Assembly (NCBI GenBank): GCA_016841445.1
Contig: JAENZD010000002.1
Coordinates: 558,001 to 622,000, forward strand
Length of the DNA stretch: 64,000 bases
From: Anaerolineaceae bacterium
Lineage (GTDB): Bacteria > Chloroflexota > Anaerolineae > Anaerolineales > Anaerolineaceae
Direction of reading: 5' to 3'
Positions 1 to 64,000 of this stretch are shown here, one piece after another. The translations under genes and the position numbers were made by a program. Each line of letters begins with the position of its first letter. The first letter of the stretch is position 1. The notes under the pieces were generated by a model. That model did no database searches, had not been told where the DNA came from, and saw nothing but the letters and a program-made list of their open reading frames with translations.

Positions 1-30
1 AGCACGAAAGAAGCCGCCGGAGTTAAGTAA
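1..30 (+). CDS. possible 3' tail of an upstream gene (partial)
   Basis: Reading frame 1 is open from the first base and ends in TAA at 28-30, giving a nine-residue hydrophilic tail (STKEAAGVK). It may be the end of a gene lying mostly outside the window. The piece is too short to recognise, and an open frame of this length is expected by chance. Confidence 0.2.
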   Translation, partial: STKEAAGVK

Positions 31-310
31 ATTAAATAATTTTACACAAACTAAGGTATAATTGAGCTGGTTTCAATGCCCATTCCCAACATCGCTGCCA
101 AGGCACAAACAATTGAAGTTATTATGAGTCCAGGAATTATTGGGATTTAATTTTCTTCAAAGAGAAGTTTTATTACTGTTAGATCGGTTTTAACATTAAT
201 TTAATATGCATGGACACAAGTTGGGGTTTGTGTTAAAATTAGTAAATTAATATAAGTACTAGCTGTGAGCATGTGGCATTAAAAGAAAATAAATTGCAAC
301 AGGATTATAA
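31..310. other. gene-free leader upstream of the pilus locus
   Basis: AT-rich stretch with no convincing reading frame. A TATAAT hexamer occurs at 57-62 but has no -35 box at normal spacing. The region probably carries the promoter of the pilus operon; I could not place it. A weak ribosome site (AGGA at 301-304) precedes the ATG at 311. Confidence 0.4.
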
Positions 311-1309
311 ATGAGGAAACCCATTTTGAAACGTAAAGGGGAAGATGTGAAAAGGATTGGAAAGATATTATTTTTTGTTATTTGCCTGCTCCTTGCTGTT
401 GGGGTGGGTTCCTCTGTCATTAATCATCAGTCTGTACAAGCCCAAACAGATCATACCTGCTTAGCCCGTGTGGATATTCCATTAGAAGACCTTCATTGGG
501 TTTATGTTCCCGAATCTTCGGATGAGCTTTACACAGAAGAGCAGTTCTTTTTCCTGGCAGGAGAACTCATCTCCAATAATGTTGTGGATGCCAGCATCTG
601 CCCTTCAGGCGGATTGCAAACTAACGGGTATGCCAATGCATGCGGTATGGCACAGGCTTTGCCAACGGTTGTTGCCGTTCAGAATTTGCTCAACGAACCC
701 ATCCTGCAAGCTTATGATGATGTTGGGGTACCGCCAGTTCTGCTAAAAAACTTGATCCGTTTTGAAAGCCAGTTCTGGCCTTCACAAAACGATTTGACCC
801 ATTATGGGTTTGGGCATTTGACCAATATCGGGATTCGCAACGCGATGCAGTGGAACCCTGACCTCTATGATAAAGTTTGCCCAAGTGGGGCTGGTGACTG
901 TGTGACCAATATCAGTGCTGCAGAAACAATCCTTGCTTCCCTTGTTGACACCTGCGAAACCTGTGAATATGGGATTGACCTGGTACAGGCTTTTGAAAGT
1001 GTGGATATTTTAGCAGAAGCGCTGTTAGGATACTGCTTCCAAGCTGAACGCTTGGTTTTCAATGCGACCAGCTGGCATTCCAGCCTGGCGGTTGATTATG
1101 CCACGATCTGGAAGCTAACCCTGATGAATTACAACGTTGGGTCTGTTTGCGTTTACAACGCACTGGAAGCGACGTTTGAACGAACCCAGGGCCCAATGGA
1201 CTGGTCGGATATATCGGCGAGTGTCTCCAGCGGTTTTTGTGAACGCGGCGTCCTCTATGTTAACCAGATCACGGAAGATTACTTCGGTTTCCCGCCATCG
1301 GGACAGTAA
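311..1309 (+). CDS. secreted lytic-transglycosylase-like protein of the pilus locus
   Basis: Predicted exported protein of 332 residues. A basic N-terminus is followed by a hydrophobic segment at about residues 17-34 and a possible signal-peptidase site near VQAQ (42-45). The middle resembles the SLT/lysozyme fold: a helix ending in NLIRFESQFWP places a candidate catalytic Glu at residue 152, followed by a YGFGHLTNIG stretch where SLT enzymes have a Gly-Leu-Met-Gln motif. MNYNVGSV (272-279) resembles the conserved AYNAG motif. Many cysteines suggest disulfides. Transglycosylases open peptidoglycan for envelope machines, which fits the tad genes that follow. GTG at 347 (residue 13) is an alternative start preceded by GGGG. 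The family call rests on short motifs only. Confidence 0.55.
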   Translation: MRKPILKRKGEDVKRIGKILFFVICLLLAVGVGSSVINHQSVQAQTDHTCLARVDIPLEDLHWVYVPESSDELYTEEQFFFLAGELISNNVVDASICPSGGLQTNGYANACGMAQALPTVVAVQNLLNEPILQAYDDVGVPPVLLKNLIRFESQFWPSQNDLTHYGFGHLTNIGIRNAMQWNPDLYDKVCPSGAGDCVTNISAAETILASLVDTCETCEYGIDLVQAFESVDILAEALLGYCFQAERLVFNATSWHSSLAVDYATIWKLTLMNYNVGSVCVYNALEATFERTQGPMDWSDISASVSSGFCERGVLYVNQITEDYFGFPPSGQ

Positions 1310-1565
1310 TTTACGCCTAAGTCGCGATCTTAATTGATGGGGAATTAGAAAGCATTAAGATAAAGCCATTTGTTTTTAATTTAAATTTCACTTTTGAGGA
1401 TTAAAGGTGTATAATTTAAAAGGATAAACGCTAGGCAATGGATAATGCACCCATTCGTTTGTCTATTTTTTTCCATGCAGGGGTGTGACCATCGAAGTTT
1501 TCAACATTGTCTAGATCACATCAAAGAAAAGCGATTCATCTTTTGCAAAGAGAATAGGGGCTTTT
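1310..1565. other. intergenic region upstream of tadE
   Basis: No gene is visible in this 256-nt gap. A TATAAT hexamer at 1410-1415 lacks a recognisable -35 box, so I do not call a promoter. An AGGGG ribosome site sits just upstream of the GTG start at 1566. No short Flp pilin reading frame was found here. Confidence 0.4.
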
Positions 1566-2030
1566 GTGATTATCCAAAAAAATAAAAAACCATCGAAAAA
1601 ATATCACTTAAAAGGTCAATCGATGATTGAAATGGCGTTAATGCTGCCATTTCTTCTGATGCTGGTCATTACGAGCATCGAACTGGCGCGTGTATTTTAC
1701 ACGAAAATTGTCATCACCAATGCGGCACGGGAGGGGGCATATTATTTGTCCACACATCCAACCGATTATAATATGGGGACGGGTGCAGCGCCTGGAACGC
1801 TGCTTGCAATTCAACGTGAAGCCAGCAATTCAGGTATTGGCGATGTTTCGATGTTGGTTACGCCAATAAATTGCTGCAACCTCGGAAATTACAGTGTTGA
1901 GGTCACTGTTACCACCCAGGTGAATGATTTAATCATCGTGGGCCTGCTGGGCAATGCCTATACCGTTTCTGTGACGGAAAATGATGCACTTCCAGTCAGT
2001 GCCACCGTTGAAATGTTGGTACAGCCATGA
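1566..2030 (+). CDS. TadE-like pilus assembly protein
   Basis: 154-residue TadE-family pseudopilin-like protein. After a short basic leader comes the family hallmark KGQSMIEMALMLPFLLML, a G/Q-S-x-x-E motif followed by a single membrane helix (about residues 18-42). It continues into ITNAAREGAYY, also typical of TadE. In Tad systems these minor pilin-like proteins are membrane anchored and needed for Flp pilus biogenesis. The start is GTG, chosen because AGGGG lies about 6 nt upstream and no ATG precedes the hydrophobic segment. It overlaps the next gene by 4 nt, so the two are probably translationally coupled. Confidence 0.85.
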   Translation: MIIQKNKKPSKKYHLKGQSMIEMALMLPFLLMLVITSIELARVFYTKIVITNAAREGAYYLSTHPTDYNMGTGAAPGTLLAIQREASNSGIGDVSMLVTPINCCNLGNYSVEVTVTTQVNDLIIVGLLGNAYTVSVTENDALPVSATVEMLVQP

Positions 2031-2530
2031 TGGAGCAGCGAAAAGTCAGAGCGCAGTCACTGATTGAATTTGCGCTGCTGCTGCCGTTATTATTTATATT
2101 GATCATGGGTTTGTTTGATGTCGGCCGGGCGGTTTTATATTACGCAGTCCTAAATACGGCTGCCAGGGAGGGAACACGTTTTGCGATTGTCCAATCCGGG
2201 TGTGACTATTTTGCGGATCCACTATCATGCTCCGGGGGTGAGTTGGATACATATCCTGTCGATTGCAGGGATGTAACTTCAAATGCAAATATAAATATCT
2301 GCAATGAAATTACTCAAAAATATTTTCGAATCAATGCGTTATATGAAAGCATTATCACGATTGACCACCTTCTGTATCCTTTAGAAGATCCTAATTTACC
2401 GCCTGATAAGGCGGTCAGCATAACTATTCAATATCCATATGAACCAATTACACCTGGCTTGGGTTTGATCAGCAATTTTACCATTAGCGCTAACTCAGAA
2501 ATGCTGTTGACGCCATTGTCCAGACATTAA
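2027..2530 (+). CDS. TadE-like pilus assembly protein, second copy
   Basis: 167-residue TadE-family protein. The N-terminal motif RAQSLIEFALLLPLLFILIM is again a Q-S-L-x-E pseudopilin signature followed by one transmembrane helix (about residues 14-36), then LNTAAREGTRF. It starts inside the stop of the preceding tadE (ATGA overlap), so the pair is cotranscribed and coupled. The downstream domain is about 120 residues, extracellular, with several Cys residues (around 59, 68 and 79) that could form a disulfide. Paired TadE/TadF-like minor pilins are normal in tad loci; this may be the TadF equivalent. Confidence 0.83.
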   Translation: MMEQRKVRAQSLIEFALLLPLLFILIMGLFDVGRAVLYYAVLNTAAREGTRFAIVQSGCDYFADPLSCSGGELDTYPVDCRDVTSNANINICNEITQKYFRINALYESIITIDHLLYPLEDPNLPPDKAVSITIQYPYEPITPGLGLISNFTISANSEMLLTPLSRH

Positions 2531-2542
2531 AAGGGGCTTGAT

Positions 2543-3844
2543 ATGAAAAATAGACTAGCAAAAACAACATTTGAAAAAGGTCAGGCACTAATCCTGGTTG
2601 TCCTGGTCATATTCGCTTTGATAGGCATGGTTGCTCTCATTTTGGATGGGGGAGATATCATGTCCAACCGGCGGACAGCGCAGGCTGCTGCTGATGCAGG
2701 GGCTTTAGCGGGTGCTCAAACCATTTGCATGGGCAACCCCAATCCTGTAGGGATGGCTGAAACATATGCGGTCAGGAACGGTGCCAGCAAGGCGGTCGCG
2801 ACCCAAAATGGAAAAGAGATCACTGTCCTGGCAACGGTGGAAAACGCGTCATTTTTTGCGAAGATCTTTAATGAAGACAACCTAATCGCTAAAGCGGATG
2901 CGACTGCCGCGTGTTTTTATCCATCAATAGCAGAGCGTGTCCTCCCCCTTGCTTTTTATTACGAGGGAGCACCAACGAATTCAGACGATATTTCATGCAC
3001 CGATGATGGGTTGTGTAATCTGGTCAACTGGCATTTTGATGAGTTGATGGAAGAGCTTGATACGACACCCATTGTTGATATTCCTACTGAAAAAGCAAAT
3101 CATCCCCTGGATGATATCTATGTCATTTCTGATTCCATCAAAGTCTGCGAAAAGTCAAATACGGGTGTGGTGGTTTGTTCGGATATGTCCGCACATGCGG
3201 CCGGTGGAGCTAGAACCTTTGTTGATCTAACAGAATTAAAAGCACCCCCAGCTAACCTGTCCAATATTATTGAAGATGGTCTGGATGACCCATTGTTTAT
3301 ACCGGCGTGGGTGAACACCCAGGGTGCTGTAAACGCTGATGTTTATAACGCAAGTAATTATGTGGATATCGATCCAATTGTGGGCTATGAAAGCATGGAA
3401 GCCCGGCTGTTTTTTGTCCCGGTTTTTGATGAATTCTGTTCTGGAGATCCACGTGTTGTAACCGAATGCGTTTATGATGCGACGGATAACTTTGATTACC
3501 TGGTCAATACAAATACTGCTGCTTACCGGTTAGTGGGATTTGCCCCATTCGTTTTAACAGGTGTGACAAAGAACGAGGTCTGTACTTTTGGAGCACCCAA
3601 TATAATTCCGTATGATCCTTTAGATGGCACCTGGATATTAGGAACAGGTACTATTACTTTTGGAAAGAATGCAGAACCTTGTCCTGGATGGGCAAACCTA
3701 AAAGTGCAGTTGGAAAACGCGGGAGAGGAAGCATCAAAGGATGCTATTGAAGGGTATTTTGTGGACGAATTTCCCGCAAATCAATATATCTGGGGCACCG
3801 GAGGGGTCGATGTGGGTGTTTATTTAATTTCTTTATCGGATTGA
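2543..3844 (+). CDS. TadG-like (Tad/von Willebrand-type) pilus protein
   Basis: 433-residue protein with an N-terminal Tad-domain signature: EKGQALILVVLVIFALIGMV forms a single membrane helix (residues 11-33). It is followed by DGGDIMSNRRTAQAAADAGALAGA, written here as two adjoining parts (DGGDIMSNRR, TAQAAADAGALAGA), the classic motif of the putative Flp pilus-assembly TadE/G-like family. The remaining 370 residues are predicted extracytoplasmic with scattered cysteines and no motif I recognise; in particular I see no clear von Willebrand MIDAS. It lies 12 nt after the second tadE with a GGGG ribosome site, so it belongs to the same operon. Confidence 0.8.
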   Translation: MKNRLAKTTFEKGQALILVVLVIFALIGMVALILDGGDIMSNRRTAQAAADAGALAGAQTICMGNPNPVGMAETYAVRNGASKAVATQNGKEITVLATVENASFFAKIFNEDNLIAKADATAACFYPSIAERVLPLAFYYEGAPTNSDDISCTDDGLCNLVNWHFDELMEELDTTPIVDIPTEKANHPLDDIYVISDSIKVCEKSNTGVVVCSDMSAHAAGGARTFVDLTELKAPPANLSNIIEDGLDDPLFIPAWVNTQGAVNADVYNASNYVDIDPIVGYESMEARLFFVPVFDEFCSGDPRVVTECVYDATDNFDYLVNTNTAAYRLVGFAPFVLTGVTKNEVCTFGAPNIIPYDPLDGTWILGTGTITFGKNAEPCPGWANLKVQLENAGEEASKDAIEGYFVDEFPANQYIWGTGGVDVGVYLISLSD

Positions 3845-3913
3845 TCCACGATTTGAGCCACTTTTAATATATAATAGTAGGGGAAATAATCCAATTAATG
3901 ATGGAGGCCTGAT

Positions 3914-4759
3914 TTGTCTAATAAAACGAAAGCTGTACTTGTTATTGTCGCTGGCCTTATTCTTGTAGGCGTGGGTGTTTTTGCGAGCTATTACTTGATC
4001 CAGCGCTACCGAGCGGACCAGATTCCAGAAGTATTGGAAGAAGAAACGGTAACAACAACCGTGGTGGTGTTAACGCGCGATTTATCACTGGGTGATCGCA
4101 TCAACGATACGGATGTCACATTATCCGTTGTACCCGTAGAGATTGCGCCGCGTAATGCGCTTGGGAGCCTTGAGGATGCTGTTGGCAAAATCGTGAAGAC
4201 CGATCTTATCCAGGGAGAAATGGTCCTATCCCATAACCTTGCTGATCCAACAAATAACAATAACGATCTCAGCTTTATTCTTAGTGAAGATCATGTTATG
4301 CTGGCATTTCCGGCAAATGACCTGATGAGCCAGGAGAGCATGGTACAGCGAGGGGATATTGTGGACATCTTCGCAACTTTTTCCGTAGAAGTTGAAACAG
4401 AAGGTGAGACAACCACAACAACTGAGGAAGAAGCAGAGCCTGTCACCAGGACATTCACACTGGATATGATGCAAAAAGTGAGCGTAACTGCCCTGGTCTT
4501 GGAAGTGATTGGGGAGGAGCCTCAACAAAACAATAACTTGCTTGAGGGTGAAACAGCCCAACCCGAACCGGAAACGAGGATCAGAGCTTACTTGTTTGCA
4601 CTGGATCCACAGGACGCATTGATACTTAAGCATCTTAAAGACACCGGTGCAATTTTTGATATGGTTTTACGAGCGCCTACATCCACCGTTGAATTTGAAC
4701 TGACGCCTGTCACTGAGGATTTTATCGTTGAGTTCTATGGTTTGGAAATCTTACCTTAA
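3914..4759 (+). CDS. cpaB: CpaB/RcpC-like Flp pilus assembly protein
   Basis: 281 residues. One N-terminal membrane anchor (about residues 7-31) is followed by a SAF-like domain: TTTVVVLTRDLSLGDRINDT is the strand and Asp/Gly-rich turn typical of CpaB and RcpC, and the next strand carries VGKIVKTDLIQGEMVL. The rest is periplasmic or extracytoplasmic. CpaB proteins are thought to stabilise the pilus channel or bind the cell wall. The start is TTG at 3914, supported by GGAGG at 3903-3907; no nearby ATG fits. It sits 69 nt after tadG and 20 nt before the cpaE-like gene, consistent with one operon. Confidence 0.82.
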   Translation: MSNKTKAVLVIVAGLILVGVGVFASYYLIQRYRADQIPEVLEEETVTTTVVVLTRDLSLGDRINDTDVTLSVVPVEIAPRNALGSLEDAVGKIVKTDLIQGEMVLSHNLADPTNNNNDLSFILSEDHVMLAFPANDLMSQESMVQRGDIVDIFATFSVEVETEGETTTTTEEEAEPVTRTFTLDMMQKVSVTALVLEVIGEEPQQNNNLLEGETAQPEPETRIRAYLFALDPQDALILKHLKDTGAIFDMVLRAPTSTVEFELTPVTEDFIVEFYGLEILP

Positions 4760-4779
4760 AAGCAGAGGAAATATTAAAC

Positions 4780-5964
4780 ATGGCAGAAACCTCACAAATA
4801 ATTAATATTCTAATTGTCTCAGAAAATGAGAGGATGATTGCATTAACGCGTTCAATCCTTTCAAGGGAAGAATCACTTCAGCTGGCTGATGAAATGGTAA
4901 CACTGAGGAATCTCTATTCAACGATCGATAAGACCCGGCCGGATATTATCCTTTTAGATTTTGATTTCAATGACCATCCATTTGACATGCTTGATAATTT
5001 AACTTCTCAATTTCCCTGGTGCGCCGTGGTGGCTATCCTATCGGAAGCAGAGATGGTTAATTTAGAGCGAGTTGTTCTATCTGGTGCAAGGGCTTTTATA
5101 CAGTATCCATACCAAAAGGAAAAACTGGTCATCACCATTAAACGCGTGGTACAGCTTATTGAACGCAATCAAGTCCCAGTTCAACAAGAACCCGAACAAG
5201 AAATGCCGGAAACCCAAAAACACACCTTCACCATTTTTAGCCCCAAGGGCGGTGTTGGCACAACAACTATAGCCACAAACCTCGCGATCAGTTTGCAAAA
5301 CACATTAAAAGAAGAAGTTTTATTGCTGGACGGAAAGCAGCTTTTTGGGCATGTACCGCTGCACCTCAATTTGCTGACAGGGAATTCGCTTACAGATCTC
5401 ATTGCACATGCAGGGATGTTGGACGAGCAGTTAATCCATCAAGTGGCTGTGAAACACAGCTCTGGCATTCGGGTACTACCGAGCCCATCTTCTGTGGCAG
5501 AAGCACAAGGAATACGTCCTGAAAGTCTTTATAAAGTCCTTCAAAACTTACAGCAGGTTTTCCCTGTTATGGTTATTGATGGCGGAAATAACTTAAATGA
5601 TAATACCGTAACCTACATGGATTCGTCCGATAAAGTCATACTGGTGCTTAACCCTGATCTGGCTTCCATGCGGGATATCCGGCAGTTTATCGAAATCTCA
5701 GCAACGCTCTCATATCCAAGGGAAAAATTATTATTTATTCTGAATGCGAGCGGACGTAAAGCAGATATCCGTAAGCAGGAGATTGAAAATACGCTCAATA
5801 TTAAGTTTTTTGGTGAGATTCCCGCCGACGAAGATTTTGCTTTGAGCTGCCTGAATGAGGGAATTCCGATAATGTTAAAGAAGAATCGCCATCCCATCAG
5901 CAGAGCAATTTCCCAGATCGCTAAAAAATTGGTGAAATTAATCAAAGCATCAGAGGAAGAGTAA
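4780..5964 (+). CDS. cpaE: CpaE/TadZ-like ATPase with receiver-like N-terminus
   Basis: 394-residue localisation ATPase of the Tad system. Residues 1-130 resemble a response-regulator receiver fold (strand INILIVSENERM, then IILLDFDF around the phospho-acceptor region near D60/D62). Residues 148-390 form a MinD/ParA-type ATPase with the deviant Walker A SPKGGVGTTT (154-163). CpaE/TadZ proteins of this type characteristically have GTTT where ParA has GKT. TadZ places the pilus machine in the cell. The ribosome site is AGAGGAAA at 4763-4770. It lies between cpaB and tadB; a 65-nt gap follows. Confidence 0.85.
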   Translation: MAETSQIINILIVSENERMIALTRSILSREESLQLADEMVTLRNLYSTIDKTRPDIILLDFDFNDHPFDMLDNLTSQFPWCAVVAILSEAEMVNLERVVLSGARAFIQYPYQKEKLVITIKRVVQLIERNQVPVQQEPEQEMPETQKHTFTIFSPKGGVGTTTIATNLAISLQNTLKEEVLLLDGKQLFGHVPLHLNLLTGNSLTDLIAHAGMLDEQLIHQVAVKHSSGIRVLPSPSSVAEAQGIRPESLYKVLQNLQQVFPVMVIDGGNNLNDNTVTYMDSSDKVILVLNPDLASMRDIRQFIEISATLSYPREKLLFILNASGRKADIRKQEIENTLNIKFFGEIPADEDFALSCLNEGIPIMLKKNRHPISRAISQIAKKLVKLIKASEEE

Positions 5965-6029
5965 CACGTTTATTGCCGATGGAATTCTGTCCGATAATCT
6001 AATTTGTAGAAAAACAGGACATCCCAGAA

Positions 6030-7028
6030 ATGACAATTTTTAATCAAGATTCAACCACGCTAATTCTTTTCTTAGTCATCCTTCTAAGTGCTCTTGGTTT
6101 ACTCTTTGTTGGTATCTGGATTTTCAGGGCACGAAAATCAACCAAGGAACAAGGGCGGGTATCACGGTTTGTCACTTTGGAGTTCGAAGAGGAACAAAAG
6201 GTCGAAACAGAAAAACAACCATTCTGGAAAGGAAGGGATGTCACAAAATTCAGGGATTGGATCAATGATGCGCTCAAATCTCTTTCGTCCGTTAAATTGC
6301 AGAAAAAAATCTCGAGTGCTTACTGGCAGATCACGGATACCGAATTCATCCTGATTCGGTTCGCCATAACGGTTTTATCTTTTGCATTGTTCTGGTACAT
6401 TTTTAACAGCATCCTGGCAGGTATATTTATCGGAGTGATAGCGGTGATGGTACCCTCAATTGTTTTGGATTGGGCTATTGCACAACGCCAGAAAAAATTT
6501 CACAAACAGCTTTTAGATGTTCTGGTCCTCATTAAAGGGGCTGTGCAGGCGGGGTATGGTTTGATGCAAGGTCTGGATTTAGCTATTCAGGAGATCCCGG
6601 AGCCCGCAGCGGTAGAATTTGGTCGTGTACTGAGGGAAGTCCGGCTTGGGTTAACATTAGAACAAGCACTGACAAATTTATCGGATCGAATGGAAAGTGA
6701 TGACCTTCAGATTGTTGTTACTGCTATTATCATCAATGCCCAGGTTGGTGGAAACCTCTCAACGGTTCTTGAGGCTACTATTTCAACCATCCGTGATCGG
6801 ATCCAGCTGCAGGCAGAAATCCTTTCTCTTACGTCCTACTCTCGCTATGTGGGTAATTTTCTTACATTATTGCCATTTATTGCCGGTGTGGTCATATTCA
6901 TAATAATGCCAGATTATTTCGAAACCGTTAAGACATCATTATTAACGCAGATTATTTTCCTGATGGCATTATTAGGTGTGATCATTGGCAATATCTGGAT
7001 CAGGCGCCTTGTCCGGATCAAGGTTTAG
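6030..7028 (+). CDS. tadB: TadB-like inner-membrane platform protein (T2SF domain)
   Basis: 332-residue integral membrane protein. It has an N-terminal helix (about 9-31), a paired hydrophobic segment at about 104-147, a cytoplasmic type II secretion F domain (about 155-270, containing LLDVLVLIKGAVQAGYGLMQ) and two C-terminal helices (about 276-327). The order helix pair, T2SF domain, helix pair is that of TadB. TadB and TadC form the membrane platform on which the CpaF ATPase works. It is followed 27 nt later by tadC, as is usual. Confidence 0.87.
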   Translation: MTIFNQDSTTLILFLVILLSALGLLFVGIWIFRARKSTKEQGRVSRFVTLEFEEEQKVETEKQPFWKGRDVTKFRDWINDALKSLSSVKLQKKISSAYWQITDTEFILIRFAITVLSFALFWYIFNSILAGIFIGVIAVMVPSIVLDWAIAQRQKKFHKQLLDVLVLIKGAVQAGYGLMQGLDLAIQEIPEPAAVEFGRVLREVRLGLTLEQALTNLSDRMESDDLQIVVTAIIINAQVGGNLSTVLEATISTIRDRIQLQAEILSLTSYSRYVGNFLTLLPFIAGVVIFIIMPDYFETVKTSLLTQIIFLMALLGVIIGNIWIRRLVRIKV

Positions 7029-7055
7029 TATCAATATCAAGGAAGGACACGCTAA

Positions 7056-8036
7056 ATGATTAATGTTTTGCTTAACACGAATCCCACCATTTTAATTTTA
7101 GGTGCTTTGGTTGCCGTTCTCGGTCTTGTTTTCGCCATCATTGGCGTCATGAGATATTTTAAGGCGGGGGGAAAGTACGCGGAACGTGTGGACCATTTTG
7201 TGCTTACCGAAGTTCAAACTGCAGTTCCAACTACTGAAGGTCCTAAAATCATTCAGCGGGAATTGGAAGGCTCGCTGTTCAGAAGGACAGTGATAAATTG
7301 GTTTAGAAAAATTCTTAAATTTTTGGGAAGGTTCGCCCCATCTCAGATGGCTGAGTCAATTGAACACAAACTTGTTGTCGCTGATAATCCCGGGAACTTG
7401 CATGCTGCGGAATTTATTGCGCTTCGATTCTTGTTATTTATTGTCGCTCTGGGTTTAGCAGTAATGACCAACAGGGAAGTTGAAAACCTCAATATGACGT
7501 CGTTGATAATGGGGTTGGCGATCACGATTATCGGGTTGGTCTACCCGACAGTCTGGCTCAACGGACGAATGCGTAAACGGCAGGATGAAATCAGGCGCGG
7601 GCTGCCGGATGCATTAGATATGCTTTCAGTATGTGCTAGCGCCGGGTTGGGTTTTGATCAATCCTTGCAAAAAATCAGTGGGTATTGGGATACAGAACTT
7701 GGACGAGAATTCAAGAAAGTCACGCAAGAGATGGAAATGGGAATCTCGAGGGGAGAAGCGCTGAAGAGCATGAGCGATCGACTTGATGTGGACGATCTTT
7801 CTTCGTTCATTGCAATTCTTGTGCAGGCTGAGAGAATTGGCATGAGTTATGCAGACGTACTTCATAGCCAGGCAATACAGATGCGCGTCCAGCGGCAGTA
7901 CCGCGCTCGAGAGATTGTGAACAGGCTGCCAGGGAAAATAATCATTCCTGTGGCATTATTCATCTTTCCGGCTATGATCGCTGTGATTCTTGGACCTGCA
8001 ATCCCAACATTATTAGGAGCTTTTTCCAATTTATAG
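7056..8036 (+). CDS. tadC: TadC-like inner-membrane platform protein (T2SF domain)
   Basis: 326-residue partner of TadB. It has an N-terminal membrane helix (about 14-33), a hydrophobic pair at about 124-170, and a T2SF domain containing LPDALDMLSVCASAGLGFDQ, a motif diagnostic of TadC-type proteins. Hydrophobic helices close the C-terminus (about 293-324). A ribosome site (AAGGA) lies at 7040-7044. It should sit in the inner membrane in complex with TadB and use the CpaF motor. The next gene starts 16 nt after its stop. Confidence 0.87.
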   Translation: MINVLLNTNPTILILGALVAVLGLVFAIIGVMRYFKAGGKYAERVDHFVLTEVQTAVPTTEGPKIIQRELEGSLFRRTVINWFRKILKFLGRFAPSQMAESIEHKLVVADNPGNLHAAEFIALRFLLFIVALGLAVMTNREVENLNMTSLIMGLAITIIGLVYPTVWLNGRMRKRQDEIRRGLPDALDMLSVCASAGLGFDQSLQKISGYWDTELGREFKKVTQEMEMGISRGEALKSMSDRLDVDDLSSFIAILVQAERIGMSYADVLHSQAIQMRVQRQYRAREIVNRLPGKIIIPVALFIFPAMIAVILGPAIPTLLGAFSNL

Positions 8037-8051
8037 CAATTAAAGGTGCTT

Positions 8052-9857
8052 ATGACAGATCAATCCACTCCTGACCCCAATAGATTTGACAATCCACGTG
8101 CTGAGGAAAACCGGAAAACAACACCCATTAAATCCGGCTTAGCCAACGATCCGGATTATTTAAAATTGTTGGACCTTTATCAAAACGCGGAATTTAAACG
8201 ATGTCAGAATTTTGTCAATGAATTGGAGAGGCGATATCCAGGCCACCCGGATGTTAAGAAGATTAAAGAGGATCTGGAATTTAAACTTACCTTAAGCCAA
8301 ATGAATGCCAAAAATAGAAGTACAGAGAAGCGGCAGAAGGTAAAAGCTACCTTAAAATTGGTGGTTTTTGGAATCCTTGGTGTTCTTGTCGTTGCCACTG
8401 CTTTGTTTATTTCCTTTTCCCTTTTTAGTGGACAGGTTGCCGTAGATGAGTATGCCCAGCAAACCGCACAAGCCAATTCGCTGAAGAAACTTTATGCACA
8501 GGCAGAAGAACTGCTATTATTTGGGCAGCCCCAACCAGCTTTAGAGATTATTGATAGGATCAAAGCTATTGATCCAACCTTCGAAAACCTGGCGGTTATG
8601 GAAGCACGGGCGGAATATCTTATAACCTTAGAAGCAAAATATCAGAAGGGTGTAGATTTTCAGAATGAAGGTAAATTAGATGAAGCCTTATTAGTATTCA
8701 CTGAAATAGAAGGTGAAGAGGCGGGATTGTGGGATATCAGCCAAAGAATTAATCAAATTATGACCACGATGGACGTTGAAAGCTTATTGATAGAGGGGAA
8801 TAATGCTTACCAGGCAGGAAACTGGGAAAAGGTTATAAGTTCATACGAAACTGCAATGTTACTTGATTCAAGTGTTGGCAATCAAACAATTGATGATCAA
8901 TTAGTGCAAGCATACTTAAATAAAATTATTAATATGATGCAAAATGAAACAACTTCAGTAGAGGATATTGAGGATGCAGAACAATATTTTCGGAAAGTCA
9001 TTGCATTGATACCACAAAATGCGAATTATTCTGATGAGAGGGGCAACCTGCAAGAACTCAGTACCCAGCTGCTTAAAGCAAAGTATGCACAGACGGCCAA
9101 TGCAATGCTTGCCGATAAAATGCAAACCACGTCATCTATTTCGAAAGCTGTTTCCTATTTAACAAAGGCAGTTAATTATGACCCATCTGACTCAGATCTG
9201 CAGGAGGATCTAAAGAACGCTAAGTATTACGAGGCTGCTTTTCAACAATTTATTGACATGAATTGGGAATCTTCAATTAGTAACCTGAACACAATCATGT
9301 CATCAGATCTCACTTTTGCAGGTGGGAACGCAAATTTTTTACTTTATGAAGCTTACTACTTCCTGGGTGAACAATACTATTTCGCCAGGGTATATGAGGA
9401 TGCTCTCGAGATCCTTGAGCAGGCTGAAATAGTTGTATGGAATGATACGGATAACCTGTTCAGATTATTCAAACTTCAAACATTACTTGGTGATGTCTAT
9501 GTTCAATTAGATAATTACGAAAATGCAGCTTCATATTACCAATATGCTTTATACGCAATAAACTTTGGAACCCGATTAACGCGTTATCCTGACATCACCG
9601 TGAAATATGTCGAGGCTGTCAATGCATTTGAAGATGGGGAATATAGAAATGCATACAGGGGTTTCGCTGAAATATTTGAGGAGATCGATTTTATTTACCA
9701 AATGGAAAATATTGAGATTGAAAAAGGGGTTTGTCTGGCGCTTATAGCAGGAGAATATCATTCCACAGTTGCTGCGATTATAGATGCTAATAATTTACCC
9801 AATAGCATGGTCACTACAGCCAAGCAAACCCTGATTATTCCTACAATCACAGAATAA
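8052..9857 (+). CDS. membrane-anchored TPR protein of the tad locus
   Basis: About 601 residues. The N-terminal ~100 residues are cytoplasmic and charged. One membrane helix (about 105-128) is followed by a large extracytoplasmic region rich in TPR-like helical pairs with A/Y/A/P spacing, for example KLYAQAEELLLFGQPQPALE, then EGKLDEALLVF, QAGNWEKVISSYE and LDNYENAASYYQYAL. TPR proteins (TadD-like) in tad loci act as assembly or pilotin factors, but TadD is normally a much shorter lipoprotein, so this is a locus-specific variant. I start at ATG 8052, because AAAGG at 8042-8046 is correctly spaced for it; an in-frame GTG at 8046 has no ribosome site. Confidence 0.75.
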   Translation: MTDQSTPDPNRFDNPRAEENRKTTPIKSGLANDPDYLKLLDLYQNAEFKRCQNFVNELERRYPGHPDVKKIKEDLEFKLTLSQMNAKNRSTEKRQKVKATLKLVVFGILGVLVVATALFISFSLFSGQVAVDEYAQQTAQANSLKKLYAQAEELLLFGQPQPALEIIDRIKAIDPTFENLAVMEARAEYLITLEAKYQKGVDFQNEGKLDEALLVFTEIEGEEAGLWDISQRINQIMTTMDVESLLIEGNNAYQAGNWEKVISSYETAMLLDSSVGNQTIDDQLVQAYLNKIINMMQNETTSVEDIEDAEQYFRKVIALIPQNANYSDERGNLQELSTQLLKAKYAQTANAMLADKMQTTSSISKAVSYLTKAVNYDPSDSDLQEDLKNAKYYEAAFQQFIDMNWESSISNLNTIMSSDLTFAGGNANFLLYEAYYFLGEQYYFARVYEDALEILEQAEIVVWNDTDNLFRLFKLQTLLGDVYVQLDNYENAASYYQYALYAINFGTRLTRYPDITVKYVEAVNAFEDGEYRNAYRGFAEIFEEIDFIYQMENIEIEKGVCLALIAGEYHSTVAAIIDANNLPNSMVTTAKQTLIIPTITE

Positions 9858-9899
9858 CGAACAAGATTTAAAGATTATTGTTAATCGAAGGAGGTTTGG

Positions 9900-11231
9900 A
9901 TGTTCACAAACAGACCAGCATTGAATAGAGACACGGACGTTGTTAAACAAAAAGCTAAATTAAGAAGTCGTGAGCTTGATCGGGATTTCCTCATCATTCG
10001 CGACGCTGTTCAAAAGAATCTATTGGCAAATAATAATAATAAAACATTAGATACTGCCAATGTTAAGACTATGATAAAAGAAAACTTTTCTCATATCCTG
10101 GAAGAGAAAAATTTTCTCTATAATGTGGCAACTCGAAACCAGATGCTGGAATGGGTAATTGCCGATATAGTTGGATATGGGCCCATTGAACCTTTATTGA
10201 AAGACCCCGATATCACGGAAATTATGGTTAACGGGCACGACCAAATCTATATTGAGCGGTTTGGTTTGATAGAAGAAACCAATGTCGCATTTGATGATGA
10301 AGCTCACCTCATGCGAGTTATTGATCGGATTGTTTCGCCGATTGGACGTCGAGTGGATGAGGCATCTCCCATGGTTGATGCGCGTTTACCTAATGGCTAC
10401 CGTGTAAATGCCACCATCCCGCCGCTTTCATTGGTAGGACCTGTGCTCACCATTCGTAAGTTTGCCACCAAACCATTCACAGTTCAGGACCTGATCGCCA
10501 ATGGCACAATAACAGTCAGGTTAGCGAATTTCCTGAAATCCTGCGTGCAGGCAAGGGTGAACATTGTAAACTCGGGTGGTACTGGTACTGGAAAGACTAC
10601 TTTCCTGAATGTGCTCTCATCGTTCATCCCGCTCAATGAACGTGTGATAACTATTGAGGATACAGCTGAGCTTCAGCTTAAACAACCACATGTTGTTCGT
10701 TTAGAGAAGCGACCTCCCAATATTGAAGGCAGAGGCGAGGTCACCATCAGGCAATTGGTTGTGAACGCCCTGCGCATGCGCCCCGACCGGATTATCGTCG
10801 GTGAGTGCCGCTCAAGCGAAGCACTAGATATGCTCCAGGCAATGAACACCGGCCATGATGGGTCCATGACAACCATCCACTCCAACGGCCCGCGCGACGC
10901 CCTCCGCAGGATCGAAACGATGGTTTTAATGGCTGGTATGGAGCTGCCACTTAAAGCGATACGAGAGCAGGTTGCTTCTTCAATTGAACTTGTTGTCCAC
11001 CTTGAACGTTTGAAAGACGGTTCACGTAAGATTGTTCGTGTAGCTGAAGTACAGGGTATGGAAAACGATACGATCGTGATGCAGGATATATTTGTATTTG
11101 AACAAGGCGGAATGAAGAATGGCATTGTCCAGGGACGATTGGTACCAACAGGACTGCGCCCCCAATTCCTGGATAAGTTCACAGCCAATAATGTTGAGAT
11201 CCCTGAAACAGTTTTTGTAAAAGATCAATAA
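9900..11231 (+). CDS. cpaF: CpaF/TadA pilus assembly ATPase
   Basis: 443-residue secretion ATPase of the VirB11/GspE superfamily that powers Flp pilus assembly. An N-terminal domain (about 60-200) includes VGYGPIEPLLKDPDITEIMV, typical of CpaF. The Walker A is GGTGTGKTT (226-234), the Asp-box region holds ITIEDTAEL, and the Walker B/His-box region holds RPDRIIVGECR and GSMTTIHSNG, all intact. A strong GGAGG ribosome site precedes the ATG. In many tad operons cpaF precedes tadB; here it is last, after the TPR gene. A stem-loop at 11244-11271 closes the operon. Confidence 0.93.
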   Translation: MFTNRPALNRDTDVVKQKAKLRSRELDRDFLIIRDAVQKNLLANNNNKTLDTANVKTMIKENFSHILEEKNFLYNVATRNQMLEWVIADIVGYGPIEPLLKDPDITEIMVNGHDQIYIERFGLIEETNVAFDDEAHLMRVIDRIVSPIGRRVDEASPMVDARLPNGYRVNATIPPLSLVGPVLTIRKFATKPFTVQDLIANGTITVRLANFLKSCVQARVNIVNSGGTGTGKTTFLNVLSSFIPLNERVITIEDTAELQLKQPHVVRLEKRPPNIEGRGEVTIRQLVVNALRMRPDRIIVGECRSSEALDMLQAMNTGHDGSMTTIHSNGPRDALRRIETMVLMAGMELPLKAIREQVASSIELVVHLERLKDGSRKIVRVAEVQGMENDTIVMQDIFVFEQGGMKNGIVQGRLVPTGLRPQFLDKFTANNVEIPETVFVKDQ

Positions 11232-11243
11232 TACTTGTATGTG

Positions 11244-11271
11244 AATGAAGAGGCTATAATGCCTCTTCATT
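11244..11271 (+). terminator. hairpin terminator after cpaF
   Basis: Perfect 11-bp inverted repeat: AATGAAGAGGC (11244-11254) pairs with GCCTCTTCATT (11261-11271) across a 6-nt loop, 13 nt after the cpaF stop. The following T-tract is short (TTCCGTTT), so rho-independent termination is likely but not textbook. Confidence 0.7.
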
Positions 11272-11346
11272 TCCGTTTAATAAAAACTTGCTAAGTTGGT
11301 TTTTTGGCGCTATGGATGAGATTGGCTGTAAGGAAGATTCCCGATC

Positions 11347-11709
11347 ATGAAATTAATTGAAATTGACCATTCACAAAAGCCTTCCTGTCCGGTTTTGGTG
11401 AAGTACTGTAATAATTTCTGTAGTAAGGCTTTGGGTTTGATGTTCAGGAAGGACCTTGCTAAAAATTCAGGGGCTTTACTGGTTGAGAGATCTGAAAGTA
11501 AAATCAACACCTCAATTCACATGTTATTTGTGAATTTTGATCTCACTGTACTGTGGTTGGATAAAAACAGGGTGGTTGTTGATAAGGTATTGGCTAAAAA
11601 GTGGTTACCGTTCTATTTTCCTAAAAAACCAGCCCAGTATGTATTAGAACTTCATCAATCGAAGTTTCCAGATTATGAAATAGGTGATGTTTTGGAATTC
11701 GAAGAGTGA
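11347..11709 (+). CDS. DUF192 family protein
   Basis: 120-residue DUF192 protein. It shows the conserved signature in order: GLMFRKDL (31-38), an acidic/Asn turn, INTSIHMLFVNFDLTVLWLD as the central strand-turn-strand block, and AQYVLEL near the C-terminus. DUF192 proteins are small beta-rich proteins of unknown function, often secreted; this one has no signal peptide. It stands between the pilus operon terminator and the sugar cluster promoter. DUF192 genes are often seen near tad loci, so a link to region 1 is possible, but the hairpin separates transcription. Confidence 0.8.
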   Translation: MKLIEIDHSQKPSCPVLVKYCNNFCSKALGLMFRKDLAKNSGALLVERSESKINTSIHMLFVNFDLTVLWLDKNRVVVDKVLAKKWLPFYFPKKPAQYVLELHQSKFPDYEIGDVLEFEE

Positions 11710-11724
11710 TTAATTAATTTAAGC

Positions 11725-11753
11725 TTGTAAAGAATCAAGAATTAAACTACAAT
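11725..11753 (+). promoter_or_regulatory. candidate sigma-70-type promoter of the first sugar operon
   Basis: TTGTAA (11725-11730) and TACAAT (11748-11753) are separated by exactly 17 nt, 35 nt upstream of the ATG at 11789. Matches to consensus are 4/6 and 5/6. There is no obvious LacI-type operator next to it. Confidence 0.45.
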
Positions 11754-11788
11754 GGCACTAATAATCAATCTCGAATGAGGATTTTTCA

Positions 11789-12898
11789 ATGGAGCGATCA
11801 TCTGAAATCGAATATAAACAGGAACTGGTGAAACATTACCTGGAGAGCCATCAATTGGATGGCTTATACTTTACCAGTGTACCGAATTTTGCTTGGTTTT
11901 CTGCAGGTGGAGACTCGCATGTTGAGAACCACAGCAAGTATGGCGTGGCTTCTTTTTTGATCACAAAAAGCAAACGTTTTCTTTTAACCAACAATATTGA
12001 AATGCGGCGGATCCAATCTGAACAATTGGAAGGTGTTAGCAATCTGTTTGAAACTGTTGAATACGATTGGTATGACCCGAATGGTGAAAACAAGGCAGTG
12101 ACTCGATTAACAAAAGGCTTAAGGATCGGTTCTGACGTTACGAAAGATGGTTTCTACGCACTCCCATCAGATTTTGTTCAACTGCGATATCCATTAACGC
12201 CTTCTGAAGTTGACCGTTGTCGCTGGTTAGGCTGGTATACCGCTGAGGCGGTTGAAACTGCGGCTCGTGGGCTTCAACCCGGTATGACAGAATTTGATAT
12301 TGAAGCGCTGATAGCATCAGAGATCACACAGCGAGGAATCCAGCCTGTGGTCTTGCTTGTGGCAGGAGATGAGCGTAATGAAAAATATCGACATCCGTTG
12401 CCCTCAACGAACTTATTTACAAAATTTGGAAAGCTGGTCTGCTGTGCAAGAAAATGGGGTTTGATCACTGCACTGACCCGATGTGTTTACGCCGGTGATA
12501 TCCCAGAGATATTGGTTGAACGACAAAAGGCTGTTGCTTTTGTGGATGCTACTTTTGTCCATCACACAAAGCCAGGTCAGGTTGTCGGGAAGATTTTTAA
12601 GGCTGCAATGGCGGCTTATGAACAAGTTGGATACCCGGGTGAATGGCAAAACCATCACCAGGGTGGCGCGATTGGTTATGAAGCAAGGGAATACATCGGG
12701 TATGCAGGATCGAAGGAGGTTGTCATATCACCTCAGACCTTTGCTTGGAATCCCAGTATTTTCGGAAATAAATCTGAAGATACCATACTGGTTTCTGATG
12801 ATGGGTTTCAGGTCATGACCCAGACAGACCATTGGCCACAAATTCAGGTCGAGGTTGATGGAATGTGTTATCAACGGCCCGATATTTTAGTGATATGA
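11789..12898 (+). CDS. M24/creatinase-fold protein lacking metal-binding aspartates
   Basis: 369 residues with the creatinase N-domain (about 1-135) and a pita-bread M24 C-domain (about 140-365), as in Xaa-Pro peptidases. The two Asp metal ligands expected before the TR of ITALTRCVYAG are absent: there is no Asp between residues 195 and 236. The active-site His region (NHHQGG, 288-293) and the final acidic NKSEDTILVSDDG are kept. Creatinase itself is a metal-free member of this fold, so a hydrolase or lyase acting on a C-N bond is possible, as is a non-catalytic role. The motif KYRHPLP (199-205) is shared with the paralogue at 18254. It is first in a sugar catabolic operon; the actual substrate is unknown. 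Confidence 0.72.
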   Translation: MERSSEIEYKQELVKHYLESHQLDGLYFTSVPNFAWFSAGGDSHVENHSKYGVASFLITKSKRFLLTNNIEMRRIQSEQLEGVSNLFETVEYDWYDPNGENKAVTRLTKGLRIGSDVTKDGFYALPSDFVQLRYPLTPSEVDRCRWLGWYTAEAVETAARGLQPGMTEFDIEALIASEITQRGIQPVVLLVAGDERNEKYRHPLPSTNLFTKFGKLVCCARKWGLITALTRCVYAGDIPEILVERQKAVAFVDATFVHHTKPGQVVGKIFKAAMAAYEQVGYPGEWQNHHQGGAIGYEAREYIGYAGSKEVVISPQTFAWNPSIFGNKSEDTILVSDDGFQVMTQTDHWPQIQVEVDGMCYQRPDILVI

Positions 12899-12926
12899 AA
12901 ATTCAGGAGTGATCGAGGAAAAAATT

Positions 12927-13838
12927 ATGACAACAACAGAAAAAAATACAGGCGAGATTGTTCAATCAGCATTTAACCAAAATATCCCTGTACCAGCTTT
13001 TAATATTCCATATCTTCCCATGATGGAACCTGTAACTAAAGCGATTGTTGACTCAAAGTGTTTTGCGCTCATAGAAGTGGCACGATTGGAGTGGGAGAAA
13101 TTCGAGAGTAAGAGTTCAAAAGCCGTGAAAGATGAATATGATTTATGGTGTGATCCCGCTTACATGCGCCTTCACCTTGACCATATTCCAGTGATCGATG
13201 AGGATGGACTGGAGGTCGATTATCTCAAGATCATACGAGAAGCAATTGATCTGGGATATGAATCGGTTATGCTCGATGGTTCCCGCCTGGATTTGGACGA
13301 GAACATATCAGCAACCCGAAAAGTGGTCGAACTAGCTCACGCCGCAGGTGTTGCCTGCGAAGCGGAGTTAGGTGCCGTCTTAGGTCATGAGAGCGGACCG
13401 CTCCCGCCATATGAGATCCTTTTTAAGACGCGGCGAGGTTTTACGGATGTGGATGAAGCCAGGCGTTTTGTCGAAGAAACGGGTGTCGATTGGCTTTCAG
13501 TTGCGATAGGCAATATCCACGGAAATATCTCAAAATCCTTAAAAGATAAAAAGAAAATCGAGGCAAAACTTCATATCGGTCATTTACAGGAATTGGCCGC
13601 GGCTACGTGTATTCCGCTCGTTTTACATGGTGGTTCGGGAGTGAGACAAGAATATATTCATCAAGCCATCAAGAACGGGATGACCAAGATCAATATCGGT
13701 ACAGATATCCGCCAGCCATACGAGATCGCATTGAAAGAGACTGGCGATATTGATAAAGCAAAAGAAGCAGCCTATAACCAGACTTGCTGGATTATTCGAG
13801 ATAATTTGATAATCGAGGGTTCTCAACTTCGATTGTGA
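12927..13838 (+). CDS. class II fructose/tagatose-bisphosphate-type aldolase
   Basis: 303-residue zinc-dependent ketose-bisphosphate aldolase. HLDH at 83-86 gives the catalytic Asp85 and zinc ligand His86. The other zinc ligands are His198 in GNIHG and His234 in LVLHGGSG. The phosphate-binding KINIGTD is at 254-260. These residues match the FbaA/GatY family, and the length is normal. It should cleave a phosphorylated ketose into dihydroxyacetone phosphate plus an aldehyde. The exact ketose is not set by the sequence; the kinase next door would supply it. I start at ATG 12927 with AGGA seven nt upstream; the in-frame GTG at 12909 has its purine run too close. Confidence 0.85.
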   Translation: MTTTEKNTGEIVQSAFNQNIPVPAFNIPYLPMMEPVTKAIVDSKCFALIEVARLEWEKFESKSSKAVKDEYDLWCDPAYMRLHLDHIPVIDEDGLEVDYLKIIREAIDLGYESVMLDGSRLDLDENISATRKVVELAHAAGVACEAELGAVLGHESGPLPPYEILFKTRRGFTDVDEARRFVEETGVDWLSVAIGNIHGNISKSLKDKKKIEAKLHIGHLQELAAATCIPLVLHGGSGVRQEYIHQAIKNGMTKINIGTDIRQPYEIALKETGDIDKAKEAAYNQTCWIIRDNLIIEGSQLRL

Positions 13839-13849
13839 GATGAAATTTT

Positions 13850-15379
13850 ATGAGCCTACTTGGGATTGATATCGGTACAACGGGATGTAAATCTGCCGTC
13901 TTTTCTGAAGAAGGCGAGCTGTTAGCTCTTGCCTACGAGGAATATGATCATCACAGCCCCCAGCCCGGTTGGGCAGAACTGGACTCAGTTGAAGTTTGGG
14001 AAAAAACCAAATCCACGATAACTCAAGTGACACACACGCCGGGAATTGGCAGTATCGATGCCCTTGCTGTAACTTCTCTGGGAGAAGCAATGGTACCCGT
14101 GACCAAAGAGCGGGAAATCTTAGGCTCTTCGATTTTAAATTATGATATTCGCGGTCAGGATTATGCCAATGCGCTAAAAGATTTGCTTCCCAACGAAACA
14201 GTTTACCCAATAACCGGTGTAAATTTCAGCTATCTGTTCAGTATGACAAAGATGATGTGGATCAAAAACCATCAACCTGACCTTTATGAAAAGGCAGACT
14301 TCTTTTTGCCATGGTCTGCATTTATTTCCTTCATGCTGGGCGGTGATCCGGTTGTCGACTTCTCTACAGCCAGCCGGACATATTTGTTTGATATCAACAA
14401 AGAAGACTGGTCAGATGATTTGCTCGCGTTATCAGGTTTGGATCGGGCTAAACTCCCTCTGACAGTCCAGGCCGGCAGGATCATTGGACAGGTTTCAGAT
14501 TCTATATCAGCCCTGTTGAACCTGCCGAAGGGGCTTCCGATTGTGATCGGCGCCCACGATCAATGTGCGAATGCTGTGGGGAGTGGTGTTATTAATGATG
14601 GGCAGGTGATGCTGGGAATGGGAACATTCACCTGCGCTGTCCCTGTTTTCTCACAAAGGTATCAAACAGCAAAAGCCATCCAGCTTGGTGTGAACACAGA
14701 GCATCATGCCGTGCCGAGGCATTTCGTGTCCTTCATATATAACCAGGGCGGATCAGTTGTAAAATGGTTCCGGGACACTTTTGCTGGTCTTGATGCGAGG
14801 AATTGCCAGGCACAGGGTGATGAAATCTACGAACATCTATTCAATGAAATGCCTTCTGAACCTGGCAATTTAGTCATGCTGCCATATTTTTCAATCTCGG
14901 GATTGCCGGAATTGACAGGTGAGACCTCCGGTATCATAGCTGGCTTACGGCTGACGACTCAGCGCGGAGAGATCCTGAAAGGCATTGTTGAAAGTATCAT
15001 TTTGGATTTACGTATGACCCTCGGGTCACTTTCCGAGGTTGGCTTAGGTATGGAGGAGGTTGTGACAGTAGGGGGTGGGAGCAAATCTGATGCCTGGATG
15101 CAAATTTGTGCCGACATTCTAGGGTGTCCCATGCGACGGACCCGTGTTGTCGAAAGCGGCACTCTCGGTTCAGCAATCACAGCGGGGGTTGGCAGTGGTA
15201 TCTATTCTGATTATCACGAAGCTGTGAGGAGAACAGTGGCAATGGGTGAGTATTTTGAACCGATCAATGCGAACCAGGCAGTTTATGATCAAAAGTTTGG
15301 TCAATTCATCATTCTCCGTGAAAGGATGATGAATTATTTGGGTGAACTTACAATCCAAACCATGGATAAGAAAAATTAA
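13850..15379 (+). CDS. FGGY-family carbohydrate kinase (xylulokinase-like)
   Basis: 509-residue sugar kinase of the actin/hexokinase-like FGGY family. The phosphate-1 loop LLGIDIGTTGCKSAVF is at residues 3-18. The catalytic Asp237 lies in IGAHDQCANAVGSG, and the C-terminal adenosine-binding glycine run VGGGSKSDAWMQ matches the family. FGGY kinases phosphorylate ketoses or polyols (xylulose, fuculose, ribulose and others); the substrate cannot be read from sequence. It lies 11 nt after the aldolase gene, in the order aldolase-kinase, so its product is probably the aldolase substrate. Confidence 0.87.
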   Translation: MSLLGIDIGTTGCKSAVFSEEGELLALAYEEYDHHSPQPGWAELDSVEVWEKTKSTITQVTHTPGIGSIDALAVTSLGEAMVPVTKEREILGSSILNYDIRGQDYANALKDLLPNETVYPITGVNFSYLFSMTKMMWIKNHQPDLYEKADFFLPWSAFISFMLGGDPVVDFSTASRTYLFDINKEDWSDDLLALSGLDRAKLPLTVQAGRIIGQVSDSISALLNLPKGLPIVIGAHDQCANAVGSGVINDGQVMLGMGTFTCAVPVFSQRYQTAKAIQLGVNTEHHAVPRHFVSFIYNQGGSVVKWFRDTFAGLDARNCQAQGDEIYEHLFNEMPSEPGNLVMLPYFSISGLPELTGETSGIIAGLRLTTQRGEILKGIVESIILDLRMTLGSLSEVGLGMEEVVTVGGGSKSDAWMQICADILGCPMRRTRVVESGTLGSAITAGVGSGIYSDYHEAVRRTVAMGEYFEPINANQAVYDQKFGQFIILRERMMNYLGELTIQTMDKKN

Positions 15380-15475
15380 TGCGAGCAAGGATCGTTGGTC
15401 CTAAATGGATAGCTGTAATAATAATACAAAGTACCTTACTGCATTCTGGATAGTATTAATAAAAAGGAGAGCGGA

Positions 15476-16558
15476 ATGGATGGCAAGATGAAAGCGCAGA
15501 TGTTTTATAAACCTCTTGATATGTCCTTGATCGAAGTTGATATCCCTCAAGTTGCGATGGATGAGGTGCTGCTCAAGGTCAAGGCATGCGGGATTTGCGG
15601 CTCGGATGTCGCATATTTCTTCGGGAGAAGCCCGTTAGAGACCAAAAATGGGTTAGGACCATTGGTGTTGGGACATGAGTTTTCCGGCGAAATCGTTGAA
15701 ATGGGCGCTTTAGCCCAGGCAAACAGCAGCTTTAAGCTGGGGGATCACGTCATGGGAAACCCCGTCAGGGAGTGCATGGCCTGTAAGTACTGCGCCCGGA
15801 CGGCGGTGAACCTGTGTGAAAACAAGCGTGTTAAAGGTGTCAGCGTGGATGGCGCTTTTGCAGAATTTGTGACCATGCCCTATACGCATATTTACAAAGT
15901 CCCGGATGGCATCACTTACGCTGAAGCTGCTTTATGCGAACCATTGGCGTGCGGGACGAATGGCGTAAAGACCCTAGATGTTAAATTGGGAGACTTTGTT
16001 GTTGTTTTTGGACCAGGTGCGATTGGATTGATGCAGCTGCAGCTTATCAAAGCGTGTGGTGCAGGCAAAGTGGCAATGGTCGGGATCCTGGATTATGGTT
16101 TGGAAAAAGCCCTGGCATTGGGTGCAGATTATGTTTTCAATACCACTGATCCAAACTCCCCGTACTATTGTGAAGATCTTACCGCAGAAATCCACAAATT
16201 GACGGATGGGGAAATGGCAAACAAAGTGATCGTGCCGACTTCAGCAAAACCTGCACTGCAAAGTGCGTTAAAGGTATCTGGAAACAGGGCAAACATCGTG
16301 TATTTTGGGCTGCCATCTGACACAGAAGTTCTGGAAGTTCCCTTACTGGATTTCCTGACAAAGGATAAATCGATCCTTTCTTCCTGGCTGGCACCCTTCA
16401 CCTGGGACACTGCCCAGGCAGCCATGCGCAGTGGAAAAATCCAGATCGGCCAATTGATTACCCACACATTCCCGTTGGAAGAATTAGAAGAAGGCATCCG
16501 GTTTATGGATGATAAAAGCCAAACAGACAAGATAAAATCTGTTATCGTGTTTGATTAA
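15476..16558 (+). CDS. zinc-dependent alcohol dehydrogenase (sorbitol/threonine dehydrogenase type)
   Basis: 360-residue medium-chain dehydrogenase. Catalytic zinc ligands are Cys41 (GICGSD), His67 and Glu68 (LGHEFSG). The structural zinc site is Cys100-x2-Cys103-x2-Cys106-x7-Cys114, all present. A Rossmann domain follows with VVVFGPGAIGLMQLQ as the dinucleotide motif (GPGAIG). The family oxidises polyols or sugar alcohols at a secondary carbon with NAD(P). It sits between the kinase and the isomerase-like gene, so it probably interconverts a polyol and ketose in the same pathway. A GGAGAG ribosome site precedes ATG 15476. Confidence 0.88.
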   Translation: MDGKMKAQMFYKPLDMSLIEVDIPQVAMDEVLLKVKACGICGSDVAYFFGRSPLETKNGLGPLVLGHEFSGEIVEMGALAQANSSFKLGDHVMGNPVRECMACKYCARTAVNLCENKRVKGVSVDGAFAEFVTMPYTHIYKVPDGITYAEAALCEPLACGTNGVKTLDVKLGDFVVVFGPGAIGLMQLQLIKACGAGKVAMVGILDYGLEKALALGADYVFNTTDPNSPYYCEDLTAEIHKLTDGEMANKVIVPTSAKPALQSALKVSGNRANIVYFGLPSDTEVLEVPLLDFLTKDKSILSSWLAPFTWDTAQAAMRSGKIQIGQLITHTFPLEELEEGIRFMDDKSQTDKIKSVIVFD

Positions 16559-16588
16559 TGAATATCGAGACAATTGGAGAGTATGAAA

Positions 16589-17989
16589 ATGGAAAAAATG
16601 ACTTTTGCTTTATTCTTTGGTAATAGAGGGTTTTTCCCGGGCGACCTGGTAGCATCAGCCCGGGAAGAAGTCAGGGAAGCTGTGCAGAGCGCTGGGTGTG
16701 ATACCCTTGAATTGCCGGCAGACCTGACCCGTTTTGGGGCGGTTGAATCGATTGATGAGGGGTTGAAGTATGCTAAATTCCTGGAAGAACATCGCGGTGA
16801 ATATGATGGTGTCATCCTATCGCTGCCCAATTTTGGTGATGAAAGCGGCGCAGCAACTGCTCTTAAGGATTGCGGTGTGCCTATCCTGATCCAGGCTTAC
16901 CCTGACGAAGCAGGAAAGATGAATGTCAGCCAGCGGCGGGATGCATTTTGCGGCAAAATCTCAATCGCGGATGTGTTTGGTCAAAGCGGCATCAAATTTA
17001 CTGTTTTTGAACCGCATACCTGCCATCCGAACAGCCCAGAGTTCAGTGAACAACTGGTAACTTTTGCGCAAGTCTGCAATATCGTCAAGAAAATGAAACG
17101 CTTGAATGTGGGTTCCATAGGTATCCGCCCGACCGCTTTTAAGACCATTCGATATGATGAGGTTGCATTGCAAAAACAGGGGATAAATGTTGAAGCTTTT
17201 GACCTTTACCAGCTTTTTGACCTGTACCACAAAGTAGACAGCCAATCAGCAGCCTTTGCAGAGGCTCAGGTAAAGATCCGAAAATCATCAGATGTGAGCC
17301 GTGTTCCGCAAGACCGGATGGAAAAAATCACAAGGCTATATCTGGCTATCAAAGAGCTGGTCAGGCAGTATCATTTAGATGCTGTTGGGATCAGGTGCTG
17401 GAGTGATATGCAGGAAGTGATCGGTATTACCCCTTGCCTGGTCAACGGCATATTAAGCATGGAGGGTATCCCTGTAGCCTGCGAAACAGATATTTGCAAT
17501 GCCATTGCTATGGTTGCCTTACAAGCAGCGGCTGGTGAATCCGCGTTGATCATGGATTGGAACAACAACTTCGGAAACGATCCAAATAAATGTATCCTCT
17601 TCCATTGCGGCAATGTGCCCCCGAGTCAGATGGCAGGCTCAGGAACGGTGACTTCACATGCCCTGATTGATAAAGGAAGAGATATTGAAGTGGGATGGGG
17701 ATGCAACCAGGGACGAGTCAGGCAGGGACCATTGACTTACCTCAGCAGCAAGACCTCTGATGGCAAGCTCAGTTTTTATATCGGAGAAGGGCGAGTGACA
17801 GACGACCCCATCGAAGATGCATTCTTTGGGTGTGCTGGGGTAGTTGAAATCCCGAACCTCCAAAAAGTGCTGCTGGGAGTCTGCAAGAACGGATACCGCC
17901 ATCATGTCAGCCTGACAATTGCTCCAGTTGAAAAAGCATTAAGGGAAGCCCTTACGAACTATCTTGGATACGAAGTTGAAGAATTTTAA
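16589..17989 (+). CDS. L-fucose/L-arabinose isomerase-like sugar isomerase
   Basis: About 466 residues related to the FucI/AraA isomerase superfamily. An N-terminal Rossmann-like half (ALFFGNRGFFPGDLV, then YDGVILSLPNFGDES, and later GVPILIQAYPDE) precedes a C-terminal half containing GIRCWSDMQEVIGITPCLVN and EGIPVACETDICNAIAM. The Glu/Asp residues there are where FucI-type enzymes bind Mn(II). The family converts aldoses to ketoses, which fits the ketose kinase and aldolase upstream. Many such proteins in sugar operons are of unproven specificity. The likely start is ATG 16589, seven nt after GGAGAG (16576-16581); upstream in-frame TTG 16574 and ATG 16583 are badly spaced. Confidence 0.75.
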   Translation: MEKMTFALFFGNRGFFPGDLVASAREEVREAVQSAGCDTLELPADLTRFGAVESIDEGLKYAKFLEEHRGEYDGVILSLPNFGDESGAATALKDCGVPILIQAYPDEAGKMNVSQRRDAFCGKISIADVFGQSGIKFTVFEPHTCHPNSPEFSEQLVTFAQVCNIVKKMKRLNVGSIGIRPTAFKTIRYDEVALQKQGINVEAFDLYQLFDLYHKVDSQSAAFAEAQVKIRKSSDVSRVPQDRMEKITRLYLAIKELVRQYHLDAVGIRCWSDMQEVIGITPCLVNGILSMEGIPVACETDICNAIAMVALQAAAGESALIMDWNNNFGNDPNKCILFHCGNVPPSQMAGSGTVTSHALIDKGRDIEVGWGCNQGRVRQGPLTYLSSKTSDGKLSFYIGEGRVTDDPIEDAFFGCAGVVEIPNLQKVLLGVCKNGYRHHVSLTIAPVEKALREALTNYLGYEVEEF

Positions 17990-18005
17990 ATCAATTCAAT
18001 AAGGG

Positions 18006-18044
18006 AAGCAGGTTGAGGCGGCACAAGGTCACCTCAACCTGCTT
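18006..18044 (+). terminator. hairpin terminator of the first sugar operon
   Basis: Perfect 13-bp inverted repeat: AAGCAGGTTGAGG (18006-18018) pairs with its complement at 18032-18044 across a 13-nt loop, 16 nt after the isomerase-like gene. No long T-run follows (TTGTTAAAAG). It separates the two sugar operons, which supports an independent promoter for the second. Confidence 0.7.
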
Positions 18045-18102
18045 GTTAAAAGATATTTCCTTGCGGTTTTGTTAAACATTCAAAAATTCATCGTTAAAAT
18101 AC

Positions 18103-18131
18103 TTGACAATTTGTTAATTGTTTTATAGAAT
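18103..18131 (+). promoter_or_regulatory. sigma-70-type promoter of the sugar uptake operon
   Basis: A perfect TTGACA -35 box (18103-18108) is followed after exactly 17 nt by TAGAAT (18126-18131, 5/6 match). Transcription would start near 18138-18140, leaving an untranslated leader of about 115 nt before the gene at 18254. This is the best promoter in the window. Confidence 0.75.
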
Positions 18132-18142
18132 CAAATTAGATA

Positions 18143-18156
18143 CGAAAACGATTGCG
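18143..18156 (+). promoter_or_regulatory. LacI/GalR-family operator
   Basis: CGAAAACGATTGCG is centred on the CG dyad that LacI/GalR and CcpA-type operators share (GNAANCGNTNNC core). It begins 12 nt after the -10 box, overlapping or just after the start of transcription, where a repressor would block RNA polymerase. A LacI-family gene is encoded in the same operon at 27573. Confidence 0.6.
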
Positions 18157-18253
18157 CAAATGTTTTACATGGTATATTTTAAATATTTTAGTGTATATAA
18201 AAATTCTCTGTAACGGAATTTAGTCCAAAATTAATAAAAGGAGGAAGAAAATC

Positions 18254-19393
18254 ATGATGCACTTTGAGCAGGATCTATCTGTGCAAGGCAGGAAAGCTGA
18301 AATTGATGGAAAAATTATTGCGCTCCGTCAACATATGATCACCCATGATCTCAAAGGGATTTATATCTCAAAGCAAGAACACTTTGCCTGGATAACTGCG
18401 GGTGGAGATAATATTGTTACGCGATTTGTTGAGGATGGTGTCTGTGCGATCTTCATCACATTGGAGGGGCAGTACTTTATCTGCAATAATATTGAAACTC
18501 AACGTTTTAAGGATGAGGAATTGCTTGATCAGCTTGGTTTTGAGGAGCGGTCAATGTGGTGGTTTGAGAACCGCACAATGGAATTCATCAACGACCTGAT
18601 TGGTGAGGATAGCCCATTTGCTGCTGATATTCCATTAGACCGTGCGAGCGATGCAAACGAAGTATTACGCTCAATGGAAATGGTCCTGACGGATAATGAA
18701 ATTGGCCGATATCTCCATCTTGGAAAAGTTTATTCAAAAACCATCGAAAGCTTTATGGAAACGATTAAACCTGGTGATTCTGAAATTGAGGTTGCTGGCA
18801 GATTGGGTGCGAAGATGTGGGAAAATGGCTTGGATCCGGTTCTTTTCCTGGTTGTAGCCGATGACCGGATCTACAAATATCGCCATCCTATCCCAACAGA
18901 GAAAAAACTCGAAAAATATCTAATGATCTCCTGCAATGCCCGATATAAAGGGCTGATCACAAAGATAACTCGGTTTGTCCATTTTGGTAAAATTCCAGCA
19001 GATCTCCAAGAGCAGTATAAAAAGACGGTAGCAATTGAGAATGCGATGGCAGCTGTTACCAAACCGGGGGTTGATGATATTGTTCCCTACAACCTGGCAA
19101 AGAAAATGTATGCCGATTTCGGGTATCCGGACATGTGGAAAGTTCATCATCAGGGTGGTCCTCAGAGCTACACCAATGGTTTCTATCTGATTAATGATGA
19201 CAACCATAGAATCATCCAGCTCCATCAATGCTACGGTTATAACCCAAGCATCACAGGAACGAAGACAGAAGACGGTTTTATCGTTACAGAGGAAGGTCCG
19301 CTCTTCATCACTTATCCTGTATCTTTCCCAGCGATCAAGGATACGATTGACGGTGTGGATTACCTGCGACCCGGTATTCTGGAAATTGTTTGA
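18254..19393 (+). CDS. second M24/creatinase-fold protein lacking metal-binding aspartates
   Basis: 379-residue paralogue of the protein at 11789. It has the same two-domain creatinase layout: an N-domain with FAWITAGGDN (44-53), the KYRHPIP motif (208-214), and a C-domain with KVHHQGG (296-302) and GTKTEDGFIVTEEG near the end. Again both Asp metal ligands are missing before the ITKITRFVHFG stretch; no Asp occurs between residues 205 and 249. Retention of the His region argues against simple decay. It opens the operon for sugar import, ahead of the ABC transporter, so one M24-like protein heads each sugar operon. Function unknown. A strong GGAGGAAG ribosome site precedes the ATG. Confidence 0.72.
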   Translation: MMHFEQDLSVQGRKAEIDGKIIALRQHMITHDLKGIYISKQEHFAWITAGGDNIVTRFVEDGVCAIFITLEGQYFICNNIETQRFKDEELLDQLGFEERSMWWFENRTMEFINDLIGEDSPFAADIPLDRASDANEVLRSMEMVLTDNEIGRYLHLGKVYSKTIESFMETIKPGDSEIEVAGRLGAKMWENGLDPVLFLVVADDRIYKYRHPIPTEKKLEKYLMISCNARYKGLITKITRFVHFGKIPADLQEQYKKTVAIENAMAAVTKPGVDDIVPYNLAKKMYADFGYPDMWKVHHQGGPQSYTNGFYLINDDNHRIIQLHQCYGYNPSITGTKTEDGFIVTEEGPLFITYPVSFPAIKDTIDGVDYLRPGILEIV

Positions 19394-19458
19394 TGAAGAA
19401 ATGAGGGTCTGATCCTTAATCATATCCTCATTTCTCACTCAATCCCCTGGAGGAATTT

Positions 19459-20952
19459 GTGTCCGATACAATACTATCTCTGGAAAATATCACCAAAGCA
19501 TTTCCTGGTGTGGTTGCGCTAGATGATGTATCATTTGATCTAAAAAAGAATGAAGTCCATGTCCTGATTGGAGAAAATGGTGCAGGAAAATCTACGTTAA
19601 TGAAAGTTTTGACCGGGGTTTACCAACCGGATGATGGGAAAATCATCCTGCATGGCGAAGAAGTAAAAATTAGTAACACAAAACAAGCGCAGGAACGTGG
19701 CATCGCAATCATTTTCCAGGAATTCAACCTGGTACCCAATCTGACTGTAGCCCAGAATATTTTCCTGGGTCGAGAACCGCGAAACAAATTTGGTCTGATC
19801 GATATGCGCAAGCTGATAAAAGAATCAAAGCGTTTGCTGGATTTCTTACATTCAGATATTGATCCGAATGCGAAGGTCAGCTCATTGGGAGTTGCGCATC
19901 AACAACTGGTTGAGGTTGTGAAAGCGTTATCCGTTAACGCTGAAATATTGGTGATGGACGAGCCGACAGCCGCGCTGAGTGAACACGAAATTGAAACCCT
20001 CTTCAGTATTATCAAGAGCCTTCAAGAGAACGGTGTATCCATCATTTACATTTCTCATCGAATGCAAGAATTAAAAGAGGTTGGTGACCGGATCACCGTT
20101 CTTCGAGATGGACAAACCATTGGTACTCGTGCTGCTGAAGAGGCTGAACTTGACGAACTGATCAGGATGATGGTGGGACGGGAGATCAGTAAGGTGCGTA
20201 TCCGTGAAAAAAACACGGCTACTGAGAAAGTTGTTCTTGAAGTCAAAAATGTTTCACATGGCGACATCTTAAGAAATATCAATCTAAAAGTTCATGAAGG
20301 GGAGATTGTTGGCCTTGCCGGCCTGGTTGGGTCGGGGCGGACTGAACTTGCACAGGTCATCTATGGGATCTCGAAAAAAGACTCTGGCGAAATCTTAATC
20401 TCAGGGCAGAGAGCAGGTGTGTCACCTATAAAGAGTATCAAACGAAAAATGGGATTTTTGTCTGAGGATCGTAAGCGGTATGGATTATCTTCAGACTTGC
20501 CCGTTAAAGTAAATATTACACATGCAAGTCTCAAGCAGTTGTTCCCATCGGGGATCGTCAATGAAAAGAAGGAACACACGATAGCAATGGATTACCGTGA
20601 CCAGCTTCGAATTGCGACACCGGACGTAACCCGAAACGTTGTCGCTCTCTCAGGTGGCAATCAGCAGAAGGTAATTCTTGCGAAGTGGTTATGTACAAAT
20701 TCACGTTTCATCATCTTTGATGAACCTACACGCGGGATTGATGTCGGTGCGAAAGAGGAAATTCATAATATGATCAATGAATTGGCATCACAGGGAGTAG
20801 GAATTTTGATGATCTCCTCTGACCTTCCTGAGATCATGACGATGTCTGATAGAGTATATGTCATGCGGGATGGACATATCGTCAAGGAATTGGATGGATA
20901 CACCACAAGCCAGGAAGAGGTTATCGCTTATGCGGTCGGAGGGAGAGAATAA
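19459..20952 (+). CDS. ribose-type sugar ABC importer ATPase (two ABC domains)
   Basis: 497-residue RbsA/MglA-type protein with two tandem ABC cassettes. The first has an intact Walker A GENGAGKST (about residues 38-46) and Walker B (ILVMDEPTAALSE). The second has the family's usual degenerate Walker A (LAGLVGSGRTELAQ) but keeps LSGGNQQK and FIIFDEPTRGIDVG. It hydrolyses ATP for import of a monosaccharide through the two permeases that follow. The start is GTG 19459 with GGAGG at 19449-19453. Its stop overlaps the next start (TAATG), indicating translational coupling. Confidence 0.93.
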   Translation: MSDTILSLENITKAFPGVVALDDVSFDLKKNEVHVLIGENGAGKSTLMKVLTGVYQPDDGKIILHGEEVKISNTKQAQERGIAIIFQEFNLVPNLTVAQNIFLGREPRNKFGLIDMRKLIKESKRLLDFLHSDIDPNAKVSSLGVAHQQLVEVVKALSVNAEILVMDEPTAALSEHEIETLFSIIKSLQENGVSIIYISHRMQELKEVGDRITVLRDGQTIGTRAAEEAELDELIRMMVGREISKVRIREKNTATEKVVLEVKNVSHGDILRNINLKVHEGEIVGLAGLVGSGRTELAQVIYGISKKDSGEILISGQRAGVSPIKSIKRKMGFLSEDRKRYGLSSDLPVKVNITHASLKQLFPSGIVNEKKEHTIAMDYRDQLRIATPDVTRNVVALSGGNQQKVILAKWLCTNSRFIIFDEPTRGIDVGAKEEIHNMINELASQGVGILMISSDLPEIMTMSDRVYVMRDGHIVKELDGYTTSQEEVIAYAVGGRE

Positions 20953-21989
20953 TGATAGAGGCTCAAAACGCCAATAAAAAGACCTCTTATCGAGAGGTTA
21001 TTTCGAAACTTCCAATCACGATTATCCTGTGGGTCGTCATCCTTGTGCTCTTTTCACTCCTGACGGATAAGTTCATGACTGTTTCCAATATGATGAATAT
21101 CATCGTCCAGGTTTCTTCGGGTGTGGGTATTGTTGCCCTGGCTTCGTTCCTGGCGATCTGTTCCACGGGTGTTGACCTGTCTTTAGGGGGTACGGTAGCA
21201 GCTGCAGGTATGGTGGCTGGTAAGGTACTGATCTGGGATTTGCCTGTATTAAATGCGATCCGGGATTCCAATCCTGTTTTATTGATCATCATCGCGATAG
21301 TTGCTGCGCTCATCATGGGTTTAATTATCGGGGCAATTAATGGCCTGATTCTTTCAAAAACGAAGATCCCGGCATTTATTATTACCCTGGCAATGATGCG
21401 GGTAGGTGAAACCCTGGCCCGAGTGATTGGTTCAGGAACCTCGATCCGGGTAAAGGATGACATGTTCAAGTTTATTGGGGGCGGCTCTCTTCTAAATGTC
21501 ACGATAAACGAACGTTCGATTGGCATCCTGCCGATTTCCATGTTAATTCTTATTCCGCTTTATATCATTTTCCAGATATTAATGAAGCATACGCGATTTG
21601 GTACATATATCTATGCCATTGGCGGCAATAATGAGGCAGCTGTACTTTCTGGGATCAATGTTGACCGGACCCGTTTCTTAGTTTTCCTGATCAATGGATT
21701 TTTAGCAGCAATTGCAGGTGTGGTTTTGGCATCCCGGTTGGCCTCATCCATTGCTTCAACAGGGTTAGGTATGGAGTTTGATGGGATTGCAGCCGCGGTT
21801 GTAGGAGGCGCAGCCCTAGAAGGTGGGAAGAGCACACCCTTACATACACTGGTGGGTGCATTTATGATTGGTGCACTGCGAAACGGTCTCAACTTGATCG
21901 GCATGCAGAACTCTATCCAAATGATCACGATAGGCCTGGTGATGGCAGCCATTGTCGCAATCGATGCCCTACGTTCTGAGGAAAAATAA
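20952..21989 (+). CDS. ribose-type sugar ABC importer permease 1
   Basis: 345-residue RbsC-family permease with about eight to ten hydrophobic segments. Diagnostic stretches include GVDLSLGGTVAAAG (near 74-87), the GLIIGAINGLILSKTKIPAF loop contacting the ATPase, and YAIGGNNEAAVLSGINVDR. Its start overlaps the stop of the ATPase gene. Two non-identical RbsC-type permeases follow one ATPase, so the channel may be a heterodimer rather than the usual RbsC homodimer. Confidence 0.9.
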   Translation: MIEAQNANKKTSYREVISKLPITIILWVVILVLFSLLTDKFMTVSNMMNIIVQVSSGVGIVALASFLAICSTGVDLSLGGTVAAAGMVAGKVLIWDLPVLNAIRDSNPVLLIIIAIVAALIMGLIIGAINGLILSKTKIPAFIITLAMMRVGETLARVIGSGTSIRVKDDMFKFIGGGSLLNVTINERSIGILPISMLILIPLYIIFQILMKHTRFGTYIYAIGGNNEAAVLSGINVDRTRFLVFLINGFLAAIAGVVLASRLASSIASTGLGMEFDGIAAAVVGGAALEGGKSTPLHTLVGAFMIGALRNGLNLIGMQNSIQMITIGLVMAAIVAIDALRSEEK

Positions 21990-21991
21990 TT

Positions 21992-23032
21992 ATGGATAAA
22001 AACCCAAACACGGATTTCACACCTGGTGAAGTTGCGGGTCAAAAAATACCACTTCAAAAGTTTAAGGACTTGTCATCTTCGGTTGGGAAATTTTTTCGTG
22101 AACACATTGAAGAGCTTTCTCGGGTTTTCGTTTTGCTGATCATTTTTCTTGTGCTTATTATCCTGTCTCCGAATTTTGTTAAAGTTGCAAATTTACTTAA
22201 TGTCCTTCGGGTGGCATCCCTTAATCTGATCCTGGCGACAGGTATGGCATTGACAATGCTTGTTTCGGGGATTGATCTCTCGATTGGGTCAGTCATAGCC
22301 CTATCTACAATGATGTTTGGTCAGTTCTTTCAGGAGGGAAGGTCTATTCCTGAGATGGTCATCGGGATTGTTGGGATCTTGGTTATCAGTGCTGTGGTTG
22401 GTTCCATTAATGGACTGAGCGTAGCCTATGTGGGTTTACCTGCTTTCATTGCGACCTTTGCCATGGACCAAATCACGCGTGGGTACTCCTATTATTTGTC
22501 AAAAGGCATTGTTTTTGCAAGGTTCACCGAAGTTTTCCAGTTCATCGGTGGAGGGTACTTATTTGGCATCCCAATGCCTGTTATTTTTGCTGCGTTGTTG
22601 CTGCTGGTCGTTGGATTTATGTTGAATAAAACCACTTTTGGCCGGCGCATCTATGCGGTTGGTTCAAACAAAGAAGCTGCGAAGTATTCCGGTATTAATG
22701 TAAAACAGACGATGGTGATTACTTACATGCTCTCTGCATTGATCGCTGGTTTTGGCGGCATTATCTACCTCTCACGGTTGAATGCCGCTGAAGCAAATAT
22801 CGGATTAGATTTCCCCTTACAGGCAATTTCAGCTGCAGCCATTGGCGGCATTTCCTTTAATGGGGGAAAGGGCAATGTGTTTGGGATAATTGCCGGAGCG
22901 TTGCTGCTGACACTGGTCACAAATGGTATGAATTTGCTAGGAATTGATTCCGACTGGCAGATGGGATTTACGGGTTTGATCATCATTATTGGTGTTCTGG
23001 TTGACCGAAGCTATGCTAAGAAGAAAAATTAG
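21992..23032 (+). CDS. ribose-type sugar ABC importer permease 2
   Basis: 346-residue RbsC-family permease. A cytoplasmic N-terminal ~45 residues is followed by multiple membrane helices, with GIDLSIGSVIALS, then GSINGLSVAYVGLPAFIATF and YAVGSNKEAAKYSGINVKQ as family motifs. It begins two nt after permease 1 and clearly differs from it in sequence. Together with the RbsA-type ATPase and the double-domain binding protein downstream it completes a carbohydrate-uptake (CUT2) importer. Confidence 0.9.
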   Translation: MDKNPNTDFTPGEVAGQKIPLQKFKDLSSSVGKFFREHIEELSRVFVLLIIFLVLIILSPNFVKVANLLNVLRVASLNLILATGMALTMLVSGIDLSIGSVIALSTMMFGQFFQEGRSIPEMVIGIVGILVISAVVGSINGLSVAYVGLPAFIATFAMDQITRGYSYYLSKGIVFARFTEVFQFIGGGYLFGIPMPVIFAALLLLVVGFMLNKTTFGRRIYAVGSNKEAAKYSGINVKQTMVITYMLSALIAGFGGIIYLSRLNAAEANIGLDFPLQAISAAAIGGISFNGGKGNVFGIIAGALLLTLVTNGMNLLGIDSDWQMGFTGLIIIIGVLVDRSYAKKKN

Positions 23033-23097
23033 GAAATCTCAATATCCTTAGATCATGAATAAGAAGGAGGCCCAATCGAATATTAACTGTTTCAAAA

Positions 23098-23111
23098 AGA
23101 AAACGTTTTGC
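23098..23111 (+). promoter_or_regulatory. possible second LacI-type operator before the binding-protein gene
   Basis: AGAAAACGTTTTGC contains the palindrome AAAACGTTTT and shares the GAAAACG-n-TT core with the operator at 18143. It lies about 30 nt before the start of the binding-protein gene, inside the operon. No good promoter hexamers are visible beside it, so it may be an auxiliary operator, an internal regulated promoter or coincidence. Confidence 0.35.
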
Positions 23112-23140
23112 CAAATCAATAAACTAGGAGATTTAAAGAA

Positions 23141-25075
23141 ATGAAAAAGAAAATTTGGATATTAGCAATATTTTTATTGACCCTGAGCCTTGTGCTTGGT
23201 GCATGCGCAAAAGAAGAACCTGCTGATGTGACAGAGGTAACTGAAGAACCGGAAGTTGTAACAGAACCGGAAGGTGAGACATATGATGTCGCTCTCATCC
23301 TTAAGGATTCAACGTCTGCAGGCTGGCGCTATCTTTCTGCATCAGCGATTGAAACTGGTAAAGAAATTGGTGTCAATGTGACTGAGATCTCTCCCCTGAA
23401 CACCCAGGACGCTGAAGAGCAATATCAGATCTTTGAAGACCAGATTGAAAAGGGTGTGGACGCGATCGTTGTCGCACCGGTGGATTCTGCTGGGATTGTG
23501 CCCGCAATTGAGAAAGCCAACGAAGCAGGTATCCCGGTGTTCTTCACCAACACCCGAGCCTTTGTCGAAAGCGAAGAGGACTACGTGTCCTTCATCGGAG
23601 TTGAGAATGAAGCAGGCGGCGCAGTGGTTGCGCAGTACATGCTGGATCAGTTCCCAGCTGGCGATCCGATCAATGTCGTTGTGATGAATGGTAATATGGC
23701 TGGACAGACTTCCATTGACCGTATTGCAGGTATGTACTCGGTGCTGGACAACGATGACCGCGTGACGGTATTAGCGGACCAGGAAGCCAAATTCTCCCGG
23801 GCTCAGGCTCAGGAAACTATGGAGAACTTCTTGGTTCAATTCGATGAAATCGACCTGGTGCTTGCCCTGAATGACGAAATGGCGATTGGTGCCTATAATG
23901 CTATTGAAGCTGCCGGCCGGGCAGATGAGATCCTGATCTCCGGCTTCGATGGTGCACCTGAAGGCTTGCAGGCGATCTTAGACGGTCAAATACTGGCGAC
24001 CCTCTCGCAAGATCTACCAGCTCAGGGTTCTGAAGCAGTTAAAGCTGTCAAAACATATTTGGATGGCGGCACCGTTGACAAGTGGATCAAGACTGGTGGC
24101 GTTGCAGTTACAGCTGAAAATGCCCAGGAATACCTTGATAAATTCATCAGCGGCGAAACTGAAGAAGTGGAAGAACCTGAAGCGGTTGTTGAACCCTATG
24201 AAGTAACCCTGATCCTCAAGGACAACACCTCAGCGGGTTGGCGCTACCTTTCAGCGTCAGCTATTGCTATGGGTGAAGAAATCGGCGTTAATGTGACTGA
24301 GATCTCCCCCCTGAACACCCAGGATGCTGAAGAGCAGTTCCAGATCTTTGAAGACCAGATTGAAAAAGGTGTGGACGCAATCATCGTTGCCCCGGTGGAT
24401 TCAGCTGGTATTGTCCCAGCGATTGAGAAAGCCAACGAAGCAGGCATCCCTGTGTTCTTCACCAATACCCGTGCATTTGTTGAAAATGAAGATGACTATG
24501 TGTCCTTCATCGGCGTTGAGAATGAGGCTGGCGGTGCAGTGGTTGCGGAGTACATGCTGGAACAGTTCCCAGCTGGCGAACCCATCAATGTGATCGTCAT
24601 GAATGGTAACATGGCTGGACAGACCTCAATTGATCGCATCGCCGGCATCTACTCAGTTCTGGATGGTGATGACCGAGTGACGGTGTTGGCAGACCAGGAA
24701 GCCAAGTTCTCACGAGCACAGGCTCAGGAGACAATGGAAAATTTCCTGGTTCAATTTGATGATATTGACCTTGTGATCGCCCTAAACGATGAAATGGCGA
24801 TTGGTGCCTATAATGCTATTGAAGCTGCCGGTCGAGCAGATGAGATTCTGATTTCCGGTTTCGATGGTGCACCTGAAGGCCTTCAGGCGATCTTAGACGG
24901 CCAAATCCTGGCGACCCTCTCACAGGACCTGCCAGCCCAGGGCTCCGAAGCTGTTAAAGCTGTCAAGACCTATTTAGATGGCGGCACTGTTGACAAGTGG
25001 ATTAAAACCGGTGGTGTTGCAGTCACCATCGAAAATGCACAAGAATACCTCGATAAATTCATTACCGCAGAGTAA
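23141..25075 (+). CDS. sugar-binding lipoprotein with two tandem periplasmic-binding domains
   Basis: 644-residue ABC substrate-binding lipoprotein. The signal peptide has a lipobox ending at Cys22 (LVLGAC), followed by an acidic linker. Domain 1 (residues 48-335) and domain 2 (353-640) are both complete ribose/galactose-type binding domains (Peripla_BP_4-like). They align without gaps at an offset of 305 residues; I count 19 differences in 288 positions, about 93% identity. Ordinary CUT2 binding proteins have one such domain of about 290-330 residues. The halves are joined by a Glu/Val/Pro-rich linker (residues 336-352) like the one before domain 1. It follows both permeases; its likely cargo is an aldose or ketose handled by the surrounding enzymes. 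Confidence 0.93.
   Translation: MKKKIWILAIFLLTLSLVLGACAKEEPADVTEVTEEPEVVTEPEGETYDVALILKDSTSAGWRYLSASAIETGKEIGVNVTEISPLNTQDAEEQYQIFEDQIEKGVDAIVVAPVDSAGIVPAIEKANEAGIPVFFTNTRAFVESEEDYVSFIGVENEAGGAVVAQYMLDQFPAGDPINVVVMNGNMAGQTSIDRIAGMYSVLDNDDRVTVLADQEAKFSRAQAQETMENFLVQFDEIDLVLALNDEMAIGAYNAIEAAGRADEILISGFDGAPEGLQAILDGQILATLSQDLPAQGSEAVKAVKTYLDGGTVDKWIKTGGVAVTAENAQEYLDKFISGETEEVEEPEAVVEPYEVTLILKDNTSAGWRYLSASAIAMGEEIGVNVTEISPLNTQDAEEQFQIFEDQIEKGVDAIIVAPVDSAGIVPAIEKANEAGIPVFFTNTRAFVENEDDYVSFIGVENEAGGAVVAEYMLEQFPAGEPINVIVMNGNMAGQTSIDRIAGIYSVLDGDDRVTVLADQEAKFSRAQAQETMENFLVQFDDIDLVIALNDEMAIGAYNAIEAAGRADEILISGFDGAPEGLQAILDGQILATLSQDLPAQGSEAVKAVKTYLDGGTVDKWIKTGGVAVTIENAQEYLDKFITAE
23281..25060 (+). repeat. 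tandem in-gene duplication of about 0.9 kb
   Basis: DNA coding for domain 1 (about 23282-24145) is repeated by that for domain 2 (about 24197-25060), exactly 915 nt apart. The copies differ at many third-codon positions while the protein is about 93% conserved. The duplication is therefore old enough to accumulate silent changes and has been kept by selection. Confidence 0.9.
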
Positions 25076-25091
25076 ACCTATCTACGAAAAG

Positions 25092-25119
25092 CCTGCCCTG
25101 CATCTATTTGCAGGGCAGG
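25092..25119 (+). terminator. stem-loop after the binding-protein gene
   Basis: Perfect 11-bp inverted repeat: CCTGCCCTGCA (25092-25102) with TGCAGGGCAGG (25109-25119), 6-nt loop. It is followed by an A-rich, not T-rich, sequence on this strand. It may act less as a terminator than as a 3' stabiliser that keeps binding-protein mRNA abundant relative to downstream genes, as known for other ABC importer operons. Confidence 0.6.
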
Positions 25120-25177
25120 TAAGAAAAAACATTGAATTATTCTTACTTTATAGAAAGAGACTGATAAGGAGTTGGTG

Positions 25178-25933
25178 ATGAAGTTTTCGGTATGCCTCGA
25201 ATGTATTTTTGAAAATTATGAATTTTGTGATCGAATAAAACTAGCCAAAGAATGCGGAGCTGATGCAATAGAGCTCTGGGATCCTTCAGTCTATGATTCA
25301 AAAAAAATAGCTAAAATTGCTCAGGAAAACAGTTTACCTGTGGCAGCTTGCGGACTTAAAGAAAGCTGGGCTTACCGCTTGAATTCCCCATATGAAATCG
25401 TTGAAAAGAATATTCAGGAATCGATCCCATTTGGAAAGGATATGGGATGTTCAACATTCATCGGGTTATCCGGCGAATTGGAATGTAAGGCTGACAGTCA
25501 GAAATCATTACTCATTGAAAATCTTAAAAGGATTGCGGAGATTTGCGAAAGAGAAGAAGTTGTGATTGTAATTGAACCACTTAATTCTTTGTATGATCAT
25601 AAAGGCTATTATCTTGATTCCTCCTATATTGGCTTTGAGATTGTTAAAGCGGTCAACAGTCCTTCGATCAAAGTGCTTTATGACTGTTATCATATGCAGA
25701 TCATGGAAGGCAATTTGGTGAACAATGTCACCAATAATATTGGTTTTATTGGTCATTTCCACAGTGCTGGCGTTCCCGGGAGGCATGAGCTGCATAAAGG
25801 TGAGACAAATTACCCCTTTGTTCTAAATGCGATAGAAGAATCTGGATACAACAAATTTTTTGGTTTTGAATACTGGCCAACATATGATGATAAAAAATCA
25901 TTAATAGATGTACTGCGGTATGTTAGAGGATAG
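25178..25933 (+). CDS. TIM-barrel sugar isomerase/epimerase (hydroxypyruvate-isomerase-like)
   Basis: 251-residue AP-endonuclease-2/xylose-isomerase-like TIM barrel. Motifs include MKFSVCLECIF at the start, VIVIEPLNS with the metal-binding Glu, and VLYDCYHMQIMEGN with the Asp/His pair. GHFHSAGVPGRHELHKGETN follows, typical of hydroxypyruvate isomerase and related ketose epimerases. The family isomerises small keto-sugars with a divalent metal. I start at ATG 25178, six nt after GGAG; an in-frame TTG at 25172 gives two more residues without support. A paralogue lies at 29725. Confidence 0.82.
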   Translation: MKFSVCLECIFENYEFCDRIKLAKECGADAIELWDPSVYDSKKIAKIAQENSLPVAACGLKESWAYRLNSPYEIVEKNIQESIPFGKDMGCSTFIGLSGELECKADSQKSLLIENLKRIAEICEREEVVIVIEPLNSLYDHKGYYLDSSYIGFEIVKAVNSPSIKVLYDCYHMQIMEGNLVNNVTNNIGFIGHFHSAGVPGRHELHKGETNYPFVLNAIEESGYNKFFGFEYWPTYDDKKSLIDVLRYVRG

Positions 25934-25943
25934 GAGAAAAATA

Positions 25944-27107
25944 ATGAAGTCACTTAAAGTTGGGCTCATTGGATTGGGTTTTATTGGGGTGGCGCATATA
26001 GATGCCATCAGGCGCATCGGCGGGGTCGAATTGAGCGCGGTTTCCGATGTCAATTTTGACCAGGCAAAACAAAGGGCTGGTCAATTTGGTGTTGAAAAAT
26101 GCTATGAAGATTTCAACGATCTAATTAATGATCCTGAAATTGATGCGATCCATAACTGCACACCCAACCATCTTCACCTGGAAGTCAATCAGAAGATTAT
26201 CCGGGCTGGAAAACATGTTTTTTCTGAGAAGCCTCTAGGGTTGGACGCCGATGAATCCGCTCAAATGATGGCAACCTTAAGTGAATATCCCGAGATCGTT
26301 GCCGGGATCAATTTCTGCTACCGAATGACACCCTTGGTGCAGGATATGAAGCACCGGATCAAGAACGGCGAGATTGGCGATATTTATCTTGTCCATGGAT
26401 CATATCTTCAGGATTGGCTGCTGTATGACACAGATTACAACTGGCGGGTTGTGAAAGAGTTTGCTGGTCCCTCCCGGTGTGTTGCTGACATAGGTTCCCA
26501 CTGGATTGATACCGCACAAACCGTGCTGGGATCAAGAATATGCGAAGTTTGTGCTGATGTTGTGACCGTTTTGCCGACCAGGAAGAAACCCGTTATGGAA
26601 GTTGAAACCTATGCGATTGTAGAAGATATGGAATACGAGGATGTGGCAGTCACAACCGAGGATTATGCGGGTGTGCTGGTAAAATTCGAGAACGGTGTGA
26701 CTGGCCTTTTTCACTGCAGCCAGGTTTGCGCTGGACGAAAATGTCACCTTAACCTGGAGGTTAATGGCTCTAAGGCATCTTATTATTGGAACCAGGAGAC
26801 ATCCGACAGGATGTGGAAAGGAAACCGGGACATTAATAATGAATTGGTCATCCGGAATCCACATTTCATGGCACAGCAAGTTCATGATTATACCTATATG
26901 CCAGCAGGACATCCGGAAGGGTGGAATGATGCGATGCGGAATACAGTTTTTGCATTTTACCAATTTATTAAACAAGGAAAAAAACTCCACAGTCATAAAC
27001 CCGATTTTGCCACTTTTGAAGAAGGACACTATATAGCCCGAGTGATAGAGGCGATATTGTTGAGCGGTAAAGAACGGCGCTGGGTACGTTTAGACGAAAT
27101 AAAATAA
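25944..27107 (+). CDS. Gfo/Idh/MocA-family oxidoreductase
   Basis: 387-residue NAD(P)-dependent oxidoreductase. An N-terminal Rossmann motif VGLIGLGFIGVAHIDAI is followed by AIHNCTPNHLHLEV and GKHVFSEKPLG, in which the Lys of EKP is the usual catalytic/cofactor residue. The C-terminal alpha/beta domain contains DIGSHWIDTAQTVLG with the conserved His. Family members oxidise hydroxyls on sugars, inositols and glycosides. The start is ATG 25944 with TAGGAGAAA upstream; an upstream in-frame start at 25908 would overlap the previous gene and lacks a ribosome site. It probably works with the adjacent TIM-barrel isomerase. Confidence 0.87.
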   Translation: MKSLKVGLIGLGFIGVAHIDAIRRIGGVELSAVSDVNFDQAKQRAGQFGVEKCYEDFNDLINDPEIDAIHNCTPNHLHLEVNQKIIRAGKHVFSEKPLGLDADESAQMMATLSEYPEIVAGINFCYRMTPLVQDMKHRIKNGEIGDIYLVHGSYLQDWLLYDTDYNWRVVKEFAGPSRCVADIGSHWIDTAQTVLGSRICEVCADVVTVLPTRKKPVMEVETYAIVEDMEYEDVAVTTEDYAGVLVKFENGVTGLFHCSQVCAGRKCHLNLEVNGSKASYYWNQETSDRMWKGNRDINNELVIRNPHFMAQQVHDYTYMPAGHPEGWNDAMRNTVFAFYQFIKQGKKLHSHKPDFATFEEGHYIARVIEAILLSGKERRWVRLDEIK

Positions 27108-27142
27108 AAACCTATTGAAACAACGAGGAAATAAAATAGAAG

Positions 27143-27538
27143 ATGAAAAAAAAGGGCATACTCAATCAACCAATCTCGTCAGTGATTTCAGGCATGGGAC
27201 ATTTGGACCGGTTAACTATTTGTGATGCAGGATTGCCGATCCCAAGCTCCGTACAAAGAATCGATCTTGCGGTTGTGCCCGGCATTCCCAATTTTCGCCA
27301 GGTTTTAACAGCTTTAGCAAATGAAATGGAAATCGAGGGTATTATATTAGCAGAAGAAATCAAGGAAATGAATCCCGAGATGAACGCATTTTTACTGGAT
27401 CTCTTTCATGACGTAGATGTAGAATATAAACCCCATCCAGAATTCAAAAACCTGACCGGGACCTGTCGCGCAGTAATTAGGACGGGTGAATGTACACCAT
27501 ATGCAAACATTATTCTTGTCTCGGGTGTAATCTTCTAA
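27143..27538 (+). CDS. rbsD: RbsD/FucU-type sugar pyranase (mutarotase)
   Basis: 131-residue D-ribose pyranase homologue of normal family length. MKKKGILNQPISSVISGMGH with His20, then CDAGLPIP with Asp28, form the RbsD active-site signature; the C-terminus has YANIILVSGV with the conserved Tyr and Asn. RbsD interconverts beta-pyranose and beta-furanose forms so that a kinase or isomerase gets the right ring form. Its presence links the importer to a pentose or 6-deoxy sugar for which ring form matters, but RbsD and FucU are hard to separate by eye. Confidence 0.87.
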   Translation: MKKKGILNQPISSVISGMGHLDRLTICDAGLPIPSSVQRIDLAVVPGIPNFRQVLTALANEMEIEGIILAEEIKEMNPEMNAFLLDLFHDVDVEYKPHPEFKNLTGTCRAVIRTGECTPYANIILVSGVIF

Positions 27539-27572
27539 ATCTGAAAAATAATCTTTCGTAAAGGGAGGTTAG

Positions 27573-28604
27573 ATGGCAACAATCAAAGATGTGGCTAGAC
27601 ATGCTGGTGTATCTATCACTACAGTTTCTCATGTCATCAATGGAACCCGATTTGTCAGCGAAAAACTGACCCAAAGGGTTTTTGATGCGATGAAAGACCT
27701 GAAATACAGCCCGAATATCATCGCGCGCAGTTTGCGGAGTGGAAAAACAAAAACAATCGGGTTGGTGGTACCGGATATTCTGAACCCTTATTTTGCAGAA
27801 TTTTCACGGGAGATTGAAGATAAGGGATTTGAACATGGCTACAACGTCATTCTTTGTAACACTGATGAAAATTTAGCAAAAGAGGAACAGTATGTGAACG
27901 GATTGATTTCCAAACAAGTGGATGGTTTGATATTCTTTTCATCTGGTGTGTATAAAAGCTTTAAGGATAATCCGAATAAAGATGATATACCCATTGTGGT
28001 CACAGACCGGGAATCAGAGGGCGTAACTTCTGATGTTGTTCTCATTGACAACTTTAAGGGGGGTTATGAGGCTACGCGCTACCTGATCTCAATTGGACAT
28101 AGACGTATTGCTTGTATTTCAGGGCCATCTTTGATCCGGCCCAGTGCCCAGAGGGTGGATGGGTATCTGCAGGCTTTGGATGAAGCAGGTATACCCTTTG
28201 ATGAAGAGCTATTAATGATGGGTGATTTTCGCTATAACGGCGGAGAAGAACAAATGGCAGCTTTGTTGGAGTTACCTGAACAGCCAACAGCTATATTCGC
28301 TTGCAATGACATGATGGCAATTGGTGCGACACGAGCAATCAGAGATGCTGGGTTCAATGTTCCGGATGATTACTCAGTCGTCGGTTTTGATAACACACCC
28401 TTATCCAGGTATGTTTTTCCTCAATTAACGACGATCGGACAACCAGTAAAAGAAATGGCGGATCTGGCGATAGAACTGCTTATTGAAAAAATTAAGATAA
28501 AGGAAGATCAGAAACGTAAGAAAGATCTTCAACCTGAGTATAAACGGATTGTGCTGGATACGACGTTGATCATTCGGGAATCATGTACACCATACACGAG
28601 CTAA
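27573..28604 (+). CDS. LacI-family transcriptional regulator
   Basis: 343-residue repressor. The N-terminal helix-turn-helix TIKDVARHAGVSITTVSHVI is followed by the hinge helix NIIARSLRSGKT (residues 50-61). A periplasmic-binding-like effector domain spans about 62-335 (TIGLVVPDILNPYFAEF; later AIFACNDMMAIGATRA and VVGFDNTPLS). It is in the middle of the operon it presumably controls, with candidate operators at 18143 and 23098. The effector would be the imported sugar or a phosphorylated intermediate. A GGGAGG ribosome site lies 7 nt before ATG. Confidence 0.92.
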   Translation: MATIKDVARHAGVSITTVSHVINGTRFVSEKLTQRVFDAMKDLKYSPNIIARSLRSGKTKTIGLVVPDILNPYFAEFSREIEDKGFEHGYNVILCNTDENLAKEEQYVNGLISKQVDGLIFFSSGVYKSFKDNPNKDDIPIVVTDRESEGVTSDVVLIDNFKGGYEATRYLISIGHRRIACISGPSLIRPSAQRVDGYLQALDEAGIPFDEELLMMGDFRYNGGEEQMAALLELPEQPTAIFACNDMMAIGATRAIRDAGFNVPDDYSVVGFDNTPLSRYVFPQLTTIGQPVKEMADLAIELLIEKIKIKEDQKRKKDLQPEYKRIVLDTTLIIRESCTPYTS

Positions 28605-28637
28605 AGAAATAGAGAAAAATTGCGAAAGGAATTTGCG

Positions 28638-29708
28638 ATGACAAAGAAATTTAAAGTTGGTATTGTGGGATGTGGAGAAATAGCGCAGATCAGTCACATT
28701 CCCTTCTTGTTGGAATCACCCAAATTCGATATTGAATCCATTTGTGATCTATCCCCGACGGTAGTTGATCGACTGGGAGAAAAATATCACATCTCAAAGC
28801 GGTTTACCGATGTGGGGGATTTGGTTAAAGATGATTCCATTGACATTGTTTTAGTGACCAATAAGAACCATGCGGCGCCAGCACTGGCGGCTATGGAAAA
28901 TGGGAAACACGTCTTCGTGGAAAAACCGATTGCATTGAACCTGCGTCAGGCTGATGCAATGGCACATTCAGCCAAAGTGAATAATGTCAAGCTGATGGTA
29001 GGCTACATGAAACGTTATGACCCGGCATATGAAGTGATGCAGCAGATGGTCACTGAAATAGAAAAAGTTCATATGATTCGTGTTCATGAATTTGCCGGAA
29101 CCTATAAGATCAACCGGGATATTTATGACCTTGTTAAAGCAGCTGATCTTGACCCGGAAAGTTTGAAAGATTCAATAAAAGAGATCCAGATGGATATGCT
29201 TGAGGATATCGGACAGGACCGAATGGATTTATTGGATGCACATGATATCATGATCCACCTCTGTATCCATGATATTAATGCCTTGCGTGGTCTATATGGC
29301 CTGCCTGAAAGGATCTTAACCGCGGATTTATTTGACAGCAATTTTGTTACCGGGTTGATGCAGTACAGAAACGGGGTTCATCTTGTTTGGGAATCAGGTA
29401 ACCTGGTGACCTTGAACGATTGGGATGAGCAGATTACATTTTATGGATCCAACCGCTCTCTCGAGTTGAGTTTCCCATTCCCATATCTCAAGAATGCTGC
29501 GACAACCTTGAATATCCGTAAAAATAAAGGCAAGGCAGCTGTTCGAAAGCAGGTTGTATCCTCCTATGATGAAGCATTCCGCCGGGAATGGCAGCATTTT
29601 TATGAATGCCTCCTGACTGGTTCAGAACCCCGAACAAGTGCTCAGGAAGCGCGAGATGATCTGGCGTTTGCTGTAGAACTGACCAAAACTGCTGCACACA
29701 TAGCGTGA
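28638..29708 (+). CDS. second Gfo/Idh/MocA-family oxidoreductase
   Basis: 356-residue oxidoreductase, only distantly similar to the one at 25944. The Rossmann motif is FKVGIVGCGEIAQISHIPFL, then IVLVTNKNHAAPAL and GKHVFVEKPIALN with the conserved EKP lysine; HDIMIHLCIHDINALRGLYG provides the C-domain His residues. The start is ATG 28638, seven nt after AAGGA; the in-frame TTG at 28620 is not supported. It is followed 16 nt later by a TIM-barrel isomerase, repeating the isomerase plus oxidoreductase pairing seen at 25178-27107. Confidence 0.86.
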   Translation: MTKKFKVGIVGCGEIAQISHIPFLLESPKFDIESICDLSPTVVDRLGEKYHISKRFTDVGDLVKDDSIDIVLVTNKNHAAPALAAMENGKHVFVEKPIALNLRQADAMAHSAKVNNVKLMVGYMKRYDPAYEVMQQMVTEIEKVHMIRVHEFAGTYKINRDIYDLVKAADLDPESLKDSIKEIQMDMLEDIGQDRMDLLDAHDIMIHLCIHDINALRGLYGLPERILTADLFDSNFVTGLMQYRNGVHLVWESGNLVTLNDWDEQITFYGSNRSLELSFPFPYLKNAATTLNIRKNKGKAAVRKQVVSSYDEAFRREWQHFYECLLTGSEPRTSAQEARDDLAFAVELTKTAAHIA

Positions 29709-29724
29709 TCTTATGGAGAAAAAG

Positions 29725-30516
29725 ATGAAAGTATCCGTTTGTATTGAAATGATTTACACAGAAGTTCCTTTCCTGGATCGGATTAGACTTGCTGCAGAAC
29801 AGGAATTTGATGGGATCGAGTTTTGGAATTGGGACAACAAGGATATTCCTTCACTCATAAAAGTGGTCGAAGAAACAGGCCTTGAGATTGCTGCTTTCCA
29901 ATCCAACCGTGGTGGGACCCTGATCAATCCTGCTCATCGCAAAGATTTCATCAGCGGGATAAAAGAATCGCTCGATTTAGCACAAGAATTGAATTGCAAA
30001 GCGATGTTCCTGCTGACCGACGAGTTAGGTGATGATCGCAGTGTAAAGTATCAGTTCCCCGAACTTTCAGAAGAAGAAAAATACAACAGCGTTTTAGAGG
30101 GTCTGACCGAGATCGCGCCTCATGCCGAAAAAGCAGGTGTAACTCTCGTGATGGAACCCTTGAATACACAGGTTGATCATGCCGGCTACTGGCTTGAACA
30201 TTCCCAACAGGGGATCGAATTGGTTCGGAAAATTAACAGCCCGAACATCCGCCTACTTTTTGACATTTACCACCAGCAGGTGACAGAGGGTAATATCATC
30301 CAACGGCTGACCAAGGACATCGACGCCGTTGGTCATGTGCATGTGGCGGATGTCCCTGGTCGGCACCAACCGGGCACTGGCGAGCTGAATTATGAGAATA
30401 TTATCAAAGCATTGAAGGCAAGCGGATATGACAAGTTTGTTGGTTTGGAATATGAGCCCACCATTGGTTCCAAGGACGCTGCTGCAAGCACGCTTAAATT
30501 AATTAAAGCGGCATAA
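29725..30516 (+). CDS. second TIM-barrel sugar isomerase/epimerase
   Basis: 263 residues, paralogous to the protein at 25178. It starts MKVSVCIEMIYTEVPFLDRI and carries TLVMEPLNTQVDHAGYW with the metal Glu, RLLFDIYHQQVTEGNII with Asp/His, and GHVHVADVPGRHQPGTGELN with further ligands. The second copy fits hydroxypyruvate isomerase motifs better than the first. The start is ATG 29725 with GGAG six nt upstream and agrees with the paralogue; ATG 29713 has no ribosome site. It is the last gene of the operon, before the hairpin at 30555. Confidence 0.84.
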   Translation: MKVSVCIEMIYTEVPFLDRIRLAAEQEFDGIEFWNWDNKDIPSLIKVVEETGLEIAAFQSNRGGTLINPAHRKDFISGIKESLDLAQELNCKAMFLLTDELGDDRSVKYQFPELSEEEKYNSVLEGLTEIAPHAEKAGVTLVMEPLNTQVDHAGYWLEHSQQGIELVRKINSPNIRLLFDIYHQQVTEGNIIQRLTKDIDAVGHVHVADVPGRHQPGTGELNYENIIKALKASGYDKFVGLEYEPTIGSKDAAASTLKLIKAA

Positions 30517-30554
30517 GAGACGTTGTTTCTTTTTGTATTAATTGAGCAGATGAT

Positions 30555-30581
30555 AAACACCTCCAACCTGGGGAGGTGTTT
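30555..30581 (+). terminator. rho-independent terminator of the sugar uptake operon
   Basis: AAACACCTCC (30555-30564) pairs perfectly with GGAGGTGTTT (30572-30581) across a 7-nt loop, followed by GTTTAATT. It lies 39 nt after the last isomerase stop codon and ends the roughly 12-kb operon that starts at 18103. Confidence 0.8.
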
Positions 30582-30706
30582 GTTTAATTGAATTATAAAA
30601 AATGTGGAAATTCATGCCTAAGTCATTTGTAGTAAAATAGGGCTGTATTACTGCTAGTTTTATCAAGCATAACTACACTTACTTATTCATTAATGAGAGG
30701 TTTTCT

Positions 30707-31495
30707 ATGAGTCGCCGTTCTCTAAAATTTGTTTTATTGGTTATCATTTTATTCATGTCAGCTTGCCAGCCCCAGCCAACGGCAGAAATATCACAAGTAG
30801 AGGTTGAGGAAGAAGAACAAACACAACCTCCTGAAGCAGATTCCCCTACGGCTTTTCCAACCGAAACAGAGAAACCTGTTGAAACAAGCACGAATACACC
30901 CAACCCCACCCCGACAAACACCCTGATTGCGACCATTGCACCCACGATGCTGCCCACGCAGTTCATGGGTTTTGATCTGGCCCGGGTTTTCAAAGCTTTA
31001 GCTTATAAAGATGAAACGATTTTCTATTTCATTGTGCCAGGGGTAGCAGCATCTTACTATGGGACAGTGGATGGTGTTGAACTGGCATGTGAAACTGAAC
31101 CAGAACAGGAAAATTTACTGGTATGTCGGGCAGAAGAGGATTTATTTGGAACAGATTGGAAGTCTTTTGAATTCTTCGCTGATGAAGGCAAAACAGTGCT
31201 TGTTTATGAGGGTGATTTTTCAACCACACTGGATAAACTCCCACCCACGCCCACACCTGCTGGTTTCATCTGGCCGAGAGCTGATTTTACAGCAAACGAT
31301 ATCACATGGGCAGCCACCCCACCAGGGTGTACCACTCGGGGTGTAGGGTTGAATTGCGAAACTGAATACCGTGAATATTCTGATGGCTCTTGTGTTGTGG
31401 GGATGAGCTGCTTTGATTCTTGTGGTTATTATTATTCGGTTAATACCATCGATGGAAAAACCGGCCCCTGGGTAGGCAGAGGTCCCTGCTGGTAG
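30707..31495 (+). CDS. secreted lipoprotein of unknown function
   Basis: 262-residue putative lipoprotein. The signal peptide ends in the lipobox FMSAC (Cys20). A low-complexity Glu/Pro/Thr-rich linker (about 25-85) follows, typical of surface-tethered proteins. The C-terminal part has a short Cys-rich, aromatic segment (PPGCTT through GPCW) with eight cysteines in about 60 residues, likely disulfide bonded. I do not recognise the domain. It stands alone between the sugar operon terminator and genes on the opposite strand. Confidence 0.65.
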   Translation: MSRRSLKFVLLVIILFMSACQPQPTAEISQVEVEEEEQTQPPEADSPTAFPTETEKPVETSTNTPNPTPTNTLIATIAPTMLPTQFMGFDLARVFKALAYKDETIFYFIVPGVAASYYGTVDGVELACETEPEQENLLVCRAEEDLFGTDWKSFEFFADEGKTVLVYEGDFSTTLDKLPPTPTPAGFIWPRADFTANDITWAATPPGCTTRGVGLNCETEYREYSDGSCVVGMSCFDSCGYYYSVNTIDGKTGPWVGRGPCW

Positions 31496-31526
31496 GTTAA
31501 AACAAGGGCATAGGCGACCTCGATAG

Positions 31527-31647
31527 GGGGCAAATGCACAGCTTAGCCCCTACGGAAAATGCCGTTTCGTAATAAAACTGAAAGGGTAAAGGGGGTTGTT
31601 CACCGAAACAGATAATCTCTTGTTGGGGTCGATCTCTGTTTCGACCC
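31527..31647. repeat. intergenic cluster of inverted repeats
   Basis: Three hairpin-forming arms lie between the convergent genes. GGGGC/GCCCC occurs at 31527-31531 and 31546-31550. CGAAACAGA (31604-31612) pairs with TCTGTTTCG (31635-31643), and GGGTCGA (31626-31632) pairs with TCGACCC (31641-31647). The last two share bases and exclude each other. The GC-rich look, unlike the AT-rich gaps elsewhere, suggests a dispersed intergenic repeat or bidirectional terminator. Confidence 0.4.
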
Positions 31648-31699
31648 GATGGCTCATGGTTACGGGCGGACACTGAGGTCCGCTCGTGCATCCAATGAT

Positions 31700-32140
31700 T
31701 TAATCGTATTCCCCGTTGGCGAATTCCAATCCACAGATCTCAACGTTTGCCATTTTTAAAAATTCCAATGCATTTTCATCCACGCGGTAGGCAACATGGT
31801 AAACCAAACGTGAGATACCGGCATTGATCAGTACTTTTGTGCAGTTGATGCATGGGAAATGGGTCACGTAGCAGGTGCAGCCTTTGGTTGAAACGCCGTG
31901 CAAGGCAGCCTGGATGATGGCATTGGTTTCGGCATGGATCGTGCGGATGCAGTGCCCTTCCACCAGCAAATGCCCGACTTCATCGCAATGGGGCTGCCCG
32001 GAGGGGGAACCGTTAAAGCCCGTGGTCAGGATGCGCTTGTCACGTACCAGTACACAGCCCACAAAAGCCCGGTCGCAGGTGCTGCGCTCAGACACTGAAT
32101 AAGCAATTTTCATGAAGTATGAATCCCAGTCAGGTCGCAT
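31700..32140 (-). CDS. dCMP/cytidine deaminase-family protein (ComEB-like)
   Basis: 146-residue zinc deaminase. The catalytic HAE motif is at 69-71 (IRTIHAETNAI) and the zinc cysteines are in PCINC (Cys97, Cys100). An extra Cys/His cluster (HCDEVGHLLVEGHC) matches the second zinc site of deoxycytidylate deaminases. It deaminates dCMP to dUMP for thymidylate synthesis. The start is ATG at 32140 with GGAGG five nt upstream; a TTG start at 32152 would lie across the ribosome site. It is a single gene on the minus strand. Confidence 0.87.
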   Translation of the reverse strand: MRPDWDSYFMKIAYSVSERSTCDRAFVGCVLVRDKRILTTGFNGSPSGQPHCDEVGHLLVEGHCIRTIHAETNAIIQAALHGVSTKGCTCYVTHFPCINCTKVLINAGISRLVYHVAYRVDENALEFLKMANVEICGLEFANGEYD

Positions 32141-32245
32141 AATATCCTCCAAGAAAATATCATATCATAAAAAATCAAATGGTTACTTGTCTGCGCTTTT
32201 ACACAGAAAACACGGAAGGTAAATAGGTTGCTTTATGAGCTGTTT

Positions 32246-33505
32246 TTATCCCATTCGCCAATCGTGCTCAATTTCCACCCAGCCCTGGCGTTCTTTAAGG
32301 ATGTGTTCTCGCAGGTGTCCGCCGCGATCCACTTCGCCCACAAATACATCTTCAATCATCTCCAGCACTTCTCCCTTTCGCTCAACAACCAGGGACATCG
32401 TGATCGTCCCAGGAGCAAGCGGAAGATGCTCAATCGCACAGCATGCCTGACCGCTCGGGTTGGAGATTCCAAAAGTTCTCATTTCTTTGAAGCTGCTGAG
32501 GTTGGCGATCACATCACCATTCAGGGTTTTGATCAGGATGGTGAAGCCGATGTCTTCCAAGTTGACTGCAGGGTCAATGCTGTAATCGATCATGAAGTCA
32601 ACAGGTGCTCCGCTCGTGAGGGTATCCAGCGTAATGCCATTCGCGTCGATCAGGTTGAAGTCGTTGATCTTTACAAGGGTCGATTTTTGAGTGAATTTGG
32701 ATTCAGCTTTATGTTTGAGCTGGGCTTGCTTGGCGAAATTGAGATAGTATTCAATCGCACCCGGGACATTCCCAAGCTCATAGATCACGTTGCCGTGGTC
32801 CAGGACGATAGCTTTTGTGCATAAAGAGGCAATGGTGGTCATGTTGTGGCTGACAAAAAGGATCACACCGCCGTTTTCAGAAACCTCTTTGATCTTTGCC
32901 AGGCTTTTCTGCTGGAATGCAGCATCCCCGACTGACAGCACCTCATCCACCAGCAGCAATTCCGGATGCAGGTGGGCTGCCACAGAGAAAGCAAGCCGTA
33001 CTTCCATCCCCGAGGAAAAACGTTTGACAGGAGTATCTAAAAACTTTTCAACACCCGAAAAGGCGACAATTTCGTCAAATTTGTTCTTGATCTCAGCCCG
33101 AGACATGCCGATAATAGCACCGCTGATGAAGATGTTTTCACGCCCGGTCAGCTCGGAATGAAAGCCAGTCCCCACTTCTAACAAAGAACCAACACGGCCA
33201 TTGATGATGGCTCGCCCATGGGACGGTTCCGTCACCCGGCTGAGGAGTTTCAGTAATGTGCTTTTCCCGGCCCCGTTGGAACCAATTACACCGAGGATGT
33301 CCCCGCGGCGGGCTTCAAAAGAAACATCTTTCAATGCCCAAAATGAGACTTTATGATTGTTGCGTTTTTTGCCCCGGAATAAGTTCGTAAATTGGGCAAT
33401 GTCATCCACTAAAACGCGCTGGTTTCGGCGCCACCCCATGCCTTTGGTTGGACGGATGCGGTATTGTTTGGATAAATTTTCACATTTCAAGATAAGTTCG
33501 GTCAT
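32246..33505 (-). CDS. polysaccharide/teichoic-acid export ABC ATPase (Wzt/TagH type)
   Basis: 419 residues. The ABC domain has Walker A GSNGAGKST (75-83), signature FSSGM (163-167) and Walker B LLLVDE (183-188), the spacing and FSSGM variant typical of Wzt/TagH exporters. The extra C-terminal domain (about 275-419, beta-rich) is where Wzt proteins bind the capped O-antigen chain. It exports a lipid-linked polysaccharide with the permease upstream. I start at the ATG overlapping the permease stop (33505, TAATG), not at an upstream start within the permease gene. Confidence 0.88.
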   Translation of the reverse strand: MTELILKCENLSKQYRIRPTKGMGWRRNQRVLVDDIAQFTNLFRGKKRNNHKVSFWALKDVSFEARRGDILGVIGSNGAGKSTLLKLLSRVTEPSHGRAIINGRVGSLLEVGTGFHSELTGRENIFISGAIIGMSRAEIKNKFDEIVAFSGVEKFLDTPVKRFSSGMEVRLAFSVAAHLHPELLLVDEVLSVGDAAFQQKSLAKIKEVSENGGVILFVSHNMTTIASLCTKAIVLDHGNVIYELGNVPGAIEYYLNFAKQAQLKHKAESKFTQKSTLVKINDFNLIDANGITLDTLTSGAPVDFMIDYSIDPAVNLEDIGFTILIKTLNGDVIANLSSFKEMRTFGISNPSGQACCAIEHLPLAPGTITMSLVVERKGEVLEMIEDVFVGEVDRGGHLREHILKERQGWVEIEHDWRMG

Positions 33506-34353
33506 TAAATCACATCCGCAAAACTGCGTTCCAGTCGACGAAAGATAAACATACCCAGGAAAAAGATCACCAGGGAGGTCACGAAGGAGTAGATCAGGGC
33601 GTTCATGGGGAAAGTGATTGTCCCAAATATTGCCCAACGGAAACCATCGATGATGCCAACCATGGGATTGAGATCGTAAATCCAATTCAGAGATTCCGGG
33701 ATCAGGTTTGAAGAATAAGCCAGGGGAGAGGCATACATCCAGACCTGGATCAAGAACGGTAACACATAAGTGAAATCCCGATAATAGACATTCAAGGAAG
33801 CGAAGATCACGCCTACACCAATGGATAACATCAGGGTTAAAACCAGCAGTAGTGGCAGGCTCAGGATGGATATGGAAAGTGGAACCTGGTAAACCAGCAA
33901 TAGAACAATCAGGATGATGAAAGAAACACCAAAATCAACCAGGGTGGAAATGGCGTTGGCAATCGGGATGATCACACGCGGGAAGAAAATTTTGGTGATC
34001 AAGCGGATATCCCGTGTCAGGCTGACCCCGCCCCTTTGAAGGGATTGGGAAAAAACATTCCATGGGATCAAACCAGCGAAGGCAAAAAGCTCGTATTGGA
34101 TGTCATCTGATCCAGCGCCCAGCAGCCTGCCAAAGATAAATGTAAAAATTACGGTCGTCACAAGAGGCTGTAGTATTACCCAGGCAACCCCCAGGAAAGT
34201 TTGGCGGTAGCGGAGCTGTACTTCCCGCAATGCCAGCATGAACAGCAGCTCACGGTATTCCCATAATTCTCTAAAGTCGATCAAACGCCATTTTGGTGAA
34301 GGTTCAATGACTGTTTGCCGCAAATGATCTGTTTTTGATTTGTTTTCCGTCAA
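33505..34353 (-). CDS. polysaccharide ABC exporter permease (Wzm/TagG type)
   Basis: 282-residue ABC-2 permease with six hydrophobic segments after a soluble N-terminal ~35 residues. ELLFMLALREVQLRYRQTFL and GVAWVILQPLVTTVIFTFIF are the conserved amphipathic interface helix and first membrane helix of Wzm/TagG proteins. It is paired by a 1-nt overlap with the Wzt-like ATPase. It presumably flips O-antigen-like or wall polysaccharide across the membrane; the glycosyltransferases at 34665 and 52947-57422 could build that glycan. Confidence 0.88.
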   Translation of the reverse strand: MTENKSKTDHLRQTVIEPSPKWRLIDFRELWEYRELLFMLALREVQLRYRQTFLGVAWVILQPLVTTVIFTFIFGRLLGAGSDDIQYELFAFAGLIPWNVFSQSLQRGGVSLTRDIRLITKIFFPRVIIPIANAISTLVDFGVSFIILIVLLLVYQVPLSISILSLPLLLVLTLMLSIGVGVIFASLNVYYRDFTYVLPFLIQVWMYASPLAYSSNLIPESLNWIYDLNPMVGIIDGFRWAIFGTITFPMNALIYSFVTSLVIFFLGMFIFRRLERSFADVI

Positions 34354-34664
34354 TTCCCTATAACTCCATCGATTTTAGTTTCAGCCAATTGATTCTTTAT
34401 TATAACAATTATAGATTGAATATTAAAGTTTGATAATGCCATACAATCATACCCCTAAAATCCTTTCAGGGTTTGAAGATACCACTTGCTTATCGATATC
34501 TTCATTCTCAGGAATAGTATACTTATATGCTCAAAGATTTAGGATTGAAGACGCATGGATGAGTTCTTCAAAATCGGTTCTTGAAAGAATTTTTATTTTT
34601 CTCCTAATCAATAATAGGATTAGATTATAATTAAATTCTTTACTAAAGGAGATTCCAGGATAAG
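34354..34664. other. divergent promoter region without genes
   Basis: This 311-nt AT-rich gap separates the minus-strand exporter from the plus-strand glycosyltransferase. It must hold promoters for both. An open frame at 34430-34630 has no family features or good ribosome site. AAAGGAGA at 34648-34655 serves the gene at 34665. I see no clear hexamer pair. Confidence 0.4.
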
Positions 34665-36689
34665 ATGGACAAAGTCTGCAAATTTATTAAAAAGTTCACC
34701 CTGATTTTCTATCTCGTATTGGGGCTGCCGCTTTTAGCATCGTTGTTTTGGCTGATTGCTGGAAAATACTTCTCTTTCCCAATTTATATCTCGGATTCAC
34801 GCCTTCACCTGATTATTGTTCCATTAATTGAACTTTTGTTAACCACATTTTCTTTACAGATCTTGTGTATTGTCTCAGAAAGAAACCGCCGGGGTGCTAT
34901 CTGGTTTGTTGTTTTTTTACTTGCGTTTGCTAACCTGATCCTGGTCATCCTCCTTCGCAGCTATTACCTTGAGCTAGCAGACATCAATAATTTAAAAATT
35001 CAAATTGTTGTGAAAGGAGCTCTTGCAGCGATTGTGTTCCTGTCCCTGATCGCTGTAATCTCCATCATAAAGATCATCCCATATTTGAGTGGGTTAGAAC
35101 CTGGCAAGAGCGAGCAAGAAGAGGCCTTACCTATAATGATGCTATACTGGGTGAAAGAAACCTGGAATCGATTTTGGGATGATCCAGCAGCACCAAGCAG
35201 GAAGTTCACAATCATTTTCTTAGGAATTTGTTTCGTCCTTGGGTTAACGCTGCGTTTGATCAATATCGGTCAGCTCCCACCTTATGTTGATGAATATGCC
35301 CATACCCATTCCGCTTACAGATTATTAACCGAAGGCGCTTTTGGTTATTCAAGGGCATTTTTGACAGTCACACTGCCGGTGTTCTTGAGCATCAAAATCT
35401 TTGGACAAAGCTTGTGGGCCGCCCGATTCCCGATGGTGCTTCTGAATATTGCAGCGATGTTCCCGCTGTATGCCCTGACCAAAAAGATGAACAAGAAAGT
35501 CGGGTATATCTCAGTGTTTTTATTCATCTTGAGCCCGTGGATCATAGGTGTCTCAAAAAGCATCCGGGAATATGCAATTGCACCATTGTTTTTCTATACG
35601 ATCAGTTGGCTGCTGGCTGATCTCCTTGATTGGGAGAAATACAGCGCAAAACAGTACATAAAGAAAAATTGGCTGCGAGCAGCCATTTTACTGCTTATTT
35701 TGATCTATACAATTTATGACCGGCGTTCAGTTCTAATTATTAATTTAGCCATCTTTGCTGTTTTTGGTTTGTTTGCTATTTTGAAGATATTAAAACAAAA
35801 AACGTCTAAATGGCTCAATGTGGTTGTGATCCTTGGCGGACTGATTTCGTTTGCTTTAGTGTTATATCGGAGTGGTTTCCTCCGGCGGATCTTGACAGAC
35901 CCTTCTAATTTTTTCCGTTGGAATAACCGGTATGTAAGTGTTATTTTTGATGGGGCCAATCAGCAGTGGTACTACTTAGGCTTTTGGGGCTATATTATCG
36001 TTGGCTTTGGTGCTTTGATTGCTTTTCGAGTTCTATTTAAGAAATATAACAAAGCGGATACCATTGCCAGCTTCTCTTTCCTGACATTTGTGACTTTTGT
36101 TGTTGGTTTAGCCATTCGTATCCCGCGAGGTGGGTTTCGATATGGCGTCCTTCCTCATTACTGGTATGTGATTGTTATGGCTGTCTTTTTGTATGGACTA
36201 TACACCTTCTTCCAAAAAGTGATTAACCGGAGGTGGGTGGGAAACTTACTTTGGATTGTAATCGTATTGGGATTTTTTACAAATTATCAGGCAATTTATC
36301 AAGCGGTTGCTTATACTGGTGGGCCAAGCTCACCGGTAACCGGAGAAACCCATTCCATCGTTGAACCTGCTTTAGATTTTCTTCATGAAAATATATCTGA
36401 GGGAGATATTCTGCTGACAGATACGATTCAAAATTATGGTGAGATTGTTGATAAAACATTGTCAGGTGTAAAGATCATCAATGTGAACAGTATTAATACG
36501 GATGATACGATTTCAGCAATGGATTATGTGAAAGATAATCCTTCAGGATGGATTGTAATTGCACCCCATGCCAAACCCTGGCTTTCAGATGTCCCAGAGG
36601 AAGACATCCTGGTATATGGACGTTCAATCTCCTACCTGGGAACTAAAGGAAATATGTTTATATGGCATTGGACAACACATGAACCTTAA
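34665..36689 (+). CDS. GT-C fold membrane glycosyltransferase (ArnT/PMT-like)
   Basis: 674-residue polytopic membrane protein with about 12 or more helices. The acidic motif YVDEYAH (Asp209, Glu210) in the first large external loop is the catalytic feature of GT-C enzymes, which use lipid-phosphate sugars. It is followed by IKIFGQSLWAARFPMVLLNI and SPWIIGVSKSIREYAIAPLF, typical of the ArnT/GT39 group. The N-terminal 175 residues add about four extra helices. The soluble C-terminal tail ends in YLGTKGNMFIWHWTTHEP. A degraded second copy of this tail lies at 38254. Confidence 0.8.
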   Translation: MDKVCKFIKKFTLIFYLVLGLPLLASLFWLIAGKYFSFPIYISDSRLHLIIVPLIELLLTTFSLQILCIVSERNRRGAIWFVVFLLAFANLILVILLRSYYLELADINNLKIQIVVKGALAAIVFLSLIAVISIIKIIPYLSGLEPGKSEQEEALPIMMLYWVKETWNRFWDDPAAPSRKFTIIFLGICFVLGLTLRLINIGQLPPYVDEYAHTHSAYRLLTEGAFGYSRAFLTVTLPVFLSIKIFGQSLWAARFPMVLLNIAAMFPLYALTKKMNKKVGYISVFLFILSPWIIGVSKSIREYAIAPLFFYTISWLLADLLDWEKYSAKQYIKKNWLRAAILLLILIYTIYDRRSVLIINLAIFAVFGLFAILKILKQKTSKWLNVVVILGGLISFALVLYRSGFLRRILTDPSNFFRWNNRYVSVIFDGANQQWYYLGFWGYIIVGFGALIAFRVLFKKYNKADTIASFSFLTFVTFVVGLAIRIPRGGFRYGVLPHYWYVIVMAVFLYGLYTFFQKVINRRWVGNLLWIVIVLGFFTNYQAIYQAVAYTGGPSSPVTGETHSIVEPALDFLHENISEGDILLTDTIQNYGEIVDKTLSGVKIINVNSINTDDTISAMDYVKDNPSGWIVIAPHAKPWLSDVPEEDILVYGRSISYLGTKGNMFIWHWTTHEP

Positions 36690-36878
36690 TCCCAATAATT
36701 ATTCATGAGCAGAACATTTTTACTTCATGCTATCTATAAATGAGAAAATTTATTAAGGTTTAGAATTTAGTTTTTATGATATAAATTATAGTGAAATTAA
36801 GATAGAAAAAGTTTTTGTTACTTCAATTTTTTTCTGGAACTATTCATAAAATATTTTCTATAGTCTTGGAGGTTAATT

Positions 36879-37943
36879 ATGTGCACGAAAAAAGCCTTAA
36901 TGGTTTCCTTAGTCCTAATTATACTTCTGATCAGTGGGTGTCAATCAAAGCAAAGTGAGACAACCGCTAATGTGCCAGAAGCAGACGCGGCTGAACAGGA
37001 AGCCGCGGAATCCTATGAAATGACGACAGTCACCATTAATAGTTCAAACCAGGTTACTTTTGCGCCAATTTATTTTGCGCAATCAGAAGGTTATTTTGAT
37101 GAATTTGGTATTGATCTTGAGATTGTAGAATTCAGCATATCACCAGATGCTGTACCATTGCTGGCTACGGGTGATTTGGATGTTTATGCTGGCCCGATAT
37201 CGTCGGGTATATTAAACGTTTTCAGACAAGATCCAAATGTAAAAACGGTAGCAGATCGCGGGAAAATCTCTGAGGATGATTCCTGTACATTCTCGGCGAT
37301 TCTTGTTCAAAAGGATCTCTATGAAAGCGGACAAGTACGCGGCCCAGAAGACATGGCAGGTTTAAAGGTTGCAGCTGCGACCTATTCAATTAAAGGTTAC
37401 GAGCTTGATAAATATCTCGCTTTGGCAGGATTAACCTTCGATGATGTAGAGATTGTGACTCTTCCAACTTCTGCTTTGGTCGATGCATTGAATAATAAAG
37501 CTGTTGATGCTATCGTGACGCCTGAATTTACCCTAACACGCCTGATGATGACCGGGAATGCTGCCATTCTTTCCAGATTTGAGGAAGATGCAGGACCAAT
37601 GCAAACCTCCATATTGGCCTTTGGCCCTCGCTTAATTAAGGATGATCCGGAACTGGGGATTCGTTTTTTGGCCGCATATCTAAAAGGTGTTCGGAAATAT
37701 AATGAAGGAAAGACAGAAGAAAATTTGCAAGCGATTGCTGGCTTGACAGGTGAAGATATTGACCTGCTGGAGCAAGCTTGTTGGCCGTCAATTCGGAATG
37801 ATGGTTGGATTGACTTTTCTGCTTTAGAACCTTACTTGCAGTGGAATATTGAAACTGGCCAGATGGATTTTACAATAACAGAAGAGCAGTTTTGGGATCC
37901 AAGTATATTAGTAGCTGCATTGGAATTGCTTGATAATGAGTAG
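36879..37943 (+). CDS. NMT1/SsuA-like ABC substrate-binding lipoprotein, copy 1
   Basis: 354-residue lipoprotein: signal peptide with lipobox LISGC (Cys21) and an acidic Ala/Glu linker to about residue 45. The NMT1/THI5-like binding fold begins with TTVTINSSNQVTFAPIYFAQ. Shared family blocks are EGYFDEFGIDLE, LATGDLDVYAG, VADRGK, LVQKDLYESG and the C-terminal EEQFWDPSI. Two cysteines conserved in all seven paralogues here (CTF and ACW) may pair. Relatives bind sulfonates, nitrate, riboflavin or pyrimidine precursors, so the ligand is open. It is first of a seven-member array served by one ATPase/permease pair about 12 kb downstream. A GGAGG ribosome site precedes the ATG. Confidence 0.85.
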   Translation: MCTKKALMVSLVLIILLISGCQSKQSETTANVPEADAAEQEAAESYEMTTVTINSSNQVTFAPIYFAQSEGYFDEFGIDLEIVEFSISPDAVPLLATGDLDVYAGPISSGILNVFRQDPNVKTVADRGKISEDDSCTFSAILVQKDLYESGQVRGPEDMAGLKVAAATYSIKGYELDKYLALAGLTFDDVEIVTLPTSALVDALNNKAVDAIVTPEFTLTRLMMTGNAAILSRFEEDAGPMQTSILAFGPRLIKDDPELGIRFLAAYLKGVRKYNEGKTEENLQAIAGLTGEDIDLLEQACWPSIRNDGWIDFSALEPYLQWNIETGQMDFTITEEQFWDPSILVAALELLDNE

Positions 37944-38041
37944 AGCCCTCAAAGGGGTCGAAGTCGTTAATCAATAAAAGAGGTTGGTTGGGAAAATTTA
38001 GGACACCCCGATGATTAATCAATAATCAGGTAGAAAATATG

Positions 38042-38077
38042 GACTGAGTACTGAATTGAACAGCGCTCAGTCTTTTT
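38042..38077 (+). terminator. rho-independent terminator after binding-protein copy 1
   Basis: GACTGAG (38042-38048) pairs with CTCAGTC (38066-38072), loop 17 nt, directly followed by TTTTT (38073-38077). It lies about 100 nt after the copy 1 stop. Confidence 0.65.
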
Positions 38078-38127
38078 ACTTCACTTATAATTCTTCAATG
38101 GTTTTCTTTTTGATTTGGTTTACATGT

Positions 38128-38235
38128 TCAATCATGAGGTTTCCAAGGGGTTGATAAAACCTGATCCTTGTAAAACTCAGTCTCAAGGATGCCAAGAAAT
38201 TTTTCGATCACAGCATTGTCATCAAAGTATGTGCC
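38128..38235 (-). pseudogene. IS3-family transposase C-terminal remnant
   Basis: The minus strand encodes, just before a TGA at 38128-38130, GTYFDDNAVIEKFLGILETE followed by FYKDQVLSTPWKPHD. The D-N-A-V-I/M-E-x-F core is the third catalytic block (Glu of DDE) of IS3-type OrfB transposases. Upstream the frame is stopped at 38236-38238 and no OrfA or rest of OrfB remains. This is an insertion-sequence scar, not an active element. Confidence 0.65.
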
Positions 38236-38253
38236 TCATATAGGATTTTGAGA

Positions 38254-38340
38254 GTCCCCGTGGAAGACACATGGGTGGATGGACGTTTTATTACCTATCT
38301 TGGGACGATGGGAAACAAGTTCGTCTGGCGTTGGACGACA
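38254..38340 (+). pseudogene. duplicated 3' fragment of the GT-C glycosyltransferase
   Basis: The open frame reads VPVEDTWVDGRFITYLG then TMGNKFVWRWTT. This matches the C-terminal tail of the gene at 34665 (VPEEDILVYGRSISYLG, TKGNMFIWHWTT) at 19 of 29 positions. The fragment ends about 185 nt before binding-protein copy 2, just as the full gene ends 189 nt before copy 1. The segment 'glycosyltransferase end plus binding protein' was evidently duplicated in tandem, and the upstream part was later lost or replaced at the transposase scar. Confidence 0.75.
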
Positions 38341-38526
38341 CCTTGGGTTAGAAATAATCAATATAAATCAAATTTATGTCAATCTGGTAAAGTTGGGAAA
38401 TATAAGATACCGTTTTGTTTGAAAGAGTTACAATTTTGATGGTATAAATATATGCGATCTATGATAGATTTAATGAGGGTCCTTAATTGGCAATCCTATT
38501 TATAATAAATTAGTTCAGGAGGTTTT

Positions 38527-39585
38527 ATGTTTTCGAAGAAAAGTTTGATGGTCATACTGGTTCTTATCTTGATCGTTTTAAGTGGATGCCAATCTCAAAG
38601 TGATATGGAATCTACTGATGAGCAAGAGACAGTTGCTGCTCAAGAAACTGAAAGATCTTATGAAATGACCACTGTAACCATTAATAATTCAGCACAGGTA
38701 AATTATGCACCCATTTACTTTGCGCAATCAGAAGGTTATTTTGAGGAATTTGGTATTGAGCTTGAGATTTTAACTTTTACAAAGGTGACTGATGCACCTC
38801 CTTTGCTTGTTTCTGGTGATTTGGACGTCTACGCGGGATCAATATCAGCGGGTTTATTAAATATCTTTAGGCAGGAGCCAAATGTTAAGGCTGTGGCAGA
38901 TCGTGGGAAAATGATCGAGGGGGCCTGTACCTTCCAGGCCATTATTGTTCAAAAAGATCTCTATGAAAGTGGCGAAATTCGCGGGGCAGCAGATCTAGCA
39001 GGTAGGAAGGTCGCAGCAACGGCATCGGCTATGAAAGGGTATGAGTTAGGTGTGTACCTTGCAACTGCTGGGTTGACTTTTGATGATGTTGAATTGGTTG
39101 ATATTCCATCGTCTGCATTGGTGGATGCACTAAATAATAAAGCCGTTGATGCTATTGTGACACCTGAATCTGTCCTGACACGCTTGATGATGACCGGGAA
39201 TGCCGTAATTTTATCCAAAGGTGAGGATGATGTAGGACCATTACAGACTTCAGTTTTAGCTTTTGGCTCTCGGTTAGTTAAAGATGATCCTGATTTAGGT
39301 GCTCGTTTTTTGGCGGCATATCTCAAAGGCGTTCAGAAATATAATGAAGGAAAGACAGAAGAAAACCTGCAAGCAATTGCAGGATTTACGGGGGAGAGTA
39401 TTGACCTGCTAGAGCAAGCCTGTTGGCCGCCAATGCGTGAAGATGGTTGGATTGATTTTTCGTATGTGGAACCTTTCATTCGATGGAATGTAGAAATGGG
39501 TCACCTTGATGCAACTGTCACAGAAGAGCAATTTTGGGACCCAAGTATTCTCGAAGCGGCGTTAGCTTTGCTGAATAATGAGTAG
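38527..39585 (+). CDS. NMT1/SsuA-like ABC substrate-binding lipoprotein, copy 2
   Basis: 352-residue lipoprotein, the closest relative of copy 1 (near-identical blocks such as TTVTIN, PIYFAQSEGYF and YNEGKTEENLQAIAG). The lipobox is VLSGC (Cys21), followed by a Glu/Gln-rich linker and the NMT1-type fold from about residue 48. The binding-cleft region differs from copy 1 (ILTFTKVTDAPPL against IVEFSISPDAVPL; AATASAMKGYELG against AAATYSIKGYELD), so ligand preference may differ. The conserved pair CTF/ACW is kept. Together with the upstream glycosyltransferase fragment it marks a tandem duplication. AGGAGG lies 5 nt before ATG. Confidence 0.85.
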   Translation: MFSKKSLMVILVLILIVLSGCQSQSDMESTDEQETVAAQETERSYEMTTVTINNSAQVNYAPIYFAQSEGYFEEFGIELEILTFTKVTDAPPLLVSGDLDVYAGSISAGLLNIFRQEPNVKAVADRGKMIEGACTFQAIIVQKDLYESGEIRGAADLAGRKVAATASAMKGYELGVYLATAGLTFDDVELVDIPSSALVDALNNKAVDAIVTPESVLTRLMMTGNAVILSKGEDDVGPLQTSVLAFGSRLVKDDPDLGARFLAAYLKGVQKYNEGKTEENLQAIAGFTGESIDLLEQACWPPMREDGWIDFSYVEPFIRWNVEMGHLDATVTEEQFWDPSILEAALALLNNE

Positions 39586-40115
39586 CTTATAAAAGTAGAT
39601 CAGTAAATAAAATTTCGATATTAGAGGCTGCCTTTGATTTTAGGGCAGCCTCTATTTTATATAAAATCTTAAATTGATTAACAACAAAATCCCATCTTAT
39701 ATTGTGAGATAAATAACAATTATCTGAACCCACGCCTTATATTCTCCGAGTTTATGTTTGGAATTATAAATTCTTCCTTCTGATAGGATCAATATCACCT
39801 CAGGAAATTAACCTGACAGGGGATGTGGTTCGTGAAAAATTACAGGTTGGCGAAGGCCTGGTTACCGTCCTTGAGACAATGAAATGTTGATCTTGCCTTG
39901 GATCGCGCTCATTATTTATATAAAAAATCCAATCTAAGTAGAAAATCAAACGAAAACAATATCAATTTTGTATGCATAATTAATAGAGTGAAATATGATA
40001 GAATGAAAATTCGAGAAGATTAAAAAAAGCGTTCTGAATTTAAAGTCAATACGGGGCTTTGCTTTCTTTCTTAGGTACACTTATTATGTAAAAGTCTTTA
40101 GTTGTGGAGGTTGTG
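39586..40115. other. 530-nt gap between copies 2 and 3
   Basis: Holds the terminator at 39623-39653. A 58-codon open frame at 39717-39890 contains INLTGDVVREKLQVGEGLV but has no good start and no family I recognise; it could be another gene remnant. From 39900 on it is AT-rich promoter-like DNA ending in a GGAGG ribosome site at 40106-40110. Confidence 0.5.
39623..39653 (+). terminator. rho-independent terminator after binding-protein copy 2
   Basis: Perfect 10-bp stem: AGAGGCTGCC (39623-39632) with GGCAGCCTCT (39644-39653), 11-nt loop, followed by ATTTTAT. It is 37 nt after the copy 2 stop, so copies 1 and 2 are each terminated on their own rather than cotranscribed with the transporter. 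Confidence 0.75.
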
Positions 40116-41141
40116 ATGGATAAAAGAAAAGTTTTGATGATTCCGTTAATCGTTATTGTGTTTTTGATGAATGCCTGTCAACCCAAAAACGAAGCCCAGG
40201 CTCCTGATGGGGATTATGAAATGACCACGGTGACGATTAATGATTCCGTCCAGATCAACTATGCACCGATCTACTTTGCCCAAACTGAAGGCTATTTTGA
40301 AGAATATGGCATTCAGCTTGAGTTCTTGAATTTTAACAGTGTTACTGAAGCTGTTCCGCTGCTCGTTTCAGGTGATCTGGATGTTTATGCGGGGTCAATC
40401 ACAACGGGGTTGATGAATATATTGGCTCAAGAACCAAACGTAAAAGTAGTTGCAGATCGCGGGAAAGTCATTGAGGATTCTTGTACTTTTCAGGCGATCC
40501 TTGTCCGAAAAGATCTCTATGATAGCGGTGCGGTTCGCAACGCTGCAGACCTTGAAGGGATACGGGTTCGAGCTACAACTGCTGGTATGACTGGCTACCA
40601 ACTCCGCGCTTATTTGGCAAAGGCGGGATTAACCTTTGATGATGTCGAATTAACCAATATACCAAGCTCTTCTTATATTGATGCCTTCAATAATAAGTCC
40701 GTCGATGCGATCGTAACGCCTGAATTCAATCTTACACGACTGTTGATGAATGGAAATGCTGTTATTTTATCAAAAGCCGAGGAAGATATTGGTCCCTTGC
40801 AGGCCTCCGTTTTAGCCTTTGGCCCCAGGTTATTAGATGAAGATCCAGAATTAGGGACTCGCTTTATGGCGGCTTACCTAAAAGGGGTAAAGAAATATAA
40901 CGAAGGAAAAACCGAGGAGAATTTGCAGGCGGCTGTTGAAAAAACAGGCCAGGATATTGAGTTGGTGAGAGCAGCCTGCTGGCCGCCGATCAGGGAAGAT
41001 GGTTGGATAAACTTCTCATATTTAGATAAATACCAAGAATGGAATGTTGAAACCGGGCAGCTTGAGGAGATGCTTACTGAAGAACAGTTTTGGGATCAAA
41101 GTATTCTTGAAGCAGGGTTAGCTTTGCTCAATAATGATTAA
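40116..41141 (+). CDS. NMT1/SsuA-like ABC substrate-binding lipoprotein, copy 3
   Basis: 341-residue paralogue. The lipobox is LMNAC and the linker is shorter than in copies 1 and 2. The fold then starts MTTVTINDSVQINYAPIYFA. It contains EGYFEEYGIQLEFLNF, VSGDLDVYAG, VADRGK, LVRKDLYDSG and YNEGKTEENLQAA, and ends in EEQFWDQSI. The cysteines CTF and ACW are conserved. The start is ATG 40116, five nt after GGAGG; the in-frame GTG at 40104 overlaps the ribosome site. Specificity residues differ again in the cleft segment (VRATTAGMTGYQL). Confidence 0.84.
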   Translation: MDKRKVLMIPLIVIVFLMNACQPKNEAQAPDGDYEMTTVTINDSVQINYAPIYFAQTEGYFEEYGIQLEFLNFNSVTEAVPLLVSGDLDVYAGSITTGLMNILAQEPNVKVVADRGKVIEDSCTFQAILVRKDLYDSGAVRNAADLEGIRVRATTAGMTGYQLRAYLAKAGLTFDDVELTNIPSSSYIDAFNNKSVDAIVTPEFNLTRLLMNGNAVILSKAEEDIGPLQASVLAFGPRLLDEDPELGTRFMAAYLKGVKKYNEGKTEENLQAAVEKTGQDIELVRAACWPPIREDGWINFSYLDKYQEWNVETGQLEEMLTEEQFWDQSILEAGLALLNND

Positions 41142-41287
41142 GGCTTGTAATTATTGGTCTGAATGTTATTTGGGTATATTCAATATATTGCTTGATCATG
41201 AAGCTGGATAATAACCGAAGATTAATAATAAAAGAGTCAATATAGTCGAATTAGGTGAATTTGTCTACTGAAAAAAGGAGTTCTATT

Positions 41288-42301
41288 ATGAAATATAAGC
41301 TTTCAATTTCACTTCTACTTCTCATAATATTCCTGGGAGGATGCGGAAAGCCTCAGCCTGGCCAAGATTCACCGGATGAAATCATTACCCTGAGAATGAC
41401 CATTTCGGATAATTTAAGTTATGCCCCTCTCTTCATTGCTGAAGAAGAGGGATACTTCACGAAATATGGGATCCAGATTGAATATGTAACCACAAAAAAA
41501 GCAGCAGATTCAATCGCGATGTTGTCTTCAGGGAAGATCGATATTTATGCGGGTACGCTTAATGCCGGTTTGATCAATGCAATCCAGGTAGATGATAATA
41601 TCAAAGTCGTCGCGGACCGCGGCCATACAGAACCGGGAACCTGCACTTACCAGGCAATCGTTGTCAGGAAGGACCTGTATGACAGCGGACAGGTTACTGC
41701 CCCAGAAGATTTGAATGGATTAACTTTTTCTGCGTCTACTGCTGGCCCTGCTGCTTTCCTGTTAAGTTCCTATATCAGCCAGGGAGGATTAACTTTTGAA
41801 GATCTTGATATCATCGATTTGCCGACAGCATCAGAAATGGATGGGTTTGATACCGGGTCCCTGGACGGAAGTATTGCCCCTGATCCAGATCTGACCCGCT
41901 TGCTCAGGACAGGAGATGTTTCAATCCTGGCAACCGCTGAGGATGTCCTTGGCACATTTCAATCAGGCATCATCGCTTTCAACAACCAATTGTTGGAAAA
42001 AACCCCGGATGTCGGTGTCCGGTTTATGGCAGCTTATCTCGAGGGCGTACGCCAATATAACCTGGGTAAGACGGACAGGAATATTGAGATCATCGCAGCG
42101 GCAACCGGTGAAACGGCTGAAGATGTCAAGGAATTTTGCTGGGTTCCCGTGAGTGAAAATGGCACCATCAACTTCCCAAGCGTTGATAAATTTCAGCAGT
42201 GGTCTATTGAACAAGATCAGCTTGCAGAAGCAGTGAGTGAGGAGCAATTCTGGGATTCCAGCGTTGTTGAAAGCGCCATATTGCTTCTAACAAACGATTA
42301 A
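41288..42301 (+). CDS. NMT1/SsuA-like ABC substrate-binding lipoprotein, copy 4
   Basis: 337 residues, the most divergent of the first six paralogues. The lipobox is FLGGC, then ITLRMTISDNLSYAPLFIAE and EGYFTKYGIQIEYVTTKKA. VADRGHTEPGTCTYQAIVVR keeps the first conserved Cys and EFCWVPV the second. The usual VDAIVTPE segment is changed to LDGSIAPDPD, so the ligand contact may differ. It ends SEEQFWDSSV like the others. The start is ATG 41288, seven nt after AAGGAG; the in-frame GTG at 41255 is unsupported. Confidence 0.83.
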   Translation: MKYKLSISLLLLIIFLGGCGKPQPGQDSPDEIITLRMTISDNLSYAPLFIAEEEGYFTKYGIQIEYVTTKKAADSIAMLSSGKIDIYAGTLNAGLINAIQVDDNIKVVADRGHTEPGTCTYQAIVVRKDLYDSGQVTAPEDLNGLTFSASTAGPAAFLLSSYISQGGLTFEDLDIIDLPTASEMDGFDTGSLDGSIAPDPDLTRLLRTGDVSILATAEDVLGTFQSGIIAFNNQLLEKTPDVGVRFMAAYLEGVRQYNLGKTDRNIEIIAAATGETAEDVKEFCWVPVSENGTINFPSVDKFQQWSIEQDQLAEAVSEEQFWDSSVVESAILLLTND

Positions 42302-42373
42302 GATTTAAAGATCATCACCTAATAGAAATGTTTGAGAGTTTTCAATGGGTTGCTTAAGAAAAGGATGGAAAGA

Positions 42374-43393
42374 ATGAAAAAAATTTTGCTGGTGTTGAGC
42401 CTTGTGATTTTGTTGTTGAGCGGGTGTTCTCAATCAGAACCCCAGAAACCAGGCTCATATGAATCGGTAACCTTGAAAATGAATTATGCCCTGGTCATTA
42501 GCTATGCGCCTATCATTCTTGCTGAAGCAGAAGGTTATTTTGAGGACTATGGCATCGAGATTGAAAAGGTAACATTTAACAGCTCAGTAGAGGCGGTACC
42601 CCTTGTTGTCAGCGGTGAACTGGATGTCTTTGCTGGTGCGAGTACGGCAGGTATCCTCAATGTACTTGGTCAGGAAGATAACATCAAAGTCGTTGCTGAC
42701 CGAGGGCATATTGAGCCGGGCGGGTGCACATTCCAGGCGATTGTTGTCCGAAAAGATCTTTATGACTCCGGTGAAATTACAACGGGTGAGGATTTAGCAG
42801 GTCACAGTGTGTCGACGCCGCCAACGGGGCCTGGCATGTATTTTCTCAGCACGTATCTTGATCAAATTGGTCTGACCGTTGAAGATGTTGAGGTTGTTGA
42901 TATTCCCACGTCATCTTATGTGGATGCCTTCAGGAATAAAGCCGTCGATGCAGTTGTTCCCACAGAACTTCATCTAAGTCGATTGATGGCTGATGGCAAC
43001 GCGGTGATCCTTGTACGCAGCGAAGACGTGGTGGGTTACTACCAGACGAGCCTATTGGCATTTGGGAAGAACTTGCTCAAAGATGATCCCGATTTAGGCG
43101 TGCGGTTCCTGGCAGCTTACTTGAAGGGTGTTGAAAAATATAATGAGGGTAAGACAGAGGAAAATTTAAAGGTACTCTCTGAAGCCACAGATATAGATAT
43201 TGATATGCTTGAGAACTCATGCTGGTTATCCATAAGCCCTGATGGCATGATTGATTTCGATGGCGTTGAGAAGTTCCAAACGTGGTCTCTTGATCAAGAA
43301 TTTATGGAAAGGATGATCACGGAACAAGAGTTTATGGATACCAGTTTTCTTGTCAAGGCAAAAGCGTTATTAGAGGAAGAAAGTAATCAATAA
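42374..43393 (+). CDS. NMT1/SsuA-like ABC substrate-binding lipoprotein, copy 5
   Basis: 340 residues. The lipobox is LLSGC and the linker is short. The fold starts VTLKMNYALVISYAPIILAE with EGYFEDYGIEIEKVTF. VADRGHIEPGGCTFQAIVVR resembles copy 4 in its Glu-Pro-Gly insertion. The cleft region is SVSTPPTGPGMYFL and VDAVVPTELH, differing from copies 1-3. Unlike the others, the C-terminal block reads EQEFMDTSF instead of EEQFWD. I start at ATG 42374 because AAGGA precedes it at good spacing; the in-frame ATG at 42332 adds 14 residues ahead of the signal peptide without a ribosome site. Confidence 0.83.
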   Translation: MKKILLVLSLVILLLSGCSQSEPQKPGSYESVTLKMNYALVISYAPIILAEAEGYFEDYGIEIEKVTFNSSVEAVPLVVSGELDVFAGASTAGILNVLGQEDNIKVVADRGHIEPGGCTFQAIVVRKDLYDSGEITTGEDLAGHSVSTPPTGPGMYFLSTYLDQIGLTVEDVEVVDIPTSSYVDAFRNKAVDAVVPTELHLSRLMADGNAVILVRSEDVVGYYQTSLLAFGKNLLKDDPDLGVRFLAAYLKGVEKYNEGKTEENLKVLSEATDIDIDMLENSCWLSISPDGMIDFDGVEKFQTWSLDQEFMERMITEQEFMDTSFLVKAKALLEEESNQ

Positions 43394-43484
43394 CGCTAAA
43401 ATTTGGATTTTGAAATAAACACCCTCGGTACGACTATCTTGGTTAAGAATTAAACACTGTATATATGAAAGGTGAGTGAGGTGT

Positions 43485-44495
43485 ATGAATATAAAAGCGA
43501 TTGTTTTTTCCATTCTAATAATAGTGATGGTTTTTTTGGCTGCCTGTCAGCAAGACGCAGCGCCAGAGTCATACGAGATGACAACAGTGACCATCAATAA
43601 TTCAACACACATGAGTTATGCGCCGATCTACATCGCAGAGGCTGAAGGTTATTTTGAGGAATTTGGCATCCAGCTTGAAAAAGTCACTTTTAATCAGACG
43701 GTTGAAGGGATTCCGTTGCTGCTATCCGGCCAACTGGATGTCTATGCGGGTGCCAACAACCCGGGATTGATCAATATTTTCCGTGACGAACCAAGCGTCA
43801 AAGCGGTTGCGCAGAGAGGCGCGGTATTATCAGGTTCCTGTACGTATTTAGGGGTCCTGGTTCGCAAAGATTTATATGATAGCGGGATAGTCACCAGCCT
43901 GGAGGACCTGAAAGGGTTAAAGGTTATTGTTACTGAGACGGGAACGACAGGATATGCCTTCAGCCAGATGATTGGAGAAGTTGGCCTGACATTTGCAGAT
44001 GTTGAGACACATACGATGCCGCCCTCGGCTTATGTTGATGCCTTCAGGAATCAGACGGTTGATGCGATCGTTACACCGGAGTTGAATCTGACAAGACTTC
44101 TATTGGATGGCCATGCCGTTTTGCTGGGCAAGGCTGAGGACTCTGTAAGTCCATTTCTTACTTCTGTGTTAGCTTTCGGAAAAAGGCTCATTGTTGATGA
44201 TCGGGACCTCGGTGTAAGGTTTATGGCAGCATATGTCAAGGGTGTTGAGAAATACAACGAAGGCGCGACCGAGGAGAATCTCACGATCATTAACCAGGTA
44301 TCAGGTGATGAAATTGATATCCTGGAAACTGCTTGCTGGATTCCAATACCTGTAGATCCACAAATTGATTTTACAGGTGTTGAAGGATTCCAGCAGTGGC
44401 TATTTGATGAGGGACATATTGATGCCCTTATTACAGAAGAACAGTTTTGGGATCCAAGTTTTATCGAGGAAGCCCACAAATTACTTGGAGATTAA
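43485..44495 (+). CDS. NMT1/SsuA-like ABC substrate-binding lipoprotein, copy 6
   Basis: 336 residues. The lipobox is FLAAC with a very short linker. The fold begins MTTVTINNSTHMSYAPIYIA, then EGYFEEFGIQLEKVTF and LSGQLDVYAGANNPGL. The otherwise fixed VADRGK becomes VAQRGA, a change at a motif shared by all other copies. SCTYLGVLVRKDLYDSG and TACWIPI keep both cysteines. It ends EEQFWDPSFIEEAH. The likely start is ATG 43485; the in-frame GTG at 43476 gives three more residues. It is followed 186 nt later by the first A-PCP-TE gene. Confidence 0.83.
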   Translation: MNIKAIVFSILIIVMVFLAACQQDAAPESYEMTTVTINNSTHMSYAPIYIAEAEGYFEEFGIQLEKVTFNQTVEGIPLLLSGQLDVYAGANNPGLINIFRDEPSVKAVAQRGAVLSGSCTYLGVLVRKDLYDSGIVTSLEDLKGLKVIVTETGTTGYAFSQMIGEVGLTFADVETHTMPPSAYVDAFRNQTVDAIVTPELNLTRLLLDGHAVLLGKAEDSVSPFLTSVLAFGKRLIVDDRDLGVRFMAAYVKGVEKYNEGATEENLTIINQVSGDEIDILETACWIPIPVDPQIDFTGVEGFQQWLFDEGHIDALITEEQFWDPSFIEEAHKLLGD

Positions 44496-44681
44496 GGTCT
44501 CTGTTTTGGCTGTTTGAGATTAAACCAGGCTGCTCGAATGCAAGGATGTCAGGAAGGCAGGATTTTGTTCCAATTCACGCGAATTAAATTTCTTTCTGTT
44601 AAGCGCGCTAGATATTTATATGAGACATGAAAATAAGATCATCGGCTATTGCTGGAATTGAGATAATTTAAAAGAGGTAGG

Positions 44682-47339
44682 ATGCAGGTTTATCAATCCA
44701 ATAAAATTACCAAAGAAAATTTGCTTGAGCGTTTTTGGCTCTATCTAAAATGTGCGGCAGATCATTTTGGGAATAAGCATTATGTCGAAACAAAGCACGG
44801 CTCGCTAACTTTTAATCAGAATTACCACAACGGAAAAGTCATTTCGAAAGTGATTCCCAATCATGTTGATGCACAGCGCTTTGGTATCGGGCTGTACCTG
44901 AAAGACCCACTAAAAATAATCCCTGCGATGTTGGGGTCTTTAATGGCTGGGCACTATTTTATTCCCCTTGATACTTCGTACCCACCGTCGACATTAAACC
45001 AAATTTCAGAAATTGGCGATATTCGGTTTATTATCTCAGATCGGCAGAATATTCGTGAAGCGGGAGACATATTCTCGAACATCAAAGAAATCCTCAATAT
45101 CGATGAATTGGATTTTGGTAAAGCGGTGGATGATTTTGATATTCTCTATTCACCGGATGACATCATGCAAATTCTATTTACCTCAGGTTCCACAGGAGAG
45201 CCAAAGGGGGCTGTTGAAGATTTCAGGTACCTGATCCGTACGATAAGTACTAAATTGGCAACCAACACCTATACAGAAGATGACAAGGTCCTGCAGCTTT
45301 CCACTTTTTCATACTCGGCCCCCCATCTGACCACGTTTTATGCAATGTTCTCAGGATCAACGCTTTATTACCATGACCTGTTGGAGGATGGATTTTTATC
45401 TCTCCCAGAGGTGATCGATAAAGAGGAAATAAACGTTTACACTTCAACGGTCACAGTATTCCGCAACTTCTTGCGTACGCTTGATAAGGGGCGTACATTT
45501 CCGGGCGTGCGTTGGTTTCATTTTGGGGGAGAAAAGAAGTTATTAGCTGATATCAGGGCGGGGCGAGAGCACTTTCCAAATGCAACAATCCTTGATCTTG
45601 GTTTTGCCTCGACTGAAACTTGGTCCGTTTCAAAAGCAGTTTTCCCTGTGGATCATCCTTTTGAAGAAGATGCCATTCCATCTGGTTTTCCCTATGATGA
45701 TATTAAGTTGATGATTTGGGATGAAGATGGGAATGAAGTGCCAGATGGTGAAGAAGGCGAAATTGTTGTTTATGGCGAGGCTTTCGCCCGCGGTTATCTC
45801 AATAATCCGGAATTAACACGTAAGCAATTCATATCGGATCCACTAAATCCTTTGGGACAGTATTTTAAAACCGGAGACCAGGGGAAGATCTTACCAGACG
45901 GCCAACTCCTGCATTTGGGTCGAATCGATAATATGGTGAAGATAAAAGGGGTTCGGATTGAGTTGAGCACGCTTGAGAATCACATTCTACAGTATCCTGG
46001 TGTGGTTCAGGTCGCATCACGTGCCGTTGAAGATCAACGGGGAGATAAGAAGTTGGCTTCATATTTTATTGCTGAAGAAGGTATCCGGATCCCGGTTTCC
46101 GACCTCAGGCATTACCTGGCTGAGAGATTACCCAAACATCAGCTCCCGCATTACCTGGTGGAAATGAATGAATTTCCACTGACAGCCAGTGGAAAAGTTG
46201 CCCTGGCAAAACTGCCTGTTCCCAGAACAACCCGGCCGGATTTGCCCAACGCCTGTGTAGCACCATCGGACGAACTTGAAGAATCATTGCATCAGATTTG
46301 GGAAGAACAGCTCGGTGTAAAGGGTGTAGGTGTAACGGATGATTTCTTCGATGTAGGTGGTGATTCATTGCTTGGGGTTTTACTTGTTTCAGCGATTGAG
46401 GAGACCCTGGGGTACAAGTTCCCGGTCTCGGTTTTAATAGAAGCCCCGACGATCAGGGGTCAGGCAGCATTAATTCGATCTGGTGAAGAAGAGAACGCTA
46501 ATAAGATAATCTATCGGATTCGCCCTGACGGGAAAAATGCCCCAATATTTTTCATCCCTGGAAGAGGTGTTTACCCGACACGAATAAAATACCTTGCAAA
46601 CAAAATTGACCCTGAAACACCGGTTTATGCACTGCAGGATATTGCAAGCCGGTCGAAAGCGTATCATTCTATTGAGGATAAGGCGCGTATTTTCTTAAGT
46701 GAAATTAGAAAGTCGTCCCCACGTCATCCCATCATTTTGATCGGCGAATCAATGGGCGGGAAGATCGCTTATGAAATGGCACAGCAGATGGTTGCAAAAG
46801 ATGAACCGGAACCCATATTGATCATGCTGGATACTTATAACTTCGAGCGTTCAGCGAAAGGCAATTGGAGACATCGAAATAGAGTGAAATACTATTGGGG
46901 ATTATTACAAAAACACATATCACATCTCATTAAATCTGATTGGCATGGTAAAGTTGATTACCTGAAATATTACATTGAATTCATCAAACGCGGGGGGCGC
47001 AAAGGTGTGAGGCAAGGCCAAAATCCACAAGGGGATAACAATAACACTTATCTTGATGATGTTGAAATGCAAGAACAATCTACAGCAAAAGCTGTCAGGG
47101 ATTATGAGGTGAAACCCTATCCCGGGCAACTAATCATGATAAAAGCTTTAAGAGGCATCCATCAAGAAGACGAAACAAACGGATGGAATGATGTGTCGCT
47201 TGGGAAACTGATCGTTCACAAACTGGATTGCTATCACGGTGCAATCTTGTTTGAGCCAGCTGTGGATCACCTCAGTAAGATCATAAATCAATATATACGG
47301 GAATCAAAACCGCTAGTACCTTGCAGGCATAATGAATGA
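44682..47339 (+). CDS. stand-alone A-PCP-TE (NRPS-like) synthetase
   Basis: 885-residue three-domain enzyme with no condensation domain. The adenylation domain (about 1-515) has LFTSGSTGEPKG (165-176), YFKTGD (394-399), GRIDNMVKIKGVRIE (413-427) and the A10 lysine 505. The carrier domain has DDFFDVGGDSLLG with the pantetheinylated Ser562. The thioesterase (about 608-875) has GESMGG (Ser690), Asp717 (MLDTYN) and His852 (CYHG) as a likely triad. The position where amino-acid-activating A domains carry Asp235 reads FSYSAP without Asp, suggesting a non-amino carboxylic acid. A-PCP-TE proteins are known to condense or release activated acids. It sits inside an array of binding proteins for an importer. 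Confidence 0.85.
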   Translation: MQVYQSNKITKENLLERFWLYLKCAADHFGNKHYVETKHGSLTFNQNYHNGKVISKVIPNHVDAQRFGIGLYLKDPLKIIPAMLGSLMAGHYFIPLDTSYPPSTLNQISEIGDIRFIISDRQNIREAGDIFSNIKEILNIDELDFGKAVDDFDILYSPDDIMQILFTSGSTGEPKGAVEDFRYLIRTISTKLATNTYTEDDKVLQLSTFSYSAPHLTTFYAMFSGSTLYYHDLLEDGFLSLPEVIDKEEINVYTSTVTVFRNFLRTLDKGRTFPGVRWFHFGGEKKLLADIRAGREHFPNATILDLGFASTETWSVSKAVFPVDHPFEEDAIPSGFPYDDIKLMIWDEDGNEVPDGEEGEIVVYGEAFARGYLNNPELTRKQFISDPLNPLGQYFKTGDQGKILPDGQLLHLGRIDNMVKIKGVRIELSTLENHILQYPGVVQVASRAVEDQRGDKKLASYFIAEEGIRIPVSDLRHYLAERLPKHQLPHYLVEMNEFPLTASGKVALAKLPVPRTTRPDLPNACVAPSDELEESLHQIWEEQLGVKGVGVTDDFFDVGGDSLLGVLLVSAIEETLGYKFPVSVLIEAPTIRGQAALIRSGEEENANKIIYRIRPDGKNAPIFFIPGRGVYPTRIKYLANKIDPETPVYALQDIASRSKAYHSIEDKARIFLSEIRKSSPRHPIILIGESMGGKIAYEMAQQMVAKDEPEPILIMLDTYNFERSAKGNWRHRNRVKYYWGLLQKHISHLIKSDWHGKVDYLKYYIEFIKRGGRKGVRQGQNPQGDNNNTYLDDVEMQEQSTAKAVRDYEVKPYPGQLIMIKALRGIHQEDETNGWNDVSLGKLIVHKLDCYHGAILFEPAVDHLSKIINQYIRESKPLVPCRHNE

Positions 47340-47428
47340 TCAGATGATTCAATAAAAAAAACCAGGAGATTGAGGATTATTAAATTTTTTCGTTAATGAA
47401 CCCAACTAGCAGTGAAAGGTACGATCCA

Positions 47429-48526
47429 ATGAAATTTAGGAAATTCAACTTAATTTTTATTCTTATGCTCTTGTTCCCTATTCTGGCAGGCTGCTCGCAA
47501 GGTGCAGATGAACCACAAACGCAAGTATCTCAAGAGATTCTGGCAGAAGAACAGAAGCACACGCCTTTTGAGCCTGCAACAGAAGAGCAGTTACAAAAGG
47601 CTTATGAGACTGTGACAGTAACAATTAACGACTCAGTCAATATTAATTACGGGCCAATTATCCTGGCTGAAAAATTGGGATATTTTGCTGAATATGGTAT
47701 TGAGCTTGAAAAAGTTCAGTTTTCACATGTGGCAGATGGCATTCCTTTGCTGGGCAGCGGTCATCTCGATGTATATGCTGGCTCAATCACTGCTGGCTTT
47801 CTGAATATCTTAGGACAAGATCCAAATATCAAGGTTGTTGCTGATCGCGGTCTGATTACACCGGATCGGTGCACTTTCCTTGCGCTGTTGATGAGGAAGG
47901 ATCTTGTGGAAAGTGGCAAGGTAGACGGCCCTGAGGATTTGGCTGGACTTGAGATCAATGCTGTTAAATCCAGTCCTACCGGTTATTTGTTGAGTGAATT
48001 CATCAAAGGAAGTGGCGTGACTATTGATGATATTTCATTCAATAATTTACCTGCGACTACGTATATTGACGCTTTTGCCAACAAAACCCTGGATGGGATC
48101 ATTACGCCCGAGATTAAAATTTCACGAACTTTGAGTGCCGGCGATGCTGTAATATTTGCCGCTATGGAGGATGTTGTTGGTAATTACCAATCCTCAGCGC
48201 TTGCTTTTGGAAAGAACTTAATTACAGATACTCCGGATATCGGCGTTCGATTTATGGCAGCGTATTTAAAGGGTTTGGAAGAGTACAACAAAGGCAAAAC
48301 GGAAGAGAACCTTCGCCTGCTTAATGAATACCTAAATGAGGATCCGGAACTTCTTAAACAAGCCTGCTGGGTGTACATTAATCCTGAAGGTACGATTGAT
48401 TTTCAGAATGTTGTACCCTTCATGACCTGGGCTGTTGAAAATGGTCACCTTGATAACCTTATCACTGAAGAGCAGTTCTGGGATTCAAGTTTTATTGAAA
48501 GAGCAAATGAATTATTAGGTGATTGA
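47429..48526 (+). CDS. NMT1/SsuA-like ABC substrate-binding lipoprotein, copy 7
   Basis: 365 residues with the longest linker of the seven. The lipobox is ILAGC, then a Gln/Glu-rich stretch to about residue 62. The fold starts ETVTVTINDSVNINYGPIIL with LGYFAEYGIELEKVQF. VADRGLITPDRCTFLALLMR and QACWVYI keep the cysteine pair; LDGIITPEIK replaces VDAIVTPE. It ends EEQFWDSSF. The start is ATG 47429 with AAAGG nine nt upstream; an in-frame ATG at 47396 is unsupported. It lies between the two A-PCP-TE genes and nearest to the ATPase and permease, so it may be the transporter's original partner. Confidence 0.83.
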   Translation: MKFRKFNLIFILMLLFPILAGCSQGADEPQTQVSQEILAEEQKHTPFEPATEEQLQKAYETVTVTINDSVNINYGPIILAEKLGYFAEYGIELEKVQFSHVADGIPLLGSGHLDVYAGSITAGFLNILGQDPNIKVVADRGLITPDRCTFLALLMRKDLVESGKVDGPEDLAGLEINAVKSSPTGYLLSEFIKGSGVTIDDISFNNLPATTYIDAFANKTLDGIITPEIKISRTLSAGDAVIFAAMEDVVGNYQSSALAFGKNLITDTPDIGVRFMAAYLKGLEEYNKGKTEENLRLLNEYLNEDPELLKQACWVYINPEGTIDFQNVVPFMTWAVENGHLDNLITEEQFWDSSFIERANELLGD

Positions 48527-48575
48527 TCATTACCCAAATGAAAATTTACCCAATTCCTTCAGACGCTTGATACGG

Positions 48576-48617
48576 AAATGGGAGACCCTCAGGTAAGTGA
48601 GAAGAGCTCCCATTTTT
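48576..48617 (+). terminator. rho-independent terminator after binding-protein copy 7
   Basis: AAATGGGAG (48576-48584) pairs with CTCCCATTT (48607-48615), followed by a T-run (T13-T17 of that block). The loop is 22 nt. It lies about 50 nt after the copy 7 stop and before the fusion gene at 48701, which must have its own promoter; TATAAT at 48656-48661 may be its -10 box, though no -35 box at normal spacing is evident. Confidence 0.65.
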
Positions 48618-48700
48618 ATTAAGAATTATTCACATTTCTCTTTCAAAAAAGCATTTATAATGGTATTCTAATGTTCTGCAATTTACTAAGATGAGGATTT

Positions 48701-51700
48701 ATGCAAGGTAACCAACTAATTTATTCAAGTAAGCAGGATTTGTTAGAAAATTTCTGGACTCATATCAGGCAGGTTGTTGAGCAAAATAGTACGAAACCTT
48801 ATATCATGACCAATAGGGGAACGCTGACCTACAGCCAGCATAATCATCATGCTAATGTGATTGCTGATAAGATATCCCCACATTTTACTCAAGAACGATT
48901 TGGTGTTGGCCTTTTCATGAAGGATCCGTTGTGGATCATCCCTGCGATGTTCGGCGTCATGAAAACCGGGTTGTATTTTATCCCACTTGACGTGACTTTT
49001 CCTAAAAAAACTCTGCATCAGATGTTTGAGATTAGCAATATTAAATATGTGCTAACTGATAATGCGAATGTTCACGAGGCAGAGAAGATCCTGAAACCAG
49101 GTATGACCCTCGTCAACCTGGAAGAGCTTGATTACTCACGTGAAATACCTGAGCCTGATGTTCCGTTTTCACCGGATGATATCGTGCAGATCCTGTTCAC
49201 ATCGGGTTCTACCGGGATGCCAAAAGGTGCGGTTGAGGATTACCGGTATCTGGTCCGCTCGATTGTTGTGAAATTAGACCGGGGTGTTTACGAAAAGGGT
49301 GATAAATCACTCCAAATTTCCACATTCACATATTCAGCGCCTCATTCGCATACTTTTGCCATGTTGCTCGTCGGCGGGACACTCTATTACCACAGTGTTA
49401 AAGATGAAGGATTACTGGCTGTCCCGGATATCATTCGCCAGGAACAAATTACAACAACGTCTGCTACACCGACCGTGTTTCGGTCATTTGTCAGCATGTT
49501 AAGCCCCTCGGATACTTTTCCTTCGATCAAGAAAATGAGTTTGGGCGGTGAAAAAAAACTCCTGGAGGATATCAAAGCAATTCGCAGGCTGTTTCCCAAT
49601 GTAGAAACCATTGGCCTTGGCTTTGCGTCCACGGAGACCCAGATGGTCTCGACCCATGAGTTCCCCATTGACCACCCATTTGAAGATAATGCGATTCCTT
49701 CTGGCAAGCCTTATAAGGATATTCAATTATTGATTTGGGATGAGGAAGGCAATCCGCTACCCGATGGAGAAGAGGGTGAGATCGTTGTTTATGGCGATGC
49801 GCTTGTGCGTGGTTATATTAATAACCCCGAATTGACAAATGCACAATTCATCCCTGACCCGGATAATCCTTTGGGGCAGTATTTTAAAACAGGAGACCTG
49901 GGGAAGGTCTTACCGGATGGCCAGTTGCTGCATCTGGGACGGATTGACAGCATGGTCAAAATTAAAGGCGTGCGGATTGAATTGGAAACAGTGGAAAATT
50001 ATATCCTTGGTTATCCGGGTATTATCCAGGTCGCCTCCCGTGCGATCGATGACCATAATGGCGGAAAAAAACTTGTTTCATACTTTGTCGCCGCTGATGG
50101 ATTGGAAATACCTGTTTCTGATTTGCGCAAATTTCTTGCGGAGAGGCTGCCTCCGCAGCACCTACCTCATTTCTTGATCCAGCTTGAAAAAATTCCGATG
50201 ACACGCAATGGAAAAGTTTCTCTCACTCAACTGCCAATGCCCCTTATGGTTCGTCCTGATTTAGCTTATCCATTTGAGCCGCCTGCGGATGCATTGGAGC
50301 AGTCATTGGTCGGAATATGGGAAGAACAGTTGGGAATCGCTGGCATTGGGGTCAACGATGACTTTTTCGATGTGGGTGGCGATTCGCTTCTGGGCGTTGT
50401 TTTGGTAGTCGCGATCGAGGAGAAGCTGGGAACGGAACTGCCCGTTTCCGTATTGCTGCAAGCGCCAACCATTCGCCGCCAGGCGGATATGATCCGAAAT
50501 AAGCAAACCGACCAGGCGTTTTCCACTGTTATCCCCATTCGCACTGAAGGATCCCTGCCACCGTTGATCTTTATTCCCGGCAAAGGCGGCTACCCAACCC
50601 GTATCAGGCACCTCTCAAAAGCCCTTGATCCTGAAATTCCCGTGTATGCAATGCAGGATTTACTTGGAAGCTCAAGGGTTGCTAACGGTGAAAAACAAAT
50701 CAAATCAACAGCAAGTTTATATTTGAGTGAGATCAGAAACATTGCGCCTCGTGGTCCCTATGTCCTTGTGGGTGAATCTTTGGGCGGAAAAATTTGCTAT
50801 GAGATCGCTCAACAGCTGCTGGCACAAGGTGACCCGGACCCCCTTGTGTTCATGCTCGACACATATAACTTAGATCACTCAGTTATCGATGATTACAGGG
50901 AAGATCGTGATATTCCCTATTATAAAATGCTGGTGGGAAAGCATCTCAGTATTTGGTTGAAGTCAGATTGGGAAGGCAAGAAAGAATACCTGCGTTTTTA
51001 TCGCGATACGATCGGTGATAAGCTCCGTCGTTTTGTGAAGGGAAAGTTATTTGCTGAACGGCATTCTCATAAGGAATCAAAAGCGTCTTTGCTGCCAGAG
51101 AATGTCAGACAAATGGAGCGTCAATTAAAAGACGCGGTCACAAATTATGAGGTGAAACCTTATCCCGGAAGGATCATTTATATTAAAGCCCTGCGCGGGC
51201 CATATGCCTATGATAAAACGAATGGCTGGGATACGGTGGATATTGGGAAGCTTGTAGTTCACCAGCTTGATTGCTACCATGGGAGTATTCTGTTTGAGCC
51301 GGCTGTCACTGAACTGGCAGATATAATTCAAAAATACATTCGTGGTTCTTATAAAGAAAATTCAACGATAACTTTCGAAGATATCAGTAAGCGTTATGCA
51401 AAAGATACAAATAGAGAGGTATCTGCGCTCGACCACATCACTTTTTCCGTCAAAGAAAACGAGTTTGTTTCGATCGTGGGCCCAAGTGGATGTGGGAAAA
51501 CAACATTTCTTAAGATCGTGGCCAACCTGATCAAGTCAGATACCGGGATGATAAAATATGAAGGTTTTGATAACCCCAGTGCAGCATTGGTTTTTCAAGA
51601 CCAGGGCGTGCTGCCATGGATGACGGTGCTTGATAATGTGGGGTTGGGTTTGGAATTAAAGGGGATCCCTAAAAAGCAGCGTCAGGAACAGGCTTTGGAT

Positions 51701-52153
51701 TTCATGAAAGTTGTCCGGTTGGAGGGTTTTGAAAAATACTACCCGCATGAACTTTCCGGGGGTATGCGCCAGAGGGTTGCCCTTGCCCGAGCATTCTTAA
51801 CCAACCCGGATCTTCTCCTGATGGATGAGCCTTTTGGCGCTCTGGATGCCCAGACCAGGATCGTCCTACAGGAGGAATTGTTGGATATCTGGCGAGAACA
51901 TCCGAAGACAGTGTTATTTGTAACCCATGACATTGATGAGGCTATTCTACTCAGCGACCGGGTGCTCGTGATGAGCGACCGGCCGGGCAGGATCCAGGCT
52001 TCGATCGATATTCCCATCCCGCGCCCAAGGGACCTGACTCAAAAAGATGATCATAGATTTTTGGAGATAAGATGGAAAATTTGGAATCTACTCGAAAAGG
52101 AAGTGCGAGAAGACATAAAAATCGTTCAGGAGAAGTATCCGTTTCCAAAGTAA
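48701..52153 (+). CDS. A-PCP-TE synthetase fused to an SsuB/TauB-type ABC importer ATPase
   Basis: 1150-residue four-domain protein. Residues 1-880 are colinear with the A-PCP-TE protein at 44682: LFTSGSTGMPKG (165-176), GRIDSMVKIKGVRIE (413-427), Lys505, carrier Ser562 in DVGGDSLLG, and thioesterase Ser693 (GESLGG), Asp720 and His860. Residues about 887-1150 form a complete ABC ATPase of the nitrate/sulfonate/taurine class: Walker A GPSGCGKTT (927-935), QDQGVLPWM Q-loop, LSGGMRQR (1018-1025), LLLMDEP (1038-1044) and His1076. All catalytic residues of all four domains look intact. The A4 region FTYSAP again lacks the amino-group Asp. The end overlaps the permease gene by 82 nt. I know of no standard family with this domain order. 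Confidence 0.9.
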   Translation: MQGNQLIYSSKQDLLENFWTHIRQVVEQNSTKPYIMTNRGTLTYSQHNHHANVIADKISPHFTQERFGVGLFMKDPLWIIPAMFGVMKTGLYFIPLDVTFPKKTLHQMFEISNIKYVLTDNANVHEAEKILKPGMTLVNLEELDYSREIPEPDVPFSPDDIVQILFTSGSTGMPKGAVEDYRYLVRSIVVKLDRGVYEKGDKSLQISTFTYSAPHSHTFAMLLVGGTLYYHSVKDEGLLAVPDIIRQEQITTTSATPTVFRSFVSMLSPSDTFPSIKKMSLGGEKKLLEDIKAIRRLFPNVETIGLGFASTETQMVSTHEFPIDHPFEDNAIPSGKPYKDIQLLIWDEEGNPLPDGEEGEIVVYGDALVRGYINNPELTNAQFIPDPDNPLGQYFKTGDLGKVLPDGQLLHLGRIDSMVKIKGVRIELETVENYILGYPGIIQVASRAIDDHNGGKKLVSYFVAADGLEIPVSDLRKFLAERLPPQHLPHFLIQLEKIPMTRNGKVSLTQLPMPLMVRPDLAYPFEPPADALEQSLVGIWEEQLGIAGIGVNDDFFDVGGDSLLGVVLVVAIEEKLGTELPVSVLLQAPTIRRQADMIRNKQTDQAFSTVIPIRTEGSLPPLIFIPGKGGYPTRIRHLSKALDPEIPVYAMQDLLGSSRVANGEKQIKSTASLYLSEIRNIAPRGPYVLVGESLGGKICYEIAQQLLAQGDPDPLVFMLDTYNLDHSVIDDYREDRDIPYYKMLVGKHLSIWLKSDWEGKKEYLRFYRDTIGDKLRRFVKGKLFAERHSHKESKASLLPENVRQMERQLKDAVTNYEVKPYPGRIIYIKALRGPYAYDKTNGWDTVDIGKLVVHQLDCYHGSILFEPAVTELADIIQKYIRGSYKENSTITFEDISKRYAKDTNREVSALDHITFSVKENEFVSIVGPSGCGKTTFLKIVANLIKSDTGMIKYEGFDNPSAALVFQDQGVLPWMTVLDNVGLGLELKGIPKKQRQEQALDFMKVVRLEGFEKYYPHELSGGMRQRVALARAFLTNPDLLLMDEPFGALDAQTRIVLQEELLDIWREHPKTVLFVTHDIDEAILLSDRVLVMSDRPGRIQASIDIPIPRPRDLTQKDDHRFLEIRWKIWNLLEKEVREDIKIVQEKYPFPK

Positions 52154-52920
52154 GAGGAAAACCTCGTGAAAGCCTGATCACAATCAGCGCTGTTTTTTTG
52201 GTACTGATCATTTGGGAAGTCCTGGCGAGATTCAAAGTAATATCGGCTATTATTTTCCCCGCGCCTACACTGATCATTCAAACCTTAATCACCGGCATTA
52301 TCGGTGGTGAATATACCATGGATCTTTATTACACCTTTACGCGGATCATTGGTGGGTTCTTTATTGGTGGTTCAGCAGGATTGGTCCTCGGTTTGATTAT
52401 GGGATGGTCTCGCCCAATCCGAAAAATATTGGATCCTATCGTGGCAGCCCTTCATCCGCTCCCAAAGTTTTCCCTGCTGCCAATGATCATCATCATTTTT
52501 GGTATTGGTGAATCTTCGCGAATTGCGATGGTGACTCTTGCGACCTTTTTTCCGATGCTGATCACGACAATGGCTGGGGTGATGGAGATCAACCCAACGT
52601 ATTATGAGGTTGTGGATAACTATGGCGGTAATACTTTCGATGCTTTCAGAAAAGTTGTGCTGCCTGGCAGCTTGCCGTTTGTGATGAGCGGTGCACGTCT
52701 TTCTTTGAGAAGCGCGCTGACGATAACAATTGGTGTCGAGATGATCTTCTCCAATACCGGTCTCGGCTCAATTTTATGGTTGGCGTGGGAGACCATGCGG
52801 TTGACACATATGTGGTCCGTCCTGATCATTGTTTCAATCATCGGGATGGGATTGACCTGGGTGTTGGAAAAAGCCAAACAGAAATTAACCCCCTGGCACC
52901 AGGAAGGTCGAACTACGTAG
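52072..52920 (+). CDS. ABC importer permease (SsuC/TauC type)
   Basis: 282-residue binding-protein-dependent permease: a basic soluble N-terminus (about 1-33), then about six membrane helices. The EAA-type loop is EINPTYYEVVDNYGGNTFDA (about 164-183), continuing into FRKVVLPGSLPFVMSGARLS, as in SsuC/TauC. It is the only permease near the seven binding proteins. The ATG at 52072 has GGAGATAAG just upstream and lies inside the fusion gene in another frame; no later start would keep the first helix, so the 82-nt overlap looks real and implies coupled translation. Confidence 0.9.
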   Translation: MENLESTRKGSARRHKNRSGEVSVSKVRGKPRESLITISAVFLVLIIWEVLARFKVISAIIFPAPTLIIQTLITGIIGGEYTMDLYYTFTRIIGGFFIGGSAGLVLGLIMGWSRPIRKILDPIVAALHPLPKFSLLPMIIIIFGIGESSRIAMVTLATFFPMLITTMAGVMEINPTYYEVVDNYGGNTFDAFRKVVLPGSLPFVMSGARLSLRSALTITIGVEMIFSNTGLGSILWLAWETMRLTHMWSVLIIVSIIGMGLTWVLEKAKQKLTPWHQEGRTT

Positions 52921-52946
52921 GATATTCCTCGTAAGATTTATACAAT

Positions 52947-53897
52947 TTAGGATTTTATCTCTATGATTTCCTGGATTTCATAGATTGTTTTGCCTTGTGA
53001 CTCATGATAGGTCCGCATGAGAAGTTCCGCAATTAACCCCAATAATATTGACTGAAAACCCAAGACAAACATCATAATGCTGATCTGGAAAAATGGCGAT
53101 CCAAGGACGGAGACGCTGGTGATGATCCGCCTGATTGCCAACCAGATCAATATACCGGCGCTGACCCCCATTAACCCCAACCCGACCCCACCGAATAAGT
53201 AGATGGGTTTATCGTTGTAATGCATTAAGAACTGGAGGGTGAAAAGATCCAGGACTACTTTGAAAATACGGTTTAATCCGTAATTAGTATGGCCGTGTTT
53301 TCGAGGGTGATGGTGGACAACTATTTCAGAGATCCTTGCGCCAACTTTGCTGGCATATACGGGTATGAAGCGGTGCATCTCGCCATACAGGTTAATGCGA
53401 TCGAGGACATCTCGCCGGTATGCCTTTAGCGTGCAGCCATAATCATGAAGGTGAACTCTGGTGACCCGTGAGATAAGAAGGTTAGCAAGGAAAGAGGGAA
53501 TCTTTCGAATAAAGAGTTTGTCTTTTCGCTTTTTCCGCCATCCGCTGACGACATCGTAGCCTTTGTCAAGCTCGGCCAATAAAGCAGGAATATCTGCAGG
53601 GTCGTTTTGCAGGTCAGCATCCATAAGGATGACAATATCGCCATTTGAATGCTTGATTCCAGCCGTTATCGCCGCTGTTTGACCGCATTGTCTTTTAAAT
53701 GCAATAACCCTGACATTTTTCGGATTTGATTCAGCGAATTTTGATAATAATTCGAAACTTCGGTCAAGACTGCCGTCATCCACAAATGTTGCTTCCCAAT
53801 TGTATTGGTGGGTTTGCATGACAGTTAATATCGATGAGAATAGTTCTTCAAGATTCCCATCTTCATTATGAACCGGAATGACAATTGATAATTTCAT
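52947..53897 (-). CDS. GT2 glycosyltransferase, polyprenyl-phosphate sugar transferase type
   Basis: 316 residues. An N-terminal GT-A domain (KLSIVIPVHNEDGNLEELF; catalytic acidic motif MDADLQNDP at about 91-99) is followed by two C-terminal membrane helices (about 228-300). This is the architecture of GtrB/ArnC/DPMS enzymes that move a sugar from a nucleotide to a polyprenyl phosphate. Such lipid-linked sugars are the donors used by GT-C transferases, two of which are in this window (34665 and 54338). It is convergent with the permease gene, 26 nt away. Confidence 0.9.
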   Translation of the reverse strand: MKLSIVIPVHNEDGNLEELFSSILTVMQTHQYNWEATFVDDGSLDRSFELLSKFAESNPKNVRVIAFKRQCGQTAAITAGIKHSNGDIVILMDADLQNDPADIPALLAELDKGYDVVSGWRKKRKDKLFIRKIPSFLANLLISRVTRVHLHDYGCTLKAYRRDVLDRINLYGEMHRFIPVYASKVGARISEIVVHHHPRKHGHTNYGLNRIFKVVLDLFTLQFLMHYNDKPIYLFGGVGLGLMGVSAGILIWLAIRRIITSVSVLGSPFFQISIMMFVLGFQSILLGLIAELLMRTYHESQGKTIYEIQEIIEIKS

Positions 53898-54337
53898 GTT
53901 TTTGCCTGATTAAATGTTTTTCTTGTAATGTTATTCTTGTAATGTTATTCTTGGGATAAACGCCTGCTCCCAATAGACCTATTATATAATAAAATCTAAT
54001 TTCTGGATTAAAATCTTACCATGCCGATGTTTTTACTGAGAATTTCATTGTCTATCTTTGATTGGGAATGGTAATGATTGAATTCTTGGAAAAAAAGGTG
54101 TTAATCGCAAGGCCCCCCATAATTAAGGGGGTAATAAACGGCATCAAACTATTTTTGAGATTTTACATATCATTTATGCCGTATTAAAATGATTTAACGC
54201 CATGTACTTTTGGTTTGGTTATCATTTGCGATATAATGGATTGTCAGCATGTAATAAGTTATTATATGAATCTTGGCAAATAAACGTCTTAGGGTCGATG
54301 GGGTAACATAAGACGTAAATGCTATGCAGGTAACCTT
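53898..54337. other. 440-nt divergent intergenic region with small repeats
   Basis: Between the divergently transcribed GT2 and GT-C genes. It holds a tandem repeat of the 14-mer TTCTTGTAATGTTA (53920-53933, 53934-53947, then a partial third unit to 53953). There is also a C5/G5 hairpin (54114-54118 with 54127-54131) and an ACGGCAT/ATGCCGT pair (54138-54144, 54176-54182). No reading frame is convincing. Promoters for both flanking genes are expected here but not clearly seen. Confidence 0.5.
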
Positions 54338-56182
54338 ATGCATAAAAAAATGAAGAAGCAACAACTCATTGAGAAACTACCCTTAATCCTAGCCCTGGTT
54401 GGTATTGTAATATATGCTGCACAATCAACTTATTACGCGCTTTACCAAATTCCAGTGATGGATGAGGGCGCTTATTTGATCAAAGGGTATCAATTTGCAT
54501 TAGGAAACTATAAACCATTTCAGCCTTATGGTTTTTGGACCAACAAAATGGTCCTGGGGTTTTATATCTGGGGCTGGATCCAGGTTATTTTTTCTCCCGG
54601 TCTGCTCGCGCCAAGATTGTTTGCTGTTGTTTTTGGTGTGGCCACAGTCGTTGGCACATGGCTAACGATTAAGCGAGTTGGCAACAAGTGGTTTGGCATG
54701 ATCTCTGTTTGGACCTTTGCTTTGAATCCATACCTGGTGGGCAATTACAGTTGGGCGGTATCCCAAATCCTTGTTATAACCATGCTGACATGGATCCTGT
54801 TCCTCATTTTGGATCGAAATTTGCCCACCTGGAGAATTATTGCTGCGTCCATTCTGTCAGTGGTTTTAGTTTTCACCAGGGAAAATATGGTTTTCTTCCT
54901 CCCCCTGTTTCTTTTATATGTTTTTTGGCAGCATGGAAAGAAAAAGGGGTTCTATGCTCTGGGCGTTGTTTTGGCATTATTCATCATCGGACATCTCCTT
55001 TTCTGGCCGGGTATCCTCTATCTTTGGGAAAGATGGATCCCTGATTTTGGTTCTATAACCACCGAATCAGATGGCCCGTCATTTGGGGCCGATATTGGTG
55101 GGAATTCATTGTATCAAAGGGTTTTGAGCTTAACCACCGCGTTAAGAGTCTTTCTTGTACCGCTGCTGGGATCTTTGCTTGTGTTAATCTTTTTCCCCAT
55201 AAAGAAAGCCTGGAAGTCCGATTTTCATCGAAAATCAACGGTATTTCTGCTGGTCACATTTGCAATTTTTCTTGCTGCTCATACCTACGCATCAGCCGGT
55301 CTGGACTACTGTGTTTTTTGCACAGCACAATATTTTGCGTTCTTTGGCAGTATCGGTTTGATCCTTTTCGCGGCGAGTTATGAATCTTTGAAGAAATCGG
55401 ATTCACCTCTGCGCAAGATTCTTTCGGCAGTATTGCTCATAATAATTTTCAGCCTTGTTGGGTTTTCATTATTTGAATTGATTGGCAATCCGCTTAACAA
55501 TATTTCATTTCCAAGAATTGCGGATGGGAAAATCCTTCCGGGGTCAGCTAGGTTATGGCAAATCCTGGCAAATAAATTTGGGCTTTCATTCGAAACGTCT
55601 CGACGGCTGCTGCCAACGCTGTTGGGATTATTGATTGGAATCGTAGGAATGTTGCTCATCCTGATTTTTTCAAAGAGATTAGCCCTCCGGCATAATAAAA
55701 CCTTCTTTAATTACTTTATTATTTTGCTCTTCATCCCAATTCTACTTTTCCTTCCTCTGATAAACCAACTCCCGAAAGGATCATTGTGTTCGGCAAGTGT
55801 CCCGCGGATCTACCAATCTATGGCAAACCGCATCCTTTCGCGGATTGATCCTGGCGAAAAGGTTTTTACTTTCAGTAACATTTCCAATGTCCCTTTGATC
55901 TATTTACCGATTGAGCATATCTATCCTCCGCAAGTCAACGGAGATTTTGGTTTAAGAACATCTGATAATACGGATGAATTGCTTGAAGCAGGCTATTGGA
56001 GCCTGGAAGCAAAAGAACGGTGGATAAACGAAGCGGAATTTTTCATTGTAGGCGTGGGTGAGTTGGGTCCCTGGGAAGATGAGGAGATTGAAAGCCGTCG
56101 AATATTCTCGATGGGGAGTTCTCTTTTTTCAGGGGCATGCCCGGCTGATGAAAATATCTATATTTTTATGAGAGAAGATTAA
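54338..56182 (+). CDS. second GT-C fold membrane glycosyltransferase
   Basis: 614-residue polytopic protein. The first external loop has PVMDEGAYLIKG with the acidic pair Asp42-Glu43, the GT-C catalytic hallmark, followed by a TNKMVLGFYIWGWIQVIFSP segment and about ten more helices. The soluble C-terminal ~150 residues include IDPGEKVFTFSN and NGDFGLRTSDNTDELLEAGY. It presumably uses a polyprenyl-phosphate sugar made by the adjacent GT2 enzyme to glycosylate a surface glycan or protein. Only distantly similar to the protein at 34665. Confidence 0.78.
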   Translation: MHKKMKKQQLIEKLPLILALVGIVIYAAQSTYYALYQIPVMDEGAYLIKGYQFALGNYKPFQPYGFWTNKMVLGFYIWGWIQVIFSPGLLAPRLFAVVFGVATVVGTWLTIKRVGNKWFGMISVWTFALNPYLVGNYSWAVSQILVITMLTWILFLILDRNLPTWRIIAASILSVVLVFTRENMVFFLPLFLLYVFWQHGKKKGFYALGVVLALFIIGHLLFWPGILYLWERWIPDFGSITTESDGPSFGADIGGNSLYQRVLSLTTALRVFLVPLLGSLLVLIFFPIKKAWKSDFHRKSTVFLLVTFAIFLAAHTYASAGLDYCVFCTAQYFAFFGSIGLILFAASYESLKKSDSPLRKILSAVLLIIIFSLVGFSLFELIGNPLNNISFPRIADGKILPGSARLWQILANKFGLSFETSRRLLPTLLGLLIGIVGMLLILIFSKRLALRHNKTFFNYFIILLFIPILLFLPLINQLPKGSLCSASVPRIYQSMANRILSRIDPGEKVFTFSNISNVPLIYLPIEHIYPPQVNGDFGLRTSDNTDELLEAGYWSLEAKERWINEAEFFIVGVGELGPWEDEEIESRRIFSMGSSLFSGACPADENIYIFMRED

Positions 56183-56270
56183 CAATTTGCGTCCCAGATT
56201 TGATTACGCGTAAAAGACTATCTGAGAACATAAAGGATGATCAGCTACATTATTTTCGCAGGAAGAAGTT

Positions 56271-57422
56271 ATGAACATTCTTGTCCTTAATTATGAGTTT
56301 CCGCCATTGGGGGGTGGTGCTTCGCAGGTTTCTTTTGAGATCGCAAAACGCTATGTCGGAAAAGGGCATAATGTTGATGTGATCACAATGGGGTTCAAGG
56401 GGTTGCCGGATTTCGAGGTAATTGATGGGGTCAGAGTCTTCAGGGTGAAAGCGCTGCGGGAAAAGGAAGCGACCTGCGAAACACATGAGATGCTTTCTTA
56501 CGTCATCAGTGCCATCTTTTTCATCCGTAAAAATATTGATATCCAAAAGTATGACGCCTGCCACTGTCATTTTTTAATCCCAACCGGGTTGGTCGCTTTA
56601 TATCTCAAAAATAGATTTGATTTAGACTATATTGTGACAATCCACGGCAGCGACATCCCAGGATTTAATCCTGACCGGTTTAAGCTTGAACACGTTTTTA
56701 CAAAGCCACTGCTTAAGAAGGTCGCTCATCAAGCTAAGGCGGTTTGTTCACCTTCTCATTATCTCAAGGATTTGGCGGAACAGAATATCGGAATTGCTGA
56801 AATCGTCCATGTTCCCAATGCGATTGATTTGGGAGAATTTAAATTGGATTATAGCAAGCCCAAGGAAGATATTATTCTATCCACGGGGAGGCTTTTGGAA
56901 CGAAAGGGCTTTCAGACCCTGATCAGAGCAGTAAAGGATATTACACTGCCTTGTGAAGTTCATATTGTCGGTGATGGACCTTACCGGTCAGTGCTTGAAT
57001 CCATGGCCGTTGGTTCGGAAACCAAAATTCATTTTGATGGGTGGATTGAAAAAGGCTCAGAACCCCTGAAGGACCTTTATGAAAGAGCATCTATCTATGT
57101 TTTGGCATCAGCCAGGGAAAATGCCAGCATCGCGCTATTAGAAGGTATGGCGGCTAAGTGCGTGATGATCACGACCAATGTTTCCGGCTGCCCGGAAACG
57201 GTCGGTGATGCAGGCTTTCTAATCGATTATGATGATGATCAAGCATTACAAGGAATCCTGATTAAGTTATGTCAGGATAGAGAAAAAATCGACAATTACT
57301 CCCAAAAAAGCTACCAAAGGTTGATCGAAAATTTTTTGTGGGATAAGAGCATTGGGAAGTATTTGACCCTTCTACATAAATCAAAAAAAGTAAAACCTTC
57401 AATTAATCCGGTTATTGAATAG
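56271..57422 (+). CDS. GT4-family glycosyltransferase
   Basis: 383-residue GT-B enzyme. The N-terminal domain starts MNILVLNYEFPPLGGGASQV (acceptor-side glycine loop). The C-terminal domain has LSTGRLLERKGFQTLIRAV and HIVGDGPYRSVLE, then SARENASIALLEGMAAKCVM with the EX7E-type Glu residues, and CPETVGDAGFLIDY. These are standard GT4 features for a retaining transferase with a nucleotide-sugar donor. It acts at the cytoplasmic face, in the same glycan pathway as the neighbouring GT2 and GT-C genes. Confidence 0.9.
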   Translation: MNILVLNYEFPPLGGGASQVSFEIAKRYVGKGHNVDVITMGFKGLPDFEVIDGVRVFRVKALREKEATCETHEMLSYVISAIFFIRKNIDIQKYDACHCHFLIPTGLVALYLKNRFDLDYIVTIHGSDIPGFNPDRFKLEHVFTKPLLKKVAHQAKAVCSPSHYLKDLAEQNIGIAEIVHVPNAIDLGEFKLDYSKPKEDIILSTGRLLERKGFQTLIRAVKDITLPCEVHIVGDGPYRSVLESMAVGSETKIHFDGWIEKGSEPLKDLYERASIYVLASARENASIALLEGMAAKCVMITTNVSGCPETVGDAGFLIDYDDDQALQGILIKLCQDREKIDNYSQKSYQRLIENFLWDKSIGKYLTLLHKSKKVKPSINPVIE

Positions 57423-57511
57423 CTATCCATCACGAACCGATTAATAATTTATTGAAACTTGTAGGACGGGACTAATATGAGACCTCATGCCTTTGAAAAG
57501 ACGATGTTTGG

Positions 57512-58603
57512 CTAGTTCAGTCGCTCGTGGCGAATCTTTAGCAGAACCCAAAACAGCAACGCCAGGTTTACGCCCCAAATTGCTGCGAAACCTGAAATGG
57601 CTTGTGGAATATCAATCTCACGGAAGACACTCATCTGGAGTAGATCTGCTAATTTTCCGCTGGGAAGCCAGTTGATCAACACTTCAACAGCGCTGGGAAA
57701 GTTAACCGTCAGAATGAGTTTTATAAAAGCAGGTGCTATTGCCAGGATCACGATGATCGAAAAAGCCAATGTGGCTTGCTGAAAATTATCAAAAAGGAGC
57801 CCCATTAACAACCCAAGTAAGACAGCAAATACGACACCGCTGATCACTGCCAGGATTAAAAGCCCCCAATGTGCGATCAAGCGGGTATTTAACAGGATGA
57901 CAATAAGGGCTGCTGTCAGCCCATAGAAACATCCAGCCAACCCTTTTCCAAGAACAATATCATTGAAATTTGCAGGCGATGTCATCAATGCATCGAGTGT
58001 ATGTGATTCCTTTTCAACCATGAAGAGCTGCGGTACAAGGACTAAAGAAATGGTAATAATGGCATTGATCATTTGCAGGATGAACATCACTTCAGATCCG
58101 CGGGAGTCTTCATCAGGGTGAACCTGGTCGTCAGCAATTTGGATTTCAACTTCTCTTTGGGTAACTGAATAGATCAAACTTTCAAAATGCTTGATCAAAG
58201 TTGGAAAGTTCTCCGCTTTAGTCCAGTGGGGGAAGTATGCATCGACGGATATTTTTGAATAATCATCCGTGTCCGAAAATTCTTCAGAGAAAACGAGTCC
58301 GATCGCCATTTGCCGGCCGCTCACGATCTCATCTTTCATTTCTTCAATACTTCTAACCTGGTAGATCCGGGTATTGGGATCCTCAGCTATTTCTTTAATA
58401 AACGATATTTTTTTAGGTGAGAACACAACGGCGGTGGGCGTACTTTCGTTTTGCAGAATTAGCGGGATCATTTGGGAAGGCAAAATGAGGAGAAAAACGC
58501 CAATGATCACACCAAGAACGGTTTTGTTCTTCATGGATTGCGAAATATCTTTTAATGCAATCATTCCTATGATCTTTAAATGGTTAGGTGTTTTATGATT
58601 CAT
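57512..58603 (-). CDS. ABC-2 type exporter permease A
   Basis: 363 residues. An N-terminal helix (about 28-50) is followed by a large extracytoplasmic domain (about 50-175) and five C-terminal helices, the NatB/YhgE-like layout of ABC-2 permeases. The conserved EKESHTLDALMTSPANFNDI cytoplasmic loop precedes VLGKGLAGCFYG. It is homologous to the next gene upstream, one nt away, so the exporter is probably a heterodimer with the ATPase at 59711. The cargo is unknown. Confidence 0.82.
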   Translation of the reverse strand: MNHKTPNHLKIIGMIALKDISQSMKNKTVLGVIIGVFLLILPSQMIPLILQNESTPTAVVFSPKKISFIKEIAEDPNTRIYQVRSIEEMKDEIVSGRQMAIGLVFSEEFSDTDDYSKISVDAYFPHWTKAENFPTLIKHFESLIYSVTQREVEIQIADDQVHPDEDSRGSEVMFILQMINAIITISLVLVPQLFMVEKESHTLDALMTSPANFNDIVLGKGLAGCFYGLTAALIVILLNTRLIAHWGLLILAVISGVVFAVLLGLLMGLLFDNFQQATLAFSIIVILAIAPAFIKLILTVNFPSAVEVLINWLPSGKLADLLQMSVFREIDIPQAISGFAAIWGVNLALLFWVLLKIRHERLN

Positions 58604-58604
58604 A

Positions 58605-59714
58605 TTACTTGCCTCTGAGAGTTTTCCTGCGAATAACCCAGGTTGTCAAAAGGATGAGGACAGATGAAAACAGGATCATGTATAAGCCCTCTTTCCAGAA
58701 ACTTAAAATAGGCGGATTGAGGGTGAACCCGGTTTTGAGCAATCGGAATAAGACAACTATTGGCCACCAATCGATGATCAACAATACTCCTTTGGGTAAG
58801 ATTCTCACAATTGAGAGGAATAAAGGAAGCATTGTTGGGATAAACATGACCCAAATCCAAATTGATATTTGCTGTTTTGACTGCAGTAGAACGCCCAGTA
58901 AGATTCCAGGTGTGATGACGGCAAACATCCCGATGATCAGCGTTGAAATTGCGAGTCCCCAATGGATGATTAACGGGCTTAAGAAGATCAATCCAATTGC
59001 GGTTGTGAGAATGCTGTAAAAGAACACGGCAAGGGTCTTTCCTAAGATGAAATGGTGAAGATTAGCAGGAGAAACGACCACAGCTTGCAGTGTTTTTGCT
59101 TCTTTTTCTTCAACAATAAGCTGAGGGGCCATTGATAATCCCATCACGGTGATCTGAATCAATAATCCTGCTATGGCGATGAAGGATTTACCATTTGCGG
59201 CGGAATCCATTACAGGGTATACAGTTGAAATTGCTGGTTTGATGACAATATCTCTTTGAAAATATGTCGATAGAACTGATTCTGTATTGATTATGATTTC
59301 TGAGATCTCCCCTGCTTTCATCCAATATGGCGCGTATCCTTGTATTGTGATTGGCTGGCCGATGGTTGATTGATCCAAAAAGTCTGATCCTAGAACGATT
59401 CCCAAAGTTGGAATGTCCATATCCCTGATTATCTCCAGAAATGCACCCTGATCTTTAACCCAACTTGTGGAAAACTCTGATAGGTCCATAAGCTCTTCTA
59501 TAGTGGGATCGTCCGTTTGATCTAAAATGACCAGCCGATCAAGTTCATCGCCGTTGGTTAAATCTGGGAGGTAGCTGTAAAATATCACCAGGAATAAAGA
59601 CGTAATAATGCTCGTCAGGACGATTTTATTTTTTAACCCATCCAGAATATCTTTCCATGCGATGGCTAATGTGATCCTGAAGTGATTAATGAAACTTGTG
59701 GGTTGTTTGTTCAT
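58605..59714 (-). CDS. ABC-2 type exporter permease B
   Basis: 369 residues, same architecture as permease A: one N-terminal helix (about 30-50), an extracytoplasmic domain, then five or six helices. The matching loop is EKEAKTLQAVVVSPANLHHF followed by ILGKTLAVFFYS. It overlaps the ATPase stop by 4 nt and is one nt from permease A, so three genes form one transcription unit. Genes of this type handle Na+, antibiotics, lipids or peptides; the sequence does not decide. Confidence 0.82.
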   Translation of the reverse strand: MNKQPTSFINHFRITLAIAWKDILDGLKNKIVLTSIITSLFLVIFYSYLPDLTNGDELDRLVILDQTDDPTIEELMDLSEFSTSWVKDQGAFLEIIRDMDIPTLGIVLGSDFLDQSTIGQPITIQGYAPYWMKAGEISEIIINTESVLSTYFQRDIVIKPAISTVYPVMDSAANGKSFIAIAGLLIQITVMGLSMAPQLIVEEKEAKTLQAVVVSPANLHHFILGKTLAVFFYSILTTAIGLIFLSPLIIHWGLAISTLIIGMFAVITPGILLGVLLQSKQQISIWIWVMFIPTMLPLFLSIVRILPKGVLLIIDWWPIVVLFRLLKTGFTLNPPILSFWKEGLYMILFSSVLILLTTWVIRRKTLRGK

Positions 59715-60436
59715 AATACACCTGCGTTTTCTTGCTCCGTCAAATTGATGAAAACGTCTTCTAAAGTCGGGCCGTACAGTTCTTTCAGTTGGTTCGGTGA
59801 TCCTATTGATATGATCTTGCCATGATTAATGATCGCAACCTTATCACACAAACGGTCTGCTTCTTCCATGTAGTGCGTTGTTAGGAAAATTGTGCATTTT
59901 TGATTTGCTAATTTTCCAATAAGCTGCCGAATAGACCGGGCGATTGATGGGTCAAGTCCTTTGGTTGGTTCATCCAGAAATAATATTGAGGGTTCATGTA
60001 ATAAACCCCTGGCAATCAGCAGCCTTTGCTTCATGCCATTCGACAAGGTTTTTAGCGGAGCCTTAGCTTGATGGGATAATCCAACAATATTCAAGACCTC
60101 ATCGACCCTTGAACGATTGATCCCGTAAAGGTTCCTCATGAAATTCAGGTTGTCCCGTGCGGAGAGCCTTTCGTACAGGTTCTGAAACTCAAAGACGACA
60201 CCGATCTCCATTTTTAATTGTTCCCGCTCTAAAATAATATCATATCCAGCGACGGTTGCCTGACCTGATGTGGGCAAAAGCTGGCCGGTCAGCATTCGGA
60301 TGGTTGTTGTTTTCCCCGCACCATTGGGGCCCAGGAAACCAAAGACTTCTCCAGGATCCACATCAAAATGTATGTGGTCAACCGCAGTGATGGATTTAAA
60401 CACTTTCGTTAGATCTTTAACACGGATCGCTTTCAT
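59711..60436 (-). CDS. ABC-2 exporter ATPase
   Basis: 241-residue ABC ATPase of the CcmA/NatA class. It has Walker A GPNGAGKTT (about 36-44), signature LSNGMKQRL, Walker B ILFLDEPTKGLD and H-loop TTHYMEEAD, all intact. It powers the two permeases encoded directly downstream. The block SRVDEVLNIVGLSHQAKAPL is closely mirrored in the pseudo-ATPase domain of the regulator at 60773, which shows that the two share a recent ancestor. Confidence 0.92.
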   Translation of the reverse strand: MKAIRVKDLTKVFKSITAVDHIHFDVDPGEVFGFLGPNGAGKTTTIRMLTGQLLPTSGQATVAGYDIILEREQLKMEIGVVFEFQNLYERLSARDNLNFMRNLYGINRSRVDEVLNIVGLSHQAKAPLKTLSNGMKQRLLIARGLLHEPSILFLDEPTKGLDPSIARSIRQLIGKLANQKCTIFLTTHYMEEADRLCDKVAIINHGKIISIGSPNQLKELYGPTLEDVFINLTEQENAGVL

Positions 60437-60449
60437 CTCAAGTTACTTT

Positions 60450-60632
60450 CTACTTGTTTTTATTTCTTGTTTCAGGAGAACCGAGGACTATACCCATTGT
60501 GAGCCCTATGGTGATCAGAACAATCATCAGAACGATTTGTCCAGTTAATAGGAAAACAGTGAATCCTGAAGCCATGCCGATCAGTCCGCCAATCAGAGGA
60601 TACAAAATATTGGTGTTTACTTTTTCTTTCAT
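60450..60632 (-). CDS. small two-helix membrane protein
   Basis: 60 residues with two hydrophobic helices (about 11-29 and 32-50) and charged ends, 13 nt before the ABC ATPase. It has a proper ribosome site (AAGG six nt upstream of ATG) and the same orientation, so I take it as real and first in the exporter operon. No family is recognised. It could be an accessory subunit of the exporter; a chance frame is the alternative. Confidence 0.6.
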   Translation of the reverse strand: MKEKVNTNILYPLIGGLIGMASGFTVFLLTGQIVLMIVLITIGLTMGIVLGSPETRNKNK

Positions 60633-60701
60633 TGCTACCTTTTCGATTGATCAATTTTCTAACTTTAGTATAAATAAAGAAGGAAATGAATTCAATAAAA
60701 A

Positions 60702-60725
60702 AGCGCCAGGAGGAGTACAGGCGCT
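60702..60725 (-). terminator. rho-independent terminator of the LytTR regulator gene
   Basis: On the minus strand AGCGCC (60725-60720) pairs with GGCGCT (60707-60702) and is followed by a run of T (complement of the A-run before 60702). It lies about 50 nt after the regulator's stop, so the regulator and the exporter operon are separate transcription units. Confidence 0.75.
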
Positions 60726-60772
60726 GTGAATGGTTGAATACCTGGGTTGAATGGAGCGGTTTTATGGTGAAA

Positions 60773-61765
60773 TTAATAATCCAGAAGATCCCTTAATTCA
60801 GCAGCAGCGTTTTTACTTAACGGTATCTCAGTTCTTTTGGGATCAGAAAAGCGAAGGCTAAAGCTGTTCCGGCTGTAGGGGATGACTTCCTGAACGTGCT
60901 GAAGATTAACCAAGAAAGACCGATGAGCACGGAAAAAACCAGAGCGCTGTAACCGTTTTTCAAGTTCAGAAAGTGTGAATTGAGATATGAGTTGAGATTC
61001 AAGCGTGTGCAGGACGGTGCGCCCTTGTACAGCTTCGATATAGAGGATTTCTCCTGGGTTTAGTAAAGCAACACGACCCTCCAGTTTGACTGGGATTTTA
61101 AAAGGCAATTCTGTGGATGCTTTTTGGGGATTATCTATAACCTCCGCAATATGTCCGTCTTTTACCAGCACGATACGATTGCAGAGGTCTTCTAAATTCG
61201 CGATATCCTCATTCAAGATAAAAATGGTTGTTCCATTTTTTGCCTCATGTTTTATGATCTCCTTGAGGATGAAAATTGATTTTTCATCGCACTGCTCAAG
61301 GGGATGTTCGAGAATTAGCGTGGAGGGGTGATTAATGATTGATCTTCCAAATGCCAGCCGCCTGGATAAACCTGAAGGCAATTCCTTAACTTGAACCCTG
61401 GCTTGGTCTGCTAACCCGATTATATTGAGCACATCTTCCACTCGTGATTTAGGTAATCGATAAAGTTTGGTAAAAAACGCTAGATTTTTCTTCGCTGTTT
61501 GGTTGACGTAAAGACCATTTTCTTTAAACAGAAATCCGACCTCTGTGCAGAATTGGCTTTTATCTTTCGTTGGTTCAAGTCCATTGATGTTAATGATCCC
61601 AGCTGAGGGCTGTAAATTTCCCGTGAGAAGCTTCATCAGGGTATCCAAGCCACTTTCCGCCGCACCGACCACCCCCACAATCTCACCGGGCTCAACCTGA
61701 ATTTGATCAATATCAACAACTGTGATCCCGTTCTCAATTTTTTGAAGGTTTTTTATCTGGATCAT
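60773..61765 (-). CDS. LytTR regulator with a catalytically dead ABC-ATPase domain
   Basis: 330 residues. Residues 1-215 have the fold order of an ABC ATPase, but every catalytic motif is lost: the Walker A position reads GAAESGLDT (34-42, no Lys), the Q-loop Gln is Lys81, the signature reads LPSGLSR (129-135), and Walker B reads LILEHP (150-155, Asp-Glu replaced by Glu-His). Residues about 225-325 form a LytTR DNA-binding domain, with the hallmark FFRAHRSFLVNLQHV (277-291). It should bind DNA but not hydrolyse ATP. SRVEDVLNIIGLADQARVQV matches the ATPase at 59711. It probably controls the adjacent exporter operon. Confidence 0.85.
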   Translation of the reverse strand: MIQIKNLQKIENGITVVDIDQIQVEPGEIVGVVGAAESGLDTLMKLLTGNLQPSAGIININGLEPTKDKSQFCTEVGFLFKENGLYVNQTAKKNLAFFTKLYRLPKSRVEDVLNIIGLADQARVQVKELPSGLSRRLAFGRSIINHPSTLILEHPLEQCDEKSIFILKEIIKHEAKNGTTIFILNEDIANLEDLCNRIVLVKDGHIAEVIDNPQKASTELPFKIPVKLEGRVALLNPGEILYIEAVQGRTVLHTLESQLISQFTLSELEKRLQRSGFFRAHRSFLVNLQHVQEVIPYSRNSFSLRFSDPKRTEIPLSKNAAAELRDLLDY

Positions 61766-62012
61766 GAATCACCTTTCATTTTATGATCCTTATTGGTTTA
61801 GCTTTCAAAGTGAGCTTCCAGAAATAAAGACAAAAATTAATCAAACCAGAAATGCTTTGCAGGTTATTGTTAGCAATCAAGCCTTAAGTATGAAATATTA
61901 TATTCGTAATTATAGGTTATATTAGAAAAAGAGTTTTCTATAATTTAGGTCAATCAACCAGAGAAAAAACAAATATTTCATTTTTCAATAATCTGAGGTA
62001 ATTTTAATAACT

Positions 62013-62570
62013 ATGTTACTGAACTATTTACCGTTAATCATTTATATCCTTCTATTCAGCGGTTTGAAGATCAGCGAAAGGATTGTGCTGACCAGACCGG
62101 AGAACCACATCCGGAGAGGGTGGGGAGACTGGACTGTCTGGTTGATTCTGATCCCATTGTGGTTGGTACTGATTGGGCCTGTTGTTGAATTTTTCCTGCA
62201 GGGAAATCAGCCAGAGTTGTGGGAGATGCTGCTGGGAAGTCTCCTTTTTATTGCAGCTGGCTTCTTTTCAATCAAAGGGTATGTTGATTTACAGCGAGGT
62301 TTTACGAAAGGCATTGAGCTAGAAGACATAAGTCTAGTTGTAACTGGGTTGTATCACCGAATTCGGCATCCCATTTCATTTGGTAATATCCTATTTTGTT
62401 TTGCCTGCCCTGTTTTCATGGGCGCCGGGCCGTCCTGGATCCCAGCATTGGTGGGTGTGTTAGGAATTATGCTGCGGATCTCGATTGAAGAAAGCTTCCT
62501 GCAGCAGCATGTTCCGGATTATGAATCTTATAAGGATCGCACTTGGGCTATGATCCCATTTATTTATTAA
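62013..62570 (+). CDS. isoprenylcysteine carboxyl methyltransferase-like membrane protein
   Basis: 185 residues with four or five hydrophobic segments and the ICMT/PEMT C-terminal signature: TGLYHRIRHPISFGNILF (His-Pro motif, about 110-127) and EESFLQQHVPDYESYKDRT with the conserved Glu-Glu and Tyr. The bacterial members are SAM-dependent membrane methyltransferases of mostly unknown substrate. The gene is divergent from the LytTR regulator across 247 nt and has a weak, distant ribosome site (GAGG). Confidence 0.78.
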   Translation: MLLNYLPLIIYILLFSGLKISERIVLTRPENHIRRGWGDWTVWLILIPLWLVLIGPVVEFFLQGNQPELWEMLLGSLLFIAAGFFSIKGYVDLQRGFTKGIELEDISLVVTGLYHRIRHPISFGNILFCFACPVFMGAGPSWIPALVGVLGIMLRISIEESFLQQHVPDYESYKDRTWAMIPFIY

Positions 62571-62740
62571 ATTTTCCAATAACGTACTGTGATTAAAATA
62601 CAATGTCAAATCCTGATTTTATATTTAAGGGGGCGCTGTAGTTAATTGATAAGAAAAAGGTTGCTGGGAACCCTCAACAAAAAATAGAGCAATTCCCTCG
62701 CGATTTTGTGAAAATTTGATCCACTTTGTTCTTTGGTAGA

Positions 62741-63166
62741 CTAATTTTCAATCCCCAACAATCGTAATTCAATTTTTCGGATCTGTCCCCCAAGGCGATG
62801 TTCCGCTAAAAAGATACCCTGCCACGAACCCAAATTCATCTGTCCGCCATCGACAGGAACCGATAGATCAGTATGGGTGATCATCGTCCTCAAATGTGCC
62901 GGAGTATCATCTTTACCTTCAATGGTGTGTTCATACCAGCTTTCACCTTCTGGGGCAAGATGTTTCAAGAAATTCTCCATGTCACGACGGGCTAAATCAG
63001 AATAATCTTCATCAATAATCAAGGAAGCACTTGTGTGCTGAATAAATATGAATAGAATGCCCTCCCTGATACTCCACTCTCGCAACTGGGTATTTATTTT
63101 TGCCGTGATGTCATGTAATCCCTGATCTTCTGTTTGAATTTTTAGCGTTGATTTAAGCCATTTCAT
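62741..63166 (-). CDS. YjbQ/UPF0047 family protein
   Basis: About 141 residues, the usual family length. The signature includes FIQHTSASLIIDEDYSDLAR with the conserved His-Thr-Ser, WYEHTIEGKDDTPAHLRTMI with histidines, and LGSWQGIFLAEH near the end. Members show weak thiamine-phosphate synthase activity in vitro; the natural role is unclear. I start at ATG 63166 (MKWLKST) because it gives the family length and has a GGCGG purine run upstream; a TTG at 63196 would add ten residues. Confidence 0.85.
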   Translation of the reverse strand: MKWLKSTLKIQTEDQGLHDITAKINTQLREWSIREGILFIFIQHTSASLIIDEDYSDLARRDMENFLKHLAPEGESWYEHTIEGKDDTPAHLRTMITHTDLSVPVDGGQMNLGSWQGIFLAEHRLGGQIRKIELRLLGIEN

Positions 63167-63437
63167 GAAAAACCGCCATTGTATTAATTTTTTCAATTAT
63201 ACCAAGGTTTGAATAGAATAATTATTAAGAAATTAGATTTTCATAAGAACCTTTCACAGGTCTGATGGGATACAAAGTTCTTTATTATCAAAACGCCAGT
63301 GATTACCCCAAGAATTTAATAACAGTTCAAATTAATCATTATTAATCATTGGAAGTCTGTTATTATTACTTGTGAGAAGAAGACGTCGACGATTATATAT
63401 AAAGTGACTACTACCCTTAGAAAATTGATTATTGATT

Positions 63438-64000
63438 GTGGCGAGCAATTATCCATTAACACTGACTAAATTAATCATTCCAAGCAGGCGTGATGAGATC
63501 CTGACACGCCAGCGGTTGTTAGATGTTCTTAATGACTTGCTTGAGCTTAAACTTGTCATTATTGCTGCACCGGCTGGGTACGGGAAGACTTCATTATTAA
63601 TTGATTTCGCAGATCGTTCCAATTGGCCGATTGGATGGTTTTCAATCGACAATCTTGACAACGATCCGTTACGATTTGTCGCACACCTTATAGCAGGTAT
63701 CAACAATCGCTTTCCGAATTTTGGTCAAGCATCGTTTTCATATATTGATCATGCCGAGCAAGAGCAGTTTGATATTAATACGATGGTTATGGTGCTCGTC
63801 AATGATATTTATGAGAACATCACAGAACATTTCATTCTAATTTTGGATGATTATCAATTTGTTGAAGAAAGTGAGATCATTAACCAATTTATAAATCAAT
63901 TTTTATTAGCGGTTGGTGAAAACTGTCATTTATTTATTTCTTCACGACGGCTGCTAACTTTACAGGATATGCCCCTGATGGTTGCCCGAAACCAGGTTGG
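63438..64000 (+). CDS. MalT/LuxR-type ATP-dependent regulator, N-terminal part (cut by window end)
   Basis: An open frame of at least 187 codons runs off the window. It begins PLTLTKLIIPSRRDEILTRQ, then VIIAAPAGYGKTSLLIDF (Walker A GYGKTS), PIGWFSIDNLDNDPLRFVAH and FILILDDYQFVEE (Walker B). This is the STAND NTPase domain of MalT-like regulators, which normally continue with TPR-like repeats and a LuxR or BTAD DNA-binding domain outside this window. GTG 63438 is the likely start; TTG 63432 is possible. Confidence 0.85.
   Translation, partial: MASNYPLTLTKLIIPSRRDEILTRQRLLDVLNDLLELKLVIIAAPAGYGKTSLLIDFADRSNWPIGWFSIDNLDNDPLRFVAHLIAGINNRFPNFGQASFSYIDHAEQEQFDINTMVMVLVNDIYENITEHFILILDDYQFVEESEIINQFINQFLLAVGENCHLFISSRRLLTLQDMPLMVARNQV

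Follow-up and report, generated by a model that had tools for sequence, protein, structure and literature searches.

An A-PCP-TE enzyme fused to an importer ATPase in an Anaerolineaceae genome, and the linkage of such enzymes with importers in related genomes

The analyzed window is a 64,000-nucleotide stretch of contig JAENZD010000002.1 (assembly GCA_016841445.1, positions 558,001 to 622,000) of an Anaerolineaceae bacterium; the features discussed here are listed in Table 1. The central gene is a single open frame with an ATG start and zero internal stops, and its 1150-residue product matches, in order, the Pfam families AMP-binding, AMP-binding_C, PP-binding, Thioesterase and ABC_tran, each above cut-off. 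The Pfam matches over the 1150 residues do not include a condensation domain. A preliminary description had read this frame as an adenylation–carrier–thioesterase (A-PCP-TE) module joined to an SsuB/TauB-type ATPase with the signature residues of both halves in place, and the translation agrees: the catalytic motifs are complete, including TSGSTGMPKG, the A10 lysine and GGDSL with the carrier serine, the TE motif GESLGG, and, in the ATPase, Walker A (GPSGCGKT), LSGGMRQR, Walker B (LLLMDEPF) and the H-loop THD. Residue numbers for K505, S562, S693, D720 and H860 are those of an alignment of 31 proteins. The G387 ATPase with which the ATPase part shares 69% identity is free-standing and 256 residues long. 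The predicted structure of the fusion (pLDDT 34) is not usable, and base composition is uninformative about horizontal transfer, the GC content of the gene (0.459) falling inside the range of the window genes (0.375–0.497).

Table 1. Coordinates of the fusion gene, its domains and its neighbors in the window.
Feature	Position	Strand	Basis
A-PCP-TE-ABC fusion protein, 1150 aa	48701..52153	+	Open frame; Pfam domains in order
Adenylation (A) domain core, residues 24-372; S212 (49334-49336) at GrsA D235 position	48770..49816	+	Pfam AMP-binding 8.8e-51; LgrA alignment
A domain C-terminal subdomain, residues 431-505, last residue A10 lysine K505	49991..50215	+	Pfam AMP-binding_C 1.1e-6; alignment
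Carrier (PCP) domain, residues 535-598, phosphopantetheine serine S562	50303..50494	+	Pfam PP-binding 1.9e-16; Ser kept in 31/31 aligned proteins
Thioesterase (TE) domain, ~residues 621-880 (Pfam stretch 621-726), S693/D720/H860	50561..51340	+	Pfam Thioesterase 4.5e-15; alignments
Junction, ~five residues (YKENS), from end of TE homology to start of ATPase homology	51350..51364	+	Homology limits; codon use
SsuB/TauB-type ABC ATPase domain	51365..52150	+	Pfam ABC_tran 2.7e-28 (residues 910-1045); 69% identical to G387 ATPase
Importer permease, 282 aa, 82-nt overlap with fusion	52072..52920	+	Pfam BPD_transp_1 4.5e-21; 63% identical to G387 permease
A-PCP-TE paralogue without ATPase, 885 aa	44682..47339	+	Pfam; comparison with fusion; sister to fusion in tree, 100/99
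NMT1/SsuA-type binding lipoprotein SBP7, between both A-PCP-TE genes	47396..48526	+	Pfam NMT1 4.3e-14
NMT1-type binding lipoprotein SBP1	36879..37943	+	Pfam NMT1 2.7e-18
NMT1-type binding lipoprotein SBP2	38527..39585	+	Pfam NMT1 4.2e-20
NMT1-type binding lipoprotein SBP3	40104..41141	+	Pfam NMT1 2.1e-20
NMT1-type binding lipoprotein SBP4	41255..42301	+	Pfam NMT1 2.2e-16
NMT1-type binding lipoprotein SBP5	42332..43393	+	Pfam NMT1 1.3e-19
NMT1-type binding lipoprotein SBP6	43476..44495	+	Pfam NMT1 2.5e-14

The paralogue upstream is 54% identical to the fusion and, as previously described, ends where the ATPase starts in the fusion. The NMT1 matches of the seven substrate-binding proteins (SBPs) are all above cut-off, and a lipobox-like Cys is invariant in all seven; together with the SsuC-like permease and the SsuB-like ATPase with all its motifs, they display the hallmarks of a NitT/TauT-class importer. 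Among the matches listed, no NCBIfam model with a named substrate reaches its cut-off. Foldseek searches with a weak SBP model (pLDDT 67) return TauA, a FAMP-binding protein, SsuA, PqqT and NrtA at TM-scores of 0.2–0.5, and indicate the class only. A promoter scan gave 51 sites, compared with 42.8 (sd 7.1) in shuffles.

The two halves are fused in the assembled sequence, and the fusion is very likely real. Codon use is coding-like in frame 0 only (90-nt windows starting at 51200–51530, with a codon table from 11 stretches of the window, the fusion gene itself among them), and the TE and ATPase homologies share one frame up to about five residues apart. No ATG, GTG or TTG occurs in frame 0 between 51290 and 51460, and a separate ATPase would therefore have no obvious start of its own. 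The alternative is an assembly artefact, in which the frames of two truly separate genes are joined by an error of one or two bases in the A-rich segment around 51350–51364. It would fit the A-rich junction, an out-of-frame GTG at 51342 and the restriction of the fused form to a single genome. We regard it as improbable given the codon use, the shared frame and the missing start; in addition, the genome assembles into 8 contigs, and just one of 97 matches in it contains a stop. Moreover, in G563 a single in-frame stop codon parts the enzyme from the ATPase, the TAA of the A-PCP-TE gene being followed directly by the ATPase ATG in the same frame, so that the loss of one stop codon would be enough for fusion.

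Order- and family-level searches found no other protein joining both halves: the fused form is present in one of 14 genomes with ATPase matches (400 genomes searched, best 6 candidates per genome scored), and among the 147 genomes of the family (best 9 candidates scored) only in its own. All relatives searched lack the fused form and split genes are present, which tells against the fusion as a family and does not make the fusion itself false; it is a lineage-specific joining of two parts of a conserved system. Literature searches aimed at such a system or at its parts gave no description of the system in the titles and abstract openings among the matches listed; the preliminary description likewise knew of no described family with this architecture.

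The unfused parts are found together in many relatives. An NMT1-type SBP, permease, ATPase and A-PCP enzyme occur at one locus in 13 genomes (G387, G616, G738, G566, G688, G646, G1067, G563, G607, G719, G027, G638 and that of the window), with the synthetase cut by a contig end in G607 and G638, and five more (G691, G591, G508, G903 and G059) have the cassette in part. In a search of 400 genomes with the ATPase only, there were 13 non-self matches, three of which (G691, G515, G508) have contig ends beside the ATPase; the enzyme adjoins the ATPase in 8 of the 10 that are readable, whereas it adjoins 0 of 12 ordinary importers belonging to this class, which were picked from rows of the family search and include this genome's own second importer. 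The one-sided hypergeometric chance of this difference is 45/319770, to be read with the rows not being independent (G566, G607, G646 and G638 are one family). Pairing with an A-PCP enzyme is seen in two distant importer lineages, whose permeases are 23–31% identical to each other, and is retained in several deep branches of the tree with varied gene order. Across 11 loci, distances for the A-PCP enzyme co-vary with those for the SBP (r 0.68), ATPase (0.55) and permease (0.51), and the importer parts co-vary mutually at 0.91; the importer thus appears to move as a unit that the enzyme follows less tightly, with shared descent remaining in these r values. The eight relative loci compared represent eight of the 13 genomes with matches besides G000 and G387, the 31 proteins of the alignment and tree are a subset from loci chosen out of the search matches, and the labels 'importer' and 'none' rest on matches inside the fetched stretch, some stretches ending at contig ends.

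The specificity of this gene linkage argues against the view that enzyme and importer are co-transferred passengers without a shared job and that their fusion is accidental. Such a view would draw on their patchy distribution, since a search at E 1e-60 found no match to the A-PCP-TE in any of 15 genomes from the same genus, as well as on G750, in which a locus of the importer clade has no A-PCP enzyme within 18 kb, and G059, where the importer lies on an 8-kb contig without the enzyme and an A-PCP-LPLAT gene with a binding protein is on another. It is nonetheless scarcely credible beside the 8 of 10 versus 0 of 12 and a pairing that persists across deep branches and both importer lineages. The linkage is almost certainly real and functional, and as far as we found the importer and the A-PCP enzyme belong together as a conserved, seemingly undescribed system. 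The association is not universal for the enzyme, with the importer absent at 15 of 19 further A-PCP-TE loci examined; in G515, the enzyme is in two frames (A-PCP and TE) and no importer adjoins. Outside these genomes, viral contigs gave zero matches, and a scan of the named genome collection with a single protein gave two Lachnospiraceae ATPases only. Among 1704 matching plasmid records, none reaches more than 80% query coverage at a single location; H6 and H2, two of the 10 that were listed, contain NRPS clusters together with either a DevC-type exporter or a TonB receptor, and no NMT1 importer.

The A domains offer some indication of the substrate. An Asp at the GrsA 235 position holds the alpha-amino groups of amino acids, and neither this Asp nor the GPTE proline is present in any of the 21 importer-linked A domains (excluding the G638 fragment). 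Position 235 was mapped by LgrA alignment and the other GrsA code positions by GrsA numbering. At code position 1 these 21 domains have Ser, Ala, Gly, Thr or Glu, with Glu in three; both window copies have Ser, with no Val or other hydrophobic residue, and Ser is also at the Pro position (Met in StsA) of the window protein. With A domains that lack the amino-acid Asp, a non-amino carboxylic acid is therefore a plausible substrate. Against this, a review cites McyG, which activates Phe with Val at the Asp position (PMC11253843). A missing Asp was rejected as a mark of the importer group, since it is also missing from 11 of the 15 A domains that have no importer.

The release domain varies among relatives. 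In the window it is a thioesterase, with no LPLAT or MBOAT acyltransferase in the protein, and may simply hydrolyse or cyclise; the synthetases of G059, G027 and G719 have a lipid-A-acyltransferase-like (LPLAT-like) domain in its place. Judged by sequence, the assignment is firm for one of the three: the G059 domain matches Pfam Lip_A_acyltrans at 1.7e-9, above cut-off, that of G719 matches below cut-off (5.8e-4), and that of G027 has no Pfam match and is 35% identical to the G059 domain (1e-64). This exchange would likely shift the outcome from simple capture to transfer to an acceptor. Flippase-like LPG_synthase_TM genes adjoin three loci, and glycosyltransferase or Wzm/Wzt-like genes adjoin those of the window, G591, G027, G059 and G750; this envelope context is confined to some loci (in G059 it is beside the importer genes, and in G750 there is no enzyme), others adjoining housekeeping or kinase genes. 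Acyl transfer to an envelope acceptor is thus possible, and we propose it tentatively.

We suggest, at a little under even confidence, that a dedicated importer feeds an external carboxylic acid to the A-PCP enzyme for loading and onward transfer to an acceptor. The NMT1-type lipoproteins would catch an external acid without an alpha-amino group, and the permease and ATPase would carry it inward; the A domain, which the ATPase would hold on the cytoplasmic face, would adenylate it and form a thioester on the carrier. The C-terminal domain, thioesterase in the window and lipid-A-acyltransferase-like in the three relatives, would then hand the acyl group to the acceptor, which may be a lipid or glycan of the envelope. 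The system would thereby pair a dedicated NitT/TauT-class importer with an A-PCP enzyme whose C-terminal release domain can be exchanged. The linkage of the genes is strong; the substrate, acceptor and direction we infer. That the A domain acts on the imported molecule, or on something closely derived from it, seems somewhat the better guess. The preliminary description had proposed import coupled to activation of an acid, and this gains from the conserved cassette and from the plausibility of a substrate acid without an amino group; a family of such fusions is not supported. A fuller version is more speculative: in 'scavenge-and-attach', the importer would directly hand an environmental acid to the carrier-bound enzyme and thence to an envelope lipid or glycan, decorating the surface with a molecule from outside, with the enzyme built into the importer motor in this genome and the several SBPs widening the range of acids.

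Two other functions for the pairing can be weighed against coupled import and activation. The A-PCP-TE product could be a metallophore, a signal or a quinone- or furanone-like keto-acid dimer that leaves the cell and is brought back in by the linked importer, as such or as a metal complex; the preliminary description had raised a similar alternative. Coupling of two aromatic keto acids is known from A-T-TE enzymes that have no C domain (PMC9047271; PMC10316625), SBPs and A-PCP enzymes are in several copies together in the window, G508 and G563, and PqqT, which binds the cofactor PQQ, is among the PDB fold matches of the weak SBP model. Against this, no exporter is present in more than three of the 23 loci compared, among which no exporter or tailoring gene recurs like the four cassette parts; the importer-linked domains lack at code position 1 the Val that marks keto-acid activation (PMC10316625) and have Ser, Ala, Gly, Thr or Glu there; and a lipid-acyltransferase-like release domain suits transfer more than secretion. 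We thus consider retrieval of a secreted product less likely than coupled import and activation. It is very improbable that the A-PCP-TE part is a regulator that detects its substrate inside the cell and switches the ATPase accordingly, for the adenylation, loading and release residues are kept, which a pure sensor would not need, and relatives encode the enzyme separately; the precedent is the extra C-terminal domain of NrtC, from the nitrate importer of this class, truncation of which gives ammonium-insensitive transport (PMC6603209).

CmpC is likewise an ATPase of the NrtC transporter class with a fused extra domain. NrtC itself resembles the fusion as an ATPase of the same transporter class with a large fused domain (PMC6603209), but in NrtC and CmpC the domain is C-terminal and regulatory, whereas by Pfam the extra domains here are N-terminal to the ATPase and enzymatic, and there is no regulatory C-terminal domain. 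NitT/TauT importers such as SsuABC, TauABC, NrtABCD and ThiYXZ share the NMT1 binding protein, one permease and SsuB-like ATPase; the window differs in the N-terminal A-PCP-TE on its ATPase and in having seven SBP genes for its one permease. The A-T-TE quinone and furanone synthetases (atromentin, polyporic acid; bacterial RalA and EchA) have the same A-PCP-TE order, no C domain and a code position 1 without Asp; the window protein differs in having Ser in place of Val at this position and in its importer partners, and three relatives in the LPLAT-like domain that replaces TE.

AlmE, AlmF and AlmG transfer glycine to lipid A, and DltABCD places D-alanine on teichoic acids. Both systems use an A domain, a carrier and an acyltransferase to hand an activated acid on to an acceptor in the envelope; the window parts differ in being in one chain, with an importer, in A domains without the amino-acid Asp, in a thioesterase as release domain, and in an acceptor that is here only proposed. 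AlmG has an LPLAT domain (PMC3783018), probably as in the C-terminal domain of the three relatives.

A-PCP-type activating enzymes are normally understood to be supplied from inside the cell and to make products for secretion. Their conserved tie to one importer class suggests a possible outside supply for some of them, and raises the question of whether the SBP ligand is the A-domain substrate. Were the two to coincide, uptake and thioester formation would be physically coupled in the fusion, and exchange of the release domain would open a new way of modifying the envelope. Transport is also joined with thioester chemistry in Comatose, a peroxisomal ABC transporter linked with acyl-CoA synthetases (PMC6642094); this is an analogy only, as its thioesterase activity is in a transmembrane helix, it uses CoA rather than a carrier protein and it has no A-PCP.

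In the fusion gene, adenylation (A), carrier (PCP) and thioesterase domains are followed by an SsuB/TauB-type ABC ATPase. As the preliminary description claimed, the frame is uninterrupted, open over 1150 codons, with the signature motifs of both halves readable in the translation, and the paralogue does end where the ATPase begins. Binding lipoproteins SBP1-SBP7 lie upstream of, or between, the two synthetases, with a single permease gene downstream that overlaps the fusion by 82 nt; to our knowledge, seven binding lipoproteins per permease is an unusual array for the NitT/TauT importer class. Their mutual identity is 38–71% over aligned parts (60–71% among SBP1-SBP3, 38–58% for the remaining pairs), and SBP1-SBP2 may form a separate transcript because a strong terminator-like hairpin follows SBP2. 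The genome (3.35 Mb in 8 contigs) has one match above cut-off to PF01648, the phosphopantetheinyl transferase family, an activity that the fusion's carrier would require.

Coordinates of the fusion, its neighbours and selected loci of other genomes
Feature	Location	Positions	Strand	Remarks
A-PCP-thioesterase/ATPase fusion	window	48701-52153	+	
A-PCP-thioesterase paralogue	window	44682-47339		stops at ATPase start point; 54% identical to fusion
Binding-protein array for single permease	window	36879-44495 and 47396-48526		seven NMT1-type lipoproteins
Terminator-like hairpin	window	39622-39654		13 pairs then T run; between SBP2 and SBP3
Wzt-/Wzm-like polysaccharide exporter genes and GT2/GT4 glycosyltransferases	window, cassette flanks	32246-34353	-	
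Same	window, cassette flanks	52947-57422		
Large ORF, hydrophobic start	window	34665-36689		674 aa
Large ORF, hydrophobic start	window	54338-56182		614 aa
Importer ATPase and permease of cassette clade	L119 (G750)	8232-9847		no A-PCP enzyme adjoining
Importer ATPase and permease of cassette clade	L118 (G059)	2547-4126		no A-PCP enzyme adjoining
A-PCP (654 aa) and thioesterase (218 aa)	L148 (G515)	7727-10365		two adjacent frames, no importer beside them

Each half of the fusion is of a known kind; what is new is the pairing of importer and A-PCP enzyme, the exchangeable release domain and the fusion itself. Among the titles and abstract openings listed in mainly open-access literature for such a system or its parts, none describes an A-PCP enzyme that is linked to, or part of, a NitT/TauT-class importer.

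The pairing recurs, unfused, in relatives. In the closest (G387), separate adjoining genes encode an ATPase (69% identical), a permease (63%), a binding protein and an A-PCP-TE enzyme (53%), and importer genes accompany A-PCP-TE in seven of eight loci selected from a search of the order; the importer part is a binding protein alone in G691, lies on the opposite strand some kilobases away and without permease in G591, and is absent from G705. A further 19 loci, which take in weaker matches and G705 a second time, include four with importer genes (G1067, G508, G563 and, as a binding-protein fragment, G903) and 15 without. Independently of the synthetase, the ATPase alone was used as query against 400 genomes, giving 13 non-self matches, three at contig ends and ten readable. 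A synthetase shares the locus in 8/10 (G387, G566, G646, G607, G719, G027, G563 and G638, the last in part before the contig end); the exceptions are G750 and G059, the latter's synthetase being on a different contig together with a binding protein. Of 12 NitT/TauT-class importers taken as controls from the family search, with the window genome's own second importer included, none has a synthetase in the fetched stretch, though binding protein, permease and ATPase are present. All four parts occur in one locus in 13 genomes including the window's, and a partial set in five more. The cassette permeases form two lineages only 23–31% identical to each other, the synthetases spread over several deep branches and gene order varies; the importer label changes 4 times on the synthetase tree against 10.7 in shuffles (0/500 as low, a figure inflated by related rows). 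Alternating binding protein and A-PCP-TE genes, twice over, form arrays resembling the window order in L096 (G508) and L097 (G563), and G563 carries a second, complete cassette at L122.

Among the genomes searched, the fused form is so far confined to the window genome. ATPase matches at E 1e-78 or better occur in 14 of 400 genomes of the order, and the surrounding frame is long (1152) in the window and 230–347 in the others. A TE-plus-ATPase query matched at 1e-60 in 70 of 147 genomes of the family, with a match spanning both halves in none but the window genome; both searches scored the best candidates of each genome alone. In 15 genomes of the same genus, no match to the synthetase reached 1e-60. 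The preliminary description had itself proposed looking for the fused form in relatives; none turned up in the genomes searched, split genes do occur, and the fused chain is so far not a family among them. The tree places the fusion and its paralogue as sisters (100/99) and G387 and G691 as their nearest neighbors (100/100). The duplication therefore postdates divergence from these two genomes, and the fusion most simply would have arisen on the window's own branch. This restriction to one genome is what an assembly error joining two separate genes would also give, which we consider improbable: about five residues separate the end of thioesterase homology from the start of ATPase homology, and a separate ATPase would have no ordinary start codon, there being no ATG, GTG or TTG in frame within 51290-51460. 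Codon use favors the single frame in 12/12 windows from 51200 to 51530. G563 has the window's gene order (binding protein, synthetase, ATPase, overlapping permease), and its synthetase stop, TAA, directly precedes the in-frame ATPase ATG, so loss of one stop codon would yield the window arrangement. The absent start codon and the G563 arrangement together favor a real fusion.

Most likely, the importer supplies an acid to an A-PCP enzyme that the ATPase would hold at the importer's cytoplasmic mouth, where the acid would be loaded and the acyl group then handed onward. Importers of this class contain two ATPases, so a complex built with the fusion would bear two synthetases. The coupling of import to activation suggested in the preliminary description gains from the cassette linkage and its absence in controls; transfer to an acceptor is more likely than plain capture. 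Alternatively, the enzyme makes a molecule that the linked importer later takes back up, which accounts equally well for binding proteins and synthetases having multiplied together; with no exporter gene recurring in more than three of 23 loci compared, we regard this as possible but unlikely. Less probable still is that the A-PCP-TE part is a pure sensor switching the ATPase: a large ATPase-attached domain can be regulatory in NrtC of the same class (excerpts of PMC6603209), but the fusion's catalytic residues are complete.

Ser occupies the GrsA D235 position in both window copies, and neither this Asp nor the proline of GPTE is kept in any of 21 importer-linked A domains. Loss of the Asp is also seen in 11/15 A domains without importer, and therefore marks a wider A-domain group rather than the importer link. 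With positions other than 235 placed by what we take to be the GrsA numbering, the ten residues lining the pocket read S A S S S G G M V K in one window copy and S A L T H G G S V K in the other, so the two synthetases probably differ in substrate; the seven binding proteins may differ in ligand. Excerpts of an A-domain review (PMC11253843) associate loss of the Asp with hydroxy, keto and aryl acids and a missing proline with a keto-acid enzyme, but also name McyG, which takes Phe despite Val at the Asp position.

Three importer-linked synthetases (G027, G719, G059), in which no thioesterase was found, have a domain of ~360 residues at the thioesterase position instead. That of G059 matches Pfam Lip_A_acyltrans (1.7e-9, above cut-off) and NCBIfam phosphatidylinositol-mannoside acyltransferase (1.7e-11, below the model's cut-off); that of G027, 35% identical to it (1e-64), has a weak NCBIfam match (3.8e-5) and none in Pfam, and that of G719 a weak Pfam match below cut-off (5.8e-4). 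The resulting order, A-PCP-LPLAT (lipid-A-acyltransferase-like), is that of functions in the Alm system, in which the LPLAT protein AlmG transfers carrier-bound glycine to lipid A (excerpts of PMC3783018 and PMC4790380, between which the names AlmE and AlmF are interchanged); thioester transfer to an acceptor is therefore more likely than free release. A profile of the three proteins found no further A-PCP-LPLAT proteins in 151 genomes at 1e-100, seven genomes matching in the A-PCP part only.

Neighboring genes agree in part with transfer to an acceptor. LPG_synthase_TM genes lie near three cassette loci; five loci (window, G591, G027, G059, G750) have genes for glycosyltransferases, sulfotransferases or Wzm/Wzt-like proteins, the window's Wzm-like permease and Wzt-like ATPase being 47% and 41% identical to genes beside the G591 cassette. 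This envelope context is only a hint, since the remaining loci adjoin housekeeping or kinase genes. The three loci with the flippase-like LPG_synthase_TM gene are L031, L052 and L055 (by Pfam in L031 and L055, by similarity in L052), and Ser/Thr kinase-like genes lie near the cassette in four genomes (L052, L053, L055 and L056; by Pfam in L053). Similar glycosyltransferase gene sets follow the importer genes in L119 and L118. The two large window ORFs have no Pfam match at E 0.001 (nor, for the 674-aa one, at 0.01), and are possibly membrane glycosyltransferases.
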